Below the pieces are notes generated by a model, which did not search any database, was not told the origin of the DNA, and worked only from the letters and a program-made list of their open reading frames with translations. The position numbers and the translations under genes are program-made. A stretch of DNA of 64,000 nucleotides, from the NCBI GenBank assembly GCA_008015505.1, contig SSFR01000001.1, positions 62,001-126,000 on the forward strand. Direction: 5' to 3'. The stretch comes from Pedobacter sp. Lineage in GTDB: Bacteria; Bacteroidota; Bacteroidia; Sphingobacteriales; Sphingobacteriaceae. Positions 1-64,000 of the stretch are shown here, piece after piece; the first letter of the stretch is position 1, and each line of letters opens with the position of its first letter.

Positions 1-792
1 TTTGAACTTTCATTAAAGAAAGTAGAAGAACTCGAATTCAAAAATATGCTCAGTACTGAAGAAGATCAACTGAATGCAGTCATGCAAATCACTGCTGGAG
101 CAGGAGGTACAGAAAGTTGTGATTGGGCATCTATGCTCATGCGCATGTACATCATGTGGGGAGAAAAAAATGGCTATAAAGTCACTGAGCAAGATTTTCA
201 AGAAGGGGACGTAGCAGGAGTAAAGACCGTAACGCTGCAATTTGAAGGGCCGTTTGCTTACGGATACCTCAAGGGGGAAAATGGCGTACATCGATTGGTT
301 CGTATCTCACCTTTTGATGCCAATGCCAAACGACATACTTCATTCGCATCCGTTTACGTGTACCCCCTTGTCGATGATACCATCGAAATCGAGGTCAAAG
401 ATGCTGATATCGAGTTTGAAACCTTTCGTTCTGGAGGGGCCGGCGGGCAGAATGTAAACAAAGTAGAAACCGCCGTCCGCCTGTACCACAAACCATCGGG
501 CATCATTATCAAAAATCAAGAGTCCCGATCTCAATTACAGAATAAAGAAAATGCCATTCGCCTGCTAAAATCTCAATTATATGAGATCGAATTACGCAAA
601 CGAATGGAAACTACAGCTGCCATTGAAGGAAGTAAGAAAAAGATAGAATGGGGATCTCAAATCCGAAACTATGTCTTACACCCTTACAAATTGGTTAAAG
701 ACCTTCGTACCAATTACGAAACCTCCAATGCCCAAGCTGTTTTAGATGGAGATTTGGATGAATTTTTGAAAGCATATCTAATGGAATTCTAG
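1..792 (+). CDS. prfB: Peptide chain release factor 2, 3' part
   Basis: RF2 recognises UGA and UAA stop codons in the ribosomal A site and triggers hydrolysis of peptidyl-tRNA. The reading frame is open from the first base of the window, so the 5' end, including any programmed frameshift site, lies outside. The visible part carries the RF-2 codon-recognition tripeptide SPF (in [12 protein letters not shown]) and the catalytic loop GGQ (in [11 protein letters not shown]), followed by the usual C-terminal region with RNYVLHPY. The SPF tripeptide, rather than PxT, separates RF2 from RF1. The stop is TAG at 790-792. The next gene is on the opposite strand and converges on it. Identification is secure; only the 5' end is unknown. 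Confidence 0.97.
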
Positions 793-820
793 AGATAATT
801 AGCTTTTCTTTTATCAGGTA

Positions 821-1075
821 TTAATTACCTCTATACATATTAACTACCTTGCAACCAACAAGTATCAGTTCGCCCGCAACAGCCAACCCTAATATAGTTA
901 ATAAAGCAGGTGACGCCGTTAAAACAATCTCCATTGTTGCGGGGGTCCCTGGGAGTTTAGCTAGAATACCCCCTATTGTAGTTCCGAGCTCAGCATAGAA
1001 TCCACCATTTTTTTCATTCATTTCACAGGTACTCATTTCTTGAATACCCAGTTCACTTAATTTCAATTGTTTCAT
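821..1075 (-). CDS. Double-glycine leader peptide, bacteriocin-like precursor
   Basis: An 84-residue precursor with a typical Bacteroidota double-glycine leader: MKQLKLSELGIQEMS, then an acidic stretch ending in NGG at about residue 25, then a core starting FYAELG. The leader has Glu-Met at positions -8/-7 before the GG, as C39 peptidases expect. The core is glycine- and alanine-rich with one long hydrophobic segment (about residues 45-75, TASPALLTILGLAVAGELILVG) and a short polar tail. Such peptides are cleaved after GG and exported by C39-peptidase ABC transporters. No transporter or immunity gene is adjacent; the nearest C39 exporter in the window is at 18858-21110. It converges on prfB and has a 45-bp perfect palindrome just upstream of its start. 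The function of the core (bacteriocin or signal) is inferred. Confidence 0.7.
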   Translation of the reverse strand: MKQLKLSELGIQEMSTCEMNEKNGGFYAELGTTIGGILAKLPGTPATMEIVLTASPALLTILGLAVAGELILVGCKVVNMYRGN

Positions 1076-1092
1076 AATTTCCTATTCTCTGA

Positions 1093-1137
1093 TTATTGGT
1101 GTTGCATTCTTATTAAATAAGAATGCAACACCAATAA
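1093..1137. repeat. 45-bp perfect palindrome upstream of the GG-peptide gene
   Basis: Two 22-base arms (1093-1114 and 1116-1137) are exact reverse complements separated by one base; the left arm begins TTATTGGTGTTGCATTCTTA. It lies 18 bases upstream of the ATG of the minus-strand peptide gene, so it falls in that gene's 5' leader or promoter. It is followed by no clear U-run on either strand, so it is not a typical terminator. A dimeric operator, a leader hairpin that controls translation, or a small mobile palindrome are all possible. Confidence 0.7.
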
Positions 1138-1374
1138 ATGTATAAATGAATCACAATAAAATCTATTATTTAAACTATTTTAACCGTATTATAAAATACT
1201 GTTAATAAAAAAAGCTCATATCATTTTAAATTAAAAATAGGTTTCTAAAACAGACATTAAACCGGAAATATTGAAGGAAAGAGCTGGCCCAGCTGATTTA
1301 ATATATCAAAAACAACAAAAATTCCTTAGATATGAGGAGCCACAATAATTTAAACCCCTACAAAGGAGTACAAC
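1138..1374. other. AT-rich intergenic stretch, no gene seen
   Basis: Between the palindrome and the stop codon of the SDR gene I see only AT-rich sequence with stops in all frames. It must contain the promoter of the GG-peptide gene and the end of the SDR transcript, but no good TAnnTTTG box or U-tailed hairpin stands out. Confidence 0.4.
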
Positions 1375-2142
1375 TTATAATATATTCCTATGCAAATAAT
1401 GCGGGCTAGCCTGAGCCGTACAAGTGACCACCAAATCATTGATACAAACATGAGGAGGAAGTGTTGCACAGTAATAAACTACATCCGCAATATCTTGAGC
1501 CGATAGGGGAGTATATCCTTGATAGACCTGCTGAGCTGCTTCGACATTCCCTTTAAACCTAACCAACGAAAACTCTGTTTCCGCAGCCCCTGGATGAATA
1601 GCAGTTACTTTGATTCCATACGAAAGTAAATCAATACGCATCGACGCACTGAGCGCATCGACCGCTGCCTTGGTAGCACAATACACATTTCCATTTTGGT
1701 ACACCTCCTTGCCTGCAATGGAACCTATGTTGATAATATGCCCTTGCCGGCGCTGAGTCATGTAAGGAATAACCGCTTTACTGACATATAGTAACCCTTT
1801 GATATTGGTATCAATCATGGTATCCCAATCATCGACACTTCCTTTTTCGAGGCTATCTCGGCCTAAAGAAAGCCCAGCATTATTCACCAAAACTACTATA
1901 TCTTGCCATAAGGTGGGAATTTGTTTGAATATCTCAAACACTTCTTCCCGATGCTGCACATCAAATACCAAAGGTAAAACGGATACCTGATATTTCTGCT
2001 CCAGTTCTTGGGCGAGCTTTTTTAGTTGCACTTCCCTTCGGCCTGTAATGATACAGCTATACTTAGCTGCTGCAAATTTTTCAGCGATAGCTTTTCCAAA
2101 GCCGGAGCTCGCCCCCGTAATAAAAACAATTGGATTAATCAT
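1375..2142 (-). CDS. SDR-family NAD(P)-dependent oxidoreductase
   Basis: A 255-residue classical short-chain dehydrogenase. The nucleotide-binding motif TGASSGFG is at residues 9-16, NNAG at 87-90, and the catalytic Ser141, Tyr154 and Lys158 lie in INIGSIAG and YCATK. The sequence and length match the YdfG / serine-3-dehydrogenase-like branch, which reduces or oxidises 3-hydroxy acids and small aldehydes with NADP(H); the true substrate cannot be read from sequence. The gene is followed on the same strand, upstream, by an ABC transporter with a gap of about 70 bases, so co-transcription is possible but not clear. Confidence 0.9.
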   Translation of the reverse strand: MINPIVFITGASSGFGKAIAEKFAAAKYSCIITGRREVQLKKLAQELEQKYQVSVLPLVFDVQHREEVFEIFKQIPTLWQDIVVLVNNAGLSLGRDSLEKGSVDDWDTMIDTNIKGLLYVSKAVIPYMTQRRQGHIINIGSIAGKEVYQNGNVYCATKAAVDALSASMRIDLLSYGIKVTAIHPGAAETEFSLVRFKGNVEAAQQVYQGYTPLSAQDIADVVYYCATLPPHVCINDLVVTCTAQASPHYLHRNIL

Positions 2143-2210
2143 TTAAATGAGTACATATCGAATAAAAAAATTTAACAATTTTAAAGGTAAATCATTCCCA
2201 ATACGAAAAA

Positions 2211-3980
2211 TCAGGTAGATCTATCTAACCCTTCTGAATGGAATTGTAAGTCATAAAGACGTTTATAGTATCCATCCAATTTCAATAATTCCTGATGCGA
2301 GCCCATTTCCTTGATTTCACCATGGTCTAAAACAATAATTTTATCCGCATGCTGAATTGTCGATAAACGATGTGCAATAATGATCGAAGTACGTCCCTGC
2401 ATCAACTTATAAAGTACTTTTTGAATAAGCTCTTCTGTTTCAGTATCGATAGAAGAGGTAGCCTCGTCTAGCACAAGAATTTCAGGATCATAAACCAGTG
2501 CTCTGATAAAAGAGATAAGTTGTGCTTGACCTACTGATAAAGTTGCACCCCGCTCCATCACCTGATAATCATAGCCCCCAGGCAGATGCTCAATGAAGTC
2601 ATGTGCTCCAACCTCTTTTGCTGTAGCAATCAATTGTTCGCGTGAAATCTGTTGATTATTTAATGTAATATTCCCCGCAATCGAATCTGAAAAAAGAAAG
2701 GTGTCTTGCAAAACCGTAGTTATTTTGGATCGAAGATAATCGAGATCATATTGGCGAATATCTTGCCCATCTATCGAGATACTCCCTTTGCCAATTTCAT
2801 AAAAACGGTTTAAAATATTGATGATGGACGATTTGCCCGCACCCGTTGCTCCAACCAGTGCCAATGTTTGCCCCGGTTTGATACGAAAGGAAATATCTTT
2901 TAACACCCAATCTTGATCATGATAAGCAAACCAAACCCGATCAAATACGAGCTCGTTACGCAATGATTTGGGCCTGAGTACTCCTTTATTTTCGTTACGC
3001 TCATTTGTATCGAGCACCTGAAAAATACGCTCAGCACCAACCATACCCATTTGCAACGTATTGAATTTATCTGCTAGTTCACGTATAGGTCGAAACAACA
3101 TATTGATATACATTAAAAAAGCAACAATAACTCCAGGTGATAATTCATCCCCTAAAATCTGCTTCGATCCAAACCAAACTAATAAGCCCATCGAAATGGC
3201 AGATATAATCTCTACTACTGGAAAAAAAATAGAATAGTACCAGTTCGAACGAATATGTGCATCACGATGTAAAGCATTGATCTGTTTGAATTTATGCAGT
3301 TCTTGTTTTTCGCGAGCAAAATATTGGATCAAACTAATCCCCGTAATATGCTCCTGTAAAAATGTATTTAGATGTGCTACCTGTGTGCGCACCTGCTGAA
3401 AAGCCAATTTAATAGCCTCCTGAAATACAATCGAAGCAATCACCAGCAAAGGCATTGGAATTAAAACAACCAGGCTTAGTTTCCAATCTGTATAAAACAT
3501 CACACCGATGATGACAAAAACTTGCAACAAATCTCCAATAAGGACAATCAAGCCTTCAGAAAAAATGGCAGAAATTGTTTCTAAATCAGACACTGTTCGT
3601 GTGATCAATTGCCCAATAGGTGTACGATCAAAGTATGATAGACGAAGCGAACAAATATGGTTAAATGTGTCTGTTCGTAGATCCCGAATAACCGACTGCC
3701 CTAACACATTGGAAAAATAGGTATGAAAATAGCCAAACATAGCTTGGAGAAACAACAAGCCAATCATTAATAATACCATATTAAGCAAGCCGATAGAGTC
3801 ATTTTGGATAATATAGCTATCCAGTGTATACTCCACCAGCATCGGACGTAAGGGAGAAAGGACCGCAAGTATAATGGTCAACAATACAGATCCAACTAAA
3901 ATCTTTTTATATGGCCTGGTATAGCGCAGTACACGCCCAAGCAAATTTACATCAACTGCTTTACCTGTAACCTTGGCCAT
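2211..3980 (-). CDS. ABC transporter, fused membrane and ATPase half-transporter
   Basis: A 589-residue exporter-type ABC half-transporter. Six membrane segments occupy about residues 20-320 and the ATP-binding domain about 345-575. Walker A is GATGAGKSS, the Q-loop lies in TTVLQDTFLFSD, the signature is LSVGQ instead of the usual LSGGQ, Walker B is ILVLDEATSS, and the switch His is in IIAHRLST. It resembles the MsbA / multidrug-lipid exporter group and would work as a homodimer. No peptidase domain is present, so it is not the exporter for the peptide near 1 kb. It starts 34 bases downstream of the end of truA on the same strand. Substrate unknown. Confidence 0.92.
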   Translation of the reverse strand: MAKVTGKAVDVNLLGRVLRYTRPYKKILVGSVLLTIILAVLSPLRPMLVEYTLDSYIIQNDSIGLLNMVLLMIGLLFLQAMFGYFHTYFSNVLGQSVIRDLRTDTFNHICSLRLSYFDRTPIGQLITRTVSDLETISAIFSEGLIVLIGDLLQVFVIIGVMFYTDWKLSLVVLIPMPLLVIASIVFQEAIKLAFQQVRTQVAHLNTFLQEHITGISLIQYFAREKQELHKFKQINALHRDAHIRSNWYYSIFFPVVEIISAISMGLLVWFGSKQILGDELSPGVIVAFLMYINMLFRPIRELADKFNTLQMGMVGAERIFQVLDTNERNENKGVLRPKSLRNELVFDRVWFAYHDQDWVLKDISFRIKPGQTLALVGATGAGKSSIINILNRFYEIGKGSISIDGQDIRQYDLDYLRSKITTVLQDTFLFSDSIAGNITLNNQQISREQLIATAKEVGAHDFIEHLPGGYDYQVMERGATLSVGQAQLISFIRALVYDPEILVLDEATSSIDTETEELIQKVLYKLMQGRTSIIIAHRLSTIQHADKIIVLDHGEIKEMGSHQELLKLDGYYKRLYDLQFHSEGLDRST

Positions 3981-4014
3981 ATAAAGCTTTTTTAAAATCT
4001 ATTTACAAATATGT

Positions 4015-4761
4015 CTATGGAAGGTACGGATAAATCACTTCTGTTAGATACAGACCGCACGCCGGAACAGAGATTCCTGCATGAGATCTATTTTTACTCT
4101 CTAAGATTTGAAGCATCGCCGACGGAGGAGTTTCTTTCCGCCCCACACCAATTAATGTGCCCACAATCGCACGAACCATATTTCTTAAAAATCGATCCGC
4201 AGAGATATGAAAAACAAATCCATCACGAGTTCTAACCCATTCGGCTCGTAAGATGGTACAATTGTTAGTATGGGTTTGAGTATTCGATTTACTAAAACAG
4301 CTAAAATCTTGTCGTCCAAGCAAAAATTTAGCTGCACTGTTCATTAACTCGATATCGAGTACATCAGGCAATAACCAGGAAAATCCTTCCAAAAAAGGAT
4401 TTTTGTCTATATGAATATGGTATTCATAAGACCGTAATGTCGCATCAAAACGAGCATGCGCATCAGTTGCTACAGGAATGACATTCTTTACAGCAATATC
4501 GCGCGGTAATAAAGCATTTAGACTGTACTTCCACTGAGACCTTAATAAATCTACTCGCGAATCTACATCCAAATGAACATAAAGCTGTTTGGCATGTACG
4601 CCCGTATCCGTTCGCCCACATCCCGTTGTTTCTATTGGTTGCCTTAAAAGCGTCGACAACGCTTTATTGAAAACCTCCTGCACAGAAAGTGCATTTTTTT
4701 GAATCTGCCACCCATGATAAGCCGACCCATTAAAGGCCAACTCTATAAAATAACGTTTCAT
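4015..4761 (-). CDS. truA: tRNA pseudouridine(38-40) synthase
   Basis: A 248-residue TruA that isomerises uridines 38-40 in the tRNA anticodon arm. The catalytic aspartate is Asp52 in GCGRTDTGVHA, and other family blocks are visible: YHGWQ near residue 15, RSYEYHI, and the C-terminal FLRNMVRAIVGTLIGVG. The start codon overlaps the stop codon of gap by four bases (ATGA), so the two genes are translationally coupled in one operon, gap first. Confidence 0.96.
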   Translation of the reverse strand: MKRYFIELAFNGSAYHGWQIQKNALSVQEVFNKALSTLLRQPIETTGCGRTDTGVHAKQLYVHLDVDSRVDLLRSQWKYSLNALLPRDIAVKNVIPVATDAHARFDATLRSYEYHIHIDKNPFLEGFSWLLPDVLDIELMNSAAKFLLGRQDFSCFSKSNTQTHTNNCTILRAEWVRTRDGFVFHISADRFLRNMVRAIVGTLIGVGRKETPPSAMLQILESKNRSHAGISVPACGLYLTEVIYPYLP

Positions 4762-5765
4762 GCTAAACGGTCTGTTTTTCCTATCGTCTCAGCTAAATCT
4801 GCTAAACGACTGGCATAACCAAACTCATTATCATACCAACCAACCACCTTGACCAATCCCCCGACCACAGAAGTCAATTTAGAATCGAATATACACGAGT
4901 GTGGATTATTCAAAATATCCACTGAAACAATTGGGTCTGAGACATATTCCAAGATGCCTTTTAAATAGCCTTCTGAAGCTTGTTTAAAAGCGACATTAAT
5001 ATCCTCTACATGGGCTTCTTTTTTCAGAATGCACGTAAAGTCAGTCAATGATCCATTGAGAACAGGAATACGAATACCAGCTCCTCCTAATTTATTTTTC
5101 AGATGGGGGAAAATCGCCGTAATGGCTTTAGCAGCACCTGTTGTTGTTGGTATAATAGAAGCAGATGCGGCTCTGGCTCGTCGTAAATCCTTGTGTGGCG
5201 CGTCGTGAAGATTTTGGTCTACTGTCATGGAGTGAACGGTGGTAATATAGCCACCAACAATCCCCCAATGGTCGTCTAATATTTTGACCATCGGCGCTAC
5301 ATTATTAGTTGTACAGGAGGCATTAGATAAAATAGCCGATCGTAGATCAATTTTGGAGTCATTTACTCCCATCACCAGTGTAGGAATATCCCCATCCAAA
5401 GATGGAGCCGAAATAATGACTTGCTTCGCTCCTGCTTGTAAGTGCAATGCCGCTTTCTCCCGAATGATGAATTTGCCCGTTGCTTCAATCACCAGGTCAA
5501 TACCAAGATCTTTCCATGGAAGATGCGCAGGATTAGACTCTGCATATACCTTGATAGCTCGGCCATTCACCTCTATACTATCTATTTCTGATGAAATCTC
5601 CCCTACAAAACGACCGTGAACCGAATCGTACCGAAACAAATGAGCCAAGGTCTGTGAGTCGGTCAAATCATTAATTGCAACTACTTCAATTGCGGGCCTT
5701 TCTAGCAAGGCCCGCAAACAAATCCGACCAATCCGACCAAAACCATTGACCGCTATTCTCAACAT
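4758..5765 (-). CDS. gap: Glyceraldehyde-3-phosphate dehydrogenase, type I
   Basis: A 335-residue phosphorylating GAPDH of glycolysis/gluconeogenesis. The N-terminal NAD-binding motif is NGFGRIGR (residues 7-14), the catalytic Cys151 lies in SNASCTTNN, and the catalytic His is in TTVHSMT. The C-terminal WYDNEFGYASR block is intact. The 3' end overlaps truA. A nucleoside permease lies 30 bases upstream on the same strand, so nupC-gap-truA may be one transcript. Confidence 0.95.
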   Translation of the reverse strand: MLRIAVNGFGRIGRICLRALLERPAIEVVAINDLTDSQTLAHLFRYDSVHGRFVGEISSEIDSIEVNGRAIKVYAESNPAHLPWKDLGIDLVIEATGKFIIREKAALHLQAGAKQVIISAPSLDGDIPTLVMGVNDSKIDLRSAILSNASCTTNNVAPMVKILDDHWGIVGGYITTVHSMTVDQNLHDAPHKDLRRARAASASIIPTTTGAAKAITAIFPHLKNKLGGAGIRIPVLNGSLTDFTCILKKEAHVEDINVAFKQASEGYLKGILEYVSDPIVSVDILNNPHSCIFDSKLTSVVGGLVKVVGWYDNEFGYASRLADLAETIGKTDRLA

Positions 5766-5795
5766 TGGTTTTAAGAGATCAAAGTGAAAAAAACT

Positions 5796-7070
5796 CTAAA
5801 TTAAAATTCCAGCTATTGTTGCTGATAGATAAGAAGCCAGTGTTCCGCAGATCAAAGCCTTCACTCCTAATTTAGCCAAATCCGTACGGCGCTCTGGGGC
5901 TAGCTCACCTATTCCACCAACCTGCATGGCAATCGAACTAAAATTGGCAAAACCACAAAGCGCAAAACTGGTGATGATTAATGTCTTAGCATCAATACTT
6001 GCTTTTAATTTAATCAGATCTAAATAAGCCACAAATTCATTAATCACCATCTTAGTCCCCATCAAAGAGCCTGCAGTCTGAACATCTTTCATCGGCACAC
6101 CCATCGTCCAAGCAAAAACAGAAAACAAAGCCCCTAGTATTTGGTTCAAACTTAAGGTGTTAATATCAATCCCAATAAAAGATAAAGACAGTCCTAAATG
6201 ACCTAGCCCAGATCCAACTCTACCTAATACATAGTCTAGTAGGGCGATAATAGCGATAAAACCCATCAACATAGCCACCACATTTAAACCTATTTTTAGA
6301 CCATCACTAGAGCCATGTGCAATCGCATCTACCAAGTTGGCGCTCGTTTTTTTAATTTCTAAAGAAACACTCCCTTTGGTTTCAGAAATTTCAGTCTCGG
6401 GCCATACGATTTTAGAAATCACCAAAGCCCCAGGAGCCGCCATCAAGCTAGCTGCAATCAGATACTCCGCAGGAACCCCTAAGGCAATGTAAACTGCCAT
6501 CACTCCCCCTGCAATGCAGGCCATACTCCCTGTCATGGAAGCTAGCAATTCAGACATGGTCATCCCCTTGATATAGGGTTTGATCATGATTTGAGCCTCT
6601 ACTTGACCAACAAAAGCACTAGCTACGTTAGACAAGGATTCCGATCCAGAGGCCCCAAGTAGTTTGTAAAATATCCAAGCGAAAAACTTAACCACACGCT
6701 GCATGACCCCAAAGTAATAAGCTACACTCACCAAAGCAGCAACAAAAACAATTGTGGGGATAATTTGGAAAAAGAAAATAAAATCATTCCCTGGCCCAAA
6801 GGCTTTATCCAGAAATTCCTTTTTCACTAATGGGCCAAAAACAAACCTAGCTCCTTCTGATGAAAATGCTAGTAGCTTAGTAACACCCACTCCTAGTTTT
6901 GCGAAAATTTCTTTTCCGATCGGAACTTTCAGAATAAATAAAGCCAATATAATTTGAAGACCTAATCCCGAAAAGATAAGCCTATAATTAATCGCTCTGC
7001 GATTATTAGACATTAAAAATGCAATAGCAAAAATCAGAACGATGCCAATGAGGCCAGTAAACCTTTCCAT
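5796..7070 (-). CDS. Concentrative nucleoside transporter, NupC family
   Basis: A Na+- or H+-coupled nucleoside permease of the inner membrane, about 424 residues from the chosen start. I prefer the ATG at 7070 (MERFTGLIG) because family members begin there; an upstream ATG at 7100 would add ten residues. Hydrophobic segments run the whole length. Family blocks visible are GSESLSNVASAFVGQVEAQI, with the conserved E and Q of the substrate region, and near the C-terminus LCGFANFSSIAMQVGGIG. It lies 30 bases upstream of gap on the same strand. Confidence 0.93.
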   Translation of the reverse strand: MERFTGLIGIVLIFAIAFLMSNNRRAINYRLIFSGLGLQIILALFILKVPIGKEIFAKLGVGVTKLLAFSSEGARFVFGPLVKKEFLDKAFGPGNDFIFFFQIIPTIVFVAALVSVAYYFGVMQRVVKFFAWIFYKLLGASGSESLSNVASAFVGQVEAQIMIKPYIKGMTMSELLASMTGSMACIAGGVMAVYIALGVPAEYLIAASLMAAPGALVISKIVWPETEISETKGSVSLEIKKTSANLVDAIAHGSSDGLKIGLNVVAMLMGFIAIIALLDYVLGRVGSGLGHLGLSLSFIGIDINTLSLNQILGALFSVFAWTMGVPMKDVQTAGSLMGTKMVINEFVAYLDLIKLKASIDAKTLIITSFALCGFANFSSIAMQVGGIGELAPERRTDLAKLGVKALICGTLASYLSATIAGILI

Positions 7071-7141
7071 ATAAAGAATTAAAAATCGAATTAGGCCCAA
7101 ACTTAGAAATAAGATCGGGATTATTAAAAGATGGTTACCCT

Positions 7142-7744
7142 TTAGACAGATTTTCTCCTAGATAAAATGTCTCTAATTTTAGCAGCCTTTTCATAAGCTT
7201 CTTCCCAAATAGCTTCTTGTAACTTGGCTTTTAATTCTTCATCGGGAAGAGAGGCATAATAATTCAAAGAAGTTGCACTTATTGTTTCTTCAACAGGGGC
7301 TTCCATATCTTCTAAAAGGACAAAGTCCGCACCTTCAATAACAATACCTGCAGTCGCAAGAATGAATTCGTAAATACAAATAGGACACTCAAACCGAACA
7401 GCTAGTGCAATTGCATCTGAGGTTCGCGCATCGATCTCAACCGTTTTATTAGTATTATCAACACATACTAGCTTTGCATAAAAAATACCATCCACTAAGT
7501 TGTAAATAATTACTTCTTGAATCGTGATGTGATATGACTGTGCAAAAGATTTAAATAAATCATGTGTGAGCGGACGACTTGGTGTCACTTTCTCAATCTC
7601 TATGGCAATAGCCTGTGCTTCAAACCCTCCAATAATAATGGGTAAACGCCTATAACCATTTACTTCCCCTAAAACCAAAGCATAAGCACCCGATTGAGTT
7701 TGACTGTAAGATAGTCCAACAATATTTAAATTAATTTTCTTCAT
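7142..7744 (-). CDS. Bifunctional nuclease family protein with UVR motif
   Basis: About 200 residues. The first 130 form a DUF151 / bifunctional-nuclease (BFN) domain, with IIGGFEAQAIAIEIE and DARTSDAIALAVRFECPIC as its conserved blocks. Residues 165-200 look like a UvrB/UvrC (UVR) helix pair (LKAKLQEAIWEEAYEKAAKI). The start at 7744 (MKKINLN) is chosen over 7786 because the domain begins there and the extra 14 residues have no family match. Biochemical activity of bacterial BFN proteins is poorly defined. It follows etfBA on the same strand but is separated from it by a long hairpin. Confidence 0.88.
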   Translation of the reverse strand: MKKINLNIVGLSYSQTQSGAYALVLGEVNGYRRLPIIIGGFEAQAIAIEIEKVTPSRPLTHDLFKSFAQSYHITIQEVIIYNLVDGIFYAKLVCVDNTNKTVEIDARTSDAIALAVRFECPICIYEFILATAGIVIEGADFVLLEDMEAPVEETISATSLNYYASLPDEELKAKLQEAIWEEAYEKAAKIRDILSRRKSV

Positions 7745-7861
7745 GTATGCTAATTTGTTTTTCGCAGTAGGTGTTTTAAATAGCATTCGAAAGGCCTGTA
7801 CTGTCTTGACTTTTTAATCAGTACCTCGAATAAAAACCGTTTTAGTCAAGGTACCGGTTAT

Positions 7862-7932
7862 TATCATTACAAATTATCGCAAAAATTATTAAAAATTTAT
7901 TAAATAAATAAATGCGATGATTTGTAATGATA
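7862..7932. terminator. Long imperfect hairpin after etfA
   Basis: Arms 7862-7881 and 7913-7932 pair over 20 bases with one mismatch (TATCATTACAAAT ... ATTTGTAATGATA). The loop of 31 bases is almost pure A/T. It lies about 64 bases past the etfA stop and 118 bases ahead of the next gene. It is probably the end of the etfBA transcript or an RNA-stability element. There is no clear U tail, so function is uncertain. Confidence 0.45.
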
Positions 7933-7995
7933 CGATTTTGAATATTTATTCGGGTGGTATTAGTTTTAATCGTTTACTATGGATAATATATCGAG

Positions 7996-8973
7996 TTAAT
8001 TATGGGCTTTGTAAGCCTTAATCGCTTCTGTTAACTTAGGTACGACTTCAAATGCATCGCCCACAACACCATAATCGGCGGCTTTAAAGAAAGGCGCCTC
8101 GGGGTCTTTATTAATAACTACTATAGTTTTTGATGAACTTACTCCCGCTAAATGCTGGATTGCTCCGGAAATACCTACTGCAATATACAAATTTGGACTA
8201 ATTGCGATACCTGTCTGACCAACATGTTCTTCATGAGGCCGCCAGTCTGCGTCAGAAACGGGTTTAGAGCACGCTGTTGCAGCACCTAATACATCTGCTA
8301 GCTCCTCGATCATCCCCCAATTTTCTGGACCTTTCATTCCTCGACCTGCAGAAACAACAAGTTCGGCTTCGGGCAGTGAAACTTTATTCGTTGCTCTGAC
8401 CACCTCTTTAATCGTAGCACTGAAATCAGACGCTTTTAATTCAACAACAAAGTCTTCTATAGTGGCCGTCAGCCCGTATTCTTTAAGTGGATACGAATTG
8501 GGATTTAATGTGATGATTTTTATCACCGAATCAATCTCAACAAAAGCATAAGCCTTACCTGAAAAAGCCGTCTTTTTAACGGTAAAAATATTATTGTCTA
8601 TTTGAGGCAACTCCAATACCCCATCAACCAAACCTGCCTGCAACTTCACTGAAACACGAGGGGCTAAACCCTTTCCTGAAAAAGAATTGGCCAGAACAAG
8701 TACATCCGCATTAATATGTTTCACAGCTTCTGCTAAAACAGTTGCATAAGCCTGGTTGGCAAAAGACTTTAATTTATCGGTACTAACTCGAAGTACTTTG
8801 GAGGCCCCGTAGTTTCCTAAAAGATTCAAGCTGCCCTGATCTACATCTCCAATAGAAATTGCCACCAATTCTGTCTTTAACTGATCTGCAATTGCTTTAG
8901 AATAAGAAACTACTTCAAAAGTGGATTTTTTGAACTTTCCACTAACGTTTTCTACATATACTAGAACTGACAT
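7996..8973 (-). CDS. etfA: Electron transfer flavoprotein, alpha subunit
   Basis: A 325-residue EtfA, which with EtfB forms the FAD/AMP-binding heterodimer that takes electrons from acyl-CoA dehydrogenases and passes them to the quinone pool. The C-terminal FAD domain shows SAGRGMKGPENW, the ATACSKPVSDADWRP block, and HVGQTGIAISPNLYIA followed by GISGAIQH. It lies 24 bases after etfB. Confidence 0.96.
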   Translation of the reverse strand: MSVLVYVENVSGKFKKSTFEVVSYSKAIADQLKTELVAISIGDVDQGSLNLLGNYGASKVLRVSTDKLKSFANQAYATVLAEAVKHINADVLVLANSFSGKGLAPRVSVKLQAGLVDGVLELPQIDNNIFTVKKTAFSGKAYAFVEIDSVIKIITLNPNSYPLKEYGLTATIEDFVVELKASDFSATIKEVVRATNKVSLPEAELVVSAGRGMKGPENWGMIEELADVLGAATACSKPVSDADWRPHEEHVGQTGIAISPNLYIAVGISGAIQHLAGVSSSKTIVVINKDPEAPFFKAADYGVVGDAFEVVPKLTEAIKAYKAHN

Positions 8974-8997
8974 ATTGTTTTATGGGTTGAAATGTAT

Positions 8998-9735
8998 TTA
9001 AATAACCTTTGCTTCAGTATGTAACAAGTTAACTAATTCAGCGATTTCTGCTTCCGACACTAGCTTGACTGTGCCCCGAGGAGCAGGAGTGCTGAACTTT
9101 TTAAATGTTAGAAACTTAGGCGTTTGGACAGGCTCAATCACTTGCAATGGTTTTGTTCTTGCCGACATAATCCCGCGCATGTTAGGAATCTTAGGTTCAG
9201 CTACCCCCTCAGCACAACTCACAATCACTGGTACAGAAACACTAACTACTTCCTTTCCCCCCTCAATTTCGCGATGAGCGGTCACCACCTGCCCGTCTAA
9301 TGCTAACTCTTTTACTATGGATATAGATGGAATATCTAAAAATTCACCAAGCATTGCAGCTACCTGCGAACCATTATAATCAATTGACTCACGACCTGTA
9401 AGAATCAAATCAAACCCTTTTCCCCTAGCATAAGTAGCAATCTGGTTCGCTACAAAATAAGCATCTCGAGGTGCAGCATTAATACGAACAGCATCATCAG
9501 CTCCTATAGCAAGCGCTTTACGAATAGTTGGCTCACTACTAATCTCTCCTACGTGTATAACAGTAATTGTTCCCTTCCCCCCCTCAGCCAACTCGATAGC
9601 ACGAGACAGCGCAATTTCATCATAAGGATTAAGAACGAATTGTACCCCAGTAGTATTGAATTGGGTATTTTCGTTGGTAAAGGTTATTTTTGTCGTGGTA
9701 TCCGGGACGTTACTCACACAAACTAAAATTTTCAT
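8998..9735 (-). CDS. etfB: Electron transfer flavoprotein, beta subunit
   Basis: A 245-residue EtfB. Recognisable blocks are the N-terminal KILVCVSNVPDTT, DLILTGRESIDYNGSQV near residue 115-130, and SVPVIVSCAEGVAEPKIPNM with the family signature. It binds AMP and the recognition loop for partner dehydrogenases. First gene of the etfBA operon. The putative promoter lies about 260 bases upstream, giving an unusually long leader. Confidence 0.96.
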   Translation of the reverse strand: MKILVCVSNVPDTTTKITFTNENTQFNTTGVQFVLNPYDEIALSRAIELAEGGKGTITVIHVGEISSEPTIRKALAIGADDAVRINAAPRDAYFVANQIATYARGKGFDLILTGRESIDYNGSQVAAMLGEFLDIPSISIVKELALDGQVVTAHREIEGGKEVVSVSVPVIVSCAEGVAEPKIPNMRGIMSARTKPLQVIEPVQTPKFLTFKKFSTPAPRGTVKLVSEAEIAELVNLLHTEAKVI

Positions 9736-9994
9736 GTGTTCAATTTATTTTTATTGGTCATGATTAGTCATGAACCGGGTTAATTATTCAGGACTCGTAA
9801 GGGTTACCCTTCTTGGCCTGTGATGATTTCACAGCTATATAAGTTTTATTATTTAGGTACTTCTCAAAGTAGAGATAATGTTTAAAAATGCTCGCTCCTT
9901 TCTACTTAATTGAAGATGCATAAAGGGCCTTGTGTTCAATCTGATTAACAAATACTGACTGAAAATAATTCCATATTAAGGCCCCGATTTTGCA

Positions 9995-10002
9995 CAAAAG
10001 TA
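9995..10002 (-). promoter_or_regulatory. Putative -7 box for etfBA
   Basis: On the minus strand this reads TACTTTTG, a match to the Bacteroidota -7 element TAnnTTTG, followed by TGC. A good TTG is missing at the expected distance upstream. If used, the etfB leader is about 255 bases long and contains the symmetric sequence CTGTGA-TGATT-TCACAG at 9819-9835, which resembles a Crp/Fnr-family half-site pair but with a five-base spacer. Confidence 0.35.
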
Positions 10003-10031
10003 GTTAAAAATTGTACACCACATTATAGATT

Positions 10032-10370
10032 ATGCAAAGCGACAATCGGCTTGAACAACTTCTGAAATTTCTAAAACAAGAACCTGATGACCCATTCCTA
10101 CAATATGCCCTGGCAACAGAACATCTTCGCAGAAATAAACTTGAACTAGCATTATTTTATTATGAGAGTTTAGTGGACAAACACCCCTCCTATTTGGGAA
10201 CATATTATCACCTAGGCAAACTTTATGAACAACTGGATCGTCAGGCAGATGCCATAAAAACTTACCAAACCGGGATGCAACTAGCCAAAGATACTGGAGA
10301 CCTGCATGCCTTTTCCGAATTACAAAATGTTTATAATGCAATTATTAGATTAGACTATGAAGACGACTAA
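10032..10370 (+). CDS. Small TPR-repeat protein
   Basis: A 112-residue protein made of about two and a half tetratricopeptide repeats (DPFLQYALATEHLRRNKLEL, then YLGTYYHLGKLYEQLDRQAD). It has no signal peptide. TPR helices mediate protein-protein contacts; the partner is unknown. Its 3' end overlaps the start of the chromate transporter by 14 bases, so the two are translated from one transcript. Confidence 0.8.
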   Translation: MQSDNRLEQLLKFLKQEPDDPFLQYALATEHLRRNKLELALFYYESLVDKHPSYLGTYYHLGKLYEQLDRQADAIKTYQTGMQLAKDTGDLHAFSELQNVYNAIIRLDYEDD

Positions 10371-11583
10371 GCTAAGTCGTTTAAGAAAAAAAAACAAACT
10401 TCTCTTTTTGAGGGATGTAATTTGGTTTACACTATCTGCTTTTGGTGGCGCACAAGTTCATGTCAGTATGATGCTCCGCGATTTTGTCAAAAAACGTAGA
10501 TATATTACAGAACCTGAGCTCTTTGAACTCAATGCCTTAACTCAAGTGCTCCCTGGACCAGCTTCTACACAAACCTTAGTCGGCATTGCTTATAAAGTAG
10601 GTGGCCTGCCTGTTGCCATCATTACTTTTTTAATCTGGGTTCTCCCTTCTGCCATTGTCATGGGGGCTGCAACTATCAGCTATTCTTTACTCGATCAAAA
10701 GGATAAGCTTGATCACGTGACGGAATTTATCCAGCCAATGGCTGTTGGTATTGTCGCCTTTGCCACTTATACATTTGGTAAAACAGTCTTAAAAACCGGG
10801 GTGGGCATATGGTTAGCTATAGCCTCATTCATCACAAGCCTTATTTTAAGAAATGCTTATGTGTTTCCTATTTTGATTCTACTTGGTGGGGTCATTTCAT
10901 CCGCTATAGAGACTCCTTTGGAAGAAAGCCGACTGAGGTTTAAGCTATTTTCCAATATCAACCCAAAAAAAATAGCCTATTTCATTGGCATATTACTATT
11001 TTTTGCTACGCTCGGGGCATTAATAAGCCGAACCTCTCCATTTAGTTTGCCTATTCGCTTGTTTGAAAATTTTTACCGAAATGGTATCCTCATTTTTGGT
11101 GGTGGTCAGGTACTAATTCCTTTTATGTTCACAGAATTTGTAGAGATGAAGCATTACCTCAGCTCAGAAGAGTTCCTATCAGGTTTTGCTTTACAGCAAG
11201 CACTCCCCGGACCAACCTTCGCTTTCACCTCTTTTTTAGGGGGTATGGCCATGAAAAATGCCGGATGGGGAATGTCTGGTCAAGCACTAGGAAGTTTGGT
11301 TGCCGTAATAGGTATTAACCTACCGGGTCTTATCCTCATTCTTTTTATCGTCCCCTTCTGGAATGATTTGAGAAAAATTACACGAATCAAAAATTCATTA
11401 TCGGGTATTAATTCAGTTTCAGTAGGTTTTATGGGAGCAACATTTCTTTTTCTACTACACCCAATCAATCTCAATTGGCAAGCTATTGGAACGATGGCCT
11501 TCACTTTTTTGATATTAACTTTTACTAAAGTGAAGACCCCCATTTTAATCTTAATAGGAATTTTATTGGGATTCCTTTTTTAG
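10357..11583 (+). CDS. chrA: Chromate transporter, ChrA/CHR family
   Basis: A 408-residue membrane protein with the two-domain CHR architecture. The first domain shows FTLSAFGGAQVHVSMMLRDF and LTQVLPGPASTQT (residues about 24-75). The second repeats the pattern as FGGGQVLIPFM and LQQALPGPTFAFTSFLGGM (about residues 245-295). The duplicated PGP motif is diagnostic. CHR proteins export chromate, or act on sulfate-like anions; actual substrate here is not proven. The start overlaps the TPR gene. Confidence 0.9.
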   Translation: MKTTKLSRLRKKNKLLFLRDVIWFTLSAFGGAQVHVSMMLRDFVKKRRYITEPELFELNALTQVLPGPASTQTLVGIAYKVGGLPVAIITFLIWVLPSAIVMGAATISYSLLDQKDKLDHVTEFIQPMAVGIVAFATYTFGKTVLKTGVGIWLAIASFITSLILRNAYVFPILILLGGVISSAIETPLEESRLRFKLFSNINPKKIAYFIGILLFFATLGALISRTSPFSLPIRLFENFYRNGILIFGGGQVLIPFMFTEFVEMKHYLSSEEFLSGFALQQALPGPTFAFTSFLGGMAMKNAGWGMSGQALGSLVAVIGINLPGLILILFIVPFWNDLRKITRIKNSLSGINSVSVGFMGATFLFLLHPINLNWQAIGTMAFTFLILTFTKVKTPILILIGILLGFLF

Positions 11584-11604
11584 CAATAATTTGCCCTCGC
11601 TTTT

Positions 11605-11852
11605 ATCTCTCCTAATTCATCGTACATTTCAATGAGTCCCTTAGGGTTGTGCAAATTGAAGGGACTATTCTCACTATTGTTCCTAACGACAATAAAATGA
11701 CAAAGCAAACGATGACTCATAAAGTAGACAATCATCAATCATCCTTAAGCCGAATATGAATCTATCAGAGGTAAGGTGCTCAATAAATCACTTACTACTA
11801 ACATAATTCAAATCAGATAAGGCACAATAGAGAACTATTTAATTGTAATCCT
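11605..11852 (+). pseudogene. Decayed C-terminal fragment of an HlyD-type adaptor gene
   Basis: This otherwise empty 310-base gap contains a recognisable relic of the adaptor gene at 21160-22488. In one frame, 11646-11700 reads VVQIEGTILTIVPNDNKM, matching FVQAGEAIFTIVPNRNKM of the intact protein. After a frame change, 11753-11850 reads EYESIRGKVLNKSLTTNIIQ, stop, then GTIENYLIVIL, matching EYGSIRGKV..., SLTTNVIQ and GAVENYLIIV. At the DNA level GAATCTATCAGAGGTAAGGT at 11759-11778 matches the intact gene except for one base. It has frameshifts, an internal deletion and a stop, and no start. It shows a second exporter locus once stood here. Confidence 0.8.
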
Positions 11853-11893
11853 TCTTTCATTATTTTCACCTCGATTTATTTCATCAAAACCAC

Positions 11894-13372
11894 ATGCCCC
11901 ATAACCATTCTAAAAAATTTCAACGAAGCTTAGTATGGCTACGTCGAGATCTTCGCTTAAAAGACAATGCCGCACTTTACAAAGCACTACAGCAAAGTGA
12001 ACACGTATGGTTATTATTTGTACTCGATAAAGAAATACTAGATCCTTTGATCGAACAAGGCTTAACAAAGGATCGTCGGCTTAGTTTTATATACGATTCT
12101 TTAGAAGAATTAAACAACACTTTGGCTTCGCTCGGAACGGGTTTAATCCTTCGTCATGGGCAGGCACGCACCTGTGTCCCCGAAATAGCTGAACTTTTAC
12201 AAGTAGATGCCGTATGGACCAATCAAGACTATGAGCCTATGGCTATTGCTCGTGACCGTGATATTGATTTAATATTAAAAAAAAATAAACGGCATTTTTT
12301 TTTACTGAAGGACCAAACCATTTTTCACCAAAATGAAATTTTAACTAAATCTGGACAAGCTTATTCGATTTTTACACCTTACAAAAAAGCTTGGCTAGAA
12401 AAATTAACACCATCACATCTTCTGCCTTATTCTATAAAACCCTACTTAAATGCACTAGCCCCTATTCCCGATCACATGACTCCTCATTGGCCAAGCCTGG
12501 AAAGCATTGGTTTTCAACGGCAGCCTTTATCACACCCTGGAGGCACGCGTGGTGCTCAAATATTATTAAACAAATTTTCTGAACACGTCAGTCTCTATCA
12601 TCTTCAAAAAGATTATCCAGCTCTATCAGGATCTAGCGAGCTCTCTGTTCATTTGCGCTTTGGTACCATTTCTATACGACAACTTGCACAGTCCGCTTAC
12701 ACAAAAATGCAGGCAGGAGATCCAGGGGCCAAAAGCTGGTTATCCGAGCTTATTTGGCGAGACTTTTACTTCATGATTTTATATCATCACCCTAAACTGG
12801 CAGAAGGCGCCTCCTTCAAGCCAGAATACGACGCCATTGAATGGGAAAGGGGCCCTCAAGCACAGCTCCTTTTTGAGACTTGGTGTAAAGCCACTACTGG
12901 ATATCCAATCATTGATGCCGCAATGCGGCAACTCAATCAAACCGGATGGATGCATAATCGTTTGCGGATGATCGTTGCTAGTTTTCTCTGTAAAGACTTA
13001 GGTGTCGATTGGCGATGGGGAGAGTATTATTTTGCACAACAGCTCAACGACTTTGACTTAGCTGCTAACAATGGCGGCTGGCAATGGGTTTCTTCCAGCG
13101 GCTGTGATGCTCAGCCTTATTTCCGAATTTTCAACCCCATATTACAGTCTAAAAAATTTGATCCTGAAGGAATTTTTATTCGAAAATATATCCCAGAATT
13201 GCGACAGCTACCCAACCAATGGATTCATTGTCCTTGGCTAGCTCCAACAAATACACTTTCAGATTTGGGAGTAAAACTTGGAGAAAATTATCCCCAACCC
13301 ATCATAAACCATCAGTATGCCCGAGAGCAAACTTTAAAACGCTACGCTACTGTCAAAACTCAAGCAAAATAA
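11894..13372 (+). CDS. Deoxyribodipyrimidine photolyase / cryptochrome family
   Basis: A 492-residue flavoprotein of the photolyase family that repairs UV-induced cyclobutane pyrimidine dimers with blue light. The N-terminal antenna domain begins LVWLRRDLRLKDNAAL (residue about 13). The C-terminal FAD domain shows LSVHLRFGTISIRQL, LIWRDFYFMI, TGYPIIDAAMRQLNQTGWMH, the NRLRMIVASFL block and NDFDLAANNGGWQW, ending FRIFNPILQSKKFDP. All lie in the class I (CPD photolyase) pattern. It sits between the hlyD relic and the cassette array and reads in the same direction; no functional link is evident. Confidence 0.93.
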   Translation: MPHNHSKKFQRSLVWLRRDLRLKDNAALYKALQQSEHVWLLFVLDKEILDPLIEQGLTKDRRLSFIYDSLEELNNTLASLGTGLILRHGQARTCVPEIAELLQVDAVWTNQDYEPMAIARDRDIDLILKKNKRHFFLLKDQTIFHQNEILTKSGQAYSIFTPYKKAWLEKLTPSHLLPYSIKPYLNALAPIPDHMTPHWPSLESIGFQRQPLSHPGGTRGAQILLNKFSEHVSLYHLQKDYPALSGSSELSVHLRFGTISIRQLAQSAYTKMQAGDPGAKSWLSELIWRDFYFMILYHHPKLAEGASFKPEYDAIEWERGPQAQLLFETWCKATTGYPIIDAAMRQLNQTGWMHNRLRMIVASFLCKDLGVDWRWGEYYFAQQLNDFDLAANNGGWQWVSSSGCDAQPYFRIFNPILQSKKFDPEGIFIRKYIPELRQLPNQWIHCPWLAPTNTLSDLGVKLGENYPQPIINHQYAREQTLKRYATVKTQAK

Positions 13373-13533
13373 TTAAACACTATTAGACAGGCTTAGTATC
13401 TCAAAGACCCAAAACAAGCTAAATCGCAACCCACCCCCCATAATAATAGAATAAATTTCAAATAATTTCTTAATTTTTTTCGCTGAAATTTATCGTAGCA
13501 TTGCATTTTCTAACTTCAACACACCTATTTTTC

Positions 13534-14754
13534 ATGAAACAAAAATTCCAATTAAAAAATCTCTTAAAAAAGAAACCAGCACGATTGACCATTGCCGAAA
13601 TGATGATCGATCCGGCATTTACAGTTTTAACCGACGAGCAAAAGGCAGCGAAGAAGGCGGGATTTACGGATGAGCAATTTAATCGGAACGACTTTGAAAG
13701 TGCCAATTTAAGATTGGTGAGCAACAACGGCTTTAATCCTGTAAATAATCATTTAGGCCGAGGAGGTAGCCATAACTTTACTAGCAGCTTTCCCCATGCA
13801 TCAAGCATGGATACAGAGGTTAAACCAGAGGTTCGTACAAGTGGTGGGGAACCTACCTATCTTGGCCGCCATTTGCCTGAAGTGAGAATAACTGCTACCC
13901 CTATTCATGGTCCTAGTAATCACTACGGTCCCTTTGATGCCAACTACTTCAATCCTTCAAATATTAAAAGACGCCTTAGAAACATACGGGAAGCAAAAGA
14001 AGCTGCAGCCAAGTTAAAGAAAGAACAAAATGCAGAAATGCGTCGTATAGCTTCTCAATTTTCGGGTAATGGTACTACTCTCGAACAAGAGACTTGGTAT
14101 GTAGAGGCAAGGATGAAATATAGCCCAGAATTTTATCGTAATAATCGTCCAAAGTATGCGCCTCATACCCCCAGCACGAATGTTACTACACCTGTTACAG
14201 AAGAGATGTTAGCTAAATGGGCTGCTGAAATAACCCCAGAATCTCCCTCACTATCTGAACAACTAGTTAAAGATCCGAGTAAATCCACAGATAAATTTTC
14301 AGTGAATACAACGCCACTCCCTAATGGCTCCAATTTAGGAAGCAGCATTACTGGACCTGGAACAGACCCCTTGAGGTCGGCAGTATCTAAAGTTCAGGTA
14401 GCAAATCCATCTTTTACATACAATGGATCTACTGGGCTGTATGATGCAATGGTAAACATGATAAGTTCTGTTGATCTAACACTTTCAGGTACCCAGGCTG
14501 CTGCTAAGGTGATGGAGGTAAACCTGCCTAAGTTTATGGGGGTAGCAGGGAAGGTAGCACCTTTAGGGGGACTTATAGATAATGGTGTTCAAATATCTCA
14601 AGGCTTTAATTGGAATGATGCTGCTCAGCTGGCAGTTGGGGGTGTTTTGGTAGGCTTTAGTGCTACATTAGGAGCTCCAGTCGTGTTTGTAGGTGGGCTT
14701 GGTTTATTTGTATGGGAGTTGGGTGAGACTTATTTAGAACAAAACAAGAATTAG
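13534..14754 (+). CDS. Cassette 1 bacteriocin-like secreted protein
   Basis: A 406-residue protein I do not recognise from any named family. The N-terminal 45 residues (MKQKFQLKNLLKKKPARLT, AEMMIDPAFTVL, TDEQKAAKKAGF) are almost identical in cassettes 2 and 3. The middle is polar and differs between copies; it contains GRHLPEVRITATPI, a motif also present in copy 3. The last 120 residues are conserved in all three: LYDAMVNMISSVDLTLSGTQ, then a glycine/alanine-rich hydrophobic hairpin ending VFVGGLGLFVWELGETY. The ATG at 13534 is preferred to an in-frame TTG at 13501 because homology between copies begins there. The membrane-protein gene starts two bases after the stop. Linkage to a C39 exporter and a paired membrane protein suggest an exported toxin; activity is inferred. 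Confidence 0.7.
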   Translation: MKQKFQLKNLLKKKPARLTIAEMMIDPAFTVLTDEQKAAKKAGFTDEQFNRNDFESANLRLVSNNGFNPVNNHLGRGGSHNFTSSFPHASSMDTEVKPEVRTSGGEPTYLGRHLPEVRITATPIHGPSNHYGPFDANYFNPSNIKRRLRNIREAKEAAAKLKKEQNAEMRRIASQFSGNGTTLEQETWYVEARMKYSPEFYRNNRPKYAPHTPSTNVTTPVTEEMLAKWAAEITPESPSLSEQLVKDPSKSTDKFSVNTTPLPNGSNLGSSITGPGTDPLRSAVSKVQVANPSFTYNGSTGLYDAMVNMISSVDLTLSGTQAAAKVMEVNLPKFMGVAGKVAPLGGLIDNGVQISQGFNWNDAAQLAVGGVLVGFSATLGAPVVFVGGLGLFVWELGETYLEQNKN

Positions 14755-14756
14755 TC

Positions 14757-15176
14757 ATGGGATTACCAAAATATTTCATCTTTTTAATTTTCAATCATTA
14801 TTACAGAGATGGGAACTATAAGGAAATAGAGGTACCTTACTTTACTGCTGCTGCAAGTATAGCGGTATACGAGAGCTTCATACTTATTGTAGCCATGCAT
14901 TTTATAAAAAACTATATAAATTTTGCGCTCCCGTTTAATCTTTTAAGCTCTCTGGATGGGATAATTTATGGAAGGGGGATGCTTATTCTAGCGTTGATAT
15001 ATCCTGTTAATCACTATTTTTTAATTACAAAGAACCGTTTTGATCGCATTTATAATGAATTTAAAAATGCTAAAATGAACACAAAGAAGAACAGAATAAT
15101 TGGCTACATCTGCTTGATACTCTATTGGCCTATAATGGTTGGGATAATCGGTCACTTAAAATACTGGTTCCCCTAA
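14757..15176 (+). CDS. Cassette 1 membrane protein, putative immunity
   Basis: A 139-residue protein with three or four hydrophobic segments (about 5-15, 30-55, 75-97 and 113-135). It shares with its paralogues in cassettes 2 and 3 an N-terminal YRDG motif, the block YNEFKNAKMNTKKNRIIGYI, and the C-terminal GHLKYWFP. It begins two bases after the large protein stops, so the two are translated together. One small membrane protein per toxin-like protein is the usual layout for immunity to pore-forming bacteriocins, where the immunity protein sits in the inner membrane. That role is inferred; no known family was recognised. Confidence 0.65.
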   Translation: MGLPKYFIFLIFNHYYRDGNYKEIEVPYFTAAASIAVYESFILIVAMHFIKNYINFALPFNLLSSLDGIIYGRGMLILALIYPVNHYFLITKNRFDRIYNEFKNAKMNTKKNRIIGYICLILYWPIMVGIIGHLKYWFP

Positions 15177-15190
15177 AGCCATAAAAATCT

Positions 15191-15231
15191 CACCCCTAAA
15201 ATGCCCTAACCTCGTTTTTAGGGGTGGTTTT
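15191..15231 (+). terminator. Terminator of cassette 1
   Basis: Arms CACCCCTAAAA (15191-15201) and TTTTAGGGGTG (15216-15226) form an 11-bp stem followed by GTTTT. The same hairpin follows cassettes 2 and 3, so each cassette is a closed transcription unit. Confidence 0.85.
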
Positions 15232-15301
15232 AAAACAAATCATAAAAACATCTAAGCCCATGTTCAATCAAACCATCCTTATAATCTATCTATCCTAATC
15301 C

Positions 15302-15385
15302 ATGTTAAAATCCTTCCCCAACGAGCGGCAGCTTGATATGATGGACTGTGGCGCTGCTTGGCTGAAAGCAATCAATATTAAATAA
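15302..15385 (+). pseudogene. Truncated copy of the C39 exporter 5' end, first
   Basis: The sequence from the terminator through 15358 is nearly identical to 18747-18914, the region leading into the intact exporter gene. It encodes MLKSFPNERQLDMMDCGAA, including the catalytic-Cys motif of the C39 domain, then diverges to WLKAINIK and stops (27 residues). It is a footprint left where a later cassette was inserted in, or recombined at, the start of the exporter gene. It is too short to be a peptidase. Confidence 0.85.
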
Positions 15386-15507
15386 TCATTAAAGTAAATT
15401 TCATTATCTAAATAATTTCAAAAATCATTTTTAGAATAAAATCATTTACACTAGAATTGCGCCAAAATAAATCAACGACTCTACTCAATTCAACACACCT
15501 ATTTTTT
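15302..15507 (+). repeat. 206-bp direct repeat, copy A (copy B 17218-17423)
   Basis: 15302-15507 and 17218-17423 align without gaps and differ by a single base (T/C three bases... immediately before the ATG region). The repeat holds the exporter footprint and the whole 5' region of cassettes 2 and 3, so both cassettes share the same promoter and leader. Identity continues with few changes into the first 45 codons. Cassette 1 shares only the last 20 or so bases (AACACACCTATTTTT) before its ATG. No strong TTG / TAnnTTTG pair is seen; TAGAATTG at 15452-15459 is a one-mismatch -7 box. Confidence 0.9.
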
Positions 15508-16704
15508 ATGAAACAAAAATTCCAATTAAAAAATCTCTTAAAAACCAAACCAGCACGATTGACCATTGACGAAATGATGATCGATCCGGCATTTACAGTT
15601 TTAACCGACGAGCAAAAGGCAGCGAAGAAGGCGGGATTTACGGATGATGTTTTGGTTAACAACAACTTTGAAAGTCGTGTTGGGCTAATGAATGTTAGTC
15701 GGGCTGAAACAAAGTTCACTCGAACAAAGAGAGATGGTGGTGGTATGTTTGGGGCTAATGGCAGTGGAGCGACTGTAGTAGGATCACCAATTAACAATGG
15801 CAATACTAACTGGAGTGGTGGTCCCAGCGGATCGATGAGCGGCTCCAATCCTACAGGAAATCAATCTCAATCTGGGGATGGCTCGCCGCATACGACACCA
15901 CAATACATTAAATATCAAACACTTATACATGCAAAACATGCTGATAAACTTTCCCATGCGAGTATTCAACCTATCACCCAAAAAATCAAACAAAAACCAC
16001 CAGTGCTAATAAAGCTTACTCCGACCATATCACCTACTAAACCTAGTGTTACTCCAGATGCATCAAGAAAACCTGAATTAGTCCCCAGTATTAATCCTAT
16101 AAATACGCCAAAAGTCGAAACAGGAGCTTCCCAGAGTACACTTGTTAATACGAGTCTTGTTGACAAAACTAATGTGGGAGATGAGTGGAAATATAAAAAC
16201 GGGGGAACTTCCATTCCCTTACCAGAAGTACTTGTTAAGACTACCCCGACTAATAAAACAACTCCATTACCTAATGGCTCCAATTTAGGAGGCAGCATTA
16301 CAGGCCCTGGAACAGATCCCTTGAGGTCGGCAGTATCTAAGGTTCAAGTAGCAAATCCATCTTTTACATACAATGGATCTACTAGGCTGTATGATGCAAT
16401 GGTGAACATGATGAGCTCTATTGATCTAACACTTTCAGGTACCCAGGCTGCTGCTAAGGTGATGGAAGTAAACCTTCCCAAGTTTATGGGGGTAGCGGGT
16501 AAAGTATCTTATTTGGGTCCTCTTGATAATGTGAGACAAATAGCAATGGAGGGATTTAACTGGAATGACGCTGCACAAGCAGTGGCAGGAACTGTTTTGA
16601 TAGGCTTTAGTGCAACTTTAGGAGCGCCGGTAGTTTTTATAGGCACTCTTGGCTTATTTGCTTGGGAACTAGGCGAAACGTATATAAATCAACAGAAAAA
16701 CTAG
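15508..16704 (+). CDS. Cassette 2 bacteriocin-like secreted protein
   Basis: A 398-residue paralogue of the cassette 1 protein. The leader is the same except for a few residues (LKTKPARLTIDEMMID). The middle is different: glycine/serine-rich (NGNTNWSGGPSGSMSGSNP), then a Thr/Pro/Lys-rich stretch with repeats of TPTISPTKPS type, then PLPEVLVKTTPT. The C-terminal 130 residues match cassette 1 closely from PLPNGSNLGGSITGPGTDPL onward, ending in the hydrophobic hairpin VFIGTLGLFAWELGETY. The start is the ATG at 15508; an in-frame TTG 51 bases upstream is outside the conserved coding region. The partner membrane gene begins immediately after its stop. Probably exported by the downstream C39 transporter; toxin role inferred. 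Confidence 0.7.
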   Translation: MKQKFQLKNLLKTKPARLTIDEMMIDPAFTVLTDEQKAAKKAGFTDDVLVNNNFESRVGLMNVSRAETKFTRTKRDGGGMFGANGSGATVVGSPINNGNTNWSGGPSGSMSGSNPTGNQSQSGDGSPHTTPQYIKYQTLIHAKHADKLSHASIQPITQKIKQKPPVLIKLTPTISPTKPSVTPDASRKPELVPSINPINTPKVETGASQSTLVNTSLVDKTNVGDEWKYKNGGTSIPLPEVLVKTTPTNKTTPLPNGSNLGGSITGPGTDPLRSAVSKVQVANPSFTYNGSTRLYDAMVNMMSSIDLTLSGTQAAAKVMEVNLPKFMGVAGKVSYLGPLDNVRQIAMEGFNWNDAAQAVAGTVLIGFSATLGAPVVFIGTLGLFAWELGETYINQQKN

Positions 16705-17127
16705 ATGATGAGACTATTGAGATATTTAATTTTTTTAACCTTCAACATTTCTTACAGAGATGGCCACGTTAAAATAAATAGCACACCAAGGGCTGATGCC
16801 ACTTGTATTCTAATGTTATATGAATACTTGATCGCTATAGTCTGCATATTCTTTTTGAGCAAACACGTAGATTTGGGTTTAATTTCTGATACCCTAAATC
16901 CTCTAGACAACATGGTTTACGGATGGGGTATGTTAATGTTCATTATAGGCTATCCAATAAACTACTACTATTTCGTAAAAAAGGGCTGGCTCGATAGCGT
17001 ATATATGGAGTTTAAAGATGCTGCAATGAACACTAAAAGGAACCGGATTATCGGCTATATCTGCTTGATTTTGTATCTGTTAATAATGATCGCAATCATT
17101 GGCCATCTAAAATACTGGTTCCCTTAA
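16705..17127 (+). CDS. Cassette 2 membrane protein, putative immunity
   Basis: A 140-residue paralogue of the cassette 1 partner, with the same arrangement of hydrophobic segments, the YRDG motif near residue 18, NTKRNRIIGYICLILY and the terminal GHLKYWFP. The N-terminal two thirds differ more than the C-terminal third, as expected if that part is matched to the variable region of its own toxin. The ATG directly follows the toxin stop codon; a second in-frame ATG at 16708 is equally possible. Immunity role inferred from position. Confidence 0.65.
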   Translation: MMRLLRYLIFLTFNISYRDGHVKINSTPRADATCILMLYEYLIAIVCIFFLSKHVDLGLISDTLNPLDNMVYGWGMLMFIIGYPINYYYFVKKGWLDSVYMEFKDAAMNTKRNRIIGYICLILYLLIMIAIIGHLKYWFP

Positions 17128-17141
17128 AACCATAAAAACTT

Positions 17142-17181
17142 CACCCCTAAAATGCCCTAACCTCATTTTAGGGGTGGTTTT
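17142..17181 (+). terminator. Terminator of cassette 2
   Basis: Same stem as after cassette 1: CACCCCTAAAA (17142-17152) with TTTTAGGGGTG (17166-17176), then GTTTT. The loop is one base shorter. Confidence 0.85.
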
Positions 17182-17217
17182 AAAACAAACCATCCTTATA
17201 ATCTATCTATCCTATAC

Positions 17218-17301
17218 ATGTTAAAATCCTTCCCCAACGAGCGGCAGCTTGATATGATGGACTGTGGCGCTGCTTGGCTGAAAGCAATCAATATTAAATA
17301 A
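17218..17301 (+). pseudogene. Truncated copy of the C39 exporter 5' end, second
   Basis: Identical to the fragment at 15302-15385: 19 exporter codons up to the catalytic-Cys motif DCGAA, then the same divergent WLKAINIK tail and stop. The upstream spacer is shorter by about 30 bases than in copy one. Two identical footprints show that the unit was duplicated after the first footprint formed. Confidence 0.85.
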
Positions 17302-17423
17302 TCATTAAAGTAAATTTCATTATCTAAATAATTTCAAAAATCATTTTTAGAATAAAATCATTTACACTAGAATTGCGCCAAAATAAATCAACGACTCTAC
17401 TCAATTCAACACACCTATTTTTC

Positions 17424-18310
17424 ATGAAACAAAAATTCCAATTAAAAAATCTCTTAAAAACCAAACCAGCACGATTGACCATTGCCGAAATGATGATTGA
17501 TTCGGCCTTTACAGTTTTAACCGACGAACAAAAGGCAGCGAAGAAGGCGGGGTTTACGGATGATGTCTTGGTTAACAACAACCTTGAAAAGAGTATCGGG
17601 CTAATGAATATCGATGGACTTGAATCCAAATTAACTCGAACAAAGAGGAGTAATTATGGACGCCAATTACCCGAAGTAGTAATAACTGCATCCCCTATCA
17701 ACCACAATAACGACCACTATTCCCAAGCTACCAATAATCCATTTAATACACCAGATCCTCATCAAGCCAGAGACCAACAGAGACGTATTTCAGCTCGATA
17801 TAAGTTTTTCCTAGCACAGACCGAGAAATCATAAACGCAAACAAGGGAAAGAACAAGCCCTTTTTTCAAGGAATAAATCCTATTTACTCAAGAACAGAGC
17901 TACGAACTATTCCCAATCCTAATTATAATGCTATAACTCCCGTGAAAAACCCTCCTTTTAAGTTCAATGGATCTACTAAACTGTATGATGCAATGGTAAA
18001 CATGATAAGCTCTATTGATCTGACGTTTTCAGGTACCCAAGCTGCTGCCAAAGTAATGCAAACTAGCCTTCCCAAGTTCCTTGGAACAGCAGGAAAAGTG
18101 ACTCCATGGGTAGGCATTGTAGACAATGTCAGACAAATGACTATTGAGGGTTTTAATAGAAATGATGTAGCTCAATTAGCCACTGGAGCAGCCTTAATAG
18201 GAGTGGGTTTTGTTGGCGGCACGGCAGCAGCACCTGTTGTATTTGTTGGCGGTCTAGGCTTGTTTGTTTGGGAGCTAGGAGAAGCATACATGAGCCAACA
18301 AAAGAATTAG
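17424..18310 (+). pseudogene. Cassette 3 bacteriocin-like protein, frameshifted
   Basis: The leader and middle run from 17424 to a stop at 17832 (136 residues); they include the conserved leader and GRQLPEVVITASPI. The conserved C-terminus continues in another frame, open from 17804 through 18310, and contains KLYDAMVNMISSIDLTFSGT and the hydrophobic hairpin ending FVWELGEAY. The total of 887 bases is one short of a whole number of codons. The frames can only be joined between 17804 and 17832, and the run of five T at 17805-17809 is the obvious site: one more T would give a 295-residue protein. This may be a real mutation, slippage control, or a sequencing error. The C-terminal part could be started alone at GTG 17942. 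Confidence 0.75.
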
Positions 18311-18312
18311 TA

Positions 18313-18732
18313 ATGAGAGTCTTGAGATATCTCATCTTTTTAATATTCAATCTATCCTACAAGGATGGTAATCACCAAGAGAATGATATGCCGCATGTAG
18401 GAGCTGCTTCTATTGTAATGGGTTATGAATGTTGTATGCTTGTTATATTCGCCTTCTTTTTTAACAAATACATGAATCTTACATTCATTACCAATATTTT
18501 AAAGCCTTTGGATAATATAGTATATGGTTGGGGAATGCTCATATGTATATTCATGTATCCAATCAATCATTATTATTTTATCAAAAAAAATCACCTTGAC
18601 CATATCTATAATGAATTTAAAAATGCCAAGATTAACACAAAGAGAAATCGAATCATAGGCTATACCTGCCTGATACTTTATTGGCCAATAATGGTCGCAG
18701 TTGCTGGCCACTTAAAATACTGGTTCCCCTAA
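18313..18732 (+). CDS. Cassette 3 membrane protein, putative immunity
   Basis: A 139-residue paralogue of the partner proteins in cassettes 1 and 2 (YKDG near residue 17, NEFKNAKINTKRNRIIGYTC, GHLKYWFP end). The ATG at 18313, two bases after the toxin stop, is chosen over an upstream in-frame ATG at 18268 because it aligns with the paralogues. It stays intact although its toxin is broken, which is what would be expected if it protects against related toxins still made by the array or by neighbours. Role inferred. Confidence 0.65.
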   Translation: MRVLRYLIFLIFNLSYKDGNHQENDMPHVGAASIVMGYECCMLVIFAFFFNKYMNLTFITNILKPLDNIVYGWGMLICIFMYPINHYYFIKKNHLDHIYNEFKNAKINTKRNRIIGYTCLILYWPIMVAVAGHLKYWFP

Positions 18733-18746
18733 AGCCATAAAACCTT

Positions 18747-18786
18747 CACCCCTAAAATGCCCTAACCTCATTTTAGGGGTGGTTTT
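18747..18786 (+). terminator. Terminator of cassette 3
   Basis: Same hairpin: CACCCCTAAAA (18747-18757) and TTTTAGGGGTG (18771-18781) followed by GTTTT. It separates cassette 3 from the exporter genes, which then need read-through or their own promoter in the 72 bases before 18858. Confidence 0.85.
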
Positions 18787-18857
18787 AAAAACAAATCATA
18801 AAAACATCTAAGCCCATGTTCAATCAAACCATCCTTATAATCTATCTATCCTAATCC

Positions 18858-21110
18858 ATGTTAAAATCCTTCCCCAACGAGCGGCAGCTTGATATGATGG
18901 ACTGTGGCGCTGCTTGCTTGAAAATGATTGCCAAATATTACGGCAAATACTATTCTCTTCAATTTTTTCGAGATAAATGCGGCCTAACTAAAGAAGGGGC
19001 TTCTATGCTCGATTTGAGTTACGCGGCCGAAAGTGTGGGTTTACATACCCTTTCGATCACTTGTACAATGGAGGAATTACTCAAACGCGTGCCTTTCCCC
19101 TGCATCATTCATTGGAATGAAAACCACTACATCGTGGTTTACAAAGTGTCAAAAACTACGGTATATGTTTCTGATCCAGCCAAAGGCCATGTAAGCTATA
19201 CATTAACCGAATTCGATAAAAAATGGCATAAAAACGAGCAAGGCAAAGGAACCTTGATGACCGTGGAACCGCAAGCTGACTTTAAGCAAAGAGAAGGCAT
19301 GCAGCGACTCGAGCGCAAAAAGACCTTTGAAAACATATTGGGCTATTTTACGCCCTATAAAAATAGCTTCATCAATTTATTTGTCGTCATGCTGATTGTG
19401 ACTGCTTTGGAAGCTTTGTTACCCTTTATCTCAAAAGCAGTGATTGATGTGGGTATTCAAACACAGGATCTTAATTTTATCAATATTGTACTGATTGCCA
19501 ACATTACCATCATTGTGAGCATCACCCTGTCGGACATTGTACGCGATTGGATTATGCTACATCTAGCTTCGCGCATCAATATCGCATTGATTTCAGATTA
19601 CCTCACCAAGTTGATGAAACTCCCCATCACCTTTTTCGAAACCAAAATGACAGGCGATATCCTGCAGCGTGCTAACGATCATGAACGGATTCGCAGTTTC
19701 ATCATGAACAATTCGTTAGGCGTCATTTTCTCGACCATCACCTTTGTAGTGTTTGGCGTGATTTTATTGATTTATAATAAGATGATATTCTCCATTTTCC
19801 TAGCTGGGAGTATCTTATATGTACTCTGGGTGTTTGCCTTTCTTGCCATCCGCAAGAAGTTGGATTGGGAGTATTTCGAAATCGAATCAAAAAACCAAAG
19901 CTATTGGGTCGAAACGGTAGGTAGCATCCAAGACATCAAACTAAATAACTACGAAAAATTGAAACGCTGGAAATGGGAGGGTATTCAGGCCCGTATGTTT
20001 AAAGTGAACTTGAAGGTGTTAAACATCAATAATTTTCAAAACTCGGGAGCCCATTTTATTGACCAGCTCAAAAATTTGTTGATCACCTTTTGCTGCGCCC
20101 GAGCAGTGATTGCAGGAGAAATTACATTTGGGGTGATGATTTCCACCCAATTCATTATTGGGATGCTGAATGGTCCAGTCGTGCAATTTATTCAGTTTAT
20201 TATTGCCGGTCAATTTGCTAGAATCAGCTTTTTACGTCTCAACGAAATTCATCAGCTCGAAGATGAAGACGAAAATATGGGCATGGGTAGCATCGAACTT
20301 CCTAGTAATAAGGATTTATTCTTGGATAATATCGTGTTTCAATACTCACCCAATGCACCAGCAGTGCTCAAAGGGATTCACCTAATCATTCCCGAAGGGA
20401 AAATAACGGCTATTGTAGGTGATAGTGGGAGTGGTAAATCGACTTTGCTGAAAGTGATTTTGCGCTTGTATAAACCCTCGTACGGGCAACTACTAATCGG
20501 CGGGATGAATGTAAACAATATCAGTTTACGCCAATGGCGCGATCGCTGTGGCGCAGTGATGCAGGATGGAAAAATGTTTAATGATACCATTTTAAACAAC
20601 ATTGTACTCGATGATGAGCGCATCGATTACCAACGATTGAAGCATGCAGTAGAAACGGCCAATATTGCTTTTGAAATTGAACAACTGCCCTTGGGCTATC
20701 AAACCATCATGGGTGAACAAGGTCGCGGTTTGAGTGGAGGTCAGAAACAACGAATTCTCATTGCCCGTGCATTATACAAAAACCCTGATTTTTTAATTTT
20801 CGATGAGGCGACCAATGCATTAGACACCATCAATGAACAAAAAATTGTGTCTGCACTGGAAAATGTATTTCGGGGTAAGACTGTCATAGTGGTTGCACAT
20901 CGCTTAAGCACCATCCGAAAAGCCGATCAAATTGTGGTGATGCGTGATGGTATGATAGCTGAAATAGGGGACCATGAATCGCTGATGAAACAACAAGGAC
21001 GGTACTACCAACTAGTGCAATCGCAAGTAGACTTAGTCTCAACTGTAGAACTTTTAGCGGAACATAAGTGTGACGTAAGGGCAAAACGCTTGGTAGTAGA
21101 TACCCATTGA
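18858..21110 (+). CDS. C39-peptidase ABC exporter (PCAT)
   Basis: A 750-residue peptidase-containing ABC transporter of the bacteriocin/microcin export type. The N-terminal C39 domain (about 1-135) has Gln10, Cys16 in MMDCGAAC, His90 in NENHYIVVY and Asp106 in VSDPAKG, so it looks catalytically complete. Six membrane segments follow (about 165-430), then the ATPase domain: Walker A GDSGSGKST (about 520), signature GLSGGQKQR, Walker B LIFDEATNALD and the switch His in VAHRLST. It would cleave leader peptides on the cytosolic side and export the core with the HlyD partner and a TolC-like channel. It lies after the three cassettes and is the presumed exporter of their large proteins. Confidence 0.95.
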   Translation: MLKSFPNERQLDMMDCGAACLKMIAKYYGKYYSLQFFRDKCGLTKEGASMLDLSYAAESVGLHTLSITCTMEELLKRVPFPCIIHWNENHYIVVYKVSKTTVYVSDPAKGHVSYTLTEFDKKWHKNEQGKGTLMTVEPQADFKQREGMQRLERKKTFENILGYFTPYKNSFINLFVVMLIVTALEALLPFISKAVIDVGIQTQDLNFINIVLIANITIIVSITLSDIVRDWIMLHLASRINIALISDYLTKLMKLPITFFETKMTGDILQRANDHERIRSFIMNNSLGVIFSTITFVVFGVILLIYNKMIFSIFLAGSILYVLWVFAFLAIRKKLDWEYFEIESKNQSYWVETVGSIQDIKLNNYEKLKRWKWEGIQARMFKVNLKVLNINNFQNSGAHFIDQLKNLLITFCCARAVIAGEITFGVMISTQFIIGMLNGPVVQFIQFIIAGQFARISFLRLNEIHQLEDEDENMGMGSIELPSNKDLFLDNIVFQYSPNAPAVLKGIHLIIPEGKITAIVGDSGSGKSTLLKVILRLYKPSYGQLLIGGMNVNNISLRQWRDRCGAVMQDGKMFNDTILNNIVLDDERIDYQRLKHAVETANIAFEIEQLPLGYQTIMGEQGRGLSGGQKQRILIARALYKNPDFLIFDEATNALDTINEQKIVSALENVFRGKTVIVVAHRLSTIRKADQIVVMRDGMIAEIGDHESLMKQQGRYYQLVQSQVDLVSTVELLAEHKCDVRAKRLVVDTH

Positions 21111-21159
21111 TTTTCAATCGAGCAATTGACTGCAGGTAAAAACATTCACATTATAACCA

Positions 21160-22488
21160 ATGACTACAACATCCACCCTAAAAAATAAATTCCACCAACG
21201 AGCTGAACGTACCGAAGAAATACAGGACATCATCGATCGGATGCCTACCAGCTTTGCTAAATGGATATCCATCATTGTGGGATGCTTGTTTATCATTCTA
21301 CTGGTACTGGGTTGGTTTATTCGTTATCCCGATATTGTTACGGGACAAGTAACAATAAATGCCAATAACTCTCCTATCAAGCTAATTGCAAATAGCGCCG
21401 GGAAATTGCACTTGTTAACGCAGTCGTATCAAACTGTTAAAGAGGGAGATTATGTGGCTTATGTTAAAAATTCAGCCAACATGGATGATGTCAAAAAGGT
21501 AAGTGACTTGATGCATCATTTCAATATTAATTCTGAAAGAAGCATTGATCAATTGTCCCTTTTTCCAAAGGATGTTTCTTTAGGAGAGTTGAACGTGAAA
21601 TATTTTGCCTTTATTAATGCCCTACAGCAATTGTCCAATTATCGTAAAGAAAATCTATTTGCTGAGCAACGCGAAATTTTGGAACACATCATCATTAAAC
21701 AGCGTGCAATATTACAAGCATCTAAACAAAAGCTACTTTTTAACAAGCAAAATCTCGCTTTAACTAAGAAATTCTACATACGCGATTCAACTTTATTGAG
21801 CCAAAATGTGTTGGCACACGCTGATTTTGATAAAACTGAAATGGGCTATCTCAATGCCAAAGACGGTTATCTAAGTATGCATCGCGAAATTATCCAACAC
21901 AATCAACAAATTCGGGAAACAGAAAATAAATTACAACAAACCATCATTCAGGAACATGAGAAACAAAAACAAATGAATTTGGATTTAGCTTCTACCTACA
22001 CCGATTTGACTGATCATTTGGAACAATGGGAGCAAAAATATGTTTTCAAGTCACCTATGGATGGTAAAGTACAGTTCCTAAAATTTTGGGTTAATAATCA
22101 TTTTGTGCAAGCTGGAGAGGCCATTTTCACCATTGTTCCCAACAGAAATAAAATGGTAGGACAGGTGAATTTACCTTCCTCAGGGGCGGGTAAGGTAAAA
22201 GTAGGGCAGGGGGTAATTCTTAAACTAGAAAATTATCCTTATGTCGAATATGGATCTATCAGAGGTAAGGTGCGCAACATATCACTTACTACCAATGTGA
22301 TTCAAACTGGACAAGGCGCAGTCGAGAATTATTTAATTATTGTGGATTTACCAGATCAATTAAAAACTAATTATGGTTCTAGGCTCGATAGCAAGTTTGA
22401 GATTAAAGGTCTAGCTGAAATAATTACGAAAGATAGACGCCTAATTGAACGCTTGTTCGATAATTTGAAATATTCAGTAAAAAATTAA
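21160..22488 (+). CDS. HlyD-family secretion adaptor
   Basis: A 442-residue periplasmic adaptor anchored by one N-terminal membrane helix (about residues 38-57, ISIIVGCLFIILLVLGWFIR). It is followed by a biotinyl-like half (SPIKLIANSAGKLHLL), a long coiled-coil region (about 140-285) and the second lipoyl half with KSPMDGKVQFLKFWVN and GEAIFTIVPN. It bridges the C39 exporter to an outer-membrane channel. It starts 49 bases after the exporter. No TolC homologue is in this operon; the nearest, at 23796, belongs to the metal efflux operon. A decayed relative of its 3' part lies at 11605-11852. Confidence 0.93.
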   Translation: MTTTSTLKNKFHQRAERTEEIQDIIDRMPTSFAKWISIIVGCLFIILLVLGWFIRYPDIVTGQVTINANNSPIKLIANSAGKLHLLTQSYQTVKEGDYVAYVKNSANMDDVKKVSDLMHHFNINSERSIDQLSLFPKDVSLGELNVKYFAFINALQQLSNYRKENLFAEQREILEHIIIKQRAILQASKQKLLFNKQNLALTKKFYIRDSTLLSQNVLAHADFDKTEMGYLNAKDGYLSMHREIIQHNQQIRETENKLQQTIIQEHEKQKQMNLDLASTYTDLTDHLEQWEQKYVFKSPMDGKVQFLKFWVNNHFVQAGEAIFTIVPNRNKMVGQVNLPSSGAGKVKVGQGVILKLENYPYVEYGSIRGKVRNISLTTNVIQTGQGAVENYLIIVDLPDQLKTNYGSRLDSKFEIKGLAEIITKDRRLIERLFDNLKYSVKN

Positions 22489-22508
22489 ACAAGCTTTAAA
22501 TATAATCG

Positions 22509-23597
22509 CTATTGTAAAAATCCCCCCCCCAATAAATCATCCCCTTCGTAAAATACAGCAGACTGTCCTGGAGCAATCCCCGATACGGCATGATGAAAAT
22601 CGACATTCATCGCATTATTATCTTGAGATAAGGTGCTCAGTGTGCCTGCATCTTTATATCTAATTTTGGTGACTGCTTCCAAAGGCCCCATAATCTGCTC
22701 ATACTTGATCAGATTTAATTTGTGGACCTGCGCAGATTCTTTTTTTAGCTCCTCCTCCGTCCCCAGCATAACCACATTACTTTCTGGAAAAATTCGAGTC
22801 ACAAACATCGGCCGTCCTAGGGCAATACCTAAACCTTTACGCTGGCCTATCGTATAAAAAGGATACCCTTGATGTTTGCCAACAACCATACCATTACTTA
22901 GGATAAAATTGCCTTGACCAATACGTTCATCCAAGTCTTCCACTTGATGACGTAAAAAGGAACGATAGTCATTATCGGGAACAAAGCATATTTCATAGCT
23001 CTCCGATTTATTAGCCAGTTCAAGCTGGCCCATATCTCCAGCCATCTGCCGTATCTCCGCTTTGGTAAAATTCCCTAAAGGGAAGCGTGTGCGAGCTAGG
23101 TTTTGCTGTGAAACACCCCAAAGCACATACGATTGATCTTTATGCTGATCTTTCCCCTTCGAAATCACATAACGACCATTATCCTGTAGACGAATATTGG
23201 CATAATGCCCCGTAGCAATAAATTCACAATCCAGTTGATCGGCTCGCTTTAAAAGTGCCTCCCACTTAATGTAGGTATTACATAAAACACAGGGATTGGG
23301 TGTTCGACCAGCCAAATACTCATTAACAAAATCATCAATTACGAAATCACCGAATTCTTGTCTAATATCTAGGATATAATGCGGAAACCCATAACTAACA
23401 GCCAATGCACGCGCGTCATTAATACTGTCTAAACTACAGCAGCCCGTCTCCTTGGAAGAACCTCCAGAAGAAGCATAGTCCCATGTTTTCATGGTCAAAC
23501 CAATCACTTCGTAGCCCTGTTCATGTAGCAATACTGATGCTACTGAACTATCTACTCCGCCACTCATAGCTACCAGAATTCTTCCCTTTTTACTCAT
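22509..23597 (-). CDS. mnmA: tRNA-specific 2-thiouridylase
   Basis: A 362-residue MnmA that inserts sulfur at U34 of tRNAs for Lys, Glu and Gln. The ATP-pyrophosphatase loop is AMSGGVDSSVA (residues 10-20). The catalytic cysteines lie in NPCVLCNTYIKW and in YEICFVPDNDYRSF. The last codons run through nine G in a row (22522-22530 as C on the plus strand), encoding the C-terminal GGGFLQ; a slip there would only change the extreme end. It converges on the HlyD gene with a 20-base gap. Confidence 0.96.
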   Translation of the reverse strand: MSKKGRILVAMSGGVDSSVASVLLHEQGYEVIGLTMKTWDYASSGGSSKETGCCSLDSINDARALAVSYGFPHYILDIRQEFGDFVIDDFVNEYLAGRTPNPCVLCNTYIKWEALLKRADQLDCEFIATGHYANIRLQDNGRYVISKGKDQHKDQSYVLWGVSQQNLARTRFPLGNFTKAEIRQMAGDMGQLELANKSESYEICFVPDNDYRSFLRHQVEDLDERIGQGNFILSNGMVVGKHQGYPFYTIGQRKGLGIALGRPMFVTRIFPESNVVMLGTEEELKKESAQVHKLNLIKYEQIMGPLEAVTKIRYKDAGTLSTLSQDNNAMNVDFHHAVSGIAPGQSAVFYEGDDLLGGGFLQ

Positions 23598-23646
23598 CGC
23601 TTACAAAGCTCAATCCAAACCTGTCAAGGTTGAATCAAAATAAGTG

Positions 23647-23654
23647 CAAATATA
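23647..23654 (-). promoter_or_regulatory. Putative -7 box for mnmA
   Basis: The minus strand reads TATATTTG followed by CAC, a full match to TAnnTTTG, 50 bases upstream of the mnmA ATG. No TTG is found at the usual distance upstream. Confidence 0.4.
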
Positions 23655-23795
23655 GGGCTTTTTGATGGTATAAAAATGATGTTATTCTTATACCAATTTA
23701 ATTTATATGATTTAATATAATTAATTTTTATATTTAATTAATAATATTTTATTAAAAGAAAATAAATTTATCTATTATTTATATCCAAAGGGTGT

Positions 23796-25139
23796 ATGGA
23801 TTTCAAGGTAGTGGATAAGAAGCAAGAAACATATTCAGCGTGTAAAGTCTGTTTAACCCGGCCTACAAGAAATGCTAAGCCGTTTATTGGGCTTCTTTTA
23901 GGGTTTTGCTTATGTAGCTTGATCAGCAACACTGCAGCACAAACAGTGCTTCAAGCCTATATTGACTCTGCTTTAAAAAACAACCACTCTCTAAAAGTAT
24001 ACCAATTACAGGCCAAGGCATTAGAAGAAAAAATAAAGCCTTCACAAATAATTGATGACCCCATGATTTATGGAGGAATCATGAACCTGCCAACCAACTT
24101 GAGCTTTAGTGAAGATATGATGACCATGAAACAAATAGGCATTCAACAAAATTTCAGCGTTCGAAGAAAATATAACCTTAGAAGAGCCATAGCACAAAAA
24201 GAATTTGAAATGAGCTCCTATGAGGTAAAAGCACAACAGCTATCCTTAACCAAAGAAGTAAAGCAACAGTATTACGAGCTGTACGCACAAAACAAATCCA
24301 TCGAAACAGCAAAAAGTAGTATCCATATCATGGAAAGCTACCTCGACATTACTAAAACTAGATATAGTAGTGGACAAGGACCCCAGCAAGATATCTTCAA
24401 GGCAGAGTTGCAAATCATCCAAATGAAAAACGAGTTACTTAAGCTCCAAAATGAACGAGAATCCCGCATAGCCACTTTTAATAGTTTACTTGCACGTAAT
24501 CAAGTCGACTCCGTCATAGTTCCTACTAAAATTATATTTCATACTATACACTGGACACTGCAATCACTAACCAATACTGCCCAAACGAATAACCCCATAC
24601 TTCTCTTAGCCAAAAAAAGCCTGAGTAAGGACAGCACTGCTTATTTGCTTACAAAAACAACAAAAACCCCTGATTTCAACGCCGGTGTTTGGTACGGGCA
24701 AAGACAGGCCAATATGCCTGATGGAACAAAAGCAAGAGATATGATCGGACTTTCGTTCGGACTCACACTACCCATATACGCTAAGCAAAAGCAGAGTCCA
24801 TTGATACATGCATCCGCTATCGATATTCAAAAAGAACAAGCACAACTGGCAAAAACCAAAAATGAGCTCGAACTACAAATCCACCATGCCTTTATTGAAG
24901 CAAATAATAATGAAAGACTAATCAATCTTTACGAAAAACAATTAATCCCATTAGCTACAGAAAGTTTGCAGACAGGTATGATTGGCTACCAACAAAATAA
25001 AATTGATTTTATGGCTTTGATTGATGGTTTTATTTCGCTTTACAACCACCGCCTACAACATGATCAAGCTATTGCGAACTATCTCAAAACGCTAGCTGAG
25101 CTAGAAATGTTAACAGGACAAAACCTAATCGAAGAATGA
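23796..25139 (+). CDS. TolC-family outer-membrane efflux protein
   Basis: A 447-residue outer-membrane factor, first gene of a cusCBA-type operon. It has a long N-terminus with a signal-like hydrophobic segment (about 29-47, FIGLLLGFCLCSLISNTAA), followed by two long helical repeats typical of TolC proteins (about 60-230 and 255-440). The second contains DFMALIDGFISLYNHRLQHD. It would form the channel for metal extrusion with the adaptor and pump that follow. The start codon is uncertain; an earlier or later ATG may be used because the signal peptide lies unusually far in. Confidence 0.85.
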   Translation: MDFKVVDKKQETYSACKVCLTRPTRNAKPFIGLLLGFCLCSLISNTAAQTVLQAYIDSALKNNHSLKVYQLQAKALEEKIKPSQIIDDPMIYGGIMNLPTNLSFSEDMMTMKQIGIQQNFSVRRKYNLRRAIAQKEFEMSSYEVKAQQLSLTKEVKQQYYELYAQNKSIETAKSSIHIMESYLDITKTRYSSGQGPQQDIFKAELQIIQMKNELLKLQNERESRIATFNSLLARNQVDSVIVPTKIIFHTIHWTLQSLTNTAQTNNPILLLAKKSLSKDSTAYLLTKTTKTPDFNAGVWYGQRQANMPDGTKARDMIGLSFGLTLPIYAKQKQSPLIHASAIDIQKEQAQLAKTKNELELQIHHAFIEANNNERLINLYEKQLIPLATESLQTGMIGYQQNKIDFMALIDGFISLYNHRLQHDQAIANYLKTLAELEMLTGQNLIEE

Positions 25140-25194
25140 AACACACAATAGTATTAAACATCCCGATTTTAGACTATTAGCCATTAAGTACTAT

Positions 25195-26505
25195 TTGAAA
25201 ATGAACAAGGGGCGAATAACAATTATTATACTATTGGTTTTAATGGGAGTGGTAGTAGGATATTTCGGCTACATCAAAGTAATAATTCAAACCAATCACA
25301 AAAAAGCGGGAAGGGCAAGGCATATAACCATTGACTACTACCACTGTGGCATGCACCCCTGGATCACCAGCAATAAACCCGGTAAATGCCCTATCTGTGG
25401 GATGGATTTAGTCCCAGTCTATCATTCAAATACTTTGATCAGCAATAACATCATAACCATCGACCCAACGATAGTCCAGAATATTGGTGTTAAAACGGAA
25501 CAGGTAAATCGGCGGAAACTCATTCATACAATCAGAACCATTGGTAGGGTCGACTATGATGAAACTCAACAGCATATTATTAGCACCAGATTCTCTGGCT
25601 GGATCACCAAACTCTATGCTGATTATACTGGGAAAGTTATACAAAAAGGAGAGCCTTTATTTGACATCTATAGTCCCGAGCTTGTTACCGCTGAGCAGGA
25701 ATATTTAGAGGCTATACATTACAGCAAAGTGGCTGGATCAAACAATGATCTAGCTGGCACCAACCTAGCTGACGACTTACTACAGAGTGCACAGAAAAAA
25801 TTGATTTATTTAGGCCTAACTCCTTCTCAAATCAAAGTGCTAGAACAACTAGGCCACACAAAAAAAGAATGGACAATTTATTCTCTTTTTTCAGGCGTGA
25901 TCACCGAAAAAAATATAGTCGAGGGAATGGATGTCGCTACAGGAGCCAATCTACTCAAGCTAGAAAACCTGGATCAGATATGGATTTATGCCGATGTTTA
26001 TGAAAATGAGATCTCCTGGCTCAAGCACGGGGATCAGGTAACTATCGAACTCCCTAATAATCCTGATAAAGTCATCAACGGAAAAGTTTCGTACATCTAT
26101 CCATTTCTCCAATATCAGACCCATACCGCCAAAGTACGTATCGAATACGCAGATTACAATCATCTTTTAAAAGAAGACATGTATGTAACAGTCAATATCA
26201 TACCTCATCTGGCGGTCCATGCAATTGCTATTCCTGAACAAGCAATTATTCATAGTGGCAATAGGGATATTGTTGTAAAAGCACTGGGAGGAGGCAAGTT
26301 TATGTCAGTAGATGTCGTGTTAGGCGTATTAAGTGGCGACTACCAAGAGGTAAAAAAAGGATTAAACGAAGGTGATACCATTGTTACTTCATCCCAGTTC
26401 TTAATCGATTCGGAAAGCAATCTAAAAATAAGTTCTAGCCTAATTCATAACGGGTCTTCAACCAACACTAGCTTAAAAGCAGGTAACACTAAAAAGCATC
26501 AGTGA
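25195..26505 (+). CDS. CusB-type periplasmic adaptor with heavy-metal-binding domain
   Basis: A 436-residue adaptor of a heavy-metal RND pump. After an N-terminal membrane anchor (about 7-26) comes a small metal-binding domain, YHCGMHPWITSNKPGKCPIC followed by GMDLVPVY, with the Cys/His/Met ligands typical of CusB-like proteins. The barrel-sandwich region (FSGWITKLYADYTGKVIQKG) and beta-barrel follow. It delivers metal to the pump and links it to the channel. It starts 55 bases after the TolC-family gene and stops nine bases ahead of the pump gene. Confidence 0.92.
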   Translation: MKMNKGRITIIILLVLMGVVVGYFGYIKVIIQTNHKKAGRARHITIDYYHCGMHPWITSNKPGKCPICGMDLVPVYHSNTLISNNIITIDPTIVQNIGVKTEQVNRRKLIHTIRTIGRVDYDETQQHIISTRFSGWITKLYADYTGKVIQKGEPLFDIYSPELVTAEQEYLEAIHYSKVAGSNNDLAGTNLADDLLQSAQKKLIYLGLTPSQIKVLEQLGHTKKEWTIYSLFSGVITEKNIVEGMDVATGANLLKLENLDQIWIYADVYENEISWLKHGDQVTIELPNNPDKVINGKVSYIYPFLQYQTHTAKVRIEYADYNHLLKEDMYVTVNIIPHLAVHAIAIPEQAIIHSGNRDIVVKALGGGKFMSVDVVLGVLSGDYQEVKKGLNEGDTIVTSSQFLIDSESNLKISSSLIHNGSSTNTSLKAGNTKKHQ

Positions 26506-26514
26506 AATTAGTAT

Positions 26515-29500
26515 ATGAAAAAGCTAATTGAATGGTCAGTTGATAACCAATTTTTTGTAATCCTTATTACACTGGTCCTAATAATTACCGGCATATATGC
26601 CATTCAGCGTATCAAGCTTGATGCCATCCCCGACTTAAGCGACGTACAAGTAATCGTTTATACAGAATATCCTGGTCAAGCTGCAGAATTGATCGAACAG
26701 CAACTAACCTACCCATTAACTACAGCACTGGTTGCTGTACCAAAATCTAAAGTAGTGCGGGGTTATTCGTTTTTTGGATTTTCTATGGTATATGTCATTT
26801 TTGAGGATGGCACCGACTTATATTGGGCAAGAAGCCGCGTATTGGAATATCTCAATTATGCCTCAGCCAAGCTGCCAACGGGTACCAAGCCTACACTCGG
26901 CCCTGATGCCACTGGATTGGGCTGGGTCTATCAGTATACTTTAAGTAGTAACCAGCGTGACCTAGGTGAGCTCCGTTCTATACAAGATTGGTACCTACGT
27001 TATCCGCTAAGTAGCGTTGAGGGTGTTGCCGAGGTGGCTAGTATTGGGGGATATGTTCGTAACTATCGTGTCACAGTTGATCCAATAAAAATGCAAGCAT
27101 ATGGCATTAGCTTACAGCAAGTCGAACAAGCCATCAAAAGGAGTAATAATGACACAGGTGGGGAAACCATCGAAATGGGAGAGATGGAGTTTATGATCCG
27201 TGGCAAGGGCTATTTAAAAACACTAGCTGATTTTAAAAAAATTCCAGTAGGACTCAGTAGAATAGCCTCCCCTCAAGCTATGTCAAAGCCCTTAAACAAT
27301 TCTCCCCCTCCAATAAGTAGCACTAGCATGAATGACAGTGAGGAAGCAGATATAACTAGTCCAATGGCATCTTCGCTGGCACCTCCAACGAGGAGTTCAG
27401 GTATCCCCATTTATTTGGAACAAATTGCCACCATTAGTGTAGAGCCCTCTGCTCGCAGGGGTATTGCAGAGCTAGACGGTAAAGGTGAAACCGTTGGAGG
27501 CATTATTATCATGCGCGACAAGGAAAATGCTACAGCAACCATCCACGCTGTCAAGAAAAAGTTAGCTGAGCTCAAAGCCGGCCTCCCCCCTGATGTAAAA
27601 ATCTCCGCGGTATACGACCGATCTTCCTTAATCAACCGAAGTATCGAGACCCTACGCGATAAATTGATCGAAGAAATTGTCATTGTATCACTTGTTTGTT
27701 TACTATTTCTTTTCCACTTCCGCAGTAGTTTGGTTGCTGTAATCATGTTGCCAATAGCCATACTCCTGTCCTTTATCCTCATGTATGTACAAGGGATCAA
27801 TGCTAACATCATGTCACTTGGAGGGATAGCTGTAGCCATTGGGACCATGGTAGATGCCGCTATCATTATGATCGAAAATGCGCATCGACATCTAGAAGAC
27901 CGGCAAAGAAGTGATCAAAGCCGGTGGCAAATCATCAAAGATTCAGCTGCTGAAGTAGGTCCTTCCTTATTTTTTTCGCTGCTGGTGATTACCGTTTCCT
28001 TCCTACCCATTTTTACCCTACAGGAGCAAGAAGGTCGGCTATTTCAGCCCCTAGCTTTTACCAAAAGCTATGCCATGGGTGCAGCAGCCTTTCTTTCGGT
28101 CACTTTAGTCCCTGTGCTGATGGGGTTTTTAATCCGAGGAAATATTCCCAAAGAAGAGACAAACCCCATAAACCGCTTGATGATCGCTTTGTACCATCCT
28201 ATCTTGACAATGGCTTTACGATTTAAAAAAACTGTTTTAGTGATTGCAGCCTTATTGCTGATTTCCATCTTTATTCCATATCACAAAATTGGCTCAGAGT
28301 TTATGCCTCCCCTGTGGGAAGGAGATCTATTATATATGCCCTCCACTTACCCGGGAATATCCATCACCAAAGCCAAGGAAGTCTTGCAACAAACTGATAA
28401 AATGCTCCGCCAATTTCCTGAGGTGGAGCATGTTTTCGGAAAAATGGGACGCGCTGAAACCGCTACCGATCCCGCGCCATTAGATATGGTCGAAACAACG
28501 ATCCAACTCAAACCGAAAAATCAATGGAGAACGGGCATGACACCCGATCAACTCACCCAACAGATGGATCGGGCCCTACAAATTCCGGGACTGACTAATG
28601 TCTGGACTATGCCCATCAAAAATCGTATCGATATGCTTAGTACAGGAATTAAAACACCCATTGGCATTAAAATAGGAGGGGCCGATTTACAAGTACTGGA
28701 TAGCTTGGGGAAACAATTAGAAGGCATCATGCGTACTGTTCCTGGAACAGCATCTGCGTATGCTGAAAGAGTCTTGGGTGGTAATTATCTGGATTTTACA
28801 ATTGATCGTCAGGCAGCAGCTCACTACGGCATTAATATTGCCGACATAGAAGAAGTTATTCAGACAGCTATTGGCGGAATGGATATATCCCATATGGTTC
28901 AGGGGTTAGAACGGTATCCTATTTCTATTCGTTATCCACGAGAATTACGAGATGACATACCAAGTCTAAAACGTGTTTTAGTTTCTACACCCAGTGGTAT
29001 GTATGTTCCGCTTGGACAGTTGGCATCGTTTACTATTCATAAGGGTCCCATGCTCATTCGGAGTGAAGATAGTCGCCCCAATGTCTGGGTATTTGTGGAC
29101 GTTCACCAGAGTGATCTAGGTGGATATATCCAAAACGCACAAAAGGCAGTCGAAGAAAAATTTAGATTGCCATCTGGTTATACCTTATCCTGGAGTGGCC
29201 AATTTGAATCCATGCAACGAGCTAAAGCACGCTTAGCTTGGATTATTCCGCTGACCCTATTTTTGATTTCGCTCATTCTTTACATCAACACGAAATCATT
29301 CACCAAGGTTGCAATCGTATTTTTGGCAGTACCATTTTCACTTATTGGTGCCTTTTGGTTTGTTTATCTACTCGGTTATAACCTCAGTGTTGCGGTATGG
29401 GTGGGAATCATTGCCCTAGCTGGATTAGATGCAGAAACGGGTGTAATTATGTTGCTCTATCTCGACTTAGCCTACCAGGAAATGAAAAGCAAAGGGATGA

Positions 29501-29814
29501 TGCGCAACAAAACACATCTGATGGAAGCCATTCACCACGGCGCAGTAAAACGCATTCGTCCTAAAATCATGACGGCCACTGCCATCATTGCTGGGCTAGT
29601 CCCTATTCTTTGGAGTACGGGTACAGGGGCTGATGTCATGAAACGAATTGCAGCCCCAATGGTTGGTGGTGTAGTGACCAGCGTATTGCTTGAATTACTT
29701 GTCTATCCGATTATTTATTATTTATGGAAAGGGAAGAATCTAGCCTCACCCCAACCCGCTCCAAAGGAGGGGGGGCAGATTTGTCATAAAACCCTCTTTC
29801 GCCATTTTAGTTAA
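26515..29814 (+). CDS. cusA: CusA/CzcA-type heavy-metal RND efflux pump
   Basis: A 1099-residue inner-membrane RND pump driven by the proton gradient. Family blocks are [20 protein letters not shown] near the start, [20 protein letters not shown] in the fourth membrane segment, and [20 protein letters not shown], which resembles Cu/Ag (CusA) members. Two oddities stand out. Residues 248-295 are a 48-residue Ser/Pro-rich low-complexity insert between the PN and PC subdomains, where family members run straight from the YLKTL..F strand to the [11 protein letters not shown] strand. The C-terminus ([13 protein letters not shown]...) is encoded by a REP-like sequence. The last eight bases overlap lepB, which is transcribed toward it. 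Confidence 0.93.
29744..29780. repeat. REP-like CTCACCCCAACCC element
   Basis: CCTCACCCCAACCCGCTCC AAAGGAGGGGGG is close to the CTCACCCCAACCC-CTCC-AAAGGAG element scattered between genes in many Bacteroidota. The halves CTCC and GGAG pair around AAA. Here it is translated as the last part of CusA, so it seems to have inserted over the original stop codon. Confidence 0.55.
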
Positions 29815-30910
29815 TCCCTCTTAGCAAACGAGACCAGCGTATTTTATCAAAGAAAGAACCATCCGTATTCCAGCTCATCCAAATAAAGAGCGCTTTTCCA
29901 ACAATGTGATCTTCAGGTACAAAACCCCAAAATCTGGAGTCTAATGAGTTATGTCGATTATCCCCCATCATCCAGTAGTAGTCCATTTTGAAGGTATAAG
30001 TGTTGGTCTTCTTTCCATTGATCAGAATATCATTCCCTAGCCTTTGAAGTTTATTTTTTTCGTAAACTGCTATTGCCCGTTCATAAATAGGATAGTTTGT
30101 ACTATCCAATTTCACTGTCCAACCTCTTTTGGGAAGAATAATAGGCCCAAAATTATCCTGATTCCACTTAAATCTGGGATCATGAGGGAAAACATCCGGA
30201 TTAAACTCGTGAGCTGGCCGAAGCATCGGAATAACCTGCTTCACATTGGACCATTTACGAATTAAATCGGCTTCTTCACTAGTCATGGTAAAAACATATT
30301 CATTTTCCGTAGCACGTTGTACTTCAATATGAAGATCCTCCAAGGCCTGAGGGTTGAAATCGGTGCCATCTGATTTGACATAATAAGATATTTGCCCAAA
30401 TCGTGGATTTTCAGCGGGCTTCCCATTCACATATACTTGCGCATTAATGATCTGTAAGGTATCCCCAGCAATGGCTTGACAGCGTTTAATATAATTTTCG
30501 CATTTATCTACAGGGCGATACAGGGGTGAATCTACTTCAATTGGATAGTTAAAAACAACCACGTCCTTACGCTTGATCTTACTCAGTCCAGGTAAACGAT
30601 GATAGCCAAGCTGAATACCATCCCAATACGCTTTTGTGCCAATAATAGGCATAGTATGGTGTGCAAATGGAAAGGCTACGGGAGTCATTGGCATACGGGG
30701 GCCATAATTAACCTTACTTACAAAAAGAAAATCACCAATTAATAAGGATTTCTCCATAGATCCGGTAGGAATCGTATATGCCTCAATAAATAGCCCACGG
30801 ATCAATGTAGCAGCTACTACTGCAAAAACAACTGCATCGAGCCATTCGCGACCTGCGCTTTTCTTTTTTGTTTTTTTTGAAGATTTTTTAGCCCAAAATT
30901 TCCAGTTCAT
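29807..30910 (-). CDS. lepB: Signal peptidase I
   Basis: About 367 residues. The membrane anchor is at about 24-44; the catalytic Ser51 is in [11 protein letters not shown] and the catalytic Lys is in [12 protein letters not shown]. The C-terminal [17 protein letters not shown] block is intact. The protein is longer than enterobacterial LepB because of an insert in the catalytic domain, as is common in this phylum. The ATG at 30910 (MNWKFW) is chosen since the ten extra residues from 30940 have no family match. It is the last gene of the parA-parB-DUF5683-dapB-lepB operon and overlaps the end of cusA by eight bases. Confidence 0.94.
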
Positions 30911-30971
30911 AGCGGATAAGATGATTAAACGATTTGGCAATTAATTAATTCGACGTCAAAGTAAACGTTTT

Positions 30972-31715
30972 CTAAATTTTAAAATCAAATAGATCGTCCA
31001 CTGAAAAGAAGCCTGATTTACCTTGTAGCCATTCAGCAGCTAGAACAGCCCCCAATGCAAAACCATTCCGACTATGAGCTGTGTGTTTCAGTTCGATATC
31101 GTCTATTTCAGAGCTATAAATTACTGTATGCGTACCTGGGGCCTCTTCCATTCGATGAGATTCGATGAGTAATTGAGTGGGCTGATGGACCATTCCTGTG
31201 CTATGACCAATCAGCTCATTTACCCATTCTTTTTTACGGCTCATTTGCCCAATGATACCTTCGGCAAGTGTAATAGCAGTCCCGCTAGGCGAGTCTAGCT
31301 TATGGACATGGTGTATTTCCTCAATTTGCACATCATACTGTAAATAACGATCAATCAGTTTAGCCAGAACCTTATTCACATAAAAAAATAAATTGACCCC
31401 AATACTAAAGTTCGATCCATAGATTAGCGTTTGTTTTTGATGATTGCAAGTTTGCCTTATTTCCGAAAGCCTGTCGTACCAGCCCGTCGTCCCCACGACA
31501 ACGGGCAGGTCTGCCTCAAAACACGCTTCTATATGATTCAACACAGCATAAGGTGTACTAAACTCAATGGCCACATCTGCTTGCTTTAAGTTTGCTGAGT
31601 TTAAATGTATTAGCTGTTTGGAGTCTATTCTCAAGACAATCTCATGGCCACGATTGAGGGCAAGCTGTTCAATAAGACGTCCCATTTTGCCGTAGCCTAA
31701 AAGCGCTATCTTCAT
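30972..31715 (-). CDS. dapB: 4-hydroxy-tetrahydrodipicolinate reductase
   Basis: A 247-residue DapB, reducing 4-hydroxy-tetrahydrodipicolinate with NAD(P)H in lysine and meso-diaminopimelate synthesis. The N-terminal nucleotide-binding motif is GYGKMGR (residues 7-13), VVGTTGW is the mid block, and the substrate/catalytic region reads EIHHVHKLDSPSGTA with the conserved His-His and Lys. It overlaps the upstream DUF5683 gene by four bases. Confidence 0.95.
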   Translation of the reverse strand: MKIALLGYGKMGRLIEQLALNRGHEIVLRIDSKQLIHLNSANLKQADVAIEFSTPYAVLNHIEACFEADLPVVVGTTGWYDRLSEIRQTCNHQKQTLIYGSNFSIGVNLFFYVNKVLAKLIDRYLQYDVQIEEIHHVHKLDSPSGTAITLAEGIIGQMSRKKEWVNELIGHSTGMVHQPTQLLIESHRMEEAPGTHTVIYSSEIDDIELKHTAHSRNGFALGAVLAAEWLQGKSGFFSVDDLFDFKI

Positions 31716-32371
31716 AATACTAGACTAATTTTTATTGCTGGATTTAGCATCGCATAAGTAGTCGCTGGGGATATTTGTAGTGACGGATTTACCCGCAGGC
31801 TTAATTTATCGCTAATATCGAAACGAAAAAATTTGGCATCCACGTAAGCATCTATGACATTAGCGGCATAAATAGCAATGATTGACAATGCGCAAAGATC
31901 TCTATTTCTTCGATAGATGTCTTTATTCTGGATGATTCCGTCGTCTGTATATAAATCATATGCTGGATTTTGGTGTACTCCATTGTTGTTGACCCGGTAC
32001 TGAGCTTCTGTCAAAAAGGACCGATAGCTGTCCTGATTGGCATTATACTGAGTAATAAAAATGGCCAGCCCCCCATAAATGAGTGGGACTTTCCACCAGC
32101 GCTTATTAGTTAGCTGTCCCCAACCCGGAATAATCATAGAGCGTATGGTTGCCCGGCTCGGCATCCTTTCGAGCGCTAAACGTCTAGCGTCTTTAATTGG
32201 TTCGTCTGTTCCTAGAGCTCCTTTATGGGAATTAGCCCCCTGATGAGGTGGAGGTGTAATGGGAGTAATAGGCACTGCTACACTGTCTTGTTTTTGAGCA
32301 AATGTGCCTGAAGAATACAGAAGACCTACTAGAATGAATAAAAAAACAATCAACTTAAACTTCATCACCAA
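31712..32371 (-). CDS. DUF5683 family membrane protein
   Basis: A 219-residue protein with a signal peptide (FKLIVFLFILVGLLYSSGTFA, cleavage near AQ), a proline-rich linker, then the block MIIPGWGQLTNKRWWKVPLI that marks DUF5683, with two or three short membrane segments. Its role is unknown, but it is regularly found between parB and dapB in Bacteroidota. It overlaps parB by seven bases and dapB by four. Confidence 0.85.
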   Translation of the reverse strand: MVMKFKLIVFLFILVGLLYSSGTFAQKQDSVAVPITPITPPPHQGANSHKGALGTDEPIKDARRLALERMPSRATIRSMIIPGWGQLTNKRWWKVPLIYGGLAIFITQYNANQDSYRSFLTEAQYRVNNNGVHQNPAYDLYTDDGIIQNKDIYRRNRDLCALSIIAIYAANVIDAYVDAKFFRFDISDKLSLRVNPSLQISPATTYAMLNPAIKISLVL

Positions 32372-33264
32372 TCTAACATTTCGAGTATACGATTAAGATC
32401 CTCCTCAGATAAAAAGGGGATTTCAATCGATCCTGCGCCCTTACTCTGCACTTTTAATCTCACTCTCGATCCAAACTTTGAAGCCAAAGTATCTTCTATT
32501 TTTTGATATTGGAAAGGTGCTGGGTTTTGTTTCTCTCTAAACATTTTCTGGGCTGTCCCATTTTGAATACTTCGAACAAGTTCTTCTACTTTGCGAACAG
32601 ACAAGCCCTTACTGATTATTTCTCCATGGACGTAGAGCTGTTTATCAACATCTTCCACCGAAATTAAAGCACGCGCATGTCCCATCGATATATCCCCATC
32701 CCGAACAGACACCTGTATAGTGGGAGGAAGTTTTAATAAACGCAAATAATTCGTTACCGTTGATCGGTTTTTACTCACTCGATCACCTAGCTCTTCTTGC
32801 TTCAGATTACACTCTTCGATCATTCGGTGAAAACTAAGCGCAATTTCAATCGCATTTAAATTTTCGCGCTGAATATTTTCAATCAGTGCCAGTTCGAGCA
32901 TTTGCTGATCATTGGCTGTGCGCACATAAGCTGGGATTTCCATCAAACCTGCCAGCTTAGAGGCACGCAAGCGACGCTCCCCCGAAATCAATTGATAGCT
33001 ATCCGCTCCTATTTTACGGACAGTGATTGGCTGGATTAAACCTTGCAATTTGATAGATTCTGCCAGCTCCTGCAAAGCAGCCAGATCAAATTCGACACGA
33101 GGCTGGAAAGGATTAACCGCTATCTCATTTATTTTGATGTGACTTACCGAGCCTAACAATACATGCTCACAATCAGCCTGCTGACGGGTAGTTTGAACCG
33201 TGTTTGTATCATCCAAAAGTGCACTTAATCCTTTCCCTAGTCCTATTTTTTTTTGATACGTCAT
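32365..33264 (-). CDS. parB: Chromosome partitioning protein ParB
   Basis: A 299-residue ParB/Spo0J. It binds parS sites near the origin, spreads as a CTP-dependent clamp and recruits condensin and ParA. The N-terminal CTP-binding region shows NPFQPR and SGERRLRASKLAG; the helix-turn-helix reads VSKNRSTVTNYLRLLKLP; the C-terminal 60 residues form the dimer domain. The start codon overlaps the stop of parA. The presence of parAB suggests the origin of replication may not be far, but no oriC features are in the window. Confidence 0.95.
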   Translation of the reverse strand: MTYQKKIGLGKGLSALLDDTNTVQTTRQQADCEHVLLGSVSHIKINEIAVNPFQPRVEFDLAALQELAESIKLQGLIQPITVRKIGADSYQLISGERRLRASKLAGLMEIPAYVRTANDQQMLELALIENIQRENLNAIEIALSFHRMIEECNLKQEELGDRVSKNRSTVTNYLRLLKLPPTIQVSVRDGDISMGHARALISVEDVDKQLYVHGEIISKGLSVRKVEELVRSIQNGTAQKMFREKQNPAPFQYQKIEDTLASKFGSRVRLKVQSKGAGSIEIPFLSEEDLNRILEMLDW

Positions 33265-34067
33265 TATAGTGTTGCTTCTTTTTGCATTCCTTGCTGTTTC
33301 ACTAATCCATTCTTTCTGAGTATTTCTCGAGCCAAATTCAGGTAATTGACTGCACCCTTGCTACTGGCGTCATGCATAATGACCGATATGCCAAAACTTG
33401 GTGCCTCGCTTAATCGTGTATTACGTTGAATGATGGTTTCAAAAACCAGATCTTGAAAATGTGTCTTCACTTCTTCTACAACTTGGTTGGATAAACGTAA
33501 ACGTACATCATACATGGTCAGCAGAATGCCCTCTACTGCAAGAGCCGTATTTAGACGATTTTGTACAATTTTAATCGTATTTAAAAGTTTACCCAAACCT
33601 TCGAGTGCAAAATATTCGCACTGAACGGGGATAATCACAGAATCAGCAGCTGTTAAAGCATTGATCGTAATCAAGCCCAAAGAAGGGGAACAATCAATGA
33701 TAATAAAGTCATAATCATCTTTGATTTTATTTAGAATCGCTTTCATCCGATACTCTCGATCGGCCATATTGATCATTTCTATCTCAGCTCCAACTAAATC
33801 AATATGTGCAGGCAAGATATCTAAATGAGGCGTTTCTGTCCTTTGTATAGCCTCTTTCGGGTCAGTTTCATTGATGATACACTCGTAGATACTCGACTTA
33901 ATGTTCCGGGGATCATAGCCTATACCCGAAGTCGAATTGGCTTGTGGGTCAGCATCTACTAAGAGCGTCCTGTATTCCAAAACGGCTAGACTTGCTGCTA
34001 AGTTAATAGACGAAGTAGTTTTTCCTACTCCACCCTTTTGATTGGCTAGCGCGATGATTTTACCCAT
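33264..34067 (-). CDS. parA: Chromosome partitioning ATPase ParA
   Basis: A 267-residue Walker-type ATPase. The deviant Walker A is KGGVGKTTSS (residues 10-19), with the signature lysine; the second block DADPQANST and the Walker B-like YDFIIIDCSPSLG are intact. It forms nucleoid-bound dimers that move ParB-parS complexes. First gene of the five-gene operon that ends in lepB. Confidence 0.96.
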   Translation of the reverse strand: MGKIIALANQKGGVGKTTSSINLAASLAVLEYRTLLVDADPQANSTSGIGYDPRNIKSSIYECIINETDPKEAIQRTETPHLDILPAHIDLVGAEIEMINMADREYRMKAILNKIKDDYDFIIIDCSPSLGLITINALTAADSVIIPVQCEYFALEGLGKLLNTIKIVQNRLNTALAVEGILLTMYDVRLRLSNQVVEEVKTHFQDLVFETIIQRNTRLSEAPSFGISVIMHDASSKGAVNYLNLAREILRKNGLVKQQGMQKEATL

Positions 34068-34245
34068 TGTTCTTATCTATTAACTAATTTTGAAACAGCA
34101 AATCAATGACCAAGCCCTATTGGTCAAAACCTTATATTTGTCAAAACAAAGGCTTTTTAGCGAAGCCTAAGGTACAAATTTTAAACCGTTTTTAAACTGT
34201 ATGAGCGTTTGCTCACCCACTGATACTTTCCCCCTATTTTAACAA

Positions 34246-34767
34246 ATGATTACCATTATTGCAAGTACTAATCGACCAGGTAGCAATACACTCAAACTAG
34301 CAAGCTACTGTAAGAAACTGATCGAGAAAAGAGAAGTCGAGGTAGAACTGATTTCGTTAACCGAATTACCCAATGATTTCATTGTATCAGATTTATATGG
34401 AAGCCGAAGCGATTCGTTTCAAATGATTCAAGAACAAATTACTGCGAGCAACAAATTCTTATTTGTGATCCCAGAGTATAATGGCGGATTTCCAGGTATT
34501 CTGAAAACATTTATAGATGCTTGCTCTTTCCCTGATAGCTTTTATGGGAAAAAAGCCGCACTGATTGGTTTATCCGCAGGTAAATATGGTAATGTTCGCG
34601 GACTTGAGCACTTTACTGGCATTGCTCACTATTTTAATTTGCACATCTTACCCTTGAAATTACATATCCCCGGCATTCATGCCGAGCTAGATGAACAAGG
34701 AAACTTAATCAAGGAAGACACGCTGCGATTTATTAATCAACAAATAGACCAACTTATTGCATTCTAG
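34246..34767 (+). CDS. NADPH-dependent FMN reductase family protein
   Basis: A 173-residue flavodoxin-fold protein. The phosphate-binding loop is ASTNRPGSNTLK (residues 6-17), and PEYNGGFPGILKTFIDAC (about 78-95) is the family's flavin-contact block. These enzymes reduce FMN, quinones or azo compounds with NAD(P)H; the substrate is unknown. Transcribed away from parA. TATATTTG at 34133-34140 is a full -7 match, but lies over 100 bases upstream. Confidence 0.88.
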   Translation: MITIIASTNRPGSNTLKLASYCKKLIEKREVEVELISLTELPNDFIVSDLYGSRSDSFQMIQEQITASNKFLFVIPEYNGGFPGILKTFIDACSFPDSFYGKKAALIGLSAGKYGNVRGLEHFTGIAHYFNLHILPLKLHIPGIHAELDEQGNLIKEDTLRFINQQIDQLIAF

Positions 34768-34784
34768 CCAAGAACTAGCTTAAA

Positions 34785-35480
34785 TTATAAGTGGCTATTG
34801 ACTAGTTTGGCCAATATAAATGCAGTCAATGCAGCTAATGCACCAATAGCTACCACCTTCATCGCCCCCCTTAGAGGCTTCTGGCCAGTTAATCTGCTCT
34901 TCAAAAAACCAAATATAAACAGGGCGATGAGTGTAATTCCACAGGAATAACATAGACCCTCTATTGTATTATCGACAAAAAAATAAGGCGATAATGGGAT
35001 GATCCCACCGACAATATATGCCAGTCCAATAGTAAACGCACTTTGCCGGGCTCTACTTACGTGTGGTTTTTCCAAACCTAACTCGTATCGCATCATAAAG
35101 TTTACCCACTTATTTTTATCACTAGCTATTACCTCAGCTATCTCATGTTGCAAATGTGATGGTAAGCCCAATTCTGCAAAAATCTCCCTGACTTCTAACT
35201 TTTCTATTTCAGGAAATTTCTCAACCTCTTCATACTCTCTCTTTAACTCCGAAGCATAGTGATCAACTTCTGTTTTCCCTGCCAAAAACCCTCCCAAGCC
35301 CATCGCAATAGAGCCCGCAGCAATCTCAGCAATACCTGCAGTAATAATAATACCCGATGACTCTACTGCACCACTTAATCCCGCAGCTAGAGCAAAAGGA
35401 ACTGTTAAACCATCAGCCATCCCAATAACCATGTCCTTGATTATATCCGAACTACGTAAATGCCCTTCGTAATGATACAT
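34785..35480 (-). CDS. VIT1/CCC1-family transporter
   Basis: A 231-residue membrane protein of the Ccc1 / VIT1 group, which moves Fe2+ or Mn2+. It has the N-terminal DMVIGMADGLTVPFALAAGL block (about 15-35), a second segment with AEIAAGSIAMGLGGFLAGK, a cytosolic helical domain rich in Glu (residues 75-140, the metal-binding part in relatives), and three C-terminal membrane helices. Metal specificity is inferred from the family only. It converges on the FMN reductase gene. Confidence 0.9.
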   Translation of the reverse strand: MYHYEGHLRSSDIIKDMVIGMADGLTVPFALAAGLSGAVESSGIIITAGIAEIAAGSIAMGLGGFLAGKTEVDHYASELKREYEEVEKFPEIEKLEVREIFAELGLPSHLQHEIAEVIASDKNKWVNFMMRYELGLEKPHVSRARQSAFTIGLAYIVGGIIPLSPYFFVDNTIEGLCYSCGITLIALFIFGFLKSRLTGQKPLRGAMKVVAIGALAALTAFILAKLVNSHL

Positions 35481-35671
35481 ATTAGTAAAATATGATACGT
35501 ATTAAAATTGTCTATATCAATGTATTGATGCCTAAAATAAGATTAGTCATTTTAAATTACATTTGTCCGTCAGAATTTTGAAAATTATTTTTTTTTAATA
35601 TATTTAAGATATAAAAATTACTAATTTTCCATTGATTTATTCTAAATTTTAAACCATTAACTTTTAAAATA

Positions 35672-36583
35672 ATGAGCACCGAACAACAGGATTATCAACG
35701 AAAAGGAGATTCGAACAAAATCTACTTTTTAATAGCCGTCATTTTAGTATTAGTAGGTACCAATGTCTACTTATATTTTAAAAATCAAAAGGCTAACGAA
35801 CGAATTGTTGTAGTGAATGATGAAAAATCCAAGCTACAAACAGATATTGACCGAATAGAAGTACAGTTAGATAGTGCCAATAGTGTTTCTGTTAAACTTT
35901 CTGAGCAAATGAAAGAACAGCAGGAAACAGCTCGAAAAAAAATAGCTGAGCTCCGCTCAGCATTAAAGAAAGGGCAATTGACACAAAAACAATTAGCTGA
36001 GGCTCAAAATGAAATCAAGAAACTGCGTGACTTTGTTATCCAATACACTGCAGAAATAGAAGACCTTAAAAAACAAAATGCTAGCCTAACTACGGAACGA
36101 AATACACTAAAAACCCAAGTCGATTCAGTTTCGCAAAAGGCAGGCACACTCCAAAAACAAAATGAGGACTTAAATAACAAAGTCACAATGGCTGCTGCAC
36201 TTAAAACGGGCAGTGTGAATATTATTCCACTACGTATACGTAAAAGTGGAAAAGAAACAGAGAATCCTAAAGCCAAAAATGTAAACAAACTTCGCATTAA
36301 TTTTACTGTGGCCAACAATTCATTAGCCGCCAAAGGCATGCATGATATTTTTGTCCGCGTAACAGACCCTAGTGGAGCCTTCATTGCTGGCGAAAATGGG
36401 CAGTTTACTGCTGATGCTAGCACCATGGCTTACACCTACAAAACAGCTATCGAGTTTAACAACGAAGGAAAATCTTTCTCCATAGACTGGGTTAATTCAG
36501 GAGCTTTCCAGCCAGGGACATACACAGTAGTATTATATGCCGATGGCTATACGATGGGTAAAGGTACTGTAGATTTAAAATAA
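35672..36583 (+). CDS. Membrane-anchored coiled-coil protein
   Basis: A 303-residue protein of no named family. It has one membrane helix near the N-terminus (about 18-36, IYFLIAVILVLVGTNVYLYF), a long coiled coil (about 45-175, Lys/Glu/Gln-rich with heptads), and a C-terminal globular region (about 185-303) that looks like a beta-sandwich (NNSLAAKGMHDIFVRVTDPSG). The layout is that of an envelope protein with a periplasmic stalk. A strong bidirectional terminator follows it. Function unknown. Confidence 0.75.
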   Translation: MSTEQQDYQRKGDSNKIYFLIAVILVLVGTNVYLYFKNQKANERIVVVNDEKSKLQTDIDRIEVQLDSANSVSVKLSEQMKEQQETARKKIAELRSALKKGQLTQKQLAEAQNEIKKLRDFVIQYTAEIEDLKKQNASLTTERNTLKTQVDSVSQKAGTLQKQNEDLNNKVTMAAALKTGSVNIIPLRIRKSGKETENPKAKNVNKLRINFTVANNSLAAKGMHDIFVRVTDPSGAFIAGENGQFTADASTMAYTYKTAIEFNNEGKSFSIDWVNSGAFQPGTYTVVLYADGYTMGKGTVDLK

Positions 36584-36606
36584 AATAGTTTCTATAATTT
36601 CCATAT

Positions 36607-36638
36607 AAACCCGAGCCTTTAAAAGAGCTCGGGTTTTT
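36607..36638. terminator. Bidirectional terminator
   Basis: AAACCCGAGC (36607-36616) pairs with GCTCGGGTTT (36627-36636); the loop is CTTTAAAAGA and TT follows, giving T runs at one side and A runs at the other. It lies between the convergent coiled-coil and TerC-family genes and can end both transcripts. Confidence 0.85.
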
Positions 36639-36670
36639 GTTTAAATAAAGCCAAAAGTTAAAAGGAGTAT

Positions 36671-37714
36671 TTATCGCGCTTTTACTGGAAAGATTAAAGA
36701 AGCCATTACACTACAAGCCAGAATAGCAACCACTACCATCAAAGAATGTATTGTGGTAAAACCCAACAGCTCAAGCCAGTGATGCATCAGCATTTTCATT
36801 CCAATAAATACCAGCAGAACCGCAAGCCCAAATTTTAGGTAGTGAAACTTATGAATGACATTAATTAGCAAAAAAAACATCGATCGCAAACCTAGTATGG
36901 CAAAAATATTAGAAAAAAACACAATATAAGGGTCTTTGGTTACCACAAAGATTGCTGGGATAGAATCCACCGCGAAAATTAAGTCCGTAAGCTCTACAAT
37001 CAATAAGACCAAGAAAAGCGAGGTAATAAGTGTTTTCCCACCCATCTTGACAAAAAACTTATTACCAACAAAGCCTGGGAATACAGCAAAATATTTCGAA
37101 GCCCATTTAACTATTTGATGATTATTAGGATCCATTTGTGCATCGGTATTCCTATTCACAACAATCATAATCCCCGTATAAATCAGGAATACCCCAAAAA
37201 CATAAAGTATCCAAGCAAACTTTGCGATGAGCGTTGCACCAATAAATATGAATAGAAAGCGCATCAAAACAGCACCCAAAATTCCCCAAAACAGTACACG
37301 ATGATAATATTGCTTTTCTACACAGAATGCCGAAAAAATAAGTACGATCACAAAAATATTATCAACCGACAAAGCATACTCAATAATATAGCCTGTCAGA
37401 AACTCAAGCGCTAGGGTTTCCCTATAGGTAATTATATTTTGAGCAAATTTGTTAGGAATCAGATCAATCTGATGCAAGTTTTTTTGGACAACCTGGACGA
37501 GTTGTTCTTCTGACTCAATACCATGTAATAGCTGTCCCTTCTTCAGTAACAGGAAGTAAAACCCCAACGCAAACAATACCCAAATAGCACTCATCATAGC
37601 AGCCTCTTTGAAACCTATAGCTCGATCTCGCTTGTTAAAAACACCAAGGTCAATGGCTAACATCAAAGCAATAAATAGAAGAAATCCTAAGAAAAACAAA
37701 TACTCGTTAGGCAT
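36671..37714 (-). CDS. TerC/Alx-family membrane protein
   Basis: A 347-residue inner-membrane protein with nine or so hydrophobic segments. The diagnostic blocks are EYALSVDNIFVIVLIFSAF and VELTDLIFAVDSIPAIFVVT, each with the acidic residues that relatives use for Mn2+ transport. A loop of about 60 residues (60-120) after the second helix is longer than in Escherichia coli Alx. Only 25 bases separate it from the upstream polyprenyl synthase gene, so it is probably co-transcribed and there is no room for a riboswitch. Confidence 0.9.
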   Translation of the reverse strand: MPNEYLFFLGFLLFIALMLAIDLGVFNKRDRAIGFKEAAMMSAIWVLFALGFYFLLLKKGQLLHGIESEEQLVQVVQKNLHQIDLIPNKFAQNIITYRETLALEFLTGYIIEYALSVDNIFVIVLIFSAFCVEKQYYHRVLFWGILGAVLMRFLFIFIGATLIAKFAWILYVFGVFLIYTGIMIVVNRNTDAQMDPNNHQIVKWASKYFAVFPGFVGNKFFVKMGGKTLITSLFLVLLIVELTDLIFAVDSIPAIFVVTKDPYIVFFSNIFAILGLRSMFFLLINVIHKFHYLKFGLAVLLVFIGMKMLMHHWLELLGFTTIHSLMVVVAILACSVMASLIFPVKAR

Positions 37715-37739
37715 AATTACATTGAGCTTGGTTTAAAGT

Positions 37740-38714
37740 TTATTTTTTGCGTTCAATCGTAAAACGTACCAATTGTGCTAAAGCCGTACGCGATTGATGC
37801 TCTGGAAATTGATTGAGAATATCGAAAGCCTCTTGCTGATAGATATTCATTTTTTGCGCTGCATAAACCATTCCCCCTCCCTGCTGAACAAAATGAATGA
37901 CCTCAGCAATTTTATCTGAATCATCATTATGATTCTTGACTAAATTAATGATTTGCTTTTTTTTGAGATAGGACGCCTGATTGAGGGCATAAATCAAGGG
38001 TAATGTGATTTTCTTCTCCTTAAGATCAATGCCAAGGGGTTTACCCACATCATCTGTACCAAAGTCAAATAAATCATCCTTTATTTGAAAAGCAATCCCA
38101 ATTTTCTCGCCAAATTGCTTCATTTTATCTACCGTAGCCCCATCAGCCCCCGCTGAAACAGCACCACAAGCACAACAGGAAGCAATCAGTGAGGCTGTTT
38201 TCTTCCGAATCACATCGAAATATACTCGCTCATCAATATCTAAATGTCTCGCTTTTTCAATTTGCAACAACTCACCTTCACTCATTTGCTCGACAGCCTC
38301 AGAAACAATTTTCAACAAATCAAAATCATTGTTCTTGACCGACAAAAGCAAACCCTTTGATAACAAAAAATCACCAATCAATACCGCAATTTTATTTTTC
38401 CACAAAGCATTAACAGAAAAAAAACCGCGCCGCTGGAAGGAATTATCAACCACATCGTCGTGCACTAAAGTTGCTGTATGTAGCAACTCTACCAATGTGG
38501 CTCCTCGATAGGTTGCCTCGGTAATACCCCCACATAAACTGGCCGAGAGAAAAACAAACATAGGGCGCATCTGCTTTCCCCGTCGCTTGATGATATAACT
38601 AGTAATGTGATCCAGTAATGGAACAGCGCTCTTCATCGATGCCCGAAATTTTTCTTCGAAAATGCGTAATTCAGTATCGATGGGTCTTTTTATTTCGTGG
38701 AGGCTATCTGTCAT
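37740..38714 (-). CDS. Trans-polyprenyl diphosphate synthase
   Basis: About 324 residues from the ATG at 38714 (MTDSLHEIKRP). It makes long-chain polyprenyl diphosphate, most likely the menaquinone side chain. The first Asp-rich motif is VHDDVVDNS, and the second is QIKDDLFDF; RRGKQMRPMF holds the diphosphate-contacting Arg residues. An upstream ATG at 38840 would add 42 residues with no family match and would begin beyond a good promoter box at 38758, so I reject it. Confidence 0.92.
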   Translation of the reverse strand: MTDSLHEIKRPIDTELRIFEEKFRASMKSAVPLLDHITSYIIKRRGKQMRPMFVFLSASLCGGITEATYRGATLVELLHTATLVHDDVVDNSFQRRGFFSVNALWKNKIAVLIGDFLLSKGLLLSVKNNDFDLLKIVSEAVEQMSEGELLQIEKARHLDIDERVYFDVIRKKTASLIASCCACGAVSAGADGATVDKMKQFGEKIGIAFQIKDDLFDFGTDDVGKPLGIDLKEKKITLPLIYALNQASYLKKKQIINLVKNHNDDSDKIAEVIHFVQQGGGMVYAAQKMNIYQQEAFDILNQFPEHQSRTALAQLVRFTIERKK

Positions 38715-38757
38715 GAATAATCGAAGCCTTAAATGAGTCTTGGTCCAATTGCGAGTG

Positions 38758-38765
38758 CAAACATA
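38758..38765 (-). promoter_or_regulatory. Putative -7 box for the polyprenyl synthase gene
   Basis: The minus strand reads TATGTTTG followed by CACTC, a full match to TAnnTTTG, 44 bases upstream of the preferred ATG. It supports the shorter start. A clear TTG at the usual distance is not seen. Confidence 0.4.
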
Positions 38766-38875
38766 TCGAAAAAGCCTTGCTTTTACATGGCCCATCTTCT
38801 TGTCATTCGTACACTTTATAGCGCTAATTGCATCCTGCATTCTTTTTCTAATAGCGTTATGCCTAAATTCGCCTA

Positions 38876-40243
38876 ATGACCAAAACCGCAGCTGATTTCC
38901 TCGATAGTGCTCGTTTCAAATCCTTTGATCAAGAACATCGTCGGATTATCCAATATAATATTGGCAAGTATGATGCTGCCGTAACTAAAGGGCTGGCCAA
39001 GTTCGCTGGTCTAGAAAATGCCAAAAAAAAAGCCCATACCATCAAGTGGAGAGTGATGGAAAACCTAGATAAACTTCTACCCGAGTTTGAAGCTAATTTT
39101 CAGCGTAAAGGGGGTAAAGTGATCTGGGCAAATGATCAAGATGAAGCCCATTCCGAGATCCTGAAAATCATCCAGAAAGCAGAAGCCAAAACCGTGATCA
39201 AATCCAAGTCCATGGTGACCGAAGAGCTTCATTTAAATGAGTTTCTGGAGCAGCATCAGATTGAAACGCTGGAAAGTGATCTGGGCGAATATATCGTGCA
39301 GTTATTGGGACAAAAACCGTATCATATTGTCACGCCGGCTATGCATCTGAGTAAAAAGGATATAGCCAAGCTCTTTCACGAACGATTTGGAACCCCTCTG
39401 GGTGCAACACCAGAACAATTAACTCTTAAAGCACGTGAATTACTCCGAAGCAAATATACCACAGCCGACATCGGCATTACTGGAGGGAACTTCATCATTG
39501 CGGATACCGGCAGTATTGCCCTCACCGAAAATGAAGGGAATGCACGTTTAACAACTACTTTCCCCAAGATTCATATTGCTATTGTCGGTATTGAAAAAGT
39601 TATTCCTTCTATAAGTGACCTAGATTTATTCTGGCCATTACTTTCTAGTCATGGTACAGGACAAAATCTGACAGTTTATAATAGTATTCTAAGTGGCCCA
39701 CGCCAAAAATATGAAACAGATGGACCCGAAGAAATGTATGTCATCCTTTTAGATAATGGCCGTACCCATTTACTAGAAAAAAAAGAACAACGTCAGGGGT
39801 TATATTGCATTCGTTGTGGAGCCTGTTTAAATGGTTGTCCCATTTACCAAAATATTGGGGGGCATAGTTACCAAACAACCTATAGTGGCCCCATCGGCTC
39901 GATCATCACGCCACATATGCAAGGGATGAAGACGTTTAAGCATTTAAGTTATGCGTCCAGTTTATGCGGCAAATGTACTGAAGTTTGTCCAGCTAAGATC
40001 GACATTCATAAAATGCTTTTGCTCAATCGTCGTGATGCTGTAAGAGAGGGGTATACTTCTAAATCAGAAACTTTTGGTTGGAAAATGTGGGTCAAAGGAA
40101 TGATGAAGCGGAGCCTAATGGATATGTTAGGAGGAGCATGGAAAAATATACTACTATCCATGTTCTTTAAAAAAAGCTGGGGACCCTATCGCAAACTACC
40201 TAAGGTAGCCCCGCGATCGTTTAGTAAACAATGGCATAAGTAG
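38876..40243 (+). CDS. LutB-like lactate-utilisation iron-sulfur protein
   Basis: A 455-residue protein of the LutB/YkgF family, part of the LutABC complex that oxidises L-lactate. The first 290 residues form the LUD domain (GGKVIWANDQDEAHSEILKI, TADIGITGGNFIIADTGSI). Two [4Fe-4S] clusters of ferredoxin type are seen: CIRCGACLNGCPIY near residue 311 and CGKCTEVCPAKI near 364. Neither lutA nor lutC is next to it, so the gene stands alone here. It is divergent from the polyprenyl synthase. Confidence 0.9.
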   Translation: MTKTAADFLDSARFKSFDQEHRRIIQYNIGKYDAAVTKGLAKFAGLENAKKKAHTIKWRVMENLDKLLPEFEANFQRKGGKVIWANDQDEAHSEILKIIQKAEAKTVIKSKSMVTEELHLNEFLEQHQIETLESDLGEYIVQLLGQKPYHIVTPAMHLSKKDIAKLFHERFGTPLGATPEQLTLKARELLRSKYTTADIGITGGNFIIADTGSIALTENEGNARLTTTFPKIHIAIVGIEKVIPSISDLDLFWPLLSSHGTGQNLTVYNSILSGPRQKYETDGPEEMYVILLDNGRTHLLEKKEQRQGLYCIRCGACLNGCPIYQNIGGHSYQTTYSGPIGSIITPHMQGMKTFKHLSYASSLCGKCTEVCPAKIDIHKMLLLNRRDAVREGYTSKSETFGWKMWVKGMMKRSLMDMLGGAWKNILLSMFFKKSWGPYRKLPKVAPRSFSKQWHK

Positions 40244-40251
40244 TAAGAAAG

Positions 40252-41601
40252 CTACCGGTCAAACAACAACCTACAACCGGTATTTTGATTACAAAAAACA
40301 CCTTCCTTCCAAACCAATTGGCCAGAAACAATGGTATGAGTAACAGTGGATTGAAACAGATGTCCTTCAAAAGGACTCCATGCACATTTCGAAAGGATAT
40401 TTGCTCGTGTAACTTGCCAGGGCCTATGTAAATCAACTAGTACCAGGTCAGCCCAATAGCCTTCTCGAATAAAGCCTCGTTTGTTCACCTTGAAACAGAT
40501 AGCTGGATTGTGAGCCATCTTTTCTACAATCTTCTCCAAGCTTATTTTTCCTTGATGATAAAAATCGAGCATAGCCAGCAGCGCATGTTGGACGAGTGGT
40601 CCACCAGAAGGCACTTGCAAATAGGGCTGTGATTTTTCTTCAATCGTATGAGGCGCATGATCGGTAGCAATTACATCAATTCTATCATCCAAAACAGCCT
40701 GAAAAACAGCCTCTCGATCTTGTGCAGACTTGATCGCCGGGTTCCATTTGATCCAATTTCCTTTCTCTCTATAATCTGCATCCGAAAACCACAAATGATG
40801 AATGCAAGCTTCGGAAGTAATTTGCTTTTCAGAAAGTGGAGCCGAATTATCAAATAATTCTGTTTCAATTCCAGTCGAAATATGCAAAACATGCAGTCGA
40901 GTATGATATTTTCTAGCCAGCTGCACTGCAAAGGAAGACGACTTATAACAGGCCTCCGCACTTCGTATCAAAGGATGCATCTCTGGCTTTAACTGATTTC
41001 CATAAATGGATTTAAAATATTCCAAATTGGTTTTTATCGTTGTCTCATCCTCGCAGTGCGTAGCAATAAGTGTGGGTGCATTTTTAAAAATAGTCTCCAA
41101 GACATCCTCCCGATTTACCAACATATTCCCCGTTGAAGAGCCCATAAAGATTTTAATACCGCATACCTGTTTAGGGTCTGTATTTAATAATTCACCCAAA
41201 TTATCATGACTTACACCCATAAAAAAAGAGTAATTGGCCAACGAGCGCTCCGAAGCAATTTGATACTTATCTTCTAACAATTGCTGTGTCAAGGTATTGG
41301 GGATGGTATTGGGCATTTCCATAAAAGAAGTAATCCCCCCGGAAACGGCTGCTCGACTCTCAGTATAGATATCAGCCTTATGCGTCAGTCCGGGCTCACG
41401 AAAATGGACCTGATCATCGATACACCCAGGGAAAAGATATAGACCCTCTGCACAAATTTCTTCATCTGCTAATACATTTAGCTCGGGCGCTAGCAGCTCA
41501 ATAAATCCATCTTTAATCAACATATCTCCCACAAAACATTGCCCTTCATTTACGATTGTCGCTGCTTTAATAAGTATAGATGGAGATTTAATTAAATTCA
41601 T
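40252..41601 (-). CDS. Dihydroorotase, class I type
   Basis: A 449-residue amidohydrolase. The metal-binding motif is IDDQVHFREPGLTHKADI, near residue 60. The first His of the usual HxH is replaced by Gln in this spelling (D-D-Q-V-H), which I believe is common among Bacteroidota dihydroorotases. Other blocks: PNTIPNT, ATHCEDE and IATDHAPHT, which carries the catalytic Asp. It would cyclise carbamoyl aspartate in pyrimidine synthesis; hydantoinase or allantoinase activity cannot be excluded. It converges on the lutB-like gene with an eight-base gap. Confidence 0.88.
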   Translation of the reverse strand: MNLIKSPSILIKAATIVNEGQCFVGDMLIKDGFIELLAPELNVLADEEICAEGLYLFPGCIDDQVHFREPGLTHKADIYTESRAAVSGGITSFMEMPNTIPNTLTQQLLEDKYQIASERSLANYSFFMGVSHDNLGELLNTDPKQVCGIKIFMGSSTGNMLVNREDVLETIFKNAPTLIATHCEDETTIKTNLEYFKSIYGNQLKPEMHPLIRSAEACYKSSSFAVQLARKYHTRLHVLHISTGIETELFDNSAPLSEKQITSEACIHHLWFSDADYREKGNWIKWNPAIKSAQDREAVFQAVLDDRIDVIATDHAPHTIEEKSQPYLQVPSGGPLVQHALLAMLDFYHQGKISLEKIVEKMAHNPAICFKVNKRGFIREGYWADLVLVDLHRPWQVTRANILSKCAWSPFEGHLFQSTVTHTIVSGQLVWKEGVFCNQNTGCRLLFDR

Positions 41602-41693
41602 CTGGAGTAAATTTAAGTATTCAAATTTTAGACCGGCTCTATATCATCCAAAGATCCCCAATTGCTTAATTTCGTTCAAACAAAATTTTCACA

Positions 41694-42434
41694 ATGAATA
41701 TTTTAGGAATTATCCCAGCCCGTTTTACATCTACCCGTTTTCCAGGTAAGCCCCTAGTAGACATCGCAGGTAAAACCATGATTCAAAGAGTCTATGAACA
41801 ATGCCAGAAAGCCAAATCACTAACTAAAGTTCTAGTTGCAACTGATAATGATCAAATACATGATCATGTTCTACACTTTGGTGGACATGTCACCATGACT
41901 GCTCCTGAACATCAAAGCGGAACCGATCGATGTGCAGAAATAGCTAGCCTTCATCCCGACTATGATGTTTACATTAATATTCAGGGAGACGAACCCTTTA
42001 TCGACCCTGAACAAATAGACACATTATGCCAGTGTTTCAATCAAACCGAGCCTCAAATCGCCACATTAATTAAAAAAATTAACACCACAGAAGAGCTAAT
42101 TAATCCCAATAGCCCCAAAGTAATCATCAATACGAAGCAGCAAGCTATTTACTTCAGCCGCACCAGTATTCCATTTTTAAGAGGAGAAGAGATAGAAAAA
42201 TGGCTCGATAAACATACTTACTATAAACATATCGGTATCTATGGCTATCGTAAACAGACATTATTAGCCATCACCAGATTGCCTATATCAAGCCTTGAAT
42301 ATGCTGAAGGACTTGAGCAACTACGTTGGATTGAAAATGGATATACTATCCAAACAACCATTACAAGCAAGGAAAGCTGGGCAATTGATACCCCTGAAGA
42401 TCTTCAAAAAGTACTTGATATGCACACTTTTTAA
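41694..42434 (+). CDS. kdsB: 3-deoxy-manno-octulosonate cytidylyltransferase
   Basis: A 246-residue KdsB that makes CMP-Kdo for lipid A core assembly. The N-terminal nucleotide-binding region is IPARFTSTRFPGKPLVDIAG (residues 6-25), followed by NIQGDEPFIDPEQID and a C-terminal GIYGYRKQTL block; family length about 245-255. The next gene starts 36 bases downstream and may be co-transcribed. Confidence 0.96.
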   Translation: MNILGIIPARFTSTRFPGKPLVDIAGKTMIQRVYEQCQKAKSLTKVLVATDNDQIHDHVLHFGGHVTMTAPEHQSGTDRCAEIASLHPDYDVYINIQGDEPFIDPEQIDTLCQCFNQTEPQIATLIKKINTTEELINPNSPKVIINTKQQAIYFSRTSIPFLRGEEIEKWLDKHTYYKHIGIYGYRKQTLLAITRLPISSLEYAEGLEQLRWIENGYTIQTTITSKESWAIDTPEDLQKVLDMHTF

Positions 42435-42470
42435 GTGCAAAAAATCAGATCTTTTTTGTAAACTTGAGTA

Positions 42471-43622
42471 ATGAGCACCCCGCCAATTCCACGTACACGC
42501 CTCCTATCCCTGGATGTATTTCGCGGATTAACTGTTGCTGCCATGATCCTGGTGAATAATCCCGGTGACTGGGGACATATTTATGCCCCCCTTGAACATT
42601 CCGAGTGGAATGGCTGTACACCAACCGATCTTATTTTCCCTTTTTTTCTATTTATTGTTGGTGTATCCATTAGCTACGCACTAGGTGATAAGATTGCTGG
42701 AGAACAAACTCATGCGCGAATGATCAGGGTAGCCTTAAAAAGAGCTATTATTTTAATCGTACTCGGTCTATTTCTAGCCGCATTTCCCTTGATCTTTACC
42801 GATCCAATTGCGGCCCTCAAAGGGATGCGTATCCCAGGAATACTGCAACGCATTGGACTTACCTTCTTTATATCGGCACTGATATTTATCAAAACAAAGC
42901 CCAAAACACAGCTCTTAATCGCGATAGGCTTACTCCTTCTTTATTGGGGACTTCTGGCATGTATCCCCGTTCCGGGATTGGGTTATGCCAATCTGGAGAA
43001 AGAAACCAATCTCGGAGCCTGGCTTGATCGGACTCTACTGGGTGAAGCCCATTTATGGAAGCTCTCCATAACCTGGGACCCTGAAGGCCTTTTAGGTACA
43101 ATTCCATCCATATCAACTACCCTGATTGGCATTTTAACTGGAACCTGGCTAAGACAAAAGAGATATGAATTAGGGACTAAAATTGCCTGGCTATTTACTG
43201 CCGGGTTTATTGCTGTGATACTCGGCTTGCTTTGGAACATGGTATTTCCTATCAATAAATCACTCTGGACTAGCTCTTATGTTCTTTACACCGGCGGCTT
43301 GGCCATTATTGGTCTTGCACTCTGCTATTGGCTTATTGATGTACAAGGATATAAAGCATGGACAAAGCCTTTTGTCGTTTATGGGGTAAATGCGCTCGCT
43401 GCTTTTTTCTTGTCCACATTAATCGCGAAAACCCTAACCTTGACTATGACAAAACTTACCGATGGTAAACTCATCAGTACAAAAATCTGGGTGTATCAAA
43501 CGTTTTTTCTTCCTTATTTGTCCCCCCTGAATGCCTCTTTAGCCATGGCTATAGCCTATGTGATTTTTTGGTTCTTAATCCTATGGCTCATGTATATCAA
43601 AAGAATCTTCATTAAAATTTAA
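42471..43622 (+). CDS. Heparan-glucosaminide acetyltransferase-like membrane protein
   Basis: A 383-residue polytopic membrane protein of the DUF1624/DUF5009 (HGSNAT-like, NagX) group. It begins RLLSLDVFRGLTVAAMILVN, the signature of this group, continues with GCTPTDLIFPFFLFIVGVS, and has about ten membrane helices. Relatives acetylate glucosamine residues or are found with aminosugar catabolism genes; here the neighbours (kdsB, a GNAT) give no clear hint. Substrate unknown. Confidence 0.88.
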   Translation: MSTPPIPRTRLLSLDVFRGLTVAAMILVNNPGDWGHIYAPLEHSEWNGCTPTDLIFPFFLFIVGVSISYALGDKIAGEQTHARMIRVALKRAIILIVLGLFLAAFPLIFTDPIAALKGMRIPGILQRIGLTFFISALIFIKTKPKTQLLIAIGLLLLYWGLLACIPVPGLGYANLEKETNLGAWLDRTLLGEAHLWKLSITWDPEGLLGTIPSISTTLIGILTGTWLRQKRYELGTKIAWLFTAGFIAVILGLLWNMVFPINKSLWTSSYVLYTGGLAIIGLALCYWLIDVQGYKAWTKPFVVYGVNALAAFFLSTLIAKTLTLTMTKLTDGKLISTKIWVYQTFFLPYLSPLNASLAMAIAYVIFWFLILWLMYIKRIFIKI

Positions 43623-43794
43623 AATAAAAACCTAAATCCATTTAACAAGTGCCACATCCCCCTATATGATATCATAATCTTAATTGATAATAATTATTAA
43701 AAAATGAAAAATATTTATAATTTAATTACATAAAATTTCTTTAAAAGAAATAATACAATAGCTTTACGCCTATTCACCTATAGCAGTAAAGCCT

Positions 43795-44490
43795 ATGTAC
43801 AACTTAAAGCATGAATTAGCTTACACCAAACTATCAACAGCCAACCTCGAAAGTGCGTCAAATTGTGTTTGTAAAACATTTGCATACAATGAACCACTGG
43901 CCCGTCATCTAGAGATGACCGAAGAAGACCTTAAACCCTTTTTTCATCCCCTTTTAGTTCACTCCTTAGAAGATGACTTAAGCTGGGTAGCGTCTATTAA
44001 AGAAACAGGGGAAGTGGTAGGTGCCTCTATTTGCACCGATTTTGCCAATGACTTTTATCCCGAACGATCTTTTACCCCTAAACTTGAATATACATTGAAG
44101 CTATTTGATGATTTATGGCGTCCATTCATTCAAGAGACTCATCTGTACCCAAAAGGATATTTAGCGCATGGATATGTGGCTGCAGTACTACCTGAATACC
44201 AAAGGTTAGGAATATTAACTCAGCTTTACCAAGTATCGTTTGCTCACGGCTGGAAGAAAGGATACAGAAAAGTAATGGGAGAAATTACGAGCCAATATAG
44301 CCTCAATTTTATGAGGAAAATACCGATCCTAAAAGAATGCCATGCGATCTCGTATGCAGACTACGAAGTAGATGGGAAAAAGGTTTTCTCAGGGATGGAC
44401 ACGCACGAAAAATGTATTCTATTTAGCCTATCCTTTGAAAACGAGAACCAATCCCAATTGAGAACTACACAAATGGTAAATAGCCTATAG
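43795..44490 (+). CDS. GNAT-fold N-acetyltransferase
   Basis: A 231-residue protein with the acetyl-CoA binding motif of the GNAT fold at about residues 140-155 (LPEYQRLGILTQLYQ), after a strand with GYVAAV. The N-terminal half contains an extra helical region. The substrate is unknown. A hairpin at 44511 follows. The 170-base AT-rich gap before it suggests its own promoter, though none is clear. Confidence 0.8.
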   Translation: MYNLKHELAYTKLSTANLESASNCVCKTFAYNEPLARHLEMTEEDLKPFFHPLLVHSLEDDLSWVASIKETGEVVGASICTDFANDFYPERSFTPKLEYTLKLFDDLWRPFIQETHLYPKGYLAHGYVAAVLPEYQRLGILTQLYQVSFAHGWKKGYRKVMGEITSQYSLNFMRKIPILKECHAISYADYEVDGKKVFSGMDTHEKCILFSLSFENENQSQLRTTQMVNSL

Positions 44491-44510
44491 CACTTTTTAC
44501 TCTCATTTAT

Positions 44511-44549
44511 TAAGAAGCGCCCTACCAAAACATAATAGTGCGCTTCTTA
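44511..44549. terminator. Hairpin between convergent genes
   Basis: TAAGAAGCGC (44511-44520) pairs with GCGCTTCTTA (44540-44549), a perfect 10-bp stem with a 19-base loop. It lies between the GNAT gene and the pyruvate dehydrogenase E2 gene, which converge. The T run is weak, so confidence is moderate. Confidence 0.55.
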
Positions 44550-44606
44550 TATAAAGACTTTAAACCACTAGAAAACCATATTTCTAGGAAAAATTGAGCT
44601 AAACAC

Positions 44607-46247
44607 TTATACAAGCAGCCTTACCGGCTCTTCTAATAGTAGCTTAAGTGTTTGCAAAAACGCAGCCCCCGTTGCTCCATCAACCACACGATGATCACAG
44701 CTTAATGTCACCTTCATGACATGACCAGGAACCAATGCCCCATTTTTAACCACAGGAACTTCCTGAATACCTCCAACAGCAAGAATACACGCATCTGGAG
44801 GATTGATAATCGCAGTAAATTCTTCAATTCCGAACATGCCTAAATTTGAAATCGTAAATGTAGAGCCCTCCCAATCTGCTGGTTGCAGTTTTTTAGCTTT
44901 GGCGCGCTCCGAGTAACTCCTTACTTCCGCAGAAATATGAGAAAGCGACTTACCATCGGCAAAACGAACCACGGGGACCAGCAATCCATCCTCAACAGCT
45001 ACAGCCACACCAATATTCACATGCTCATTATAGCGTATTTTATCTCCTAACCAAGATGAATTAACATTAGGGTGTTGCTTTAGTGCAATAGCCACTGCCT
45101 TGACAATCATATCGTTAAACGATATTTTAACCTTAGAAAACTCATTCATTTTCACCCGATCTACCATGGCAGCTCCCATATCAATTGACATGGTTAAGTA
45201 AAAATGTGGTGAAGTGAATAAACTATCAGATAATCGCTTGGCAATCACCTTCCGCATTTGCGAAACAGGTTTTTCGATAAACTTTTCTTCTCCAACAAAA
45301 GGAGGAATGGTAATATCACCCATTGCTGTTTTTACACCCAAATTAACTGTAAGTGGTTGATACTCCTCAACATCTTTCTTTACAATACGCCCACCAGCTG
45401 CACTACCTTTTACCTCGTTTAAGTTTATGCCTTTATCTCTGGCCATCTTACGAGCCAATGGTGACGCTTTTATACGTGTTGAATCTTCTTCTTTTACTAA
45501 TGTACTTACAGTAGCAACTACAGTCGACTCTGCTTTTTTAACATCATCCGCTACTGGCTGCTCAGCAGAAGCCTTAGCGTTTGATGTATTCATCAATAAA
45601 GAACTGATATCTGTTCCATCTTTACCAACAATAGCGATAATATCATTGACTTTAGCTGCTTGTCCTTTCTCTACACCAATGTATAACAAAGTGCCATCTA
45701 CATAACCAACAACATCCATAGTTGCTTTATCCGTCTCCACATCAGCCAAAACATCATCACTTTTTACCTTATCACCCACCTTTTTGTGCCACTCAGCGAT
45801 AACACCTTCTGTCATGGTATCACTCAGTAAAGGCATACGAATCACATTCGCATCTATAGCTAAAGAACTTGTACTTGTGGATTTATCCATCGAAGTACTC
45901 ACTGGCTTTGACTCCACTTTGGATGCCAACTTTGTTTCAACACTTACTTCTTCATCCCCTAAAGCAGGAGGAGTACTTCCCTCAGAAAGCAAAGCCCGAT
46001 AGTCTTCGCCAAGCTCTCCAATAATTGCAATGACCGAGTCAACTGGAGCCGTTTGGCCTTCTTGTGAACCGATATATAATAAAGTTCCTTCTTGAAAGGA
46101 CTCAAAATCCATCGTTGCCTTATCTGTTTCGATTTCAGCGATAAGATCTCCGGATTTGATTTGATCTCCTACTTTTTTATGCCATTTAGCGATAAGCCCT
46201 TCAGTCATTGTATCGCTCATTTTGGGCATACGAATTACTTCTGCCAT
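44607..46247 (-). CDS. Pyruvate dehydrogenase E2, dihydrolipoyl acetyltransferase
   Basis: A 546-residue E2 with two lipoyl domains (residues about 1-80 and 133-212; lipoyl lysines Lys43 and Lys174 in ETDKATMD), a Ser/Ala/Lys-rich linker, a peripheral-subunit-binding domain (SPLARKMARDKGINL, about 255-290), and the catalytic core ending with CDHRVVDGATGAAFL, which holds the active His and Asp. It forms the core of the complex and transfers acetyl groups to CoA. It follows E1 alpha by 42 bases in one operon. The E1 beta partner is not adjacent. Confidence 0.95.
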   Translation of the reverse strand: MAEVIRMPKMSDTMTEGLIAKWHKKVGDQIKSGDLIAEIETDKATMDFESFQEGTLLYIGSQEGQTAPVDSVIAIIGELGEDYRALLSEGSTPPALGDEEVSVETKLASKVESKPVSTSMDKSTSTSSLAIDANVIRMPLLSDTMTEGVIAEWHKKVGDKVKSDDVLADVETDKATMDVVGYVDGTLLYIGVEKGQAAKVNDIIAIVGKDGTDISSLLMNTSNAKASAEQPVADDVKKAESTVVATVSTLVKEEDSTRIKASPLARKMARDKGINLNEVKGSAAGGRIVKKDVEEYQPLTVNLGVKTAMGDITIPPFVGEEKFIEKPVSQMRKVIAKRLSDSLFTSPHFYLTMSIDMGAAMVDRVKMNEFSKVKISFNDMIVKAVAIALKQHPNVNSSWLGDKIRYNEHVNIGVAVAVEDGLLVPVVRFADGKSLSHISAEVRSYSERAKAKKLQPADWEGSTFTISNLGMFGIEEFTAIINPPDACILAVGGIQEVPVVKNGALVPGHVMKVTLSCDHRVVDGATGAAFLQTLKLLLEEPVRLLV

Positions 46248-46289
46248 GTTTTATTTGCTGGTTTGTTTTGTTGATGGGGATTCCCCGTC

Positions 46290-47285
46290 TCAGTCTCTTA
46301 TGTAGGGATAATCAGTTTGGATATATACATCCTTGTACAATTCCGATGGATCAGGATAAGGTGACTCCTCAGAGAAACGTACAGATTCCTCAACAATCTC
46401 TTTTACTTTCTTATCGATCTGCTCAAACCACACCTCATCAGCATATTTTTTACTCAAAATGCTTTTTTTAACCTCTTCAATCGGATCTTTTGCCTTATAA
46501 GTCTCAACTTCTTCCTTAGTACGATATTTTGCAGGGTCCGACATAGAATGTCCCTTGTATCGGTAAGTACGAATCTCTAAGAATGTAGGCCCTTCACCCG
46601 CACGAGCACGCTGCACCGCTTCATCCATTGCTTTATGAACAGCAACTGGGCTCATTCCATCCACTGGAGCACAAGGCATATCAAATCCTAAACCTATTTT
46701 GTAAATATCAGCCATATTGGTTGTTCTAGAAACAGATGTCCCCATAGCATAACCATTATTTTCACAAACGAAAATAACTGGCAACTTCCACAACATCGCC
46801 ATGTTAAAAGCCTCATTAAGGGCCCCTTGACGTACAGCACCGTCGCCCATATAGCATACATTGACATTGGTCGTGCCATTATATTTTTCAGCAAATGCAA
46901 TGCCCGCACCCAGTGGAATCTGACCACCAACAATACCATGACCACCAAAGAACTTATGCGCTTTACTAAACATGTGCATCGAGCCCCCCTTACCCTTAGA
47001 ACAACCTGTTACTTTACCATATAATTCTGCCATAACACTATTTGCAGATATTCCCTTAGCTAGGGCGTGCGCATGATCCCGATATGCAGTAATAATAGAA
47101 TCATCCTTTGTCAATACAGACATTGTTCCCGCAATTACAGCCTCTTGTCCGATATACAAATGACAAAATCCTCTAATTTTTTGCTGCCCATAAAGCTGAC
47201 CTGCTTTTTCTTCAAACTTGCGCATCAATAGCATCTGCTCATACCATTGCAAGTAAGTATCTTTTGTGATTTGTATTGAACTCAT
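46290..47285 (-). CDS. pdhA: Pyruvate dehydrogenase E1, alpha subunit
   Basis: A 331-residue thiamine-diphosphate dehydrogenase alpha chain. The ThDP motif starts MGDGAVRQGALNEAFNMA and ends CENNGYAMGT; the phosphorylation-loop region YRYKGHSMSDPA is also intact. It decarboxylates pyruvate with E1 beta (not in this operon) and E2 (the next gene). A full -7 match (TAAATTTG on the minus strand, 47310-47317) lies 24 bases upstream of the ATG; the ATG at 47285 fits it. Confidence 0.95.
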   Translation of the reverse strand: MSSIQITKDTYLQWYEQMLLMRKFEEKAGQLYGQQKIRGFCHLYIGQEAVIAGTMSVLTKDDSIITAYRDHAHALAKGISANSVMAELYGKVTGCSKGKGGSMHMFSKAHKFFGGHGIVGGQIPLGAGIAFAEKYNGTTNVNVCYMGDGAVRQGALNEAFNMAMLWKLPVIFVCENNGYAMGTSVSRTTNMADIYKIGLGFDMPCAPVDGMSPVAVHKAMDEAVQRARAGEGPTFLEIRTYRYKGHSMSDPAKYRTKEEVETYKAKDPIEEVKKSILSKKYADEVWFEQIDKKVKEIVEESVRFSEESPYPDPSELYKDVYIQTDYPYIRD

Positions 47286-47465
47286 GCGTCCTGAAAATTA
47301 TACGATCGGCAAATTTAGCCATAAATATCAAAAACATAGATAATGCATTGAAATGTATGGTAACCCTTTTTAGAGAGACAAAAGCATGGGTTTCGATTTT
47401 AAAAATTTGAAATTTTAAGTAGCTAAACTCAATCTAAAGAGGTTATTTCAGAAAAACAGCTTTGC

Positions 47466-47960
47466 TTAGACTTGAATAGTTTGTACCTTCTCAATCAAAC
47501 AAACCGCATAAGCAACCACGCCCTCCTCTCGACCAATAAAGCCCAGTTTCTCATTAGTGGTCGCTTTTATAGAAATGTCATCGACTATTATCCCTATGGC
47601 TTTTGCAATATTTTCTTTCATTTGAAGAACATGAGGATTTATCTTAGGGGCTTCTAAACAAATCATGGCATCGATATTACCAACACGCCACCCTTTTTCT
47701 TCTAAGAGAAGAACACATTCTTCCAATAAAGTCAAGCTACTAATCCCTTTCCAACGCTCATCCTGGTTCGAAAAATGATACCCAATATCCCTCAAATTTG
47801 CAGCTCCAAGCAATGCATCGCAAATGGCATGTAAAAGTACATCTGCATCCGAATGACCAAAAGCCCCAGCATGATGCTCAAGTTTCACCCCCCCCAGTAC
47901 AAAAGGGTGCTCACTTCGCAACTCATGAACATCAAATCCAAACCCAACTCTAATCTTCAT
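47466..47960 (-). CDS. ispF: 2-C-methyl-D-erythritol 2,4-cyclodiphosphate synthase
   Basis: A 164-residue IspF of the MEP isoprenoid pathway. Zn ligands Asp10 and His12 are in GFDVHEL, and the second block is FGHSDADVLLHAICDALLGA. The C-terminal region has the usual TNEKLGFIGREEGVVAYA. It follows porV by 12 bases on the same strand, so the two form an operon, although they have no functional link that I know. Confidence 0.96.
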   Translation of the reverse strand: MKIRVGFGFDVHELRSEHPFVLGGVKLEHHAGAFGHSDADVLLHAICDALLGAANLRDIGYHFSNQDERWKGISSLTLLEECVLLLEEKGWRVGNIDAMICLEAPKINPHVLQMKENIAKAIGIIVDDISIKATTNEKLGFIGREEGVVAYAVCLIEKVQTIQV

Positions 47961-47971
47961 TGTAAATTACA

Positions 47972-49117
47972 CTAAGACTTCTGACCCTTAACCCCTCCAA
48001 AATTAAGTGCGAGAGTAAAACGCAATGTTCGTGCTAAAGGACTTTTCTGAGGATTTGCCAAAATATACCCCACATCTAAACTAAAGGCCTGATAACGAAA
48101 CCCTGCCCCAGTTGTAAAATACTGCCTGTTTCCTATCGATGGGTCCTCATAGAGATAGCCCAAACGTAAAGCAAACTGTTGTTTTAACCAGTATTCCGCA
48201 CCTAAAGAATAGCTCATATCTTTAAGCTGATTAGATCCATCCGAAAAAGATTTAAAAATGGAAGAAACAGCAGAGCTATTTGGATCATAGCTAGCAACTA
48301 TTGGAACCAATAATTTATTAATATCCAAAGCAAACGTCAGCTTACTATCTGCATCAATATCCATTGTAGCTGCTCCACCTATCTTCAAATTCGTTGGCAA
48401 GCTATACTTCATACCATTGGTCGAATAGCTAATCTTGGGACCTATATTAGAAATATTTACACCAAAACTTAACTCCCCTGTTTTACCTAAAATTGTCGTT
48501 TCTGTTTTATAGTATCCAGATAGATCAACTGCAAAGCTCGTAGCTGGCTGAAGTTGTTGCCCATTAATAAATTGTCCATTACTAAAGCTCGACCGGAGAT
48601 ATCGAGCTGCAAGCCCAGCAGAGAAATTGTTCCCAAATTTCCTTGCAAAAGCAAAATCTACGGCAAGCTCATACGGGCTATAAGTACCTAAAGAATTCTG
48701 ATTAACATCCGTTAACTGAATACTTCCTAGTGAAAAATAACGCAAAGACCCTCCTATTGTATTCCGATCACTGATGCGGTGATAAGCTGACAAATAGGAT
48801 AAATTAATATCTGAAACTATATTTCTGAGCCAGGGAACATAAGAGAGACCTACACTAGTTGGATTTTCAGCAAATGCCAACTTAGACGGATTCCAATGAA
48901 TCGAACTTTCGTCTGGAGATATGGCTACTCCAGCATCACCCATCGCTCCTGATCGAGCATCAGGCGCAATTAGTAAAAAAGGGACACCCGTTTGAATTGT
49001 ATTTTGCTGCCTCCCGTCACTTGACGTTCCATTCCCTATTGATTGAGCATTCATGATAATGGGAGCTATAGTGCCCAACAGAACCAGCACCCCCCAAGAA
49101 AAGATTTTATCAAACAT
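47972..49117 (-). CDS. porV: Type IX secretion outer-membrane protein PorV
   Basis: A 381-residue outer-membrane beta-barrel (FadL-like fold). It has an N-terminal signal region, then TGVPFLLIAPDARSGAMGDA, the signature start of PorV/LptO, and alternating strands to the C-terminal Phe-rich end. PorV carries cargo with C-terminal T9SS signals from the translocon to the attachment complex that contains PorU. No porU lies between porV and gldJ here, in contrast to Flavobacterium. Transcribed away from gldJ, from a good promoter at 49213-49244. Confidence 0.92.
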   Translation of the reverse strand: MFDKIFSWGVLVLLGTIAPIIMNAQSIGNGTSSDGRQQNTIQTGVPFLLIAPDARSGAMGDAGVAISPDESSIHWNPSKLAFAENPTSVGLSYVPWLRNIVSDINLSYLSAYHRISDRNTIGGSLRYFSLGSIQLTDVNQNSLGTYSPYELAVDFAFARKFGNNFSAGLAARYLRSSFSNGQFINGQQLQPATSFAVDLSGYYKTETTILGKTGELSFGVNISNIGPKISYSTNGMKYSLPTNLKIGGAATMDIDADSKLTFALDINKLLVPIVASYDPNSSAVSSIFKSFSDGSNQLKDMSYSLGAEYWLKQQFALRLGYLYEDPSIGNRQYFTTGAGFRYQAFSLDVGYILANPQKSPLARTLRFTLALNFGGVKGQKS

Positions 49118-49212
49118 CTTTTAAATAATTTCAGTATGCGACCGATAATATGCGAAATTTTATTTCTTCATTACAAAAAGCAACCGGCAATATCCGCTTC
49201 AATTTTTTGATG

Positions 49213-49244
49213 CAAAGATAGTTTAGTTGTTTAACTAATCGCAA
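49213..49244 (-). promoter_or_regulatory. Promoter of porV
   Basis: On the minus strand: TTG (49242-49244), 21 bases, TATCTTTG (49213-49220), then CAT. This matches the Bacteroidota consensus TTG-N19-21-TAnnTTTG. It lies about 96 bases upstream of the porV ATG. Confidence 0.6.
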
Positions 49245-49570
49245 TTGAATATCATAACGGGCTAGTATATTGTTAAATTTATCCCCACAATTCACTGATC
49301 GGCCCTTTATTCGAATGAATATAATATATATTCCCAAAAAGATATAACATTATGAAAAAAAATTAATCCCCACATCTTATAGTTGAACATACACAACCAA
49401 TCGATCATTTTTTAACTAATCATTTTTATATTTTGTTCTTAACCCTTTATGTGTTAACTTTATATCTCGTAGTTACTTTGGCTGCAAAAACGCCTTACCC
49501 AAATGCAAATGTCATTGACAGCCAGATTAGTTGCGGATACTACCTCAGTGAGATTTTTTTTGAGAAAACG
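49245..49570. other. Divergent intergenic region before gldJ
   Basis: No gene supported here. It must contain the gldJ promoter; TTACTTTG at 49473-49480 is a one-mismatch -7 box, about 90 bases upstream of the ATG, with no TTG at the right distance. Reading frames that cross this stretch have no family signature. Confidence 0.4.
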
Positions 49571-51244
49571 ATGAAAAGAGCCCATAGTACCCTCATCTTA
49601 GCCCTCCTATTGTTTACTATTCTAGAATCTGGATGTAGCAATAAATCCGGCTCAGACCAAAGCTCGGCCAAAACTGGCAAGGCTTATAACAACAAATACA
49701 ATGGCGGATTCGAGGTCAATAAAAAATTCAAAACCATTGTCGGTCCAGGCTTAGTCCCCATTGAAGGAGGAACTTTTACCATGGGTGGATCCCTGAACCA
49801 AGACTTAGGTTATGGATTTGACAATATCAAAAGACGGGTTACTGTCGCGACATTCTACATGGATGAAACAGAAGTTGCCAATGTAGACTGGCTAGAATAC
49901 ATGTACTGGACAAGACAAAATTTCCCTGATGACTATGAGCAGTATTATAATACGCTACCGGACACCCTAGTTTGGAGAAAGCCTTTATCCTATAATGAAC
50001 CATTCGTAAATAATTATTTGCGACACCCGGCTTATCAAGACTATCCCGTAGTTGGAGTGACCTGGGAACAAGCAACTGCATATTGCAAATGGCGCACCGA
50101 TCGTGTGAATGAAGAAATATTACGGGACCATGGCTATCTCATAGATTATAAAACCATGGCTAGTGGAGGTAAAGGAGGGAAAAATGCAGCCTCTGCAAAA
50201 CCAAGTGGGGAGCCCTTCAATACAGATATTTACCTCAATGGTCAATATCAAGGCGAAGGTATCGATGGGAAAAATATGAAACCCGATTTAAGACCATCAG
50301 CCACCGCTAGCGGGGAGAAGGGCAAACGTGCCCCTAAGCGCCCCATTCGGCTTGAAGACGGAGAAATATTACAACCTTATCGCTTGCCAACAGAAGCAGA
50401 GTGGGAGTATGCAGCGCTAGCACTAATTGGCAATAGTAATTATGAAAACATAGAAGATGGTAAAATATATCCTTGGACTGGGTTAGGAGTACGCTCTCCA
50501 CAAAAAGGAACCCAAGGACTAATACTAGCTAACTTCAAGAGAGGGGAGGGCGATAATATGGGTGTTGGCGGATACCTGAACGATAAAGCCGACATCACAG
50601 CCCCTGTTCGAAGCTATCTTCCCAATGATTTTGGTTTATATAACATGGCTGGTAATGTCAACGAATGGGTAGGGGATGTGTACAGAGTACTATCCTATGA
50701 AGATTTTGAAGATTTCAATCCTTATCGAGGTAATCAGTTTGTCAACAAACGCCTGGCAGATAAAAGCAAGGGGCTATTTGCTAAAGACAAATACGGAAGA
50801 GCAATAGAAGACCCCGCAAAATCTGGCAAAAAACAACCATGGGCTGAAGTAGAAAGTGAGAATAACCCTAAAAAAGACTCTTCAGCTGTAGCTGCACGCT
50901 TACCTAGCGCCATTGCAGGAAAACCATACAATCCCGACCTCAGAGGATATGCCGATAGCATTCAAAACACTTTATACGGAATAACTTCACTGGTTAACGA
51001 TAGATCTCGCGTTTACAAAGGTGGTTCTTGGAATGATCGGGCTTACTGGCTTAATCCAGCCGTACGTCGATACTTACAGCAAGATGAGTCAAGTGCTGAA
51101 ATTGGATTCAGATGTGCCATGTCTTTTGTTGGTGCTCCGGAAATTAACACGAAAAACAAACCTCATTTCAAAAGTCCATCGAATGCCAAAACTTCCGTTT
51201 CAAAATCCCGAAAGAACGCAGCAAAAGGCGGCTCCTGGAAGTAA
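49571..51244 (+). CDS. gldJ: Gliding motility lipoprotein GldJ
   Basis: About 557 residues from the ATG at 49571. It has a lipoprotein signal peptide (MKRAHSTLILALLLF, lipobox LESGC, acylated Cys22), then a formylglycine-generating-enzyme (SUMF1) fold: IEGGTFTMGG, YPVVGVTWEQATAYCKW, RLPTEAEWEYAA, NDFGLYNMAGNVNEWVGD, and RVYKGGSWNDRAYWL near the end. GldJ stabilises the T9SS motor components. The track of open reading continues upstream to 49433, but the lipobox fixes the start at 49571. A 12-bp hairpin follows the gene. Confidence 0.9.
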   Translation: MKRAHSTLILALLLFTILESGCSNKSGSDQSSAKTGKAYNNKYNGGFEVNKKFKTIVGPGLVPIEGGTFTMGGSLNQDLGYGFDNIKRRVTVATFYMDETEVANVDWLEYMYWTRQNFPDDYEQYYNTLPDTLVWRKPLSYNEPFVNNYLRHPAYQDYPVVGVTWEQATAYCKWRTDRVNEEILRDHGYLIDYKTMASGGKGGKNAASAKPSGEPFNTDIYLNGQYQGEGIDGKNMKPDLRPSATASGEKGKRAPKRPIRLEDGEILQPYRLPTEAEWEYAALALIGNSNYENIEDGKIYPWTGLGVRSPQKGTQGLILANFKRGEGDNMGVGGYLNDKADITAPVRSYLPNDFGLYNMAGNVNEWVGDVYRVLSYEDFEDFNPYRGNQFVNKRLADKSKGLFAKDKYGRAIEDPAKSGKKQPWAEVESENNPKKDSSAVAARLPSAIAGKPYNPDLRGYADSIQNTLYGITSLVNDRSRVYKGGSWNDRAYWLNPAVRRYLQQDESSAEIGFRCAMSFVGAPEINTKNKPHFKSPSNAKTSVSKSRKNAAKGGSWK

Positions 51245-51279
51245 ATTGGGGCTAATTACTCTTTAATCCAAAGATATAA

Positions 51280-51314
51280 AGCTACTCTTGAGGATATCTT
51301 TATCAAGAGTAGCT
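51280..51314. terminator. Hairpin after gldJ
   Basis: AGCTACTCTTGA (51280-51291) pairs with TCAAGAGTAGCT (51303-51314), a perfect 12-bp stem with an 11-base loop, between gldJ and the convergent broken receptor gene. Probable terminator for gldJ; the T tail is weak. Confidence 0.65.
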
Positions 51315-51329
51315 AGGTTCTCAGCTCCA

Positions 51330-53504
51330 TTATAAAGCAAAATAAACAGAAAGATTTATCACCCGCCCATCGATGGGACCCCAAAGTGGCTTAAACTGTG
51401 GATTAGTGATCGGACCTACAAATAAGTCCTCCGACTTCGACTGTCTGAAATCTCCCAAGTTCTCGCAATTCAATACCAAACTAATACGCTTAAACTTTCG
51501 CTCGATCATACTTGCAAAAAGCGGATAGTCTTGAACTTTTTGATCAGCATATATATACTGGTTCGCTATATAGCTTTGTTCCAACCCGAAACGCCACTTA
51601 TTCTCGATTTCATAAGATAAAGTTGATGAAAGTTTATCTTGCGGACTAAACGGAATATATACCTGAATCCCTAATCCTTTTTGCTTAGAGATGGTATGAT
51701 TATATCCAAAATATAATGCCCAACCCCCAATTCCTAAACGGACATATGTATCTGTGCCTATCATATTCACTTTATAATCCCCATTTGCCAACTCATACCA
51801 GCTACCCACTGCTACTACTTGTATGGGATGATCAATAGTTGTATAATAAAAAGCCTGATTCAGCTGTAAGAATATCCTATCAGCAATTAATGTATGGTAA
51901 TTCATGTCAAAATTGATACCAACGGATTGTTCTGACTTTACCGAACTATTAATAGGCAAGAAATTATTATAGTTTGTCACCAATTCAACATCTTGGGTAA
52001 AAACATTGGGCGTTTTATATCCCAAACTACTACTAATATGGACAGACCAATACGTATTCGGCTTCAGCAAAAATGCGATACGCGGGAGCAAAAAATGACC
52101 AAACTGATTATGAAAATCGGCACGCAACCCTCCTTCAACCAATACTTTCGGACTAATTTTCCAGTCATTTTGCGCAAAAAAACCTAGTGTAGCGTAAGAA
52201 TAATCACCCAACAAACTAGCTATACCAAAATCTTTTGTAAACTGCTCTGTATTCCAATTAGCCCCTATAATGAAATCATTGTTCTTCAACTTAAATAAAT
52301 CAGATACTTCATGTTAAGAGGAAAATTGCCTGCCCGAAAATAATGCCTGATTAGTCTCAATACTTCGTTTAAAACCACTTGCGCTTCCTTTGATTGTAAG
52401 GTATTACTAGTTGACAAAGAAGCGTCCACATGATAGTCAAAAGTATTCCGATAGGTTTTATTTCTTTCAAAATACATATGATTATTATCTGACTGCTGAT
52501 ACTAAGTAACCATATCCCCACCTAACCGGTTCTCATATAAACCAGAATAGCCCATACTTGCTTTCATCCGTTTATTAAGTGTGTAAAATAGCTTTGGATG
52601 AATGAGATAATACCGCACATCGGGCACATCACTCAATCCGTCTCCATTCACATCAATTGCTTTTTGCTGGGTGGTTGCAGCAAACAAAGTCACGCCCCAC
52701 CGACCAAATTTGCTAGCATAATATCCATTCACATTATTCTCTTGTAATGTAGATCGATTCAGGGTAAAAGAAAGCTCAGGCTGGTCAGCAGGTGTCTTAG
52801 AAATAAGGTTAATAATCCCAGCAATAGCTCCACCACCATATAAAGTAGAGGCTGTACCCTTAATAATTTTAACTTGTTTGAGATCTAAAGGGAGAATTTG
52901 CAATACTCCAAAATTACCAGAGAAGCCTTCATACAAAGGCAAGCCATCCCTTAATATTTGTGTGTACTTACCATCCAAGCCTTGCATCCGAACAGCAGTT
53001 CCTGCACTCACTGCTGAGGTTTGCTGAAGATGAATCACCGAAAGATCCCCTAGCAAACTCGAAATATTCCCCGGCTTAATGGTGTTTTCTTCATTAATAT
53101 CATCCAAACCGAGAACCTCTACCTTCATTGGAAGGTCCTCAATACGAGTATTGGTTCGGGTAGAAGCGATTACCACCTCTTCTAAAGCATTGCAATCATT
53201 AGGCAAAAGATTAATCTGATATACTTTGCTAACATCTGCCACGGGAAAATCAAACTCCAACACTTTTTTGGGTATCCGATATAAGAGCATACGACAACTT
53301 GTTTCCCTCTCGGAATATCGAACAATGTAACTTGTCCGGATGCATCGGTACTAGCAGCTATTTTAGTATTTCGAATAGCCACAGATGCACCTATCAATGT
53401 TTCCTTAGTTATAAACTATCTCGAAGAGCAACACGTAAGGACGAAGTTTGGGCGATGCCCTTAATTGAAACAAGAAGCAAACTCGCAAAGATGATCTTTT
53501 TCAT
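51330..53504 (-). pseudogene. TonB-dependent receptor, multiply broken
   Basis: The frame pieces rebuild a TonB-dependent outer-membrane receptor. From the ATG at 53504 there is a signal peptide (MKKIIFASLLLVSIKGIAQ), then a frame change near 53412; a CarboxypepD-regulatory-like fragment (SVAIRNTKIAASTDASGQV); another frame change near 53285; the plug domain (NISSLLGDLSVIHLQQ, VRMQGLDGKYTQILRDGLPL, GTASTLYGGGAIAGIINLIS); an in-frame TAG at 52502-52504; another frame change near 52400; a stop at about 52313; and barrel strands to the C-terminal SVYFAL. At least five lesions, so it is dead rather than a sequencing artefact. Substrate unknown. It begins 28 bases after the fused E1 gene. Confidence 0.85.
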
Positions 53505-53532
53505 ACTGCATAAGGTAAGTTGCGCACCCTAA

Positions 53533-55530
53533 TCAATAAGCCAATAATTTTTTTATGGCATCCTCCAAACGCGAATTAGCTAAAAAACGATCCTCCAACA
53601 CTTTGTTGGTTGGGATTGCTGTATCTAAACTAGCGCAACGAATAATGGGTGCATCTAAGTCCTGAAAACAATGTTCAACAATATAAGCGCTGATTTCCGA
53701 GCCAAAGCCACTAGTCAGGGTATCTTCGTGTAGGACTAATACCTTTCCCGTATGCTTAACTGTTGTCTCTACCGCCTCCTTGTCCCAGGGTTGTAGACTT
53801 CGTAAATCGAGAATATCTGCTGAAATATCGGGATGCTTATCAACATATTCCAAGGCCCAATGCACACCCAAGCCATATGTAATTATACTACACTGATTGC
53901 CTGACTTAACTAATCTAGCCTTACCAATTTCAACACGATAACTGGTCTCTGGGATGGGTTCCGAAATATTACGATACAGATATTTATGTTCAAAATAGAT
54001 TACGGGATTTGGGTCCTCAATAGCAGCTAATAGCAGGCCCTTCGCATCCGAAGGAAAAGCTGGATAAACCACTTTAAGACCTGGCGTTTTGGTAAACCAG
54101 GCTTCGTTACTTTGTGAATGAAAAGGCCCCGCACCGGTACCCGCACCAGTAGGCATGCGTATCACTACATCAGCCTTTTCTCCCCAACGATAATGCGTTT
54201 TTGCCAGATTATTCACAATCTGATTAAACCCACAAGTGACAAAGTCTGCAAATTGCATCTCCATAATTGCTTTATATCCATTAATGGATAACCCCAAAGC
54301 TGCTCCCACAACAGCAGACTCGCAAATAGGAGTATTACGAACCCGGTCCTTGCCAAACTCTTCTACAAAACCCTGGGTAATTTTAAAGGCGCCTCCATAT
54401 TCGGCAATATCTTGCCCCATGATAACTAAATTGGGGTAATGCTGCATTCCTTGGCGTAAACCTTCACTAATGGCATCTAAGTAGCGTTTATCTGATTTTT
54501 TAGTATCCTGTACCTGATCAATATCCCCAAAGGGGCTTTGAGTAGGGACCATTGCATACATATCTTGTAGCTCTATTTCATTAGTACTTACTGGGTTATC
54601 ATTTTCCTCGAAAGCCAGTTCTACAGCTTGATCAATCTCTTGCTTGCATTCTGACTTCATATTGTTGATTTCCTCTTGGCTTAAAACACCTTTTTCAAGA
54701 ATATACTTTTCGAAGTTTAGTAATGGATCTTTTTTTGTCCATTCCTCCAATAAAACTGGGGGAACATACTTAACGCCGGAAGCTTCCTCATGCCCACGCA
54801 TCCTAAAAGTCATGCACTCTACCAAAATAGGCCGTGGATTTAATCGAATACTTTCTGCAATGCCATGCAGGGTATGATACACTTCCAAAATATTATTCCC
54901 ATCGATCTGATGGCCCTCCATCCCATATCCAACAGCGCGATCAACCAAATCTTTGCATCGATATTGCTCATTAGTAGGCGTAGAAAGACCATAACCATTA
55001 TTCTCAATGATAAAAATCACTGGTAAATCCCAAACCGAGGCCAAGTTTAAAGCTTCATGAAAATCACCTTCACTCGTAGCACCCTCACCCGTAAATACCA
55101 GTGTTGCGCGATGATCATTTCTTAACATGCCAGCAAGCGCTATCCCATCAGCCAGTGCCAACTGTGGCCCTAGATGAGAGATCATCCCAACGATTTTATA
55201 CTCCTGGGTCCCAAAATGGAAAGAGCGATCCCTCCCTTTAGTAAAGCCTGATTTTTTGCCCTGCCACTGGGCCATTAGCTTGATTAAAGGGATATCGCGC
55301 GTGGTAAAAACACCCAAATTGCGATGCATTGGTAAGATATACTCATCGGCCTCCATGGCTAGTGCAGCTCCTACAGCAATTGCTTCCTGGCCTATACCTG
55401 AAAACCATTTGCCAATACGGCCTTGTCGTAATAAAATGAGCATTTTTTCCTCGATCATGCGAGGTTTAAGCATGCGCTTATAAAATGTAATAAGTGATTG
55501 ATTGCTTAGTTTTTTGGATTCGAAGTTCAT
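53533..55530 (-). CDS. 2-oxoacid dehydrogenase E1, alpha and beta fused
   Basis: A 665-residue fusion of E1 alpha (residues about 1-325) and E1 beta (about 345-665). The alpha half carries the ThDP motif GEGATSEGDFHEALNLA...ENNGYG, with GHEEASG instead of the pyruvate-type YRYKGHSMSDP, and the beta half has YGGAFKITQGFVEEFGKDRV and RMPTGAGTGAGPFHSQSNE. The branched-chain alpha-keto acid dehydrogenase is the best guess; fusion of the two E1 chains is known in Bacteroidota. It lies upstream of the broken TonB receptor on the same strand. No dedicated E2 or E3 is near. Confidence 0.9.
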   Translation of the reverse strand: MNFESKKLSNQSLITFYKRMLKPRMIEEKMLILLRQGRIGKWFSGIGQEAIAVGAALAMEADEYILPMHRNLGVFTTRDIPLIKLMAQWQGKKSGFTKGRDRSFHFGTQEYKIVGMISHLGPQLALADGIALAGMLRNDHRATLVFTGEGATSEGDFHEALNLASVWDLPVIFIIENNGYGLSTPTNEQYRCKDLVDRAVGYGMEGHQIDGNNILEVYHTLHGIAESIRLNPRPILVECMTFRMRGHEEASGVKYVPPVLLEEWTKKDPLLNFEKYILEKGVLSQEEINNMKSECKQEIDQAVELAFEENDNPVSTNEIELQDMYAMVPTQSPFGDIDQVQDTKKSDKRYLDAISEGLRQGMQHYPNLVIMGQDIAEYGGAFKITQGFVEEFGKDRVRNTPICESAVVGAALGLSINGYKAIMEMQFADFVTCGFNQIVNNLAKTHYRWGEKADVVIRMPTGAGTGAGPFHSQSNEAWFTKTPGLKVVYPAFPSDAKGLLLAAIEDPNPVIYFEHKYLYRNISEPIPETSYRVEIGKARLVKSGNQCSIITYGLGVHWALEYVDKHPDISADILDLRSLQPWDKEAVETTVKHTGKVLVLHEDTLTSGFGSEISAYIVEHCFQDLDAPIIRCASLDTAIPTNKVLEDRFLANSRLEDAIKKLLAY

Positions 55531-55571
55531 TAGGCTTAACGGATTTTAAAGCCATCAAGATGTGAAAAAGA

Positions 55572-55623
55572 ACTGAGCTTGTTTAGAATTTATTTCATGA
55601 AATAAATTCTAAACAAGCTCAGT
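55572..55623. terminator. 52-bp perfect palindrome
   Basis: Arms 55572-55597 and 55598-55623 are exact 26-base reverse complements with no spacer (left arm starts ACTGAGCTTGTTTAGAATTT). It sits between the rsmI-like gene, whose stop is at 55638, and the start of the fused E1, both on the minus strand. It probably ends the rsmI transcript or works as a processing signal for E1; as DNA it could also extrude a cruciform. Confidence 0.6.
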
Positions 55624-55637
55624 GATAAACAGGAAAC

Positions 55638-56351
55638 CTAAGCATAGCCATATAAAATAAAAATAGCTGGTTTTTTATGAAGATCGGGGACACTTTGCTT
55701 CCACTCTTGAATAGATTTCGTTTGGATGAATTCATCGTAAGCAGTGATATTTGAAGCAATACAAAGCTGCATTTGTGGAGAACAAACCTTTAAAAGTGTT
55801 TCAACAAGCATATTATTTCGAAAAGGAGTCTCAATGAATAGCTGCGTTTGTCCAGATCGGCTGGCCAGCAATTCTAGCTCCTTTAACTTCTTTACACGTT
55901 GAGCCTTATCAATAGGTAAATATCCCTGAAAAGCAAAACTTTGCCCGTTAAAACCAGAAGCCATCAAAGCTAACAAGATGGAGCTTGGACCCACCAAAGG
56001 CACCACCTTGACCCCCTTTTGATGAGCCATTTGAACCAAATCAGCGCCTGGATCTGCAACCCCAGGGCAGCCTGCCTCACTCATCAAACCAACGTCATTA
56101 CCCGCTAACAGGCCTTTAAAAAAGTTGAGTTGATCTGCATGCCGACTATGCTTTCCATAATCATGGATCACTAGTTCGCTTTGTGGTGTTGTTAAACCGG
56201 CTTCTTTCAGAAAATAGCGCGCCGTTTTCTCGTTTTCTACGATATACTCTTTTATGTGATTAATAGTATCAACCAGATACGGAGTAAATGATTTTGCCGG
56301 AGCACCCTTAGTCAATGGCGCAGGGATAAGATACAATGTTCCAAAACTCAT
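55638..56351 (-). CDS. RsmI-like SAM-dependent methyltransferase
   Basis: A 237-residue tetrapyrrole-methylase-fold protein of the RsmI family, which 2'-O-methylates C1402 of 16S rRNA. The conserved blocks are LYLIPAPL (residues 5-12), GLMSEAGCPGVADPGADLV (about 88-105) and PLVGPSSILLALMASGFNG. In the first block the enterobacterial ATPIGN is replaced by APLTKG. It is shorter than E. coli RsmI (about 286) and lacks its C-terminal extension, as in the Bacteroidota-specific branch. Confidence 0.85.
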   Translation of the reverse strand: MSFGTLYLIPAPLTKGAPAKSFTPYLVDTINHIKEYIVENEKTARYFLKEAGLTTPQSELVIHDYGKHSRHADQLNFFKGLLAGNDVGLMSEAGCPGVADPGADLVQMAHQKGVKVVPLVGPSSILLALMASGFNGQSFAFQGYLPIDKAQRVKKLKELELLASRSGQTQLFIETPFRNNMLVETLLKVCSPQMQLCIASNITAYDEFIQTKSIQEWKQSVPDLHKKPAIFILYGYA

Positions 56352-56405
56352 TATTGCAAAAGTCCTACTTTTTAAGTAATTTGAAACATTAAACCACCCT
56401 ACGTT

Positions 56406-57122
56406 ATGAAAACACTAAGCAGTAACTGGTTTATAGAGGGCTCTATAGACTTTGAGCACAAAGAATATATCCTCTTGTCTTATCTACAGCAGATTAATCA
56501 ACATTTTCACCAAAATAAACTCTATCCAGATCTAAATGACCTAGTTTATCATTACAATAACCTGAAACAATTCAAAGAAAACAAACAAATTCTACAACAG
56601 TCCTTCCCGCAGCGTTTAACACAAGCTGATATTGAAGCTGTTAAAATCACTTACGAAAGAATTGTAGAGGATGATGCACTAATGCTAGAGATTGAGCAAA
56701 TTATTAACTATGCTTTGCATAAAATGAACCCTGCATTGCAAGAGGGCCGAGACATCTATGAATTCGTTGAAAATCACTTGAATATCGAGCCTATCGGTGT
56801 AACACCTCTCTACCCCTATGAAGGATATATGCTTTTATGTAATGGCGACGAACAAGGGACACGGGTATATGAGTATCGAATAAACATCTTTGAGGATAGG
56901 GATGAAAAGTACCGCGGAATAAATACCACCTTTGTAAGTCAGTATGCTAAACGCTTTATTAATACGCCAGAGGCCATTCGCACCGACTTAATCTACACAC
57001 GGAAAAATCTGCCTAATCCGGCTGTCTATCATATCGAAAGTGACATTAGATTTCCCTTGGAACAAACGCTGCTACCTTTAGCTAAACAGTGTCTAATCAA
57101 ATCCATCTCAAAAGCGGCTTAA
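56406..57122 (+). CDS. Conserved protein of unknown function
   Basis: A 238-residue soluble protein. I do not recognise a family by motif. It looks mixed alpha/beta, with a helical N-terminal half (LSYLQQINQHFHQNKLYPDL) and a strand-rich C-terminal half (GTRVYEYRINIFEDRDEKYR, TTFVSQYAKRF). It lacks a signal peptide or membrane segment. It is divergent from the rsmI-like gene with a 54-base gap. Codon usage is like its neighbours, so the frame is likely real. Confidence 0.65.
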   Translation: MKTLSSNWFIEGSIDFEHKEYILLSYLQQINQHFHQNKLYPDLNDLVYHYNNLKQFKENKQILQQSFPQRLTQADIEAVKITYERIVEDDALMLEIEQIINYALHKMNPALQEGRDIYEFVENHLNIEPIGVTPLYPYEGYMLLCNGDEQGTRVYEYRINIFEDRDEKYRGINTTFVSQYAKRFINTPEAIRTDLIYTRKNLPNPAVYHIESDIRFPLEQTLLPLAKQCLIKSISKAA

Positions 57123-57212
57123 AGAAAGTATGATGCCTCTAAAAACCGACAAAAACAGCTGGGATAAGTTCGCCTAGCTAGTAAGATAATGATTCTAGAA
57201 TATTTTGAAATA

Positions 57213-58121
57213 CTACAAAAATTCACGGTAAGTAATTGGTCTCCCAGCAATAAAGGATAAAATAGCAGATATAACCAACAGTCTACTCGATGAATCTGCA
57301 TTGAAATCTGCAAAAAAATGCAAATCATTGAGCTTTTTCATATAAACTCGAAAATCCATTTGCGCAGTGTGAACTTTTTTTTCAAAAGAAAGCTGGTGCT
57401 CTGTACAAACTGCTTGATATCCGAAAAAACTAAGTCCTAAAAGTTCTCGAGCCAAAACTCGGGGTCCAACCCTTCTCCCCGCTGTGTAAATCATCGTGAG
57501 ATTCTTTTGGAAGAAAGACACCCAATGAGACCTCCATTTTTCTTCGTATGATCTATTATCTCGTTGAAAGTATTTCTTAGTACCAGCAACTGTTTCTCTC
57601 CACATCTGTTGCTCACTTAAAGGATTACCACTACCCTTTGTTGGCTCTTCTGATAAAGCTAAAACGAAGGTATGTCCAGCATCAATCCCTCCCCCTATAA
57701 AAGCATCATTTAGTGCAGTAGTCCATGTTTGATCACTTAAAATATGACCTTGTCCAAGAACATCGGGGATTTTATGATTTTTTAGGAATGGTTCAAACCA
57801 GCCCTGTCTTTTTTTAAGTTCGTTACGTTCGTCTTGCAATTGGTTAACTAGTTCCTCAAGATCTTTGTCTTGGATGCCCGTAGCTGAGACTAAACCAAAA
57901 TTAAATAAGAGTTTTTTCATTTTTCTTATTCCCTCATCGCCAAGCGGTAATACTGGAATAGTCGCACCCTTAGCAAGCTTATACATTTTATAAGCAGCCA
58001 GAATACTTTTGTCATACCAAGAATCGTCATTCCATGGTATAAATCTTTGCACATAAGCATCATTACGTCTATAATCCTCTTTGAGAGACTTCATCTGGAC
58101 GACAAAATCGCCTGATGTCAT
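57213..58121 (-). CDS. Protein of unknown function
   Basis: A 302-residue protein with no motif I can name. The N-terminal 30 residues are charged; about residues 85-105 form a helix (DLEELVNQLQDERNELKKRQ); the middle has a Gly-rich turn, NDAFIGGGIDAGHTFVLALS, followed by SEEPTKGSGNPLSEQQMW; a C-terminal hydrophobic segment (about 285-297, LLVISAILSFIAGR) is possible. No signal peptide. It has about 80 AT-rich bases upstream and converges on the preceding unknown gene. Not linked in sequence to the toxin array. Confidence 0.6.
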   Translation of the reverse strand: MTSGDFVVQMKSLKEDYRRNDAYVQRFIPWNDDSWYDKSILAAYKMYKLAKGATIPVLPLGDEGIRKMKKLLFNFGLVSATGIQDKDLEELVNQLQDERNELKKRQGWFEPFLKNHKIPDVLGQGHILSDQTWTTALNDAFIGGGIDAGHTFVLALSEEPTKGSGNPLSEQQMWRETVAGTKKYFQRDNRSYEEKWRSHWVSFFQKNLTMIYTAGRRVGPRVLARELLGLSFFGYQAVCTEHQLSFEKKVHTAQMDFRVYMKKLNDLHFFADFNADSSSRLLVISAILSFIAGRPITYREFL

Positions 58122-58203
58122 TTTTATTAAATTTATTAACTTAAATTTAATAAAAAATAAATAAAAATAACATCACTACACCAAATTGATAATAGACGAA
58201 AAC

Positions 58204-59457
58204 CTAACCTAATTTCTGCAAAGCTCTTTTCAATCGCGGAAGCATCAACACAATATCTTCATGAGCACATCCCCCCACTGAAGCTCTAAACCAATTCACA
58301 CCTTCATCCGTTCCGAAAGCAGAAAATGGCACTAATGCCAGTTTCGCTTCTTTAATCAAATAAAAATTAATATCAGAACTAGTTTTTAGCAAATCTCCAT
58401 CGGGAGTACTTTTTCCAATATAGTCTACTTGAACAGTTAAATAAATGGCACCCATAGGACTGATTGCATCTACGAAAAAACCTTCAGATTTAAGCTGTTG
58501 TATTCCCAAATACAAGGCGTCTAAACTAGCCTGTATCTTTTTCTTAAAAGACGTAAGATAAACATCCACATCTTGTTTTTGAGTTAAAAATTGAGCCATA
58601 GCAACTTGCTCAGCTTTAGGTGCCCATGCCCCCACATGAGATAAAATAGCCCGCATTTTAGCGATAAGATTTTCAGGACCAAAACCCCAGCCTACACGCA
58701 CACCTGTTGCCGCAAAACATTTTGAAGCGCCATCAATATAAACCGTGTATTGCTTCATTTCTGGACGAAGTGTTACTGGATTGTGGTGCTTATTTTGGCC
58801 GAATGTCAAAAGCGCATAAATCTGATCATAAAGTAGGTATAGTGGCTTCTCATCAGCACCCCGGCGCCCGTTTTCTTCAATAATTAAGTCACAAATATCC
58901 TCCAGATCTTGTTTGCCAAACATTGTTCCACTTGGATTTAAAGGTGAACATAGTGCAAGTAAGGTAGCCTCTTTCAAATGGGGTTTAATTTCCTCTGCTG
59001 TAGGCATAAAATTATTCTCAGCAGAAGTAGAAACAGCAACACCGTGTGCCCCAGATAAATGACAATAATGATTATTATTCCAAGAGGGTGCTGTATAGAT
59101 TACCTTATCACCCGGATCTATCAAAGCTAAGTAAGCTGAATAAATCAAGGGACGAGAGCCTGCAGCAATCAAGATTTGGTTCGGGGTATAATCAAGCTGA
59201 TATCTTTCCTGAACCAACTCACTTACACTCCCGCGCAGCGCAGCTATACCATCTGCTGGCGGGTAATTCGTTTGGTTAGCCACATACTGCTCAATGATCC
59301 CTTCTTTTAACTGGTGAGGTATGGGATAAATGGAAGGATCAAAATCACCAATAGTCAGATTGGCAATTTTTTCTCCCTGTCTTTTTCGTTCATTGATCTC
59401 ATTACCAATTTTAATTATTTCAGACCCTTTAAGTGTTTTTGCGAGTTGTGATACCAT
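58204..59457 (-). CDS. Class I/II aminotransferase
   Basis: A 417-residue PLP-dependent aminotransferase of fold type I. The PLP lysine is in DGASKCFAATGVRVGW, the cofactor-binding Asp and Tyr are in YLLYDQIYALL, the Asn is in CSPLNPSGTMF, and the substrate Arg is near the C-terminus in VNWFRASVGG. It resembles the aspartate/aromatic group; the substrate cannot be set. It begins about 80 bases upstream of nothing known and is followed by the unknown gene at 57213. Confidence 0.9.
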   Translation of the reverse strand: MVSQLAKTLKGSEIIKIGNEINERKRQGEKIANLTIGDFDPSIYPIPHQLKEGIIEQYVANQTNYPPADGIAALRGSVSELVQERYQLDYTPNQILIAAGSRPLIYSAYLALIDPGDKVIYTAPSWNNNHYCHLSGAHGVAVSTSAENNFMPTAEEIKPHLKEATLLALCSPLNPSGTMFGKQDLEDICDLIIEENGRRGADEKPLYLLYDQIYALLTFGQNKHHNPVTLRPEMKQYTVYIDGASKCFAATGVRVGWGFGPENLIAKMRAILSHVGAWAPKAEQVAMAQFLTQKQDVDVYLTSFKKKIQASLDALYLGIQQLKSEGFFVDAISPMGAIYLTVQVDYIGKSTPDGDLLKTSSDINFYLIKEAKLALVPFSAFGTDEGVNWFRASVGGCAHEDIVLMLPRLKRALQKLG

Positions 59458-59566
59458 GCGGATGTCTTTTTATGAAGAGGTGTTTAAAAATTCAAGCGGA
59501 GACGAAGTTCCTAAAATATGTGGGCTAAAACTATAGCCTATGAATAAATTTTGAATCCAAAAGCAA

Positions 59567-59601
59567 GAAGCCGCCCAAAAAATAAATCTTGGCACGGCTC
59601 C
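59567..59601 (-). terminator. Probable terminator of the TonB receptor gene
   Basis: On the minus strand, GGAGCCGTGCC and GGGCGGCTTC pair with two wobbles and one mismatch across an AT-rich loop, followed by TTGCTTTT. It lies about 20 bases past the receptor stop codon. Confidence 0.5.
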
Positions 59602-59622
59602 TGATGTAAAACTATAGCGTGG

Positions 59623-62436
59623 TTAAAACGTATATCCAATTTTGGCAAAAATGAAACGACCATTAAAACCAAACTGCTGCACATTTCGGCTATATAAGAA
59701 ACGGCCATTAAAAGTATTATCTCTACTTGTAGTATAGTCTGTTAAGTTATTGGGGTTGTTTCTAGGATCAATATATGCTTGGTCCGGATATACATCAAAC
59801 AAGTTATTTACCCCCACTCCAAATGTGAATTCCTTGCTGAATTTGTAATTGGCCGATAAATCAGTAACCCATTTTGCCCCAAAAGTTTGATCTATTGCAA
59901 GAGGCAAATTGTTGGCAGCAATACTTGGATCTTTTGCATTGACATAGCTAACCTCTCCAAAACGTACTGTTCTAAGTAAAATACTCCATCTTGCATTCGT
60001 ATAATTTGCGCTTAAGTTGATTTTACTTCTTGGCACAGCGACCTCCAAACGGGAACGCTCCAGTCTGTTGAATAAATTATTAACCAATACTGGATTGTTT
60101 GCAATCAAATTTGAGGTATTGATATCTCCTACTTGGGTATTATTAAAATTCAAAGCGGCTGAAAGTGTAAGCTTATCTCCCTTAGAACCAATATTCAAAC
60201 GATCGGTAAAAACCATATCTAAACCCCGAGTCCTGGTTGAAACTGCATTCGAAAAAAATTGAACACTGTTGATGTTTGCTGATACATTAGCTCCATTTAA
60301 TATGGTATTAACTGGTCCAGAGACTATTTGATTTCCATTAGCATCCAACTCTCGTTGGTAGGCACTGGATAAAACGATACGATCATGTACATCAATTTGA
60401 TAAGCATCAATTGTAAAAGAGAACATTTCTGAAACCTTACCTGTCAAACCCAAACTATAGGAGTTAGATGTTTCAGCCTTTAAAGAGCCTACCCCAAAAG
60501 CACTCACGATTGGATTATCATTATTTACCGTTAACACCTGCTGAGGCATACCACTAATAAACTGCGTGCTCTCATTATTAAAATACCGTTGCTGTAAGGA
60601 AGGGGCACGAAAACCGGTAGCAATTGCTCCCCTGATAGCGAAATCCTGATAAAACTTATAACGACCAGTAAATTTATAAGAGAACCTAGACCCAAAATCG
60701 CTGTAATTTTCAAAACGCCCAGCAGCTCCAAGCATCAATCTAGGACCAAAATCTCCCTCAAAATCGGCATACACCGCTTTATTATTTCTTGATTTATCCA
60801 AGGCATTCTTGGGCGCAGGCTGAAAGCCTGGAAATACCTGTGCTCCAGGTATTTTTCCCGCAACACCCCCTGAAGCATAAGAGTAGAATTCTCCAGCACC
60901 GATCTGAAAATTATCGACACGATACTCTGCCCCAAAAGATGTATTTAATGCGGTCAAGGGACCATTCATCTCAAATTTGCGAGTAACATCAAATGTGGTT
61001 GTATTTTGGATAAACGTTAACCGACCACAGTAAAAACTCGAAGGACTTGTCCCAGCTGGCAAGGAAGCATTTAAGGTATTGGACGTATTAAAGTCAAAGG
61101 TGTTTATTCCAAATACATGCCCTAGGTCATAATCCCAACTTCCAGACTTCCCTTTGATACCACCTAAGATGGAATAGTCATTTATTCGAGTATCAATAAA
61201 CGGTAAAAAACCATTCGGATAAATGGTCAAATCAATCTGACTAGATGCAGATGGCAAACGGTTAAAGCCCGCTGACTCACCCTTCCGGTTTGTGTATCCT
61301 GAAGCTAAATAGAAAGTAAGATCATTATTTAACTGATATTGTCCATTGATAAAAACACCTGCATTTTTAACATCTGAGTTTCCCACAATCATATCGTTTC
61401 TATCAAAACTTGCTCCTGCTGCTGTTGCATCATCAGCAGCCTTCGCTGCAGAACTAATTACCCCACTAGAAGGAATAGGAGAATAAAGTAAGGGACGCGT
61501 ATCTAAGCCTCCACGATTGGTAGCTCCTCTAGACTGGTACTGTCCTGCAATATTAATAAACCCTTTACCCCACAAATCAAAACCTTTACTTAAATCCGCC
61601 TGGAAAGTTTGACCATCATACATGTTTCTACCCAATGCAGTCGTGTAACATTGACCTTGCATCATCGAGAAATTAAAGGGAGTATTCTTCTTTAATATGA
61701 TATTGATCACCCCACCAATTGCATCAGAACCATACTGTGCTGCAGCACCATCTCTCAAAACCTCAATTTTGTCAATTGCAGCCAATGGAATTGCATTTAA
61801 ATCTGTTCCGACACTACCACGTCCGAAAGTTCCATTAATATTAACCAAAGCCGAATTATGTCTACGCTTACCATTTACCAATACCAACACCTGATCTGGC
61901 CCTAATCCTCTTAAAGAAGCCGGATCCACATGATCCGTTCCATCAGCAACTGTCTGGCGGTTCGAACTAAAAGATGGAGCAGCATAATTCAACACCTGAC
62001 CCACATCTACTTGTGCAAATCCTTTAACATCTTTAGAGGTAATCACATCAACCGGTACCGGCGATTCAATATTGGTCCGAGGGGCTGAAGTTCTAGAACC
62101 CAAAACCACTATTTCTGTCAATGTGGCACTAGATAGCGCTAAACTAAAATCTTGTGTTTTAGTCGTATTGTCTATAGCCACATCAGCTGTAATACTCTCG
62201 TAGCCAATCAGTGAAATTTTTAGTTTATAATTCCCTGGTGCTGGAAATTTCAATAGATACGCTCCATCTTTATTAGAAGCAGTTCCGTTTTGTGTTCCCT
62301 GAACAACAATGCTCACACCAGGCAGGGTGAGCCCAGATGGGTCTACGATTTTTCCTTTAAGCTCCTGCCCCAATACCCCCATAGAACCAAGCCCACCTAC
62401 GAGCAGCAACATGAACTTCTTGTAAATAGCTTTCAT
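59623..62436 (-). CDS. TonB-dependent receptor with carboxypeptidase-regulatory domain
   Basis: A 937-residue outer-membrane receptor. It has a signal peptide (KFMLLLVGGLGSMGVLG, cut near QEL), a CarboxypepD-regulatory-like domain (about 24-110, KGKIVDPSGLTLPGVSIVVQ), then the plug (VDVGQVLNYAAPSFSSNRQT, GLGPDQVLVLVNGKRRH, VLRDGAAAQYGSDAIGGVIN) and a 22-strand-type barrel with VGVNNLFDVYPDQAYID and a C-terminal IGYTF. It is driven by TonB-ExbBD. No SusD partner is adjacent, so the substrate is unknown. A good promoter lies at 62506-62535. Confidence 0.94.
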   Translation of the reverse strand: MKAIYKKFMLLLVGGLGSMGVLGQELKGKIVDPSGLTLPGVSIVVQGTQNGTASNKDGAYLLKFPAPGNYKLKISLIGYESITADVAIDNTTKTQDFSLALSSATLTEIVVLGSRTSAPRTNIESPVPVDVITSKDVKGFAQVDVGQVLNYAAPSFSSNRQTVADGTDHVDPASLRGLGPDQVLVLVNGKRRHNSALVNINGTFGRGSVGTDLNAIPLAAIDKIEVLRDGAAAQYGSDAIGGVINIILKKNTPFNFSMMQGQCYTTALGRNMYDGQTFQADLSKGFDLWGKGFINIAGQYQSRGATNRGGLDTRPLLYSPIPSSGVISSAAKAADDATAAGASFDRNDMIVGNSDVKNAGVFINGQYQLNNDLTFYLASGYTNRKGESAGFNRLPSASSQIDLTIYPNGFLPFIDTRINDYSILGGIKGKSGSWDYDLGHVFGINTFDFNTSNTLNASLPAGTSPSSFYCGRLTFIQNTTTFDVTRKFEMNGPLTALNTSFGAEYRVDNFQIGAGEFYSYASGGVAGKIPGAQVFPGFQPAPKNALDKSRNNKAVYADFEGDFGPRLMLGAAGRFENYSDFGSRFSYKFTGRYKFYQDFAIRGAIATGFRAPSLQQRYFNNESTQFISGMPQQVLTVNNDNPIVSAFGVGSLKAETSNSYSLGLTGKVSEMFSFTIDAYQIDVHDRIVLSSAYQRELDANGNQIVSGPVNTILNGANVSANINSVQFFSNAVSTRTRGLDMVFTDRLNIGSKGDKLTLSAALNFNNTQVGDINTSNLIANNPVLVNNLFNRLERSRLEVAVPRSKINLSANYTNARWSILLRTVRFGEVSYVNAKDPSIAANNLPLAIDQTFGAKWVTDLSANYKFSKEFTFGVGVNNLFDVYPDQAYIDPRNNPNNLTDYTTSRDNTFNGRFLYSRNVQQFGFNGRFIFAKIGYTF

Positions 62437-62505
62437 AAGGTTTCGATTGAAATGATCTGTTTTTGATTTTTATAATTAAAAAATTATAATATTAGTTAAA
62501 TTAAT

Positions 62506-62535
62506 CAAACCTATAATTTTATTTTATAAAATCAA
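62506..62535 (-). promoter_or_regulatory. Promoter of the TonB receptor gene
   Basis: On the minus strand: TTG (62533-62535), 19 bases, TAGGTTTG (62506-62513). This is a full match with the ideal spacing of the Bacteroidota housekeeping promoter. It lies 70 bases upstream of the ATG at 62436. Confidence 0.65.
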
Positions 62536-62561
62536 AAATTTTGAACAATAGTATAAAGACG

Positions 62562-63323
62562 CTATTGGGATATTCTCAGAGAAGGCAATCGAAGCCCCGT
62601 AGGGTCCTGGCGATAATATTGATAGTTCAACTTGATCCATCGGATTAGCTCATATTCGTTGGCTTTAAGCATAAATTCATAACAAGGGCGATACTGCTGC
62701 ATAAAATCTACCAAATTATCCCCAAATAGCCCGGTCACTCGGCCTACCAAACTAGAGGTGTATCTACTATTAATAACTGCTTGATAATAATCTCCTTCAA
62801 TAATTCGCTGCAAGTGGCGCGCATTTCTGCCCTCTTTACTGAATAGATTGTACAAACCATCTATGCCTATTCCACCTTGCTGTGTCAATATATCGTCCGT
62901 ATTCCCCCGAACATAAGCATCTTTATATACCGACTTGTTTTCTTTGAGCTTTTTCTCAGGAGATTGTATGGTGTCTTTAATTAACACTTCTGGCAATTGA
63001 ATACTATTGCGCTTGAGGTAAAATAGCACAACATTATTAATACCCGTGCATTTAATTGTATCTGCCTCATACCCACTCAGTGAAGCCTCTAGAAAAGTAC
63101 CTTCTGACAAATTGACACTAAATTCCCCACGTGTATTATTATAAAATCCTCCGCCTGTTTGAAGGTTATGAAGGTAAACACGAGTCAAACGCTGTTTACT
63201 ATCGCGATCAAAAACAATACCCTGAACGCTTATTTCCTGGGCAATTAGCCTTGCTGGTATAAAGGAGAAGAAAACGAAAATCAAGAAAAGCACTAAAAAA
63301 CATTTATGCTCAAGACTGCTCAT
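62562..63323 (-). CDS. Carboxypeptidase-regulatory-like domain protein
   Basis: A 253-residue secreted or outer-membrane-linked protein. The N-terminal signal (about 8-28, LVLFLIFVFFSFIPARLIA) is followed by a CarboxypepD-regulatory-like domain (about 30-110, EISVQGIVFDRDSKQRLTRV, with FSVNLSEG). The rest has no named family, with a predicted helical C-terminal half. It overlaps the glucosaminidase gene by four bases (ATGA), so both come from one transcript. Confidence 0.8.
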   Translation of the reverse strand: MSSLEHKCFLVLFLIFVFFSFIPARLIAQEISVQGIVFDRDSKQRLTRVYLHNLQTGGGFYNNTRGEFSVNLSEGTFLEASLSGYEADTIKCTGINNVVLFYLKRNSIQLPEVLIKDTIQSPEKKLKENKSVYKDAYVRGNTDDILTQQGGIGIDGLYNLFSKEGRNARHLQRIIEGDYYQAVINSRYTSSLVGRVTGLFGDNLVDFMQQYRPCYEFMLKANEYELIRWIKLNYQYYRQDPTGLRLPSLRISQ

Positions 63324-64000
63324 TTGGATACAAGCAATAACTGTCCCAACTCTATTCCATCGTTCAGTAAACTATTAATCGTCTTTAAATCTTCCACAGA
63401 TAAACCAAAACGTTTGGCAATAGAATAGAGTGTATCGCCCTGTTTTACTTCGTAAATAGCTATTGCTACAGGTGCTTTGGCTAATGTATTTTGAGATCGA
63501 TCAGCAGATTTTTGGACGATTTCTTTTTGTATTTTCTCTTCTCGTTTATGCTTTTCAAAAGCTGTCTCTGCACGATCATATTGGTCCAAACTATAGCGCT
63601 GAATCAAACCGATTAAAAGCTCTGGATAACGAGGATTAGTGGCATATCCAGCTTGCTTTAACCCTTGAGCCCAGCCCTTATAATCGTTTTTATCCAAATC
63701 AAACAAAAAAGCATATCGCTTTCTCTGCAAAAACTCGGAATGATCTCTAAAGGACTCTTCAGGTGTTTTATAAACTCTGAAACACTCGTCCTTTTGATCA
63801 TCATCTTTAAGCATCGTTTTGCCTTTCCAAACAGCAGTACATTTAATGCCAAAATGATTATTTGCTTGGGTAGCCAAACTACTATTCCCATTTCCCGACT
63901 CCAGCAATCCCTGAGCTAGTGTAATACTTGCTGGAATACCATATGTGTTCATCTCCGCAATAGCAACGTCCTTATAACGTTCGATATAACCATTTGCACT
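63320..64000 (-). CDS. Glucosaminidase with LysM domain, 5' end outside the window
   Basis: The frame is open to the window edge; the codons before the ATG at 63952 (SANGYIERYKDVAIAE) fit the family, so the start lies outside. It has the FlgJ/glucosaminidase fold: GIPASITLAQGLLESGNGNS with the catalytic Glu, NNHFGIKC, and a LysM domain at the C-terminus (YEVKQGDTLYSIAKRFGLSV). It cleaves peptidoglycan glycan strands and is probably periplasmic or cell-surface. Confidence 0.9.
   Translation of the reverse strand, partial: SANGYIERYKDVAIAEMNTYGIPASITLAQGLLESGNGNSSLATQANNHFGIKCTAVWKGKTMLKDDDQKDECFRVYKTPEESFRDHSEFLQRKRYAFLFDLDKNDYKGWAQGLKQAGYATNPRYPELLIGLIQRYSLDQYDRAETAFEKHKREEKIQKEIVQKSADRSQNTLAKAPVAIAIYEVKQGDTLYSIAKRFGLSVEDLKTINSLLNDGIELGQLLLVSK

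Follow-up and report, generated by a model that had tools for sequence, protein, structure and literature searches.

In a Pedobacter genome, the chromate transporter gene chrA and a DNA photolyase gene are separated by a gap of 310 bases (11584-11893), located in a window of 64,000 nucleotides, which is the whole stretch of DNA analysed here. An earlier note saw in this gap the broken remains of a second hlyD adaptor gene, and thus the end of a former export locus. Is there indeed a copy of hlyD in the gap, and if so, is it what remains of a deleted locus, or was it incomplete and without function from the start? The features needed to follow the first part of the argument are these:

10357-11583, + strand: chrA (chromate transporter, PF02417), the final gene in a genus-conserved block
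11647-11699, + strand: hlyD relic, block 1, matching 22103-22155 (77%)
11700-11736, + strand: spacer between the relic blocks, 37 bases for 75 of hlyD (net deletion), with weak homology
11737-11844, + strand: hlyD relic, block 2, matching 22231-22338 (82%), with two in-frame stops
11894-13372, + strand: divergent DNA photolyase gene, unlike the type found in the genus
21160-22488, + strand: live hlyD adaptor gene (PF13437), the intact counterpart of the relic
22509-23597, - strand: mnmA, bounding the genome-specific stretch on the right

Homology of the gap to the live hlyD gene

Both relic blocks lie inside the gap on the same strand as hlyD and are collinear with its 3' part, with 41 of 53 bases identical in block 1 and 89 of 108 in block 2 (blastn E ~2e-24 to 5e-26 for the latter). 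Together they span codons ~315-393 of the 442 in hlyD. The local alignment between the relic and hlyD scores 154, which none of 1000 dinucleotide shuffles reaches (mean 33.1, maximum 61, z ~26). Among 196 other 310-base tiles of the window, the highest score is 52. A chance resemblance, in favour of which nothing can be said, is refuted by these figures. Comparing the gap with the rest of the window yields, besides the gap itself, the two hlyD blocks. The alignment proposed in the earlier note has therefore given a score far above that of shuffled sequence, and the frame-broken copy of the hlyD 3' part that it described between chrA and the photolyase gene is real.

The copy is somewhat shorter and more diverged than had been thought. 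The homology is not significant in the left flank of the gap (11584-11646, where 80 of 1000 shuffles are as good) or in the right one (11845-11893, 901 of 1000), so that the ends first given, 11605 and 11852, are slightly too wide and the supported range is 11647-11844. Between the blocks, the spacer is matched by 20 shuffles in 1000, hence the weak homology. With an identity of 77-82% and one exact run of 20 bases, "near-identical DNA" was too strong a description. The relic is closer to the live hlyD of the window (82%) than to the other full-length copy of the genome, which lies on contig C15 (76%).

Substitutions and decay in the relic

The frame is broken by the net loss of 38 bases between the blocks, and the two stops of block 2 lie in the frame of hlyD. 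Since the genome holds the full copy on C15, whose protein is 75% identical to the live HlyD, the changes can be assigned to the relic, live and C15 branches. By codon position, this three-way comparison gives 5/8/5 changes specific to the relic, 3/1/3 specific to the live gene and 4/6/21 specific to the C15 copy (relic versus C15, third position against the rest, Fisher p 0.009). By effect, counting codons wholly inside the blocks and setting aside six sites that differ in all three sequences, the relic has 5 silent changes, 12 replacements and 1 stop; the functional paralog on C15 has 21 silent changes and 9 replacements, and the live gene has 7 changes (3 silent, 4 replacement). Random changes would be silent in 23% of cases. 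The argument is built on small numbers, 161 aligned bases with 18 relic-only changes, but along this measurable branch the changes look neutral: the relic drifted without coding constraint, which speaks against a long working life as a second exporter. Because its changes have this neutral look and those of the functional paralog are mostly silent, the relic was probably non-functional from its duplication or soon after. Given the few changes, a short functional phase is conceivable.

Loss of coding function need not mean loss of all function. The stretch immediately precedes the start codon of the photolyase gene, and it might have been kept as a regulatory leader of that gene, its resemblance to hlyD reflecting mere origin. 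This is improbable: the RNA of the relic region folds no better than its shuffles (z 0.01), no Rfam family reaches its gathering score (between 11400 and 12000, the sole match at E<=1 is far below it and lies mostly inside chrA), and a scan for sigma-70-like sites, a model that leaves out Bacteroidota-type promoters, finds 7 of them in 11300-13600 for 6.7 expected. Read as a pseudogene, the relic would have no function of its own. It resembles the gene remnants and pseudogene fragments treated by Pseudofinder (PMC9336565), being likewise a truncated, frame-broken and neutrally drifting copy of a gene of the same genome. There is no essential difference from such ordinary fragments, except that the relic also marks a break in synteny and that its intact counterpart lies ~10.5 kb away in direct orientation.

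A genome-specific stretch at a rearranged site

Up to the end of chrA, the gene order is that of the genus. The block 5796-11583, six genes with chrA as the last, is kept in all five genus relatives examined. Among twelve chrA neighbourhoods, drawn from the 18 genus relatives with chrA, eleven have dnaB directly after it, and the contig of the remaining one (G004) stops after chrA. In this genome chrA is followed by the relic, the divergent photolyase gene, three toxin-immunity cassettes, an ABC exporter gene and hlyD; dnaB sits on contig C8, where the listing of open reading frames, the only source consulted for that place, displays no hlyD or exporter remains that would hint at a rearrangement mediated by hlyD. 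On the other side, mnmA adjoins topA in two of the three relatives examined, with a 259-residue frame between them in one, while here topA is ~24 kb to the left and on the opposite strand. Because the chrA-dnaB and mnmA-topA orders both differ from those of the relatives, the stretch from the relic to hlyD is lineage-specific and occupies a rearranged site. The place of topA explains part of the reshuffling. With regard to a possible integrated mobile element, the window contains no tRNA, and no integrase is recognised by eye among its listed open reading frames.

Homology, broken frame, neutral substitution pattern and this position at a synteny break are what the relic displays directly. We consider, with a probability of about 0.72, that the gap holds a fragment of an HlyD-adaptor pseudogene, a duplicated or rearranged copy that died early, at the left edge of the genome-specific stretch. 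We infer the following course of events. After the hlyD of the window had split from its C15 paralog, a copy of its 3' part would have been placed beside chrA by duplication or rearrangement. This copy would have been non-functional at once or very soon, and would then have drifted, lost bases and gained stops. It would now mark the left edge of the genome-specific stretch, at the point where the ancestral chrA-dnaB order was broken.

The relic could also have arrived with incoming DNA that brought the photolyase gene or the cassettes, never having been a copy of the resident hlyD. The photolyase does look foreign to the genus, being 44-48% identical to the genus photolyases when chrA and mnmA are at 66-86% (70% for one cut-off mnmA piece). 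In a tree of 31 rows (its own, 29 of the 43 matched relatives and one from a separate search), it falls outside the genus with a long branch, and a topology in which the genus stays one group is rejected (p-AU 0.0017), with the caveats that the branch is long and that the remaining genus rows do not form a single group either. Its best matches in plasmid records are from Cupriavidus, at ~54% over the full length. The photolyase is thus probably foreign, and the whole stretch is genome-specific within the sample. An outside origin of the relic itself is nonetheless rather unlikely, as the resident hlyD, at 82%, is the sequence most like it of anything found, and the nearest HlyD from another species has 40% protein identity. 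HlyD relatives at E<=1e-60 are found in 14 of 395 class genomes, this one included, the best of the others having that same 40% identity; a related-locus search for HlyD found one distant locus among genome contigs (30% identity) and none among viral contigs.

The live exporter, its cassettes and their scars

Between the photolyase gene and hlyD, the window carries the following:

13534-15176, + strand: cassette 1, a secreted-toxin-like precursor (13534-14754) and a membrane protein, likely an immunity protein (14757-15176)
15302-15367, + strand: scar, a copy of the initial 66 bases of the ABC exporter gene, with 64 of 66 bases matching 18858-18923
15502-17127, + strand: cassette 2, a precursor and a likely immunity protein
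17218-17283, + strand: scar, a second copy of these initial 66 bases, again with 64 of 66 matching
17424-18732, + strand: cassette 3, a broken precursor gene and a likely immunity protein (18313-18732)
18858-21110, + strand: ABC exporter with an N-terminal C39 peptidase domain, cysteine kept (PF03412, PF00664, PF00005)

The C39 domain of the exporter scores 124 bits with PF03412, for a cut-off of 22, and keeps its DCG motif. The HlyD adaptor reaches 46.7 bits with PF13437 (cut-off 22.2) and 102 bits with TIGR01843, below the cut-off of 208.65. Like the systems of the AMS/PCAT type (PMC6363468), the live locus joins a C39-peptidase ABC exporter that has its cysteine to an HlyD protein. It differs from them in its precursors of ~400 residues and in an unusual leader without a double glycine; the relic itself encodes nothing. 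This leader of 46 residues is nearly invariant in cassettes 1-3 (13534-13671 in cassette 1), and has A42-G43 but no double glycine, though the exporter keeps the C39 cysteine. The genome G376 has the same order as the live locus: precursor, small membrane protein, ABC exporter and HlyD. A literature search found no paper on this locus, although such papers may exist. Two other loci of the genome deserve mention. On C15 (5119-13454, L059), a paralogous ABC/HlyD pair, to which the second hlyD belongs, adjoins a 1547-residue RTX-type protein, and in the C39 domain of its exporter a Ser replaces the Cys that the five other C39 exporters aligned all keep; a recent switch from a peptidase exporter to one with a C39-like domain is possible. 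On C13 (3916-7318, L135), there is a third C39-peptidase ABC exporter with an HlyD-type adaptor, only distantly related.

Cassettes 1 and 2 match no family in Pfam or NCBIfam. In cassette 3, the precursor frame ends at 17834, and an open frame for the C-terminal part resumes at 17942 and runs to 18310; the immunity gene is intact. When the cassettes are compared in 100-base steps, identity is 88-98% at the leader ends and 98-99% beside the ABC start, and in the interiors it is mostly 55-85% where they can be aligned, with one step at 95%. Judged from these alignments, this looks like cassette exchange or insertion at conserved flanks. The scars, which stand behind cassettes 1 and 2, came to light through a 17-base likeness between 11604-11620 and the stretch before the ABC start codon, which was itself not significant (E 7.6). 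Tandem duplication of whole units, from toxin to hlyD, was considered as the source of both the scars and the relic, and is not supported: there are no hlyD traces between the cassettes, and the ~130 bases that precede cassettes 2 and 3 are for the most part absent before cassette 1.

Could an older and complete locus, with ABC and hlyD genes and perhaps a toxin of its own, once have stood between chrA and the photolyase gene and decayed until only the hlyD 3' part was left? In its favour, the relic is truly copied from hlyD and borders the live exporter island on the left, and the two scars from the 5' end of the ABC gene show that exporter sequences have turned over repeatedly in this island. 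Against this, the gap shows nothing recognisable of the ABC gene (183 of 200 shuffles do equally well), of cassette 1 (135 of 200) or of cassette 2 (41 of 200), and hence nothing of a toxin or immunity gene. The relic branch does not have the excess of silent changes expected from a functional phase, and the fragment is truncated at both ends, beginning at most 64 bases past the chrA stop. A former complete locus is therefore doubtful, and the data do not bear out the statement that an older export locus had its end in the gap. The photolyase gene does lie between the relic and the live exporter. In relatives, neither an intact exporter upstream of a photolyase gene nor any other linkage of the two was found in three exporter and two photolyase neighbourhoods; this is a weak test, since no close relative of the exporter was found among 395 class genomes (best other 40% identity). 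A full exporter could have been cleanly deleted, leaving only the relic piece, with contig breaks and the missing close relative hiding the ancestral state. Of these two origins, the remnant of a deleted locus and a partial copy without any working life, the second is favoured by the substitution pattern, and a partial duplication that had no function from the outset fits no worse than a former complete locus.

The relic is by itself an ordinary kind of gene fossil, and the region around it is more interesting. The toxin C-terminal domain and the immunity family recur on contig C12 (8033-9120, L133), between type VI genes (by Pfam: Hcp, TssC, VipA, TssK, TssG, TssF, gp25 and a Clp-type ATPase), and on contig C21 (392-1863, L132), where they adjoin a VgrG-like gene. 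At E 0.001, only two others matched the immunity family among 395 class genomes. The predicted fold of the toxin domain is poor (mean pLDDT 42) and was not used, and a profile search of solved structures found no match below E 0.25. From the position of these genes, the type VI system may deliver proteins of the toxin family. We tentatively propose that the array turns over by recombination at conserved flanks before one peptidase exporter, that the exporter scraps, both the ABC-gene starts behind cassettes 1 and 2 and the older hlyD piece at the left edge, are the scars of this turnover, and that the toxin family is also delivered by the type VI system. If this is true, a single arsenal would be common to two unrelated machines, the same toxin-domain and immunity family being delivered by the type VI system as well.

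The relic provides this history with a relative time marker. The ABC-gene scars, with 64 of 66 bases kept, resemble their source more than the relic resembles hlyD (77-82%), and are thus probably younger; this points to a duplication of exporter sequence in this lineage well before the cassette array took its present form. With scars between cassettes and one toxin-immunity family at two secretion systems, cassette exchange between the systems would become testable.

Follow-up and report, generated by a model that had tools for sequence, protein, structure and literature searches.

In the T6SS immunity arrays of Vibrio cholerae, effector-immunity units are added between conserved edges and older units are kept beside newer ones; homology-facilitated illegitimate recombination has been proposed for these arrays, and their differing cores have been taken to argue against duplication (Kirchberger et al. 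2017, PMC5361080). The orphan rhs modules of Salmonella have repeated edges within one locus that permit homologous recombination between main and orphan modules (Koskiniemi et al. 2014, PMC3967940). In the polymorphic toxin systems, according to a broad survey, toxin-immunity pairs recombine as units with a constant 5' and a variable 3' portion (Zhang et al. 2012, PMC3482391). Here we describe an array with features of this kind in a 64,000-nucleotide stretch of a Pedobacter sp. contig (the window), in which three cassettes lie upstream of a peptidase-ABC exporter gene. As in V. cholerae, units appear to have been added between conserved edges, the older beside the newer, but whereas V. cholerae has the effector displaced and immunity genes piling up on the 3' side, whole toxin-immunity cassettes are kept here, with a scar that derives from part of the exporter gene. 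The Salmonella orphans are described as fragments without start signals, whereas cassettes 1 and 2 here each have their own promoter, leader and start. Peptidase-ABC exporters are not among the delivery systems listed in the part of the polymorphic-toxin survey that was available.

In each cassette a putative immunity gene follows the gene for a toxin-like precursor whose leader is conserved and whose C-terminal domain is hydrophobic (Table 1). In cassette 3 the toxin-like gene is frameshifted, possibly through an assembly error, whereas its immunity gene is intact. Neither Pfam nor NCBIfam supplies a name for the toxin-like or the immunity proteins, and a single-sequence structure model of the toxin C-terminal domain was unusable (mean pLDDT 37.5). 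We treat the genes as putative toxins and immunity proteins: the locus holds three variable pairs and homologous pairs stand in T6SS loci of the same genome, so that the gene arrangement fits a polymorphic toxin-immunity cassette. The exporter matches PF03412, PF00664 and PF00005, and its DCG motif is intact at codons 15–17, with the catalytic Cys present. When the array toxins were examined as double-glycine cargo, their leaders had no clear GG, the nearest sequence being KKAG; clear GG leaders are found on toxins with a similar C-terminal domain (loci L112, L049 and L047; genomes G058, G148 and G034).

Table 1. Features of the cassette array and its surroundings, in window coordinates.
Feature	Coordinates	Strand	Remarks
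Decayed HlyD remnant	11647..11844	+	two blocks that match the 3' part of HlyD (21160-22488) at 77% and 82% identity
Cassette 1 promoter and 5' UTR	13440..13533	+	diverged homologue of the corresponding regions of cassettes 2 and 3
Cassette 1 toxin-like precursor	13534..14754	+	406 aa; leader conserved, linker variable, C-terminal domain hydrophobic and rich in glycine
Cassette 1 putative immunity protein	14757..15176	+	139 aa, hydrophobic
Terminator hairpin after cassette 1	15191..15225	+	repeated after cassettes 2 and 3
Spacer before footprint 1	15232..15301	+	70 nt, identical to 18788-18857 preceding the exporter ATG
Footprint 1	15302..15360	+	exporter codons 1-19 and two bases of codon 20; 59 nt from ATG, 0 mismatches
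Tail after footprint 1	15361..15381	+	about 21 nt, unmatched; between exporter piece and cassette 2 promoter
Cassette 2 promoter and 5' UTR	15382..15507	+	-7-like TAGAATTG at 15452-15459
Cassette 2 toxin-like precursor	15508..16704	+	398 aa
Cassette 2 putative immunity protein	16705..17127	+	140 aa
Footprint 2	17218..17276 (frame to 17301)	+	same exporter piece, between cassettes 2 and 3
Tail after footprint 2	17277..17297	+	same 21-nt tail as 15361-15381
Cassette 3 promoter and 5' UTR	17298..17423	+	one mismatch relative to cassette 2
Cassette 3 toxin-like gene	17424..18310	+	frameshift near 17800 breaks the gene
Cassette 3 putative immunity protein	18313..18732	+	139 aa, intact
Intact exporter, source of the footprints	18858..21110	+	750 aa; C39 peptidase, ABC membrane and ATPase domains
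HlyD-family adaptor	21160..22488	+	3' of exporter

Between cassettes 1 and 2 an 84-nt open frame (15302-15385) encodes MLKSFPNERQLDMMDCGAAWLKAINIK and a stop. From 70 nt upstream of its ATG to the second base of codon 20, it and its spacer agree base for base with the exporter over 129 nt; the BLAST E-value of the match is 1e-29, and chance is therefore excluded. The preliminary description had reported just such a copy of the exporter start, followed by a short tail and a stop, and had traced it almost exactly from the upstream terminator through codon 19. The copy is exact for 70 nt 5' of the ATG; farther up, through the terminator, it resembles the exporter flank with a few differences. The frame ends just past the 21-nt tail, which is this short because the sequence from 15382 onward is cassette promoter. 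As candidate sources of the tail, decayed exporter sequence was rejected (its alignment score was equalled in 501 of 2,000 shuffles) and the flank 5' of promoter 1 was unsupported (p about 0.30).

What had been described as a single scar is present as reported but occurs twice, the second, identical copy lying at 17218-17301. The two footprints are identical over the 205 nt 3' of the ATG, which take in tail, promoter and 5' UTR, and they have one junction and tail in common; in the spacer 5' of footprint 2, about 33 nt are missing relative to the other copies. The promoter region of cassette 2 is homologous to that of cassette 1 and to that of the RTX gene on contig C15, next to a paralogous exporter. 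The homology score of promoter 1 was reached by none of 300 dinucleotide shuffles and by five of 2,000 mononucleotide shuffles. An integron-type array would have an integrase and attC-like sites; the sole hairpin that recurs where cassettes meet has the look of an ordinary terminator.

We favor, with a probability of roughly two in three (0.66), the view that the footprint is a scar left by recombination as the array grew: two diverged alleles of the locus were joined out of register, and homologous recombination later copied the junction. The left allele, comprising promoter 1, cassette 1, terminator and exporter codons 1–20, would have ended at codon 20; the right allele would have started some 21 nt 5' of the promoter of its own cassette and continued through the cassette into a complete exporter. 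The resulting locus would retain the two cassettes and a single working exporter, and an exporter start of no use would stand between the cassettes. One abrupt junction is seen, at exporter codon 20. This junction looks illegitimate; on the other side, the identical flanks (spacer, exporter start and leader) could have supplied the anchor, in the manner of homology-facilitated illegitimate recombination. In a second step, an ordinary homologous unequal crossover would copy the whole unit. The homology open to it would be the 129 nt that the scar and the true exporter start have in common and the 205 nt or more over which the two scars agree, and the same junction and tail would then recur in both footprints because this later event copied the unit. 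We infer that the joined molecules came from different strains, and the order of events and the recombination pathway are put forward in the same sense. The join is supported by the exactness of the copies, by the shared junction, by the presence of a genuine cassette promoter rather than exporter sequence 3' of the junction, and by diverged cores between conserved edges. Two further lines of support are the lack of partial exporter-start copies at the other exporter loci searched and the analogous scars in relatives, both described below.

A different view is that the short frame is functional, either as a small peptide gene or as an exporter promoter that was captured and now serves the next cassette. 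Both copies have the same open frame, and the copied part at footprint 1 takes in everything between terminator and start codon. The two copies are too young, however, to show selection, footprint 2 is without part of its upstream spacer, and cassettes 2 and 3 have their own downstream promoter, similar to that of cassette 1; Rfam gives no match over 11500-19500. No such element was seen at any other exporter locus examined: the flanks of 67 other exporter loci held no partial copy of the exporter start, and a second scan, with exporter and HlyD genes, of other loci with both flanks turned up just one more partial transporter-gene copy, an HlyD start in genome G216. The short frame is thus confined to this array, and the independent conserved gene that the preliminary description had set against its own reading was not encountered at those 67 loci. 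We consider a functional frame highly improbable. Elsewhere, the locus is absent from 19 other genomes of the genus, where the edge sequence gives short matches only. Among named relatives Pinibacter soli has the one clear relative of the exporter (63%), with no footprint there. Searches for the junction source in viral contigs (with a 35-nt exact pattern) and of the 5.9-kb array region against plasmids returned nothing relevant.

The edges and cores of the cassettes differ in age. The dS value is 0 for the exporter start and 0.02–0.18 for the leaders, as against 0.69 to saturation for the toxin C-termini and above 2 or saturated for the immunity genes, and the column profile changes sharply at the leader and at the terminator. 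Drift after a plain duplication would age edges and cores together, and that history is therefore disfavored. The preliminary description had offered two routes, insertion of a new cassette in or at the start of the exporter gene and duplication of a unit that includes this edge; the second, taken as plain duplication and divergence, fares poorly for the cores, both from dS and from the relative G231. A more elaborate version, in which a tandem duplication within one chromosome ran from just before the promoter to exporter codon 20, the cores diverged in place and gene conversion preserved the likeness of exporter start, leaders and spacers, would produce the junction structure seen and agrees with the homology of promoters 1 and 2. 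It is also in keeping with the toxin C-terminus tree, where the three array members group together against two T6SS-linked ones (85/91 support), a grouping that would also be expected from a same-locus origin and so counts against the join. The immunity tree is neutral, the local clade being neither supported nor rejected (p-AU 0.45). Such a duplication needs selective homogenization of noncoding and coding edges while the adjacent cores reach synonymous saturation, and it cannot give the pattern of G231, dissimilar cores between edges that are 98% identical. We regard it as rather unlikely. Because gene conversion of the edges could mimic the age contrast, duplication is disfavored only: conversion between repeats could give young edges and old cores, which would allow an ancient duplication at the same locus.

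It could also be supposed that every cassette once had a complete exporter and that the redundant copies were deleted from codon 20 on, leaving their starts. A decayed HlyD piece does lie upstream of the array, and genome G047 has two exporter genes about 11 kb apart, inside long near-identical repeats. No other exporter or HlyD sequence was found between the cassettes, however, and with one junction in both scars, any deletion must in any case have come before the copying. The remnant of HlyD, moreover, is paralogue-like in its divergence and is separated from the array by the photolyase gene. Deletion of former exporters is an improbable origin for the footprints. In its own right the remnant, which precedes both the photolyase gene and the array, marks an older transporter copy.

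Related scars occur in relatives; recurrence was counted among loci scanned with both flanks, and the three other scarred loci lie outside this genus, a point against the join. In G216, HlyD codons 1–38 (113 nt, 98.2%) follow the first immunity gene and run into an orphan toxin C-terminus; this scar forms part of a 1.1-kb repeat (93%) whose end lies in the true HlyD gene. In G231 the second leader is preceded by a copy of the final 56 codons of the glycosyltransferase gene that lies 5' of the array. The two G231 toxins have 179 of 180 N-terminal residues in common, whereas their C-termini, with 50 identities in 162 aligned residues, are dissimilar, as are the immunity genes (62/240 identical); the edges around these cores are 98% identical. 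An older copy of the glycosyltransferase 3' end in G369 begins at the same codon of that gene, 157, as the copy in G231; the two genomes belong to one genus, so both copies may go back to one ancestral event, which likewise weakens the case from recurrence. Shared-leader arrays without a neighbor-gene scar were seen in G384, G249, G255 and G359. With exporter, HlyD and glycosyltransferase each represented, the scar is in each case taken from the gene next to the array, be it upstream or downstream. The proposal that the footprint marks array growth, already made in the preliminary description, gains from the exactness of the copy, its restriction to this locus and these analogous scars from other neighbor genes.

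Several further loci bear on the cassette family. On contig C21 (L045, 392-1863) homologues of the array toxin C-terminal domain and immunity protein adjoin VgrG, and on contig C12 (L046, 8033-9120) a homologous toxin-immunity pair lies inside a T6SS operon with TssC, TssF and TssD. One toxin-immunity family thus seems to serve two delivery systems in this genome, and the cassettes appear able to change delivery system. On contig C15 (L043, 13881-16127) an exporter with 78% identity stands next to a 1547-aa protein with an RTX domain; DSG replaces the catalytic DCG, which suggests that this exporter transports without cleaving. A lanthipeptide-like locus on contig C11 (L044, 7334-15114) has its exporter in separate frames (10022-10621 and 8438-9991), and with two TAA stops inside the match it is probably disrupted. 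In G034 (contig C117, L049, 61-2245) a double-glycine toxin precedes three immunity-like genes that are nearly identical at their N-termini and diverged elsewhere, a further array with conserved edges.

The scar has parallels in T6SS immunity arrays and in orphan Rhs cassettes, and its setting is one for which we found no report; a search of titles and the beginnings of abstracts returned no account of exporter-gene scars in peptidase-ABC cassette arrays, which is weak evidence of novelty. A tentative extension, against which the odds still lie, is that the exporter start is a standing landing pad and the transporter gene itself the growing edge of a strain-variable toxin array. If this is true, whole-cassette gain and loss after the first scar would be ordinary homologous recombination through identity with the exporter start. 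The scars record which edges recombine as bacteria collect toxin-immunity pairs. That they derive from three different neighbor genes suggests that array growth leaves a signature which is general, and can be read, at the peptidase-ABC exporter loci of Bacteroidota, and such scars make cassette gain and loss directly testable in strain collections.
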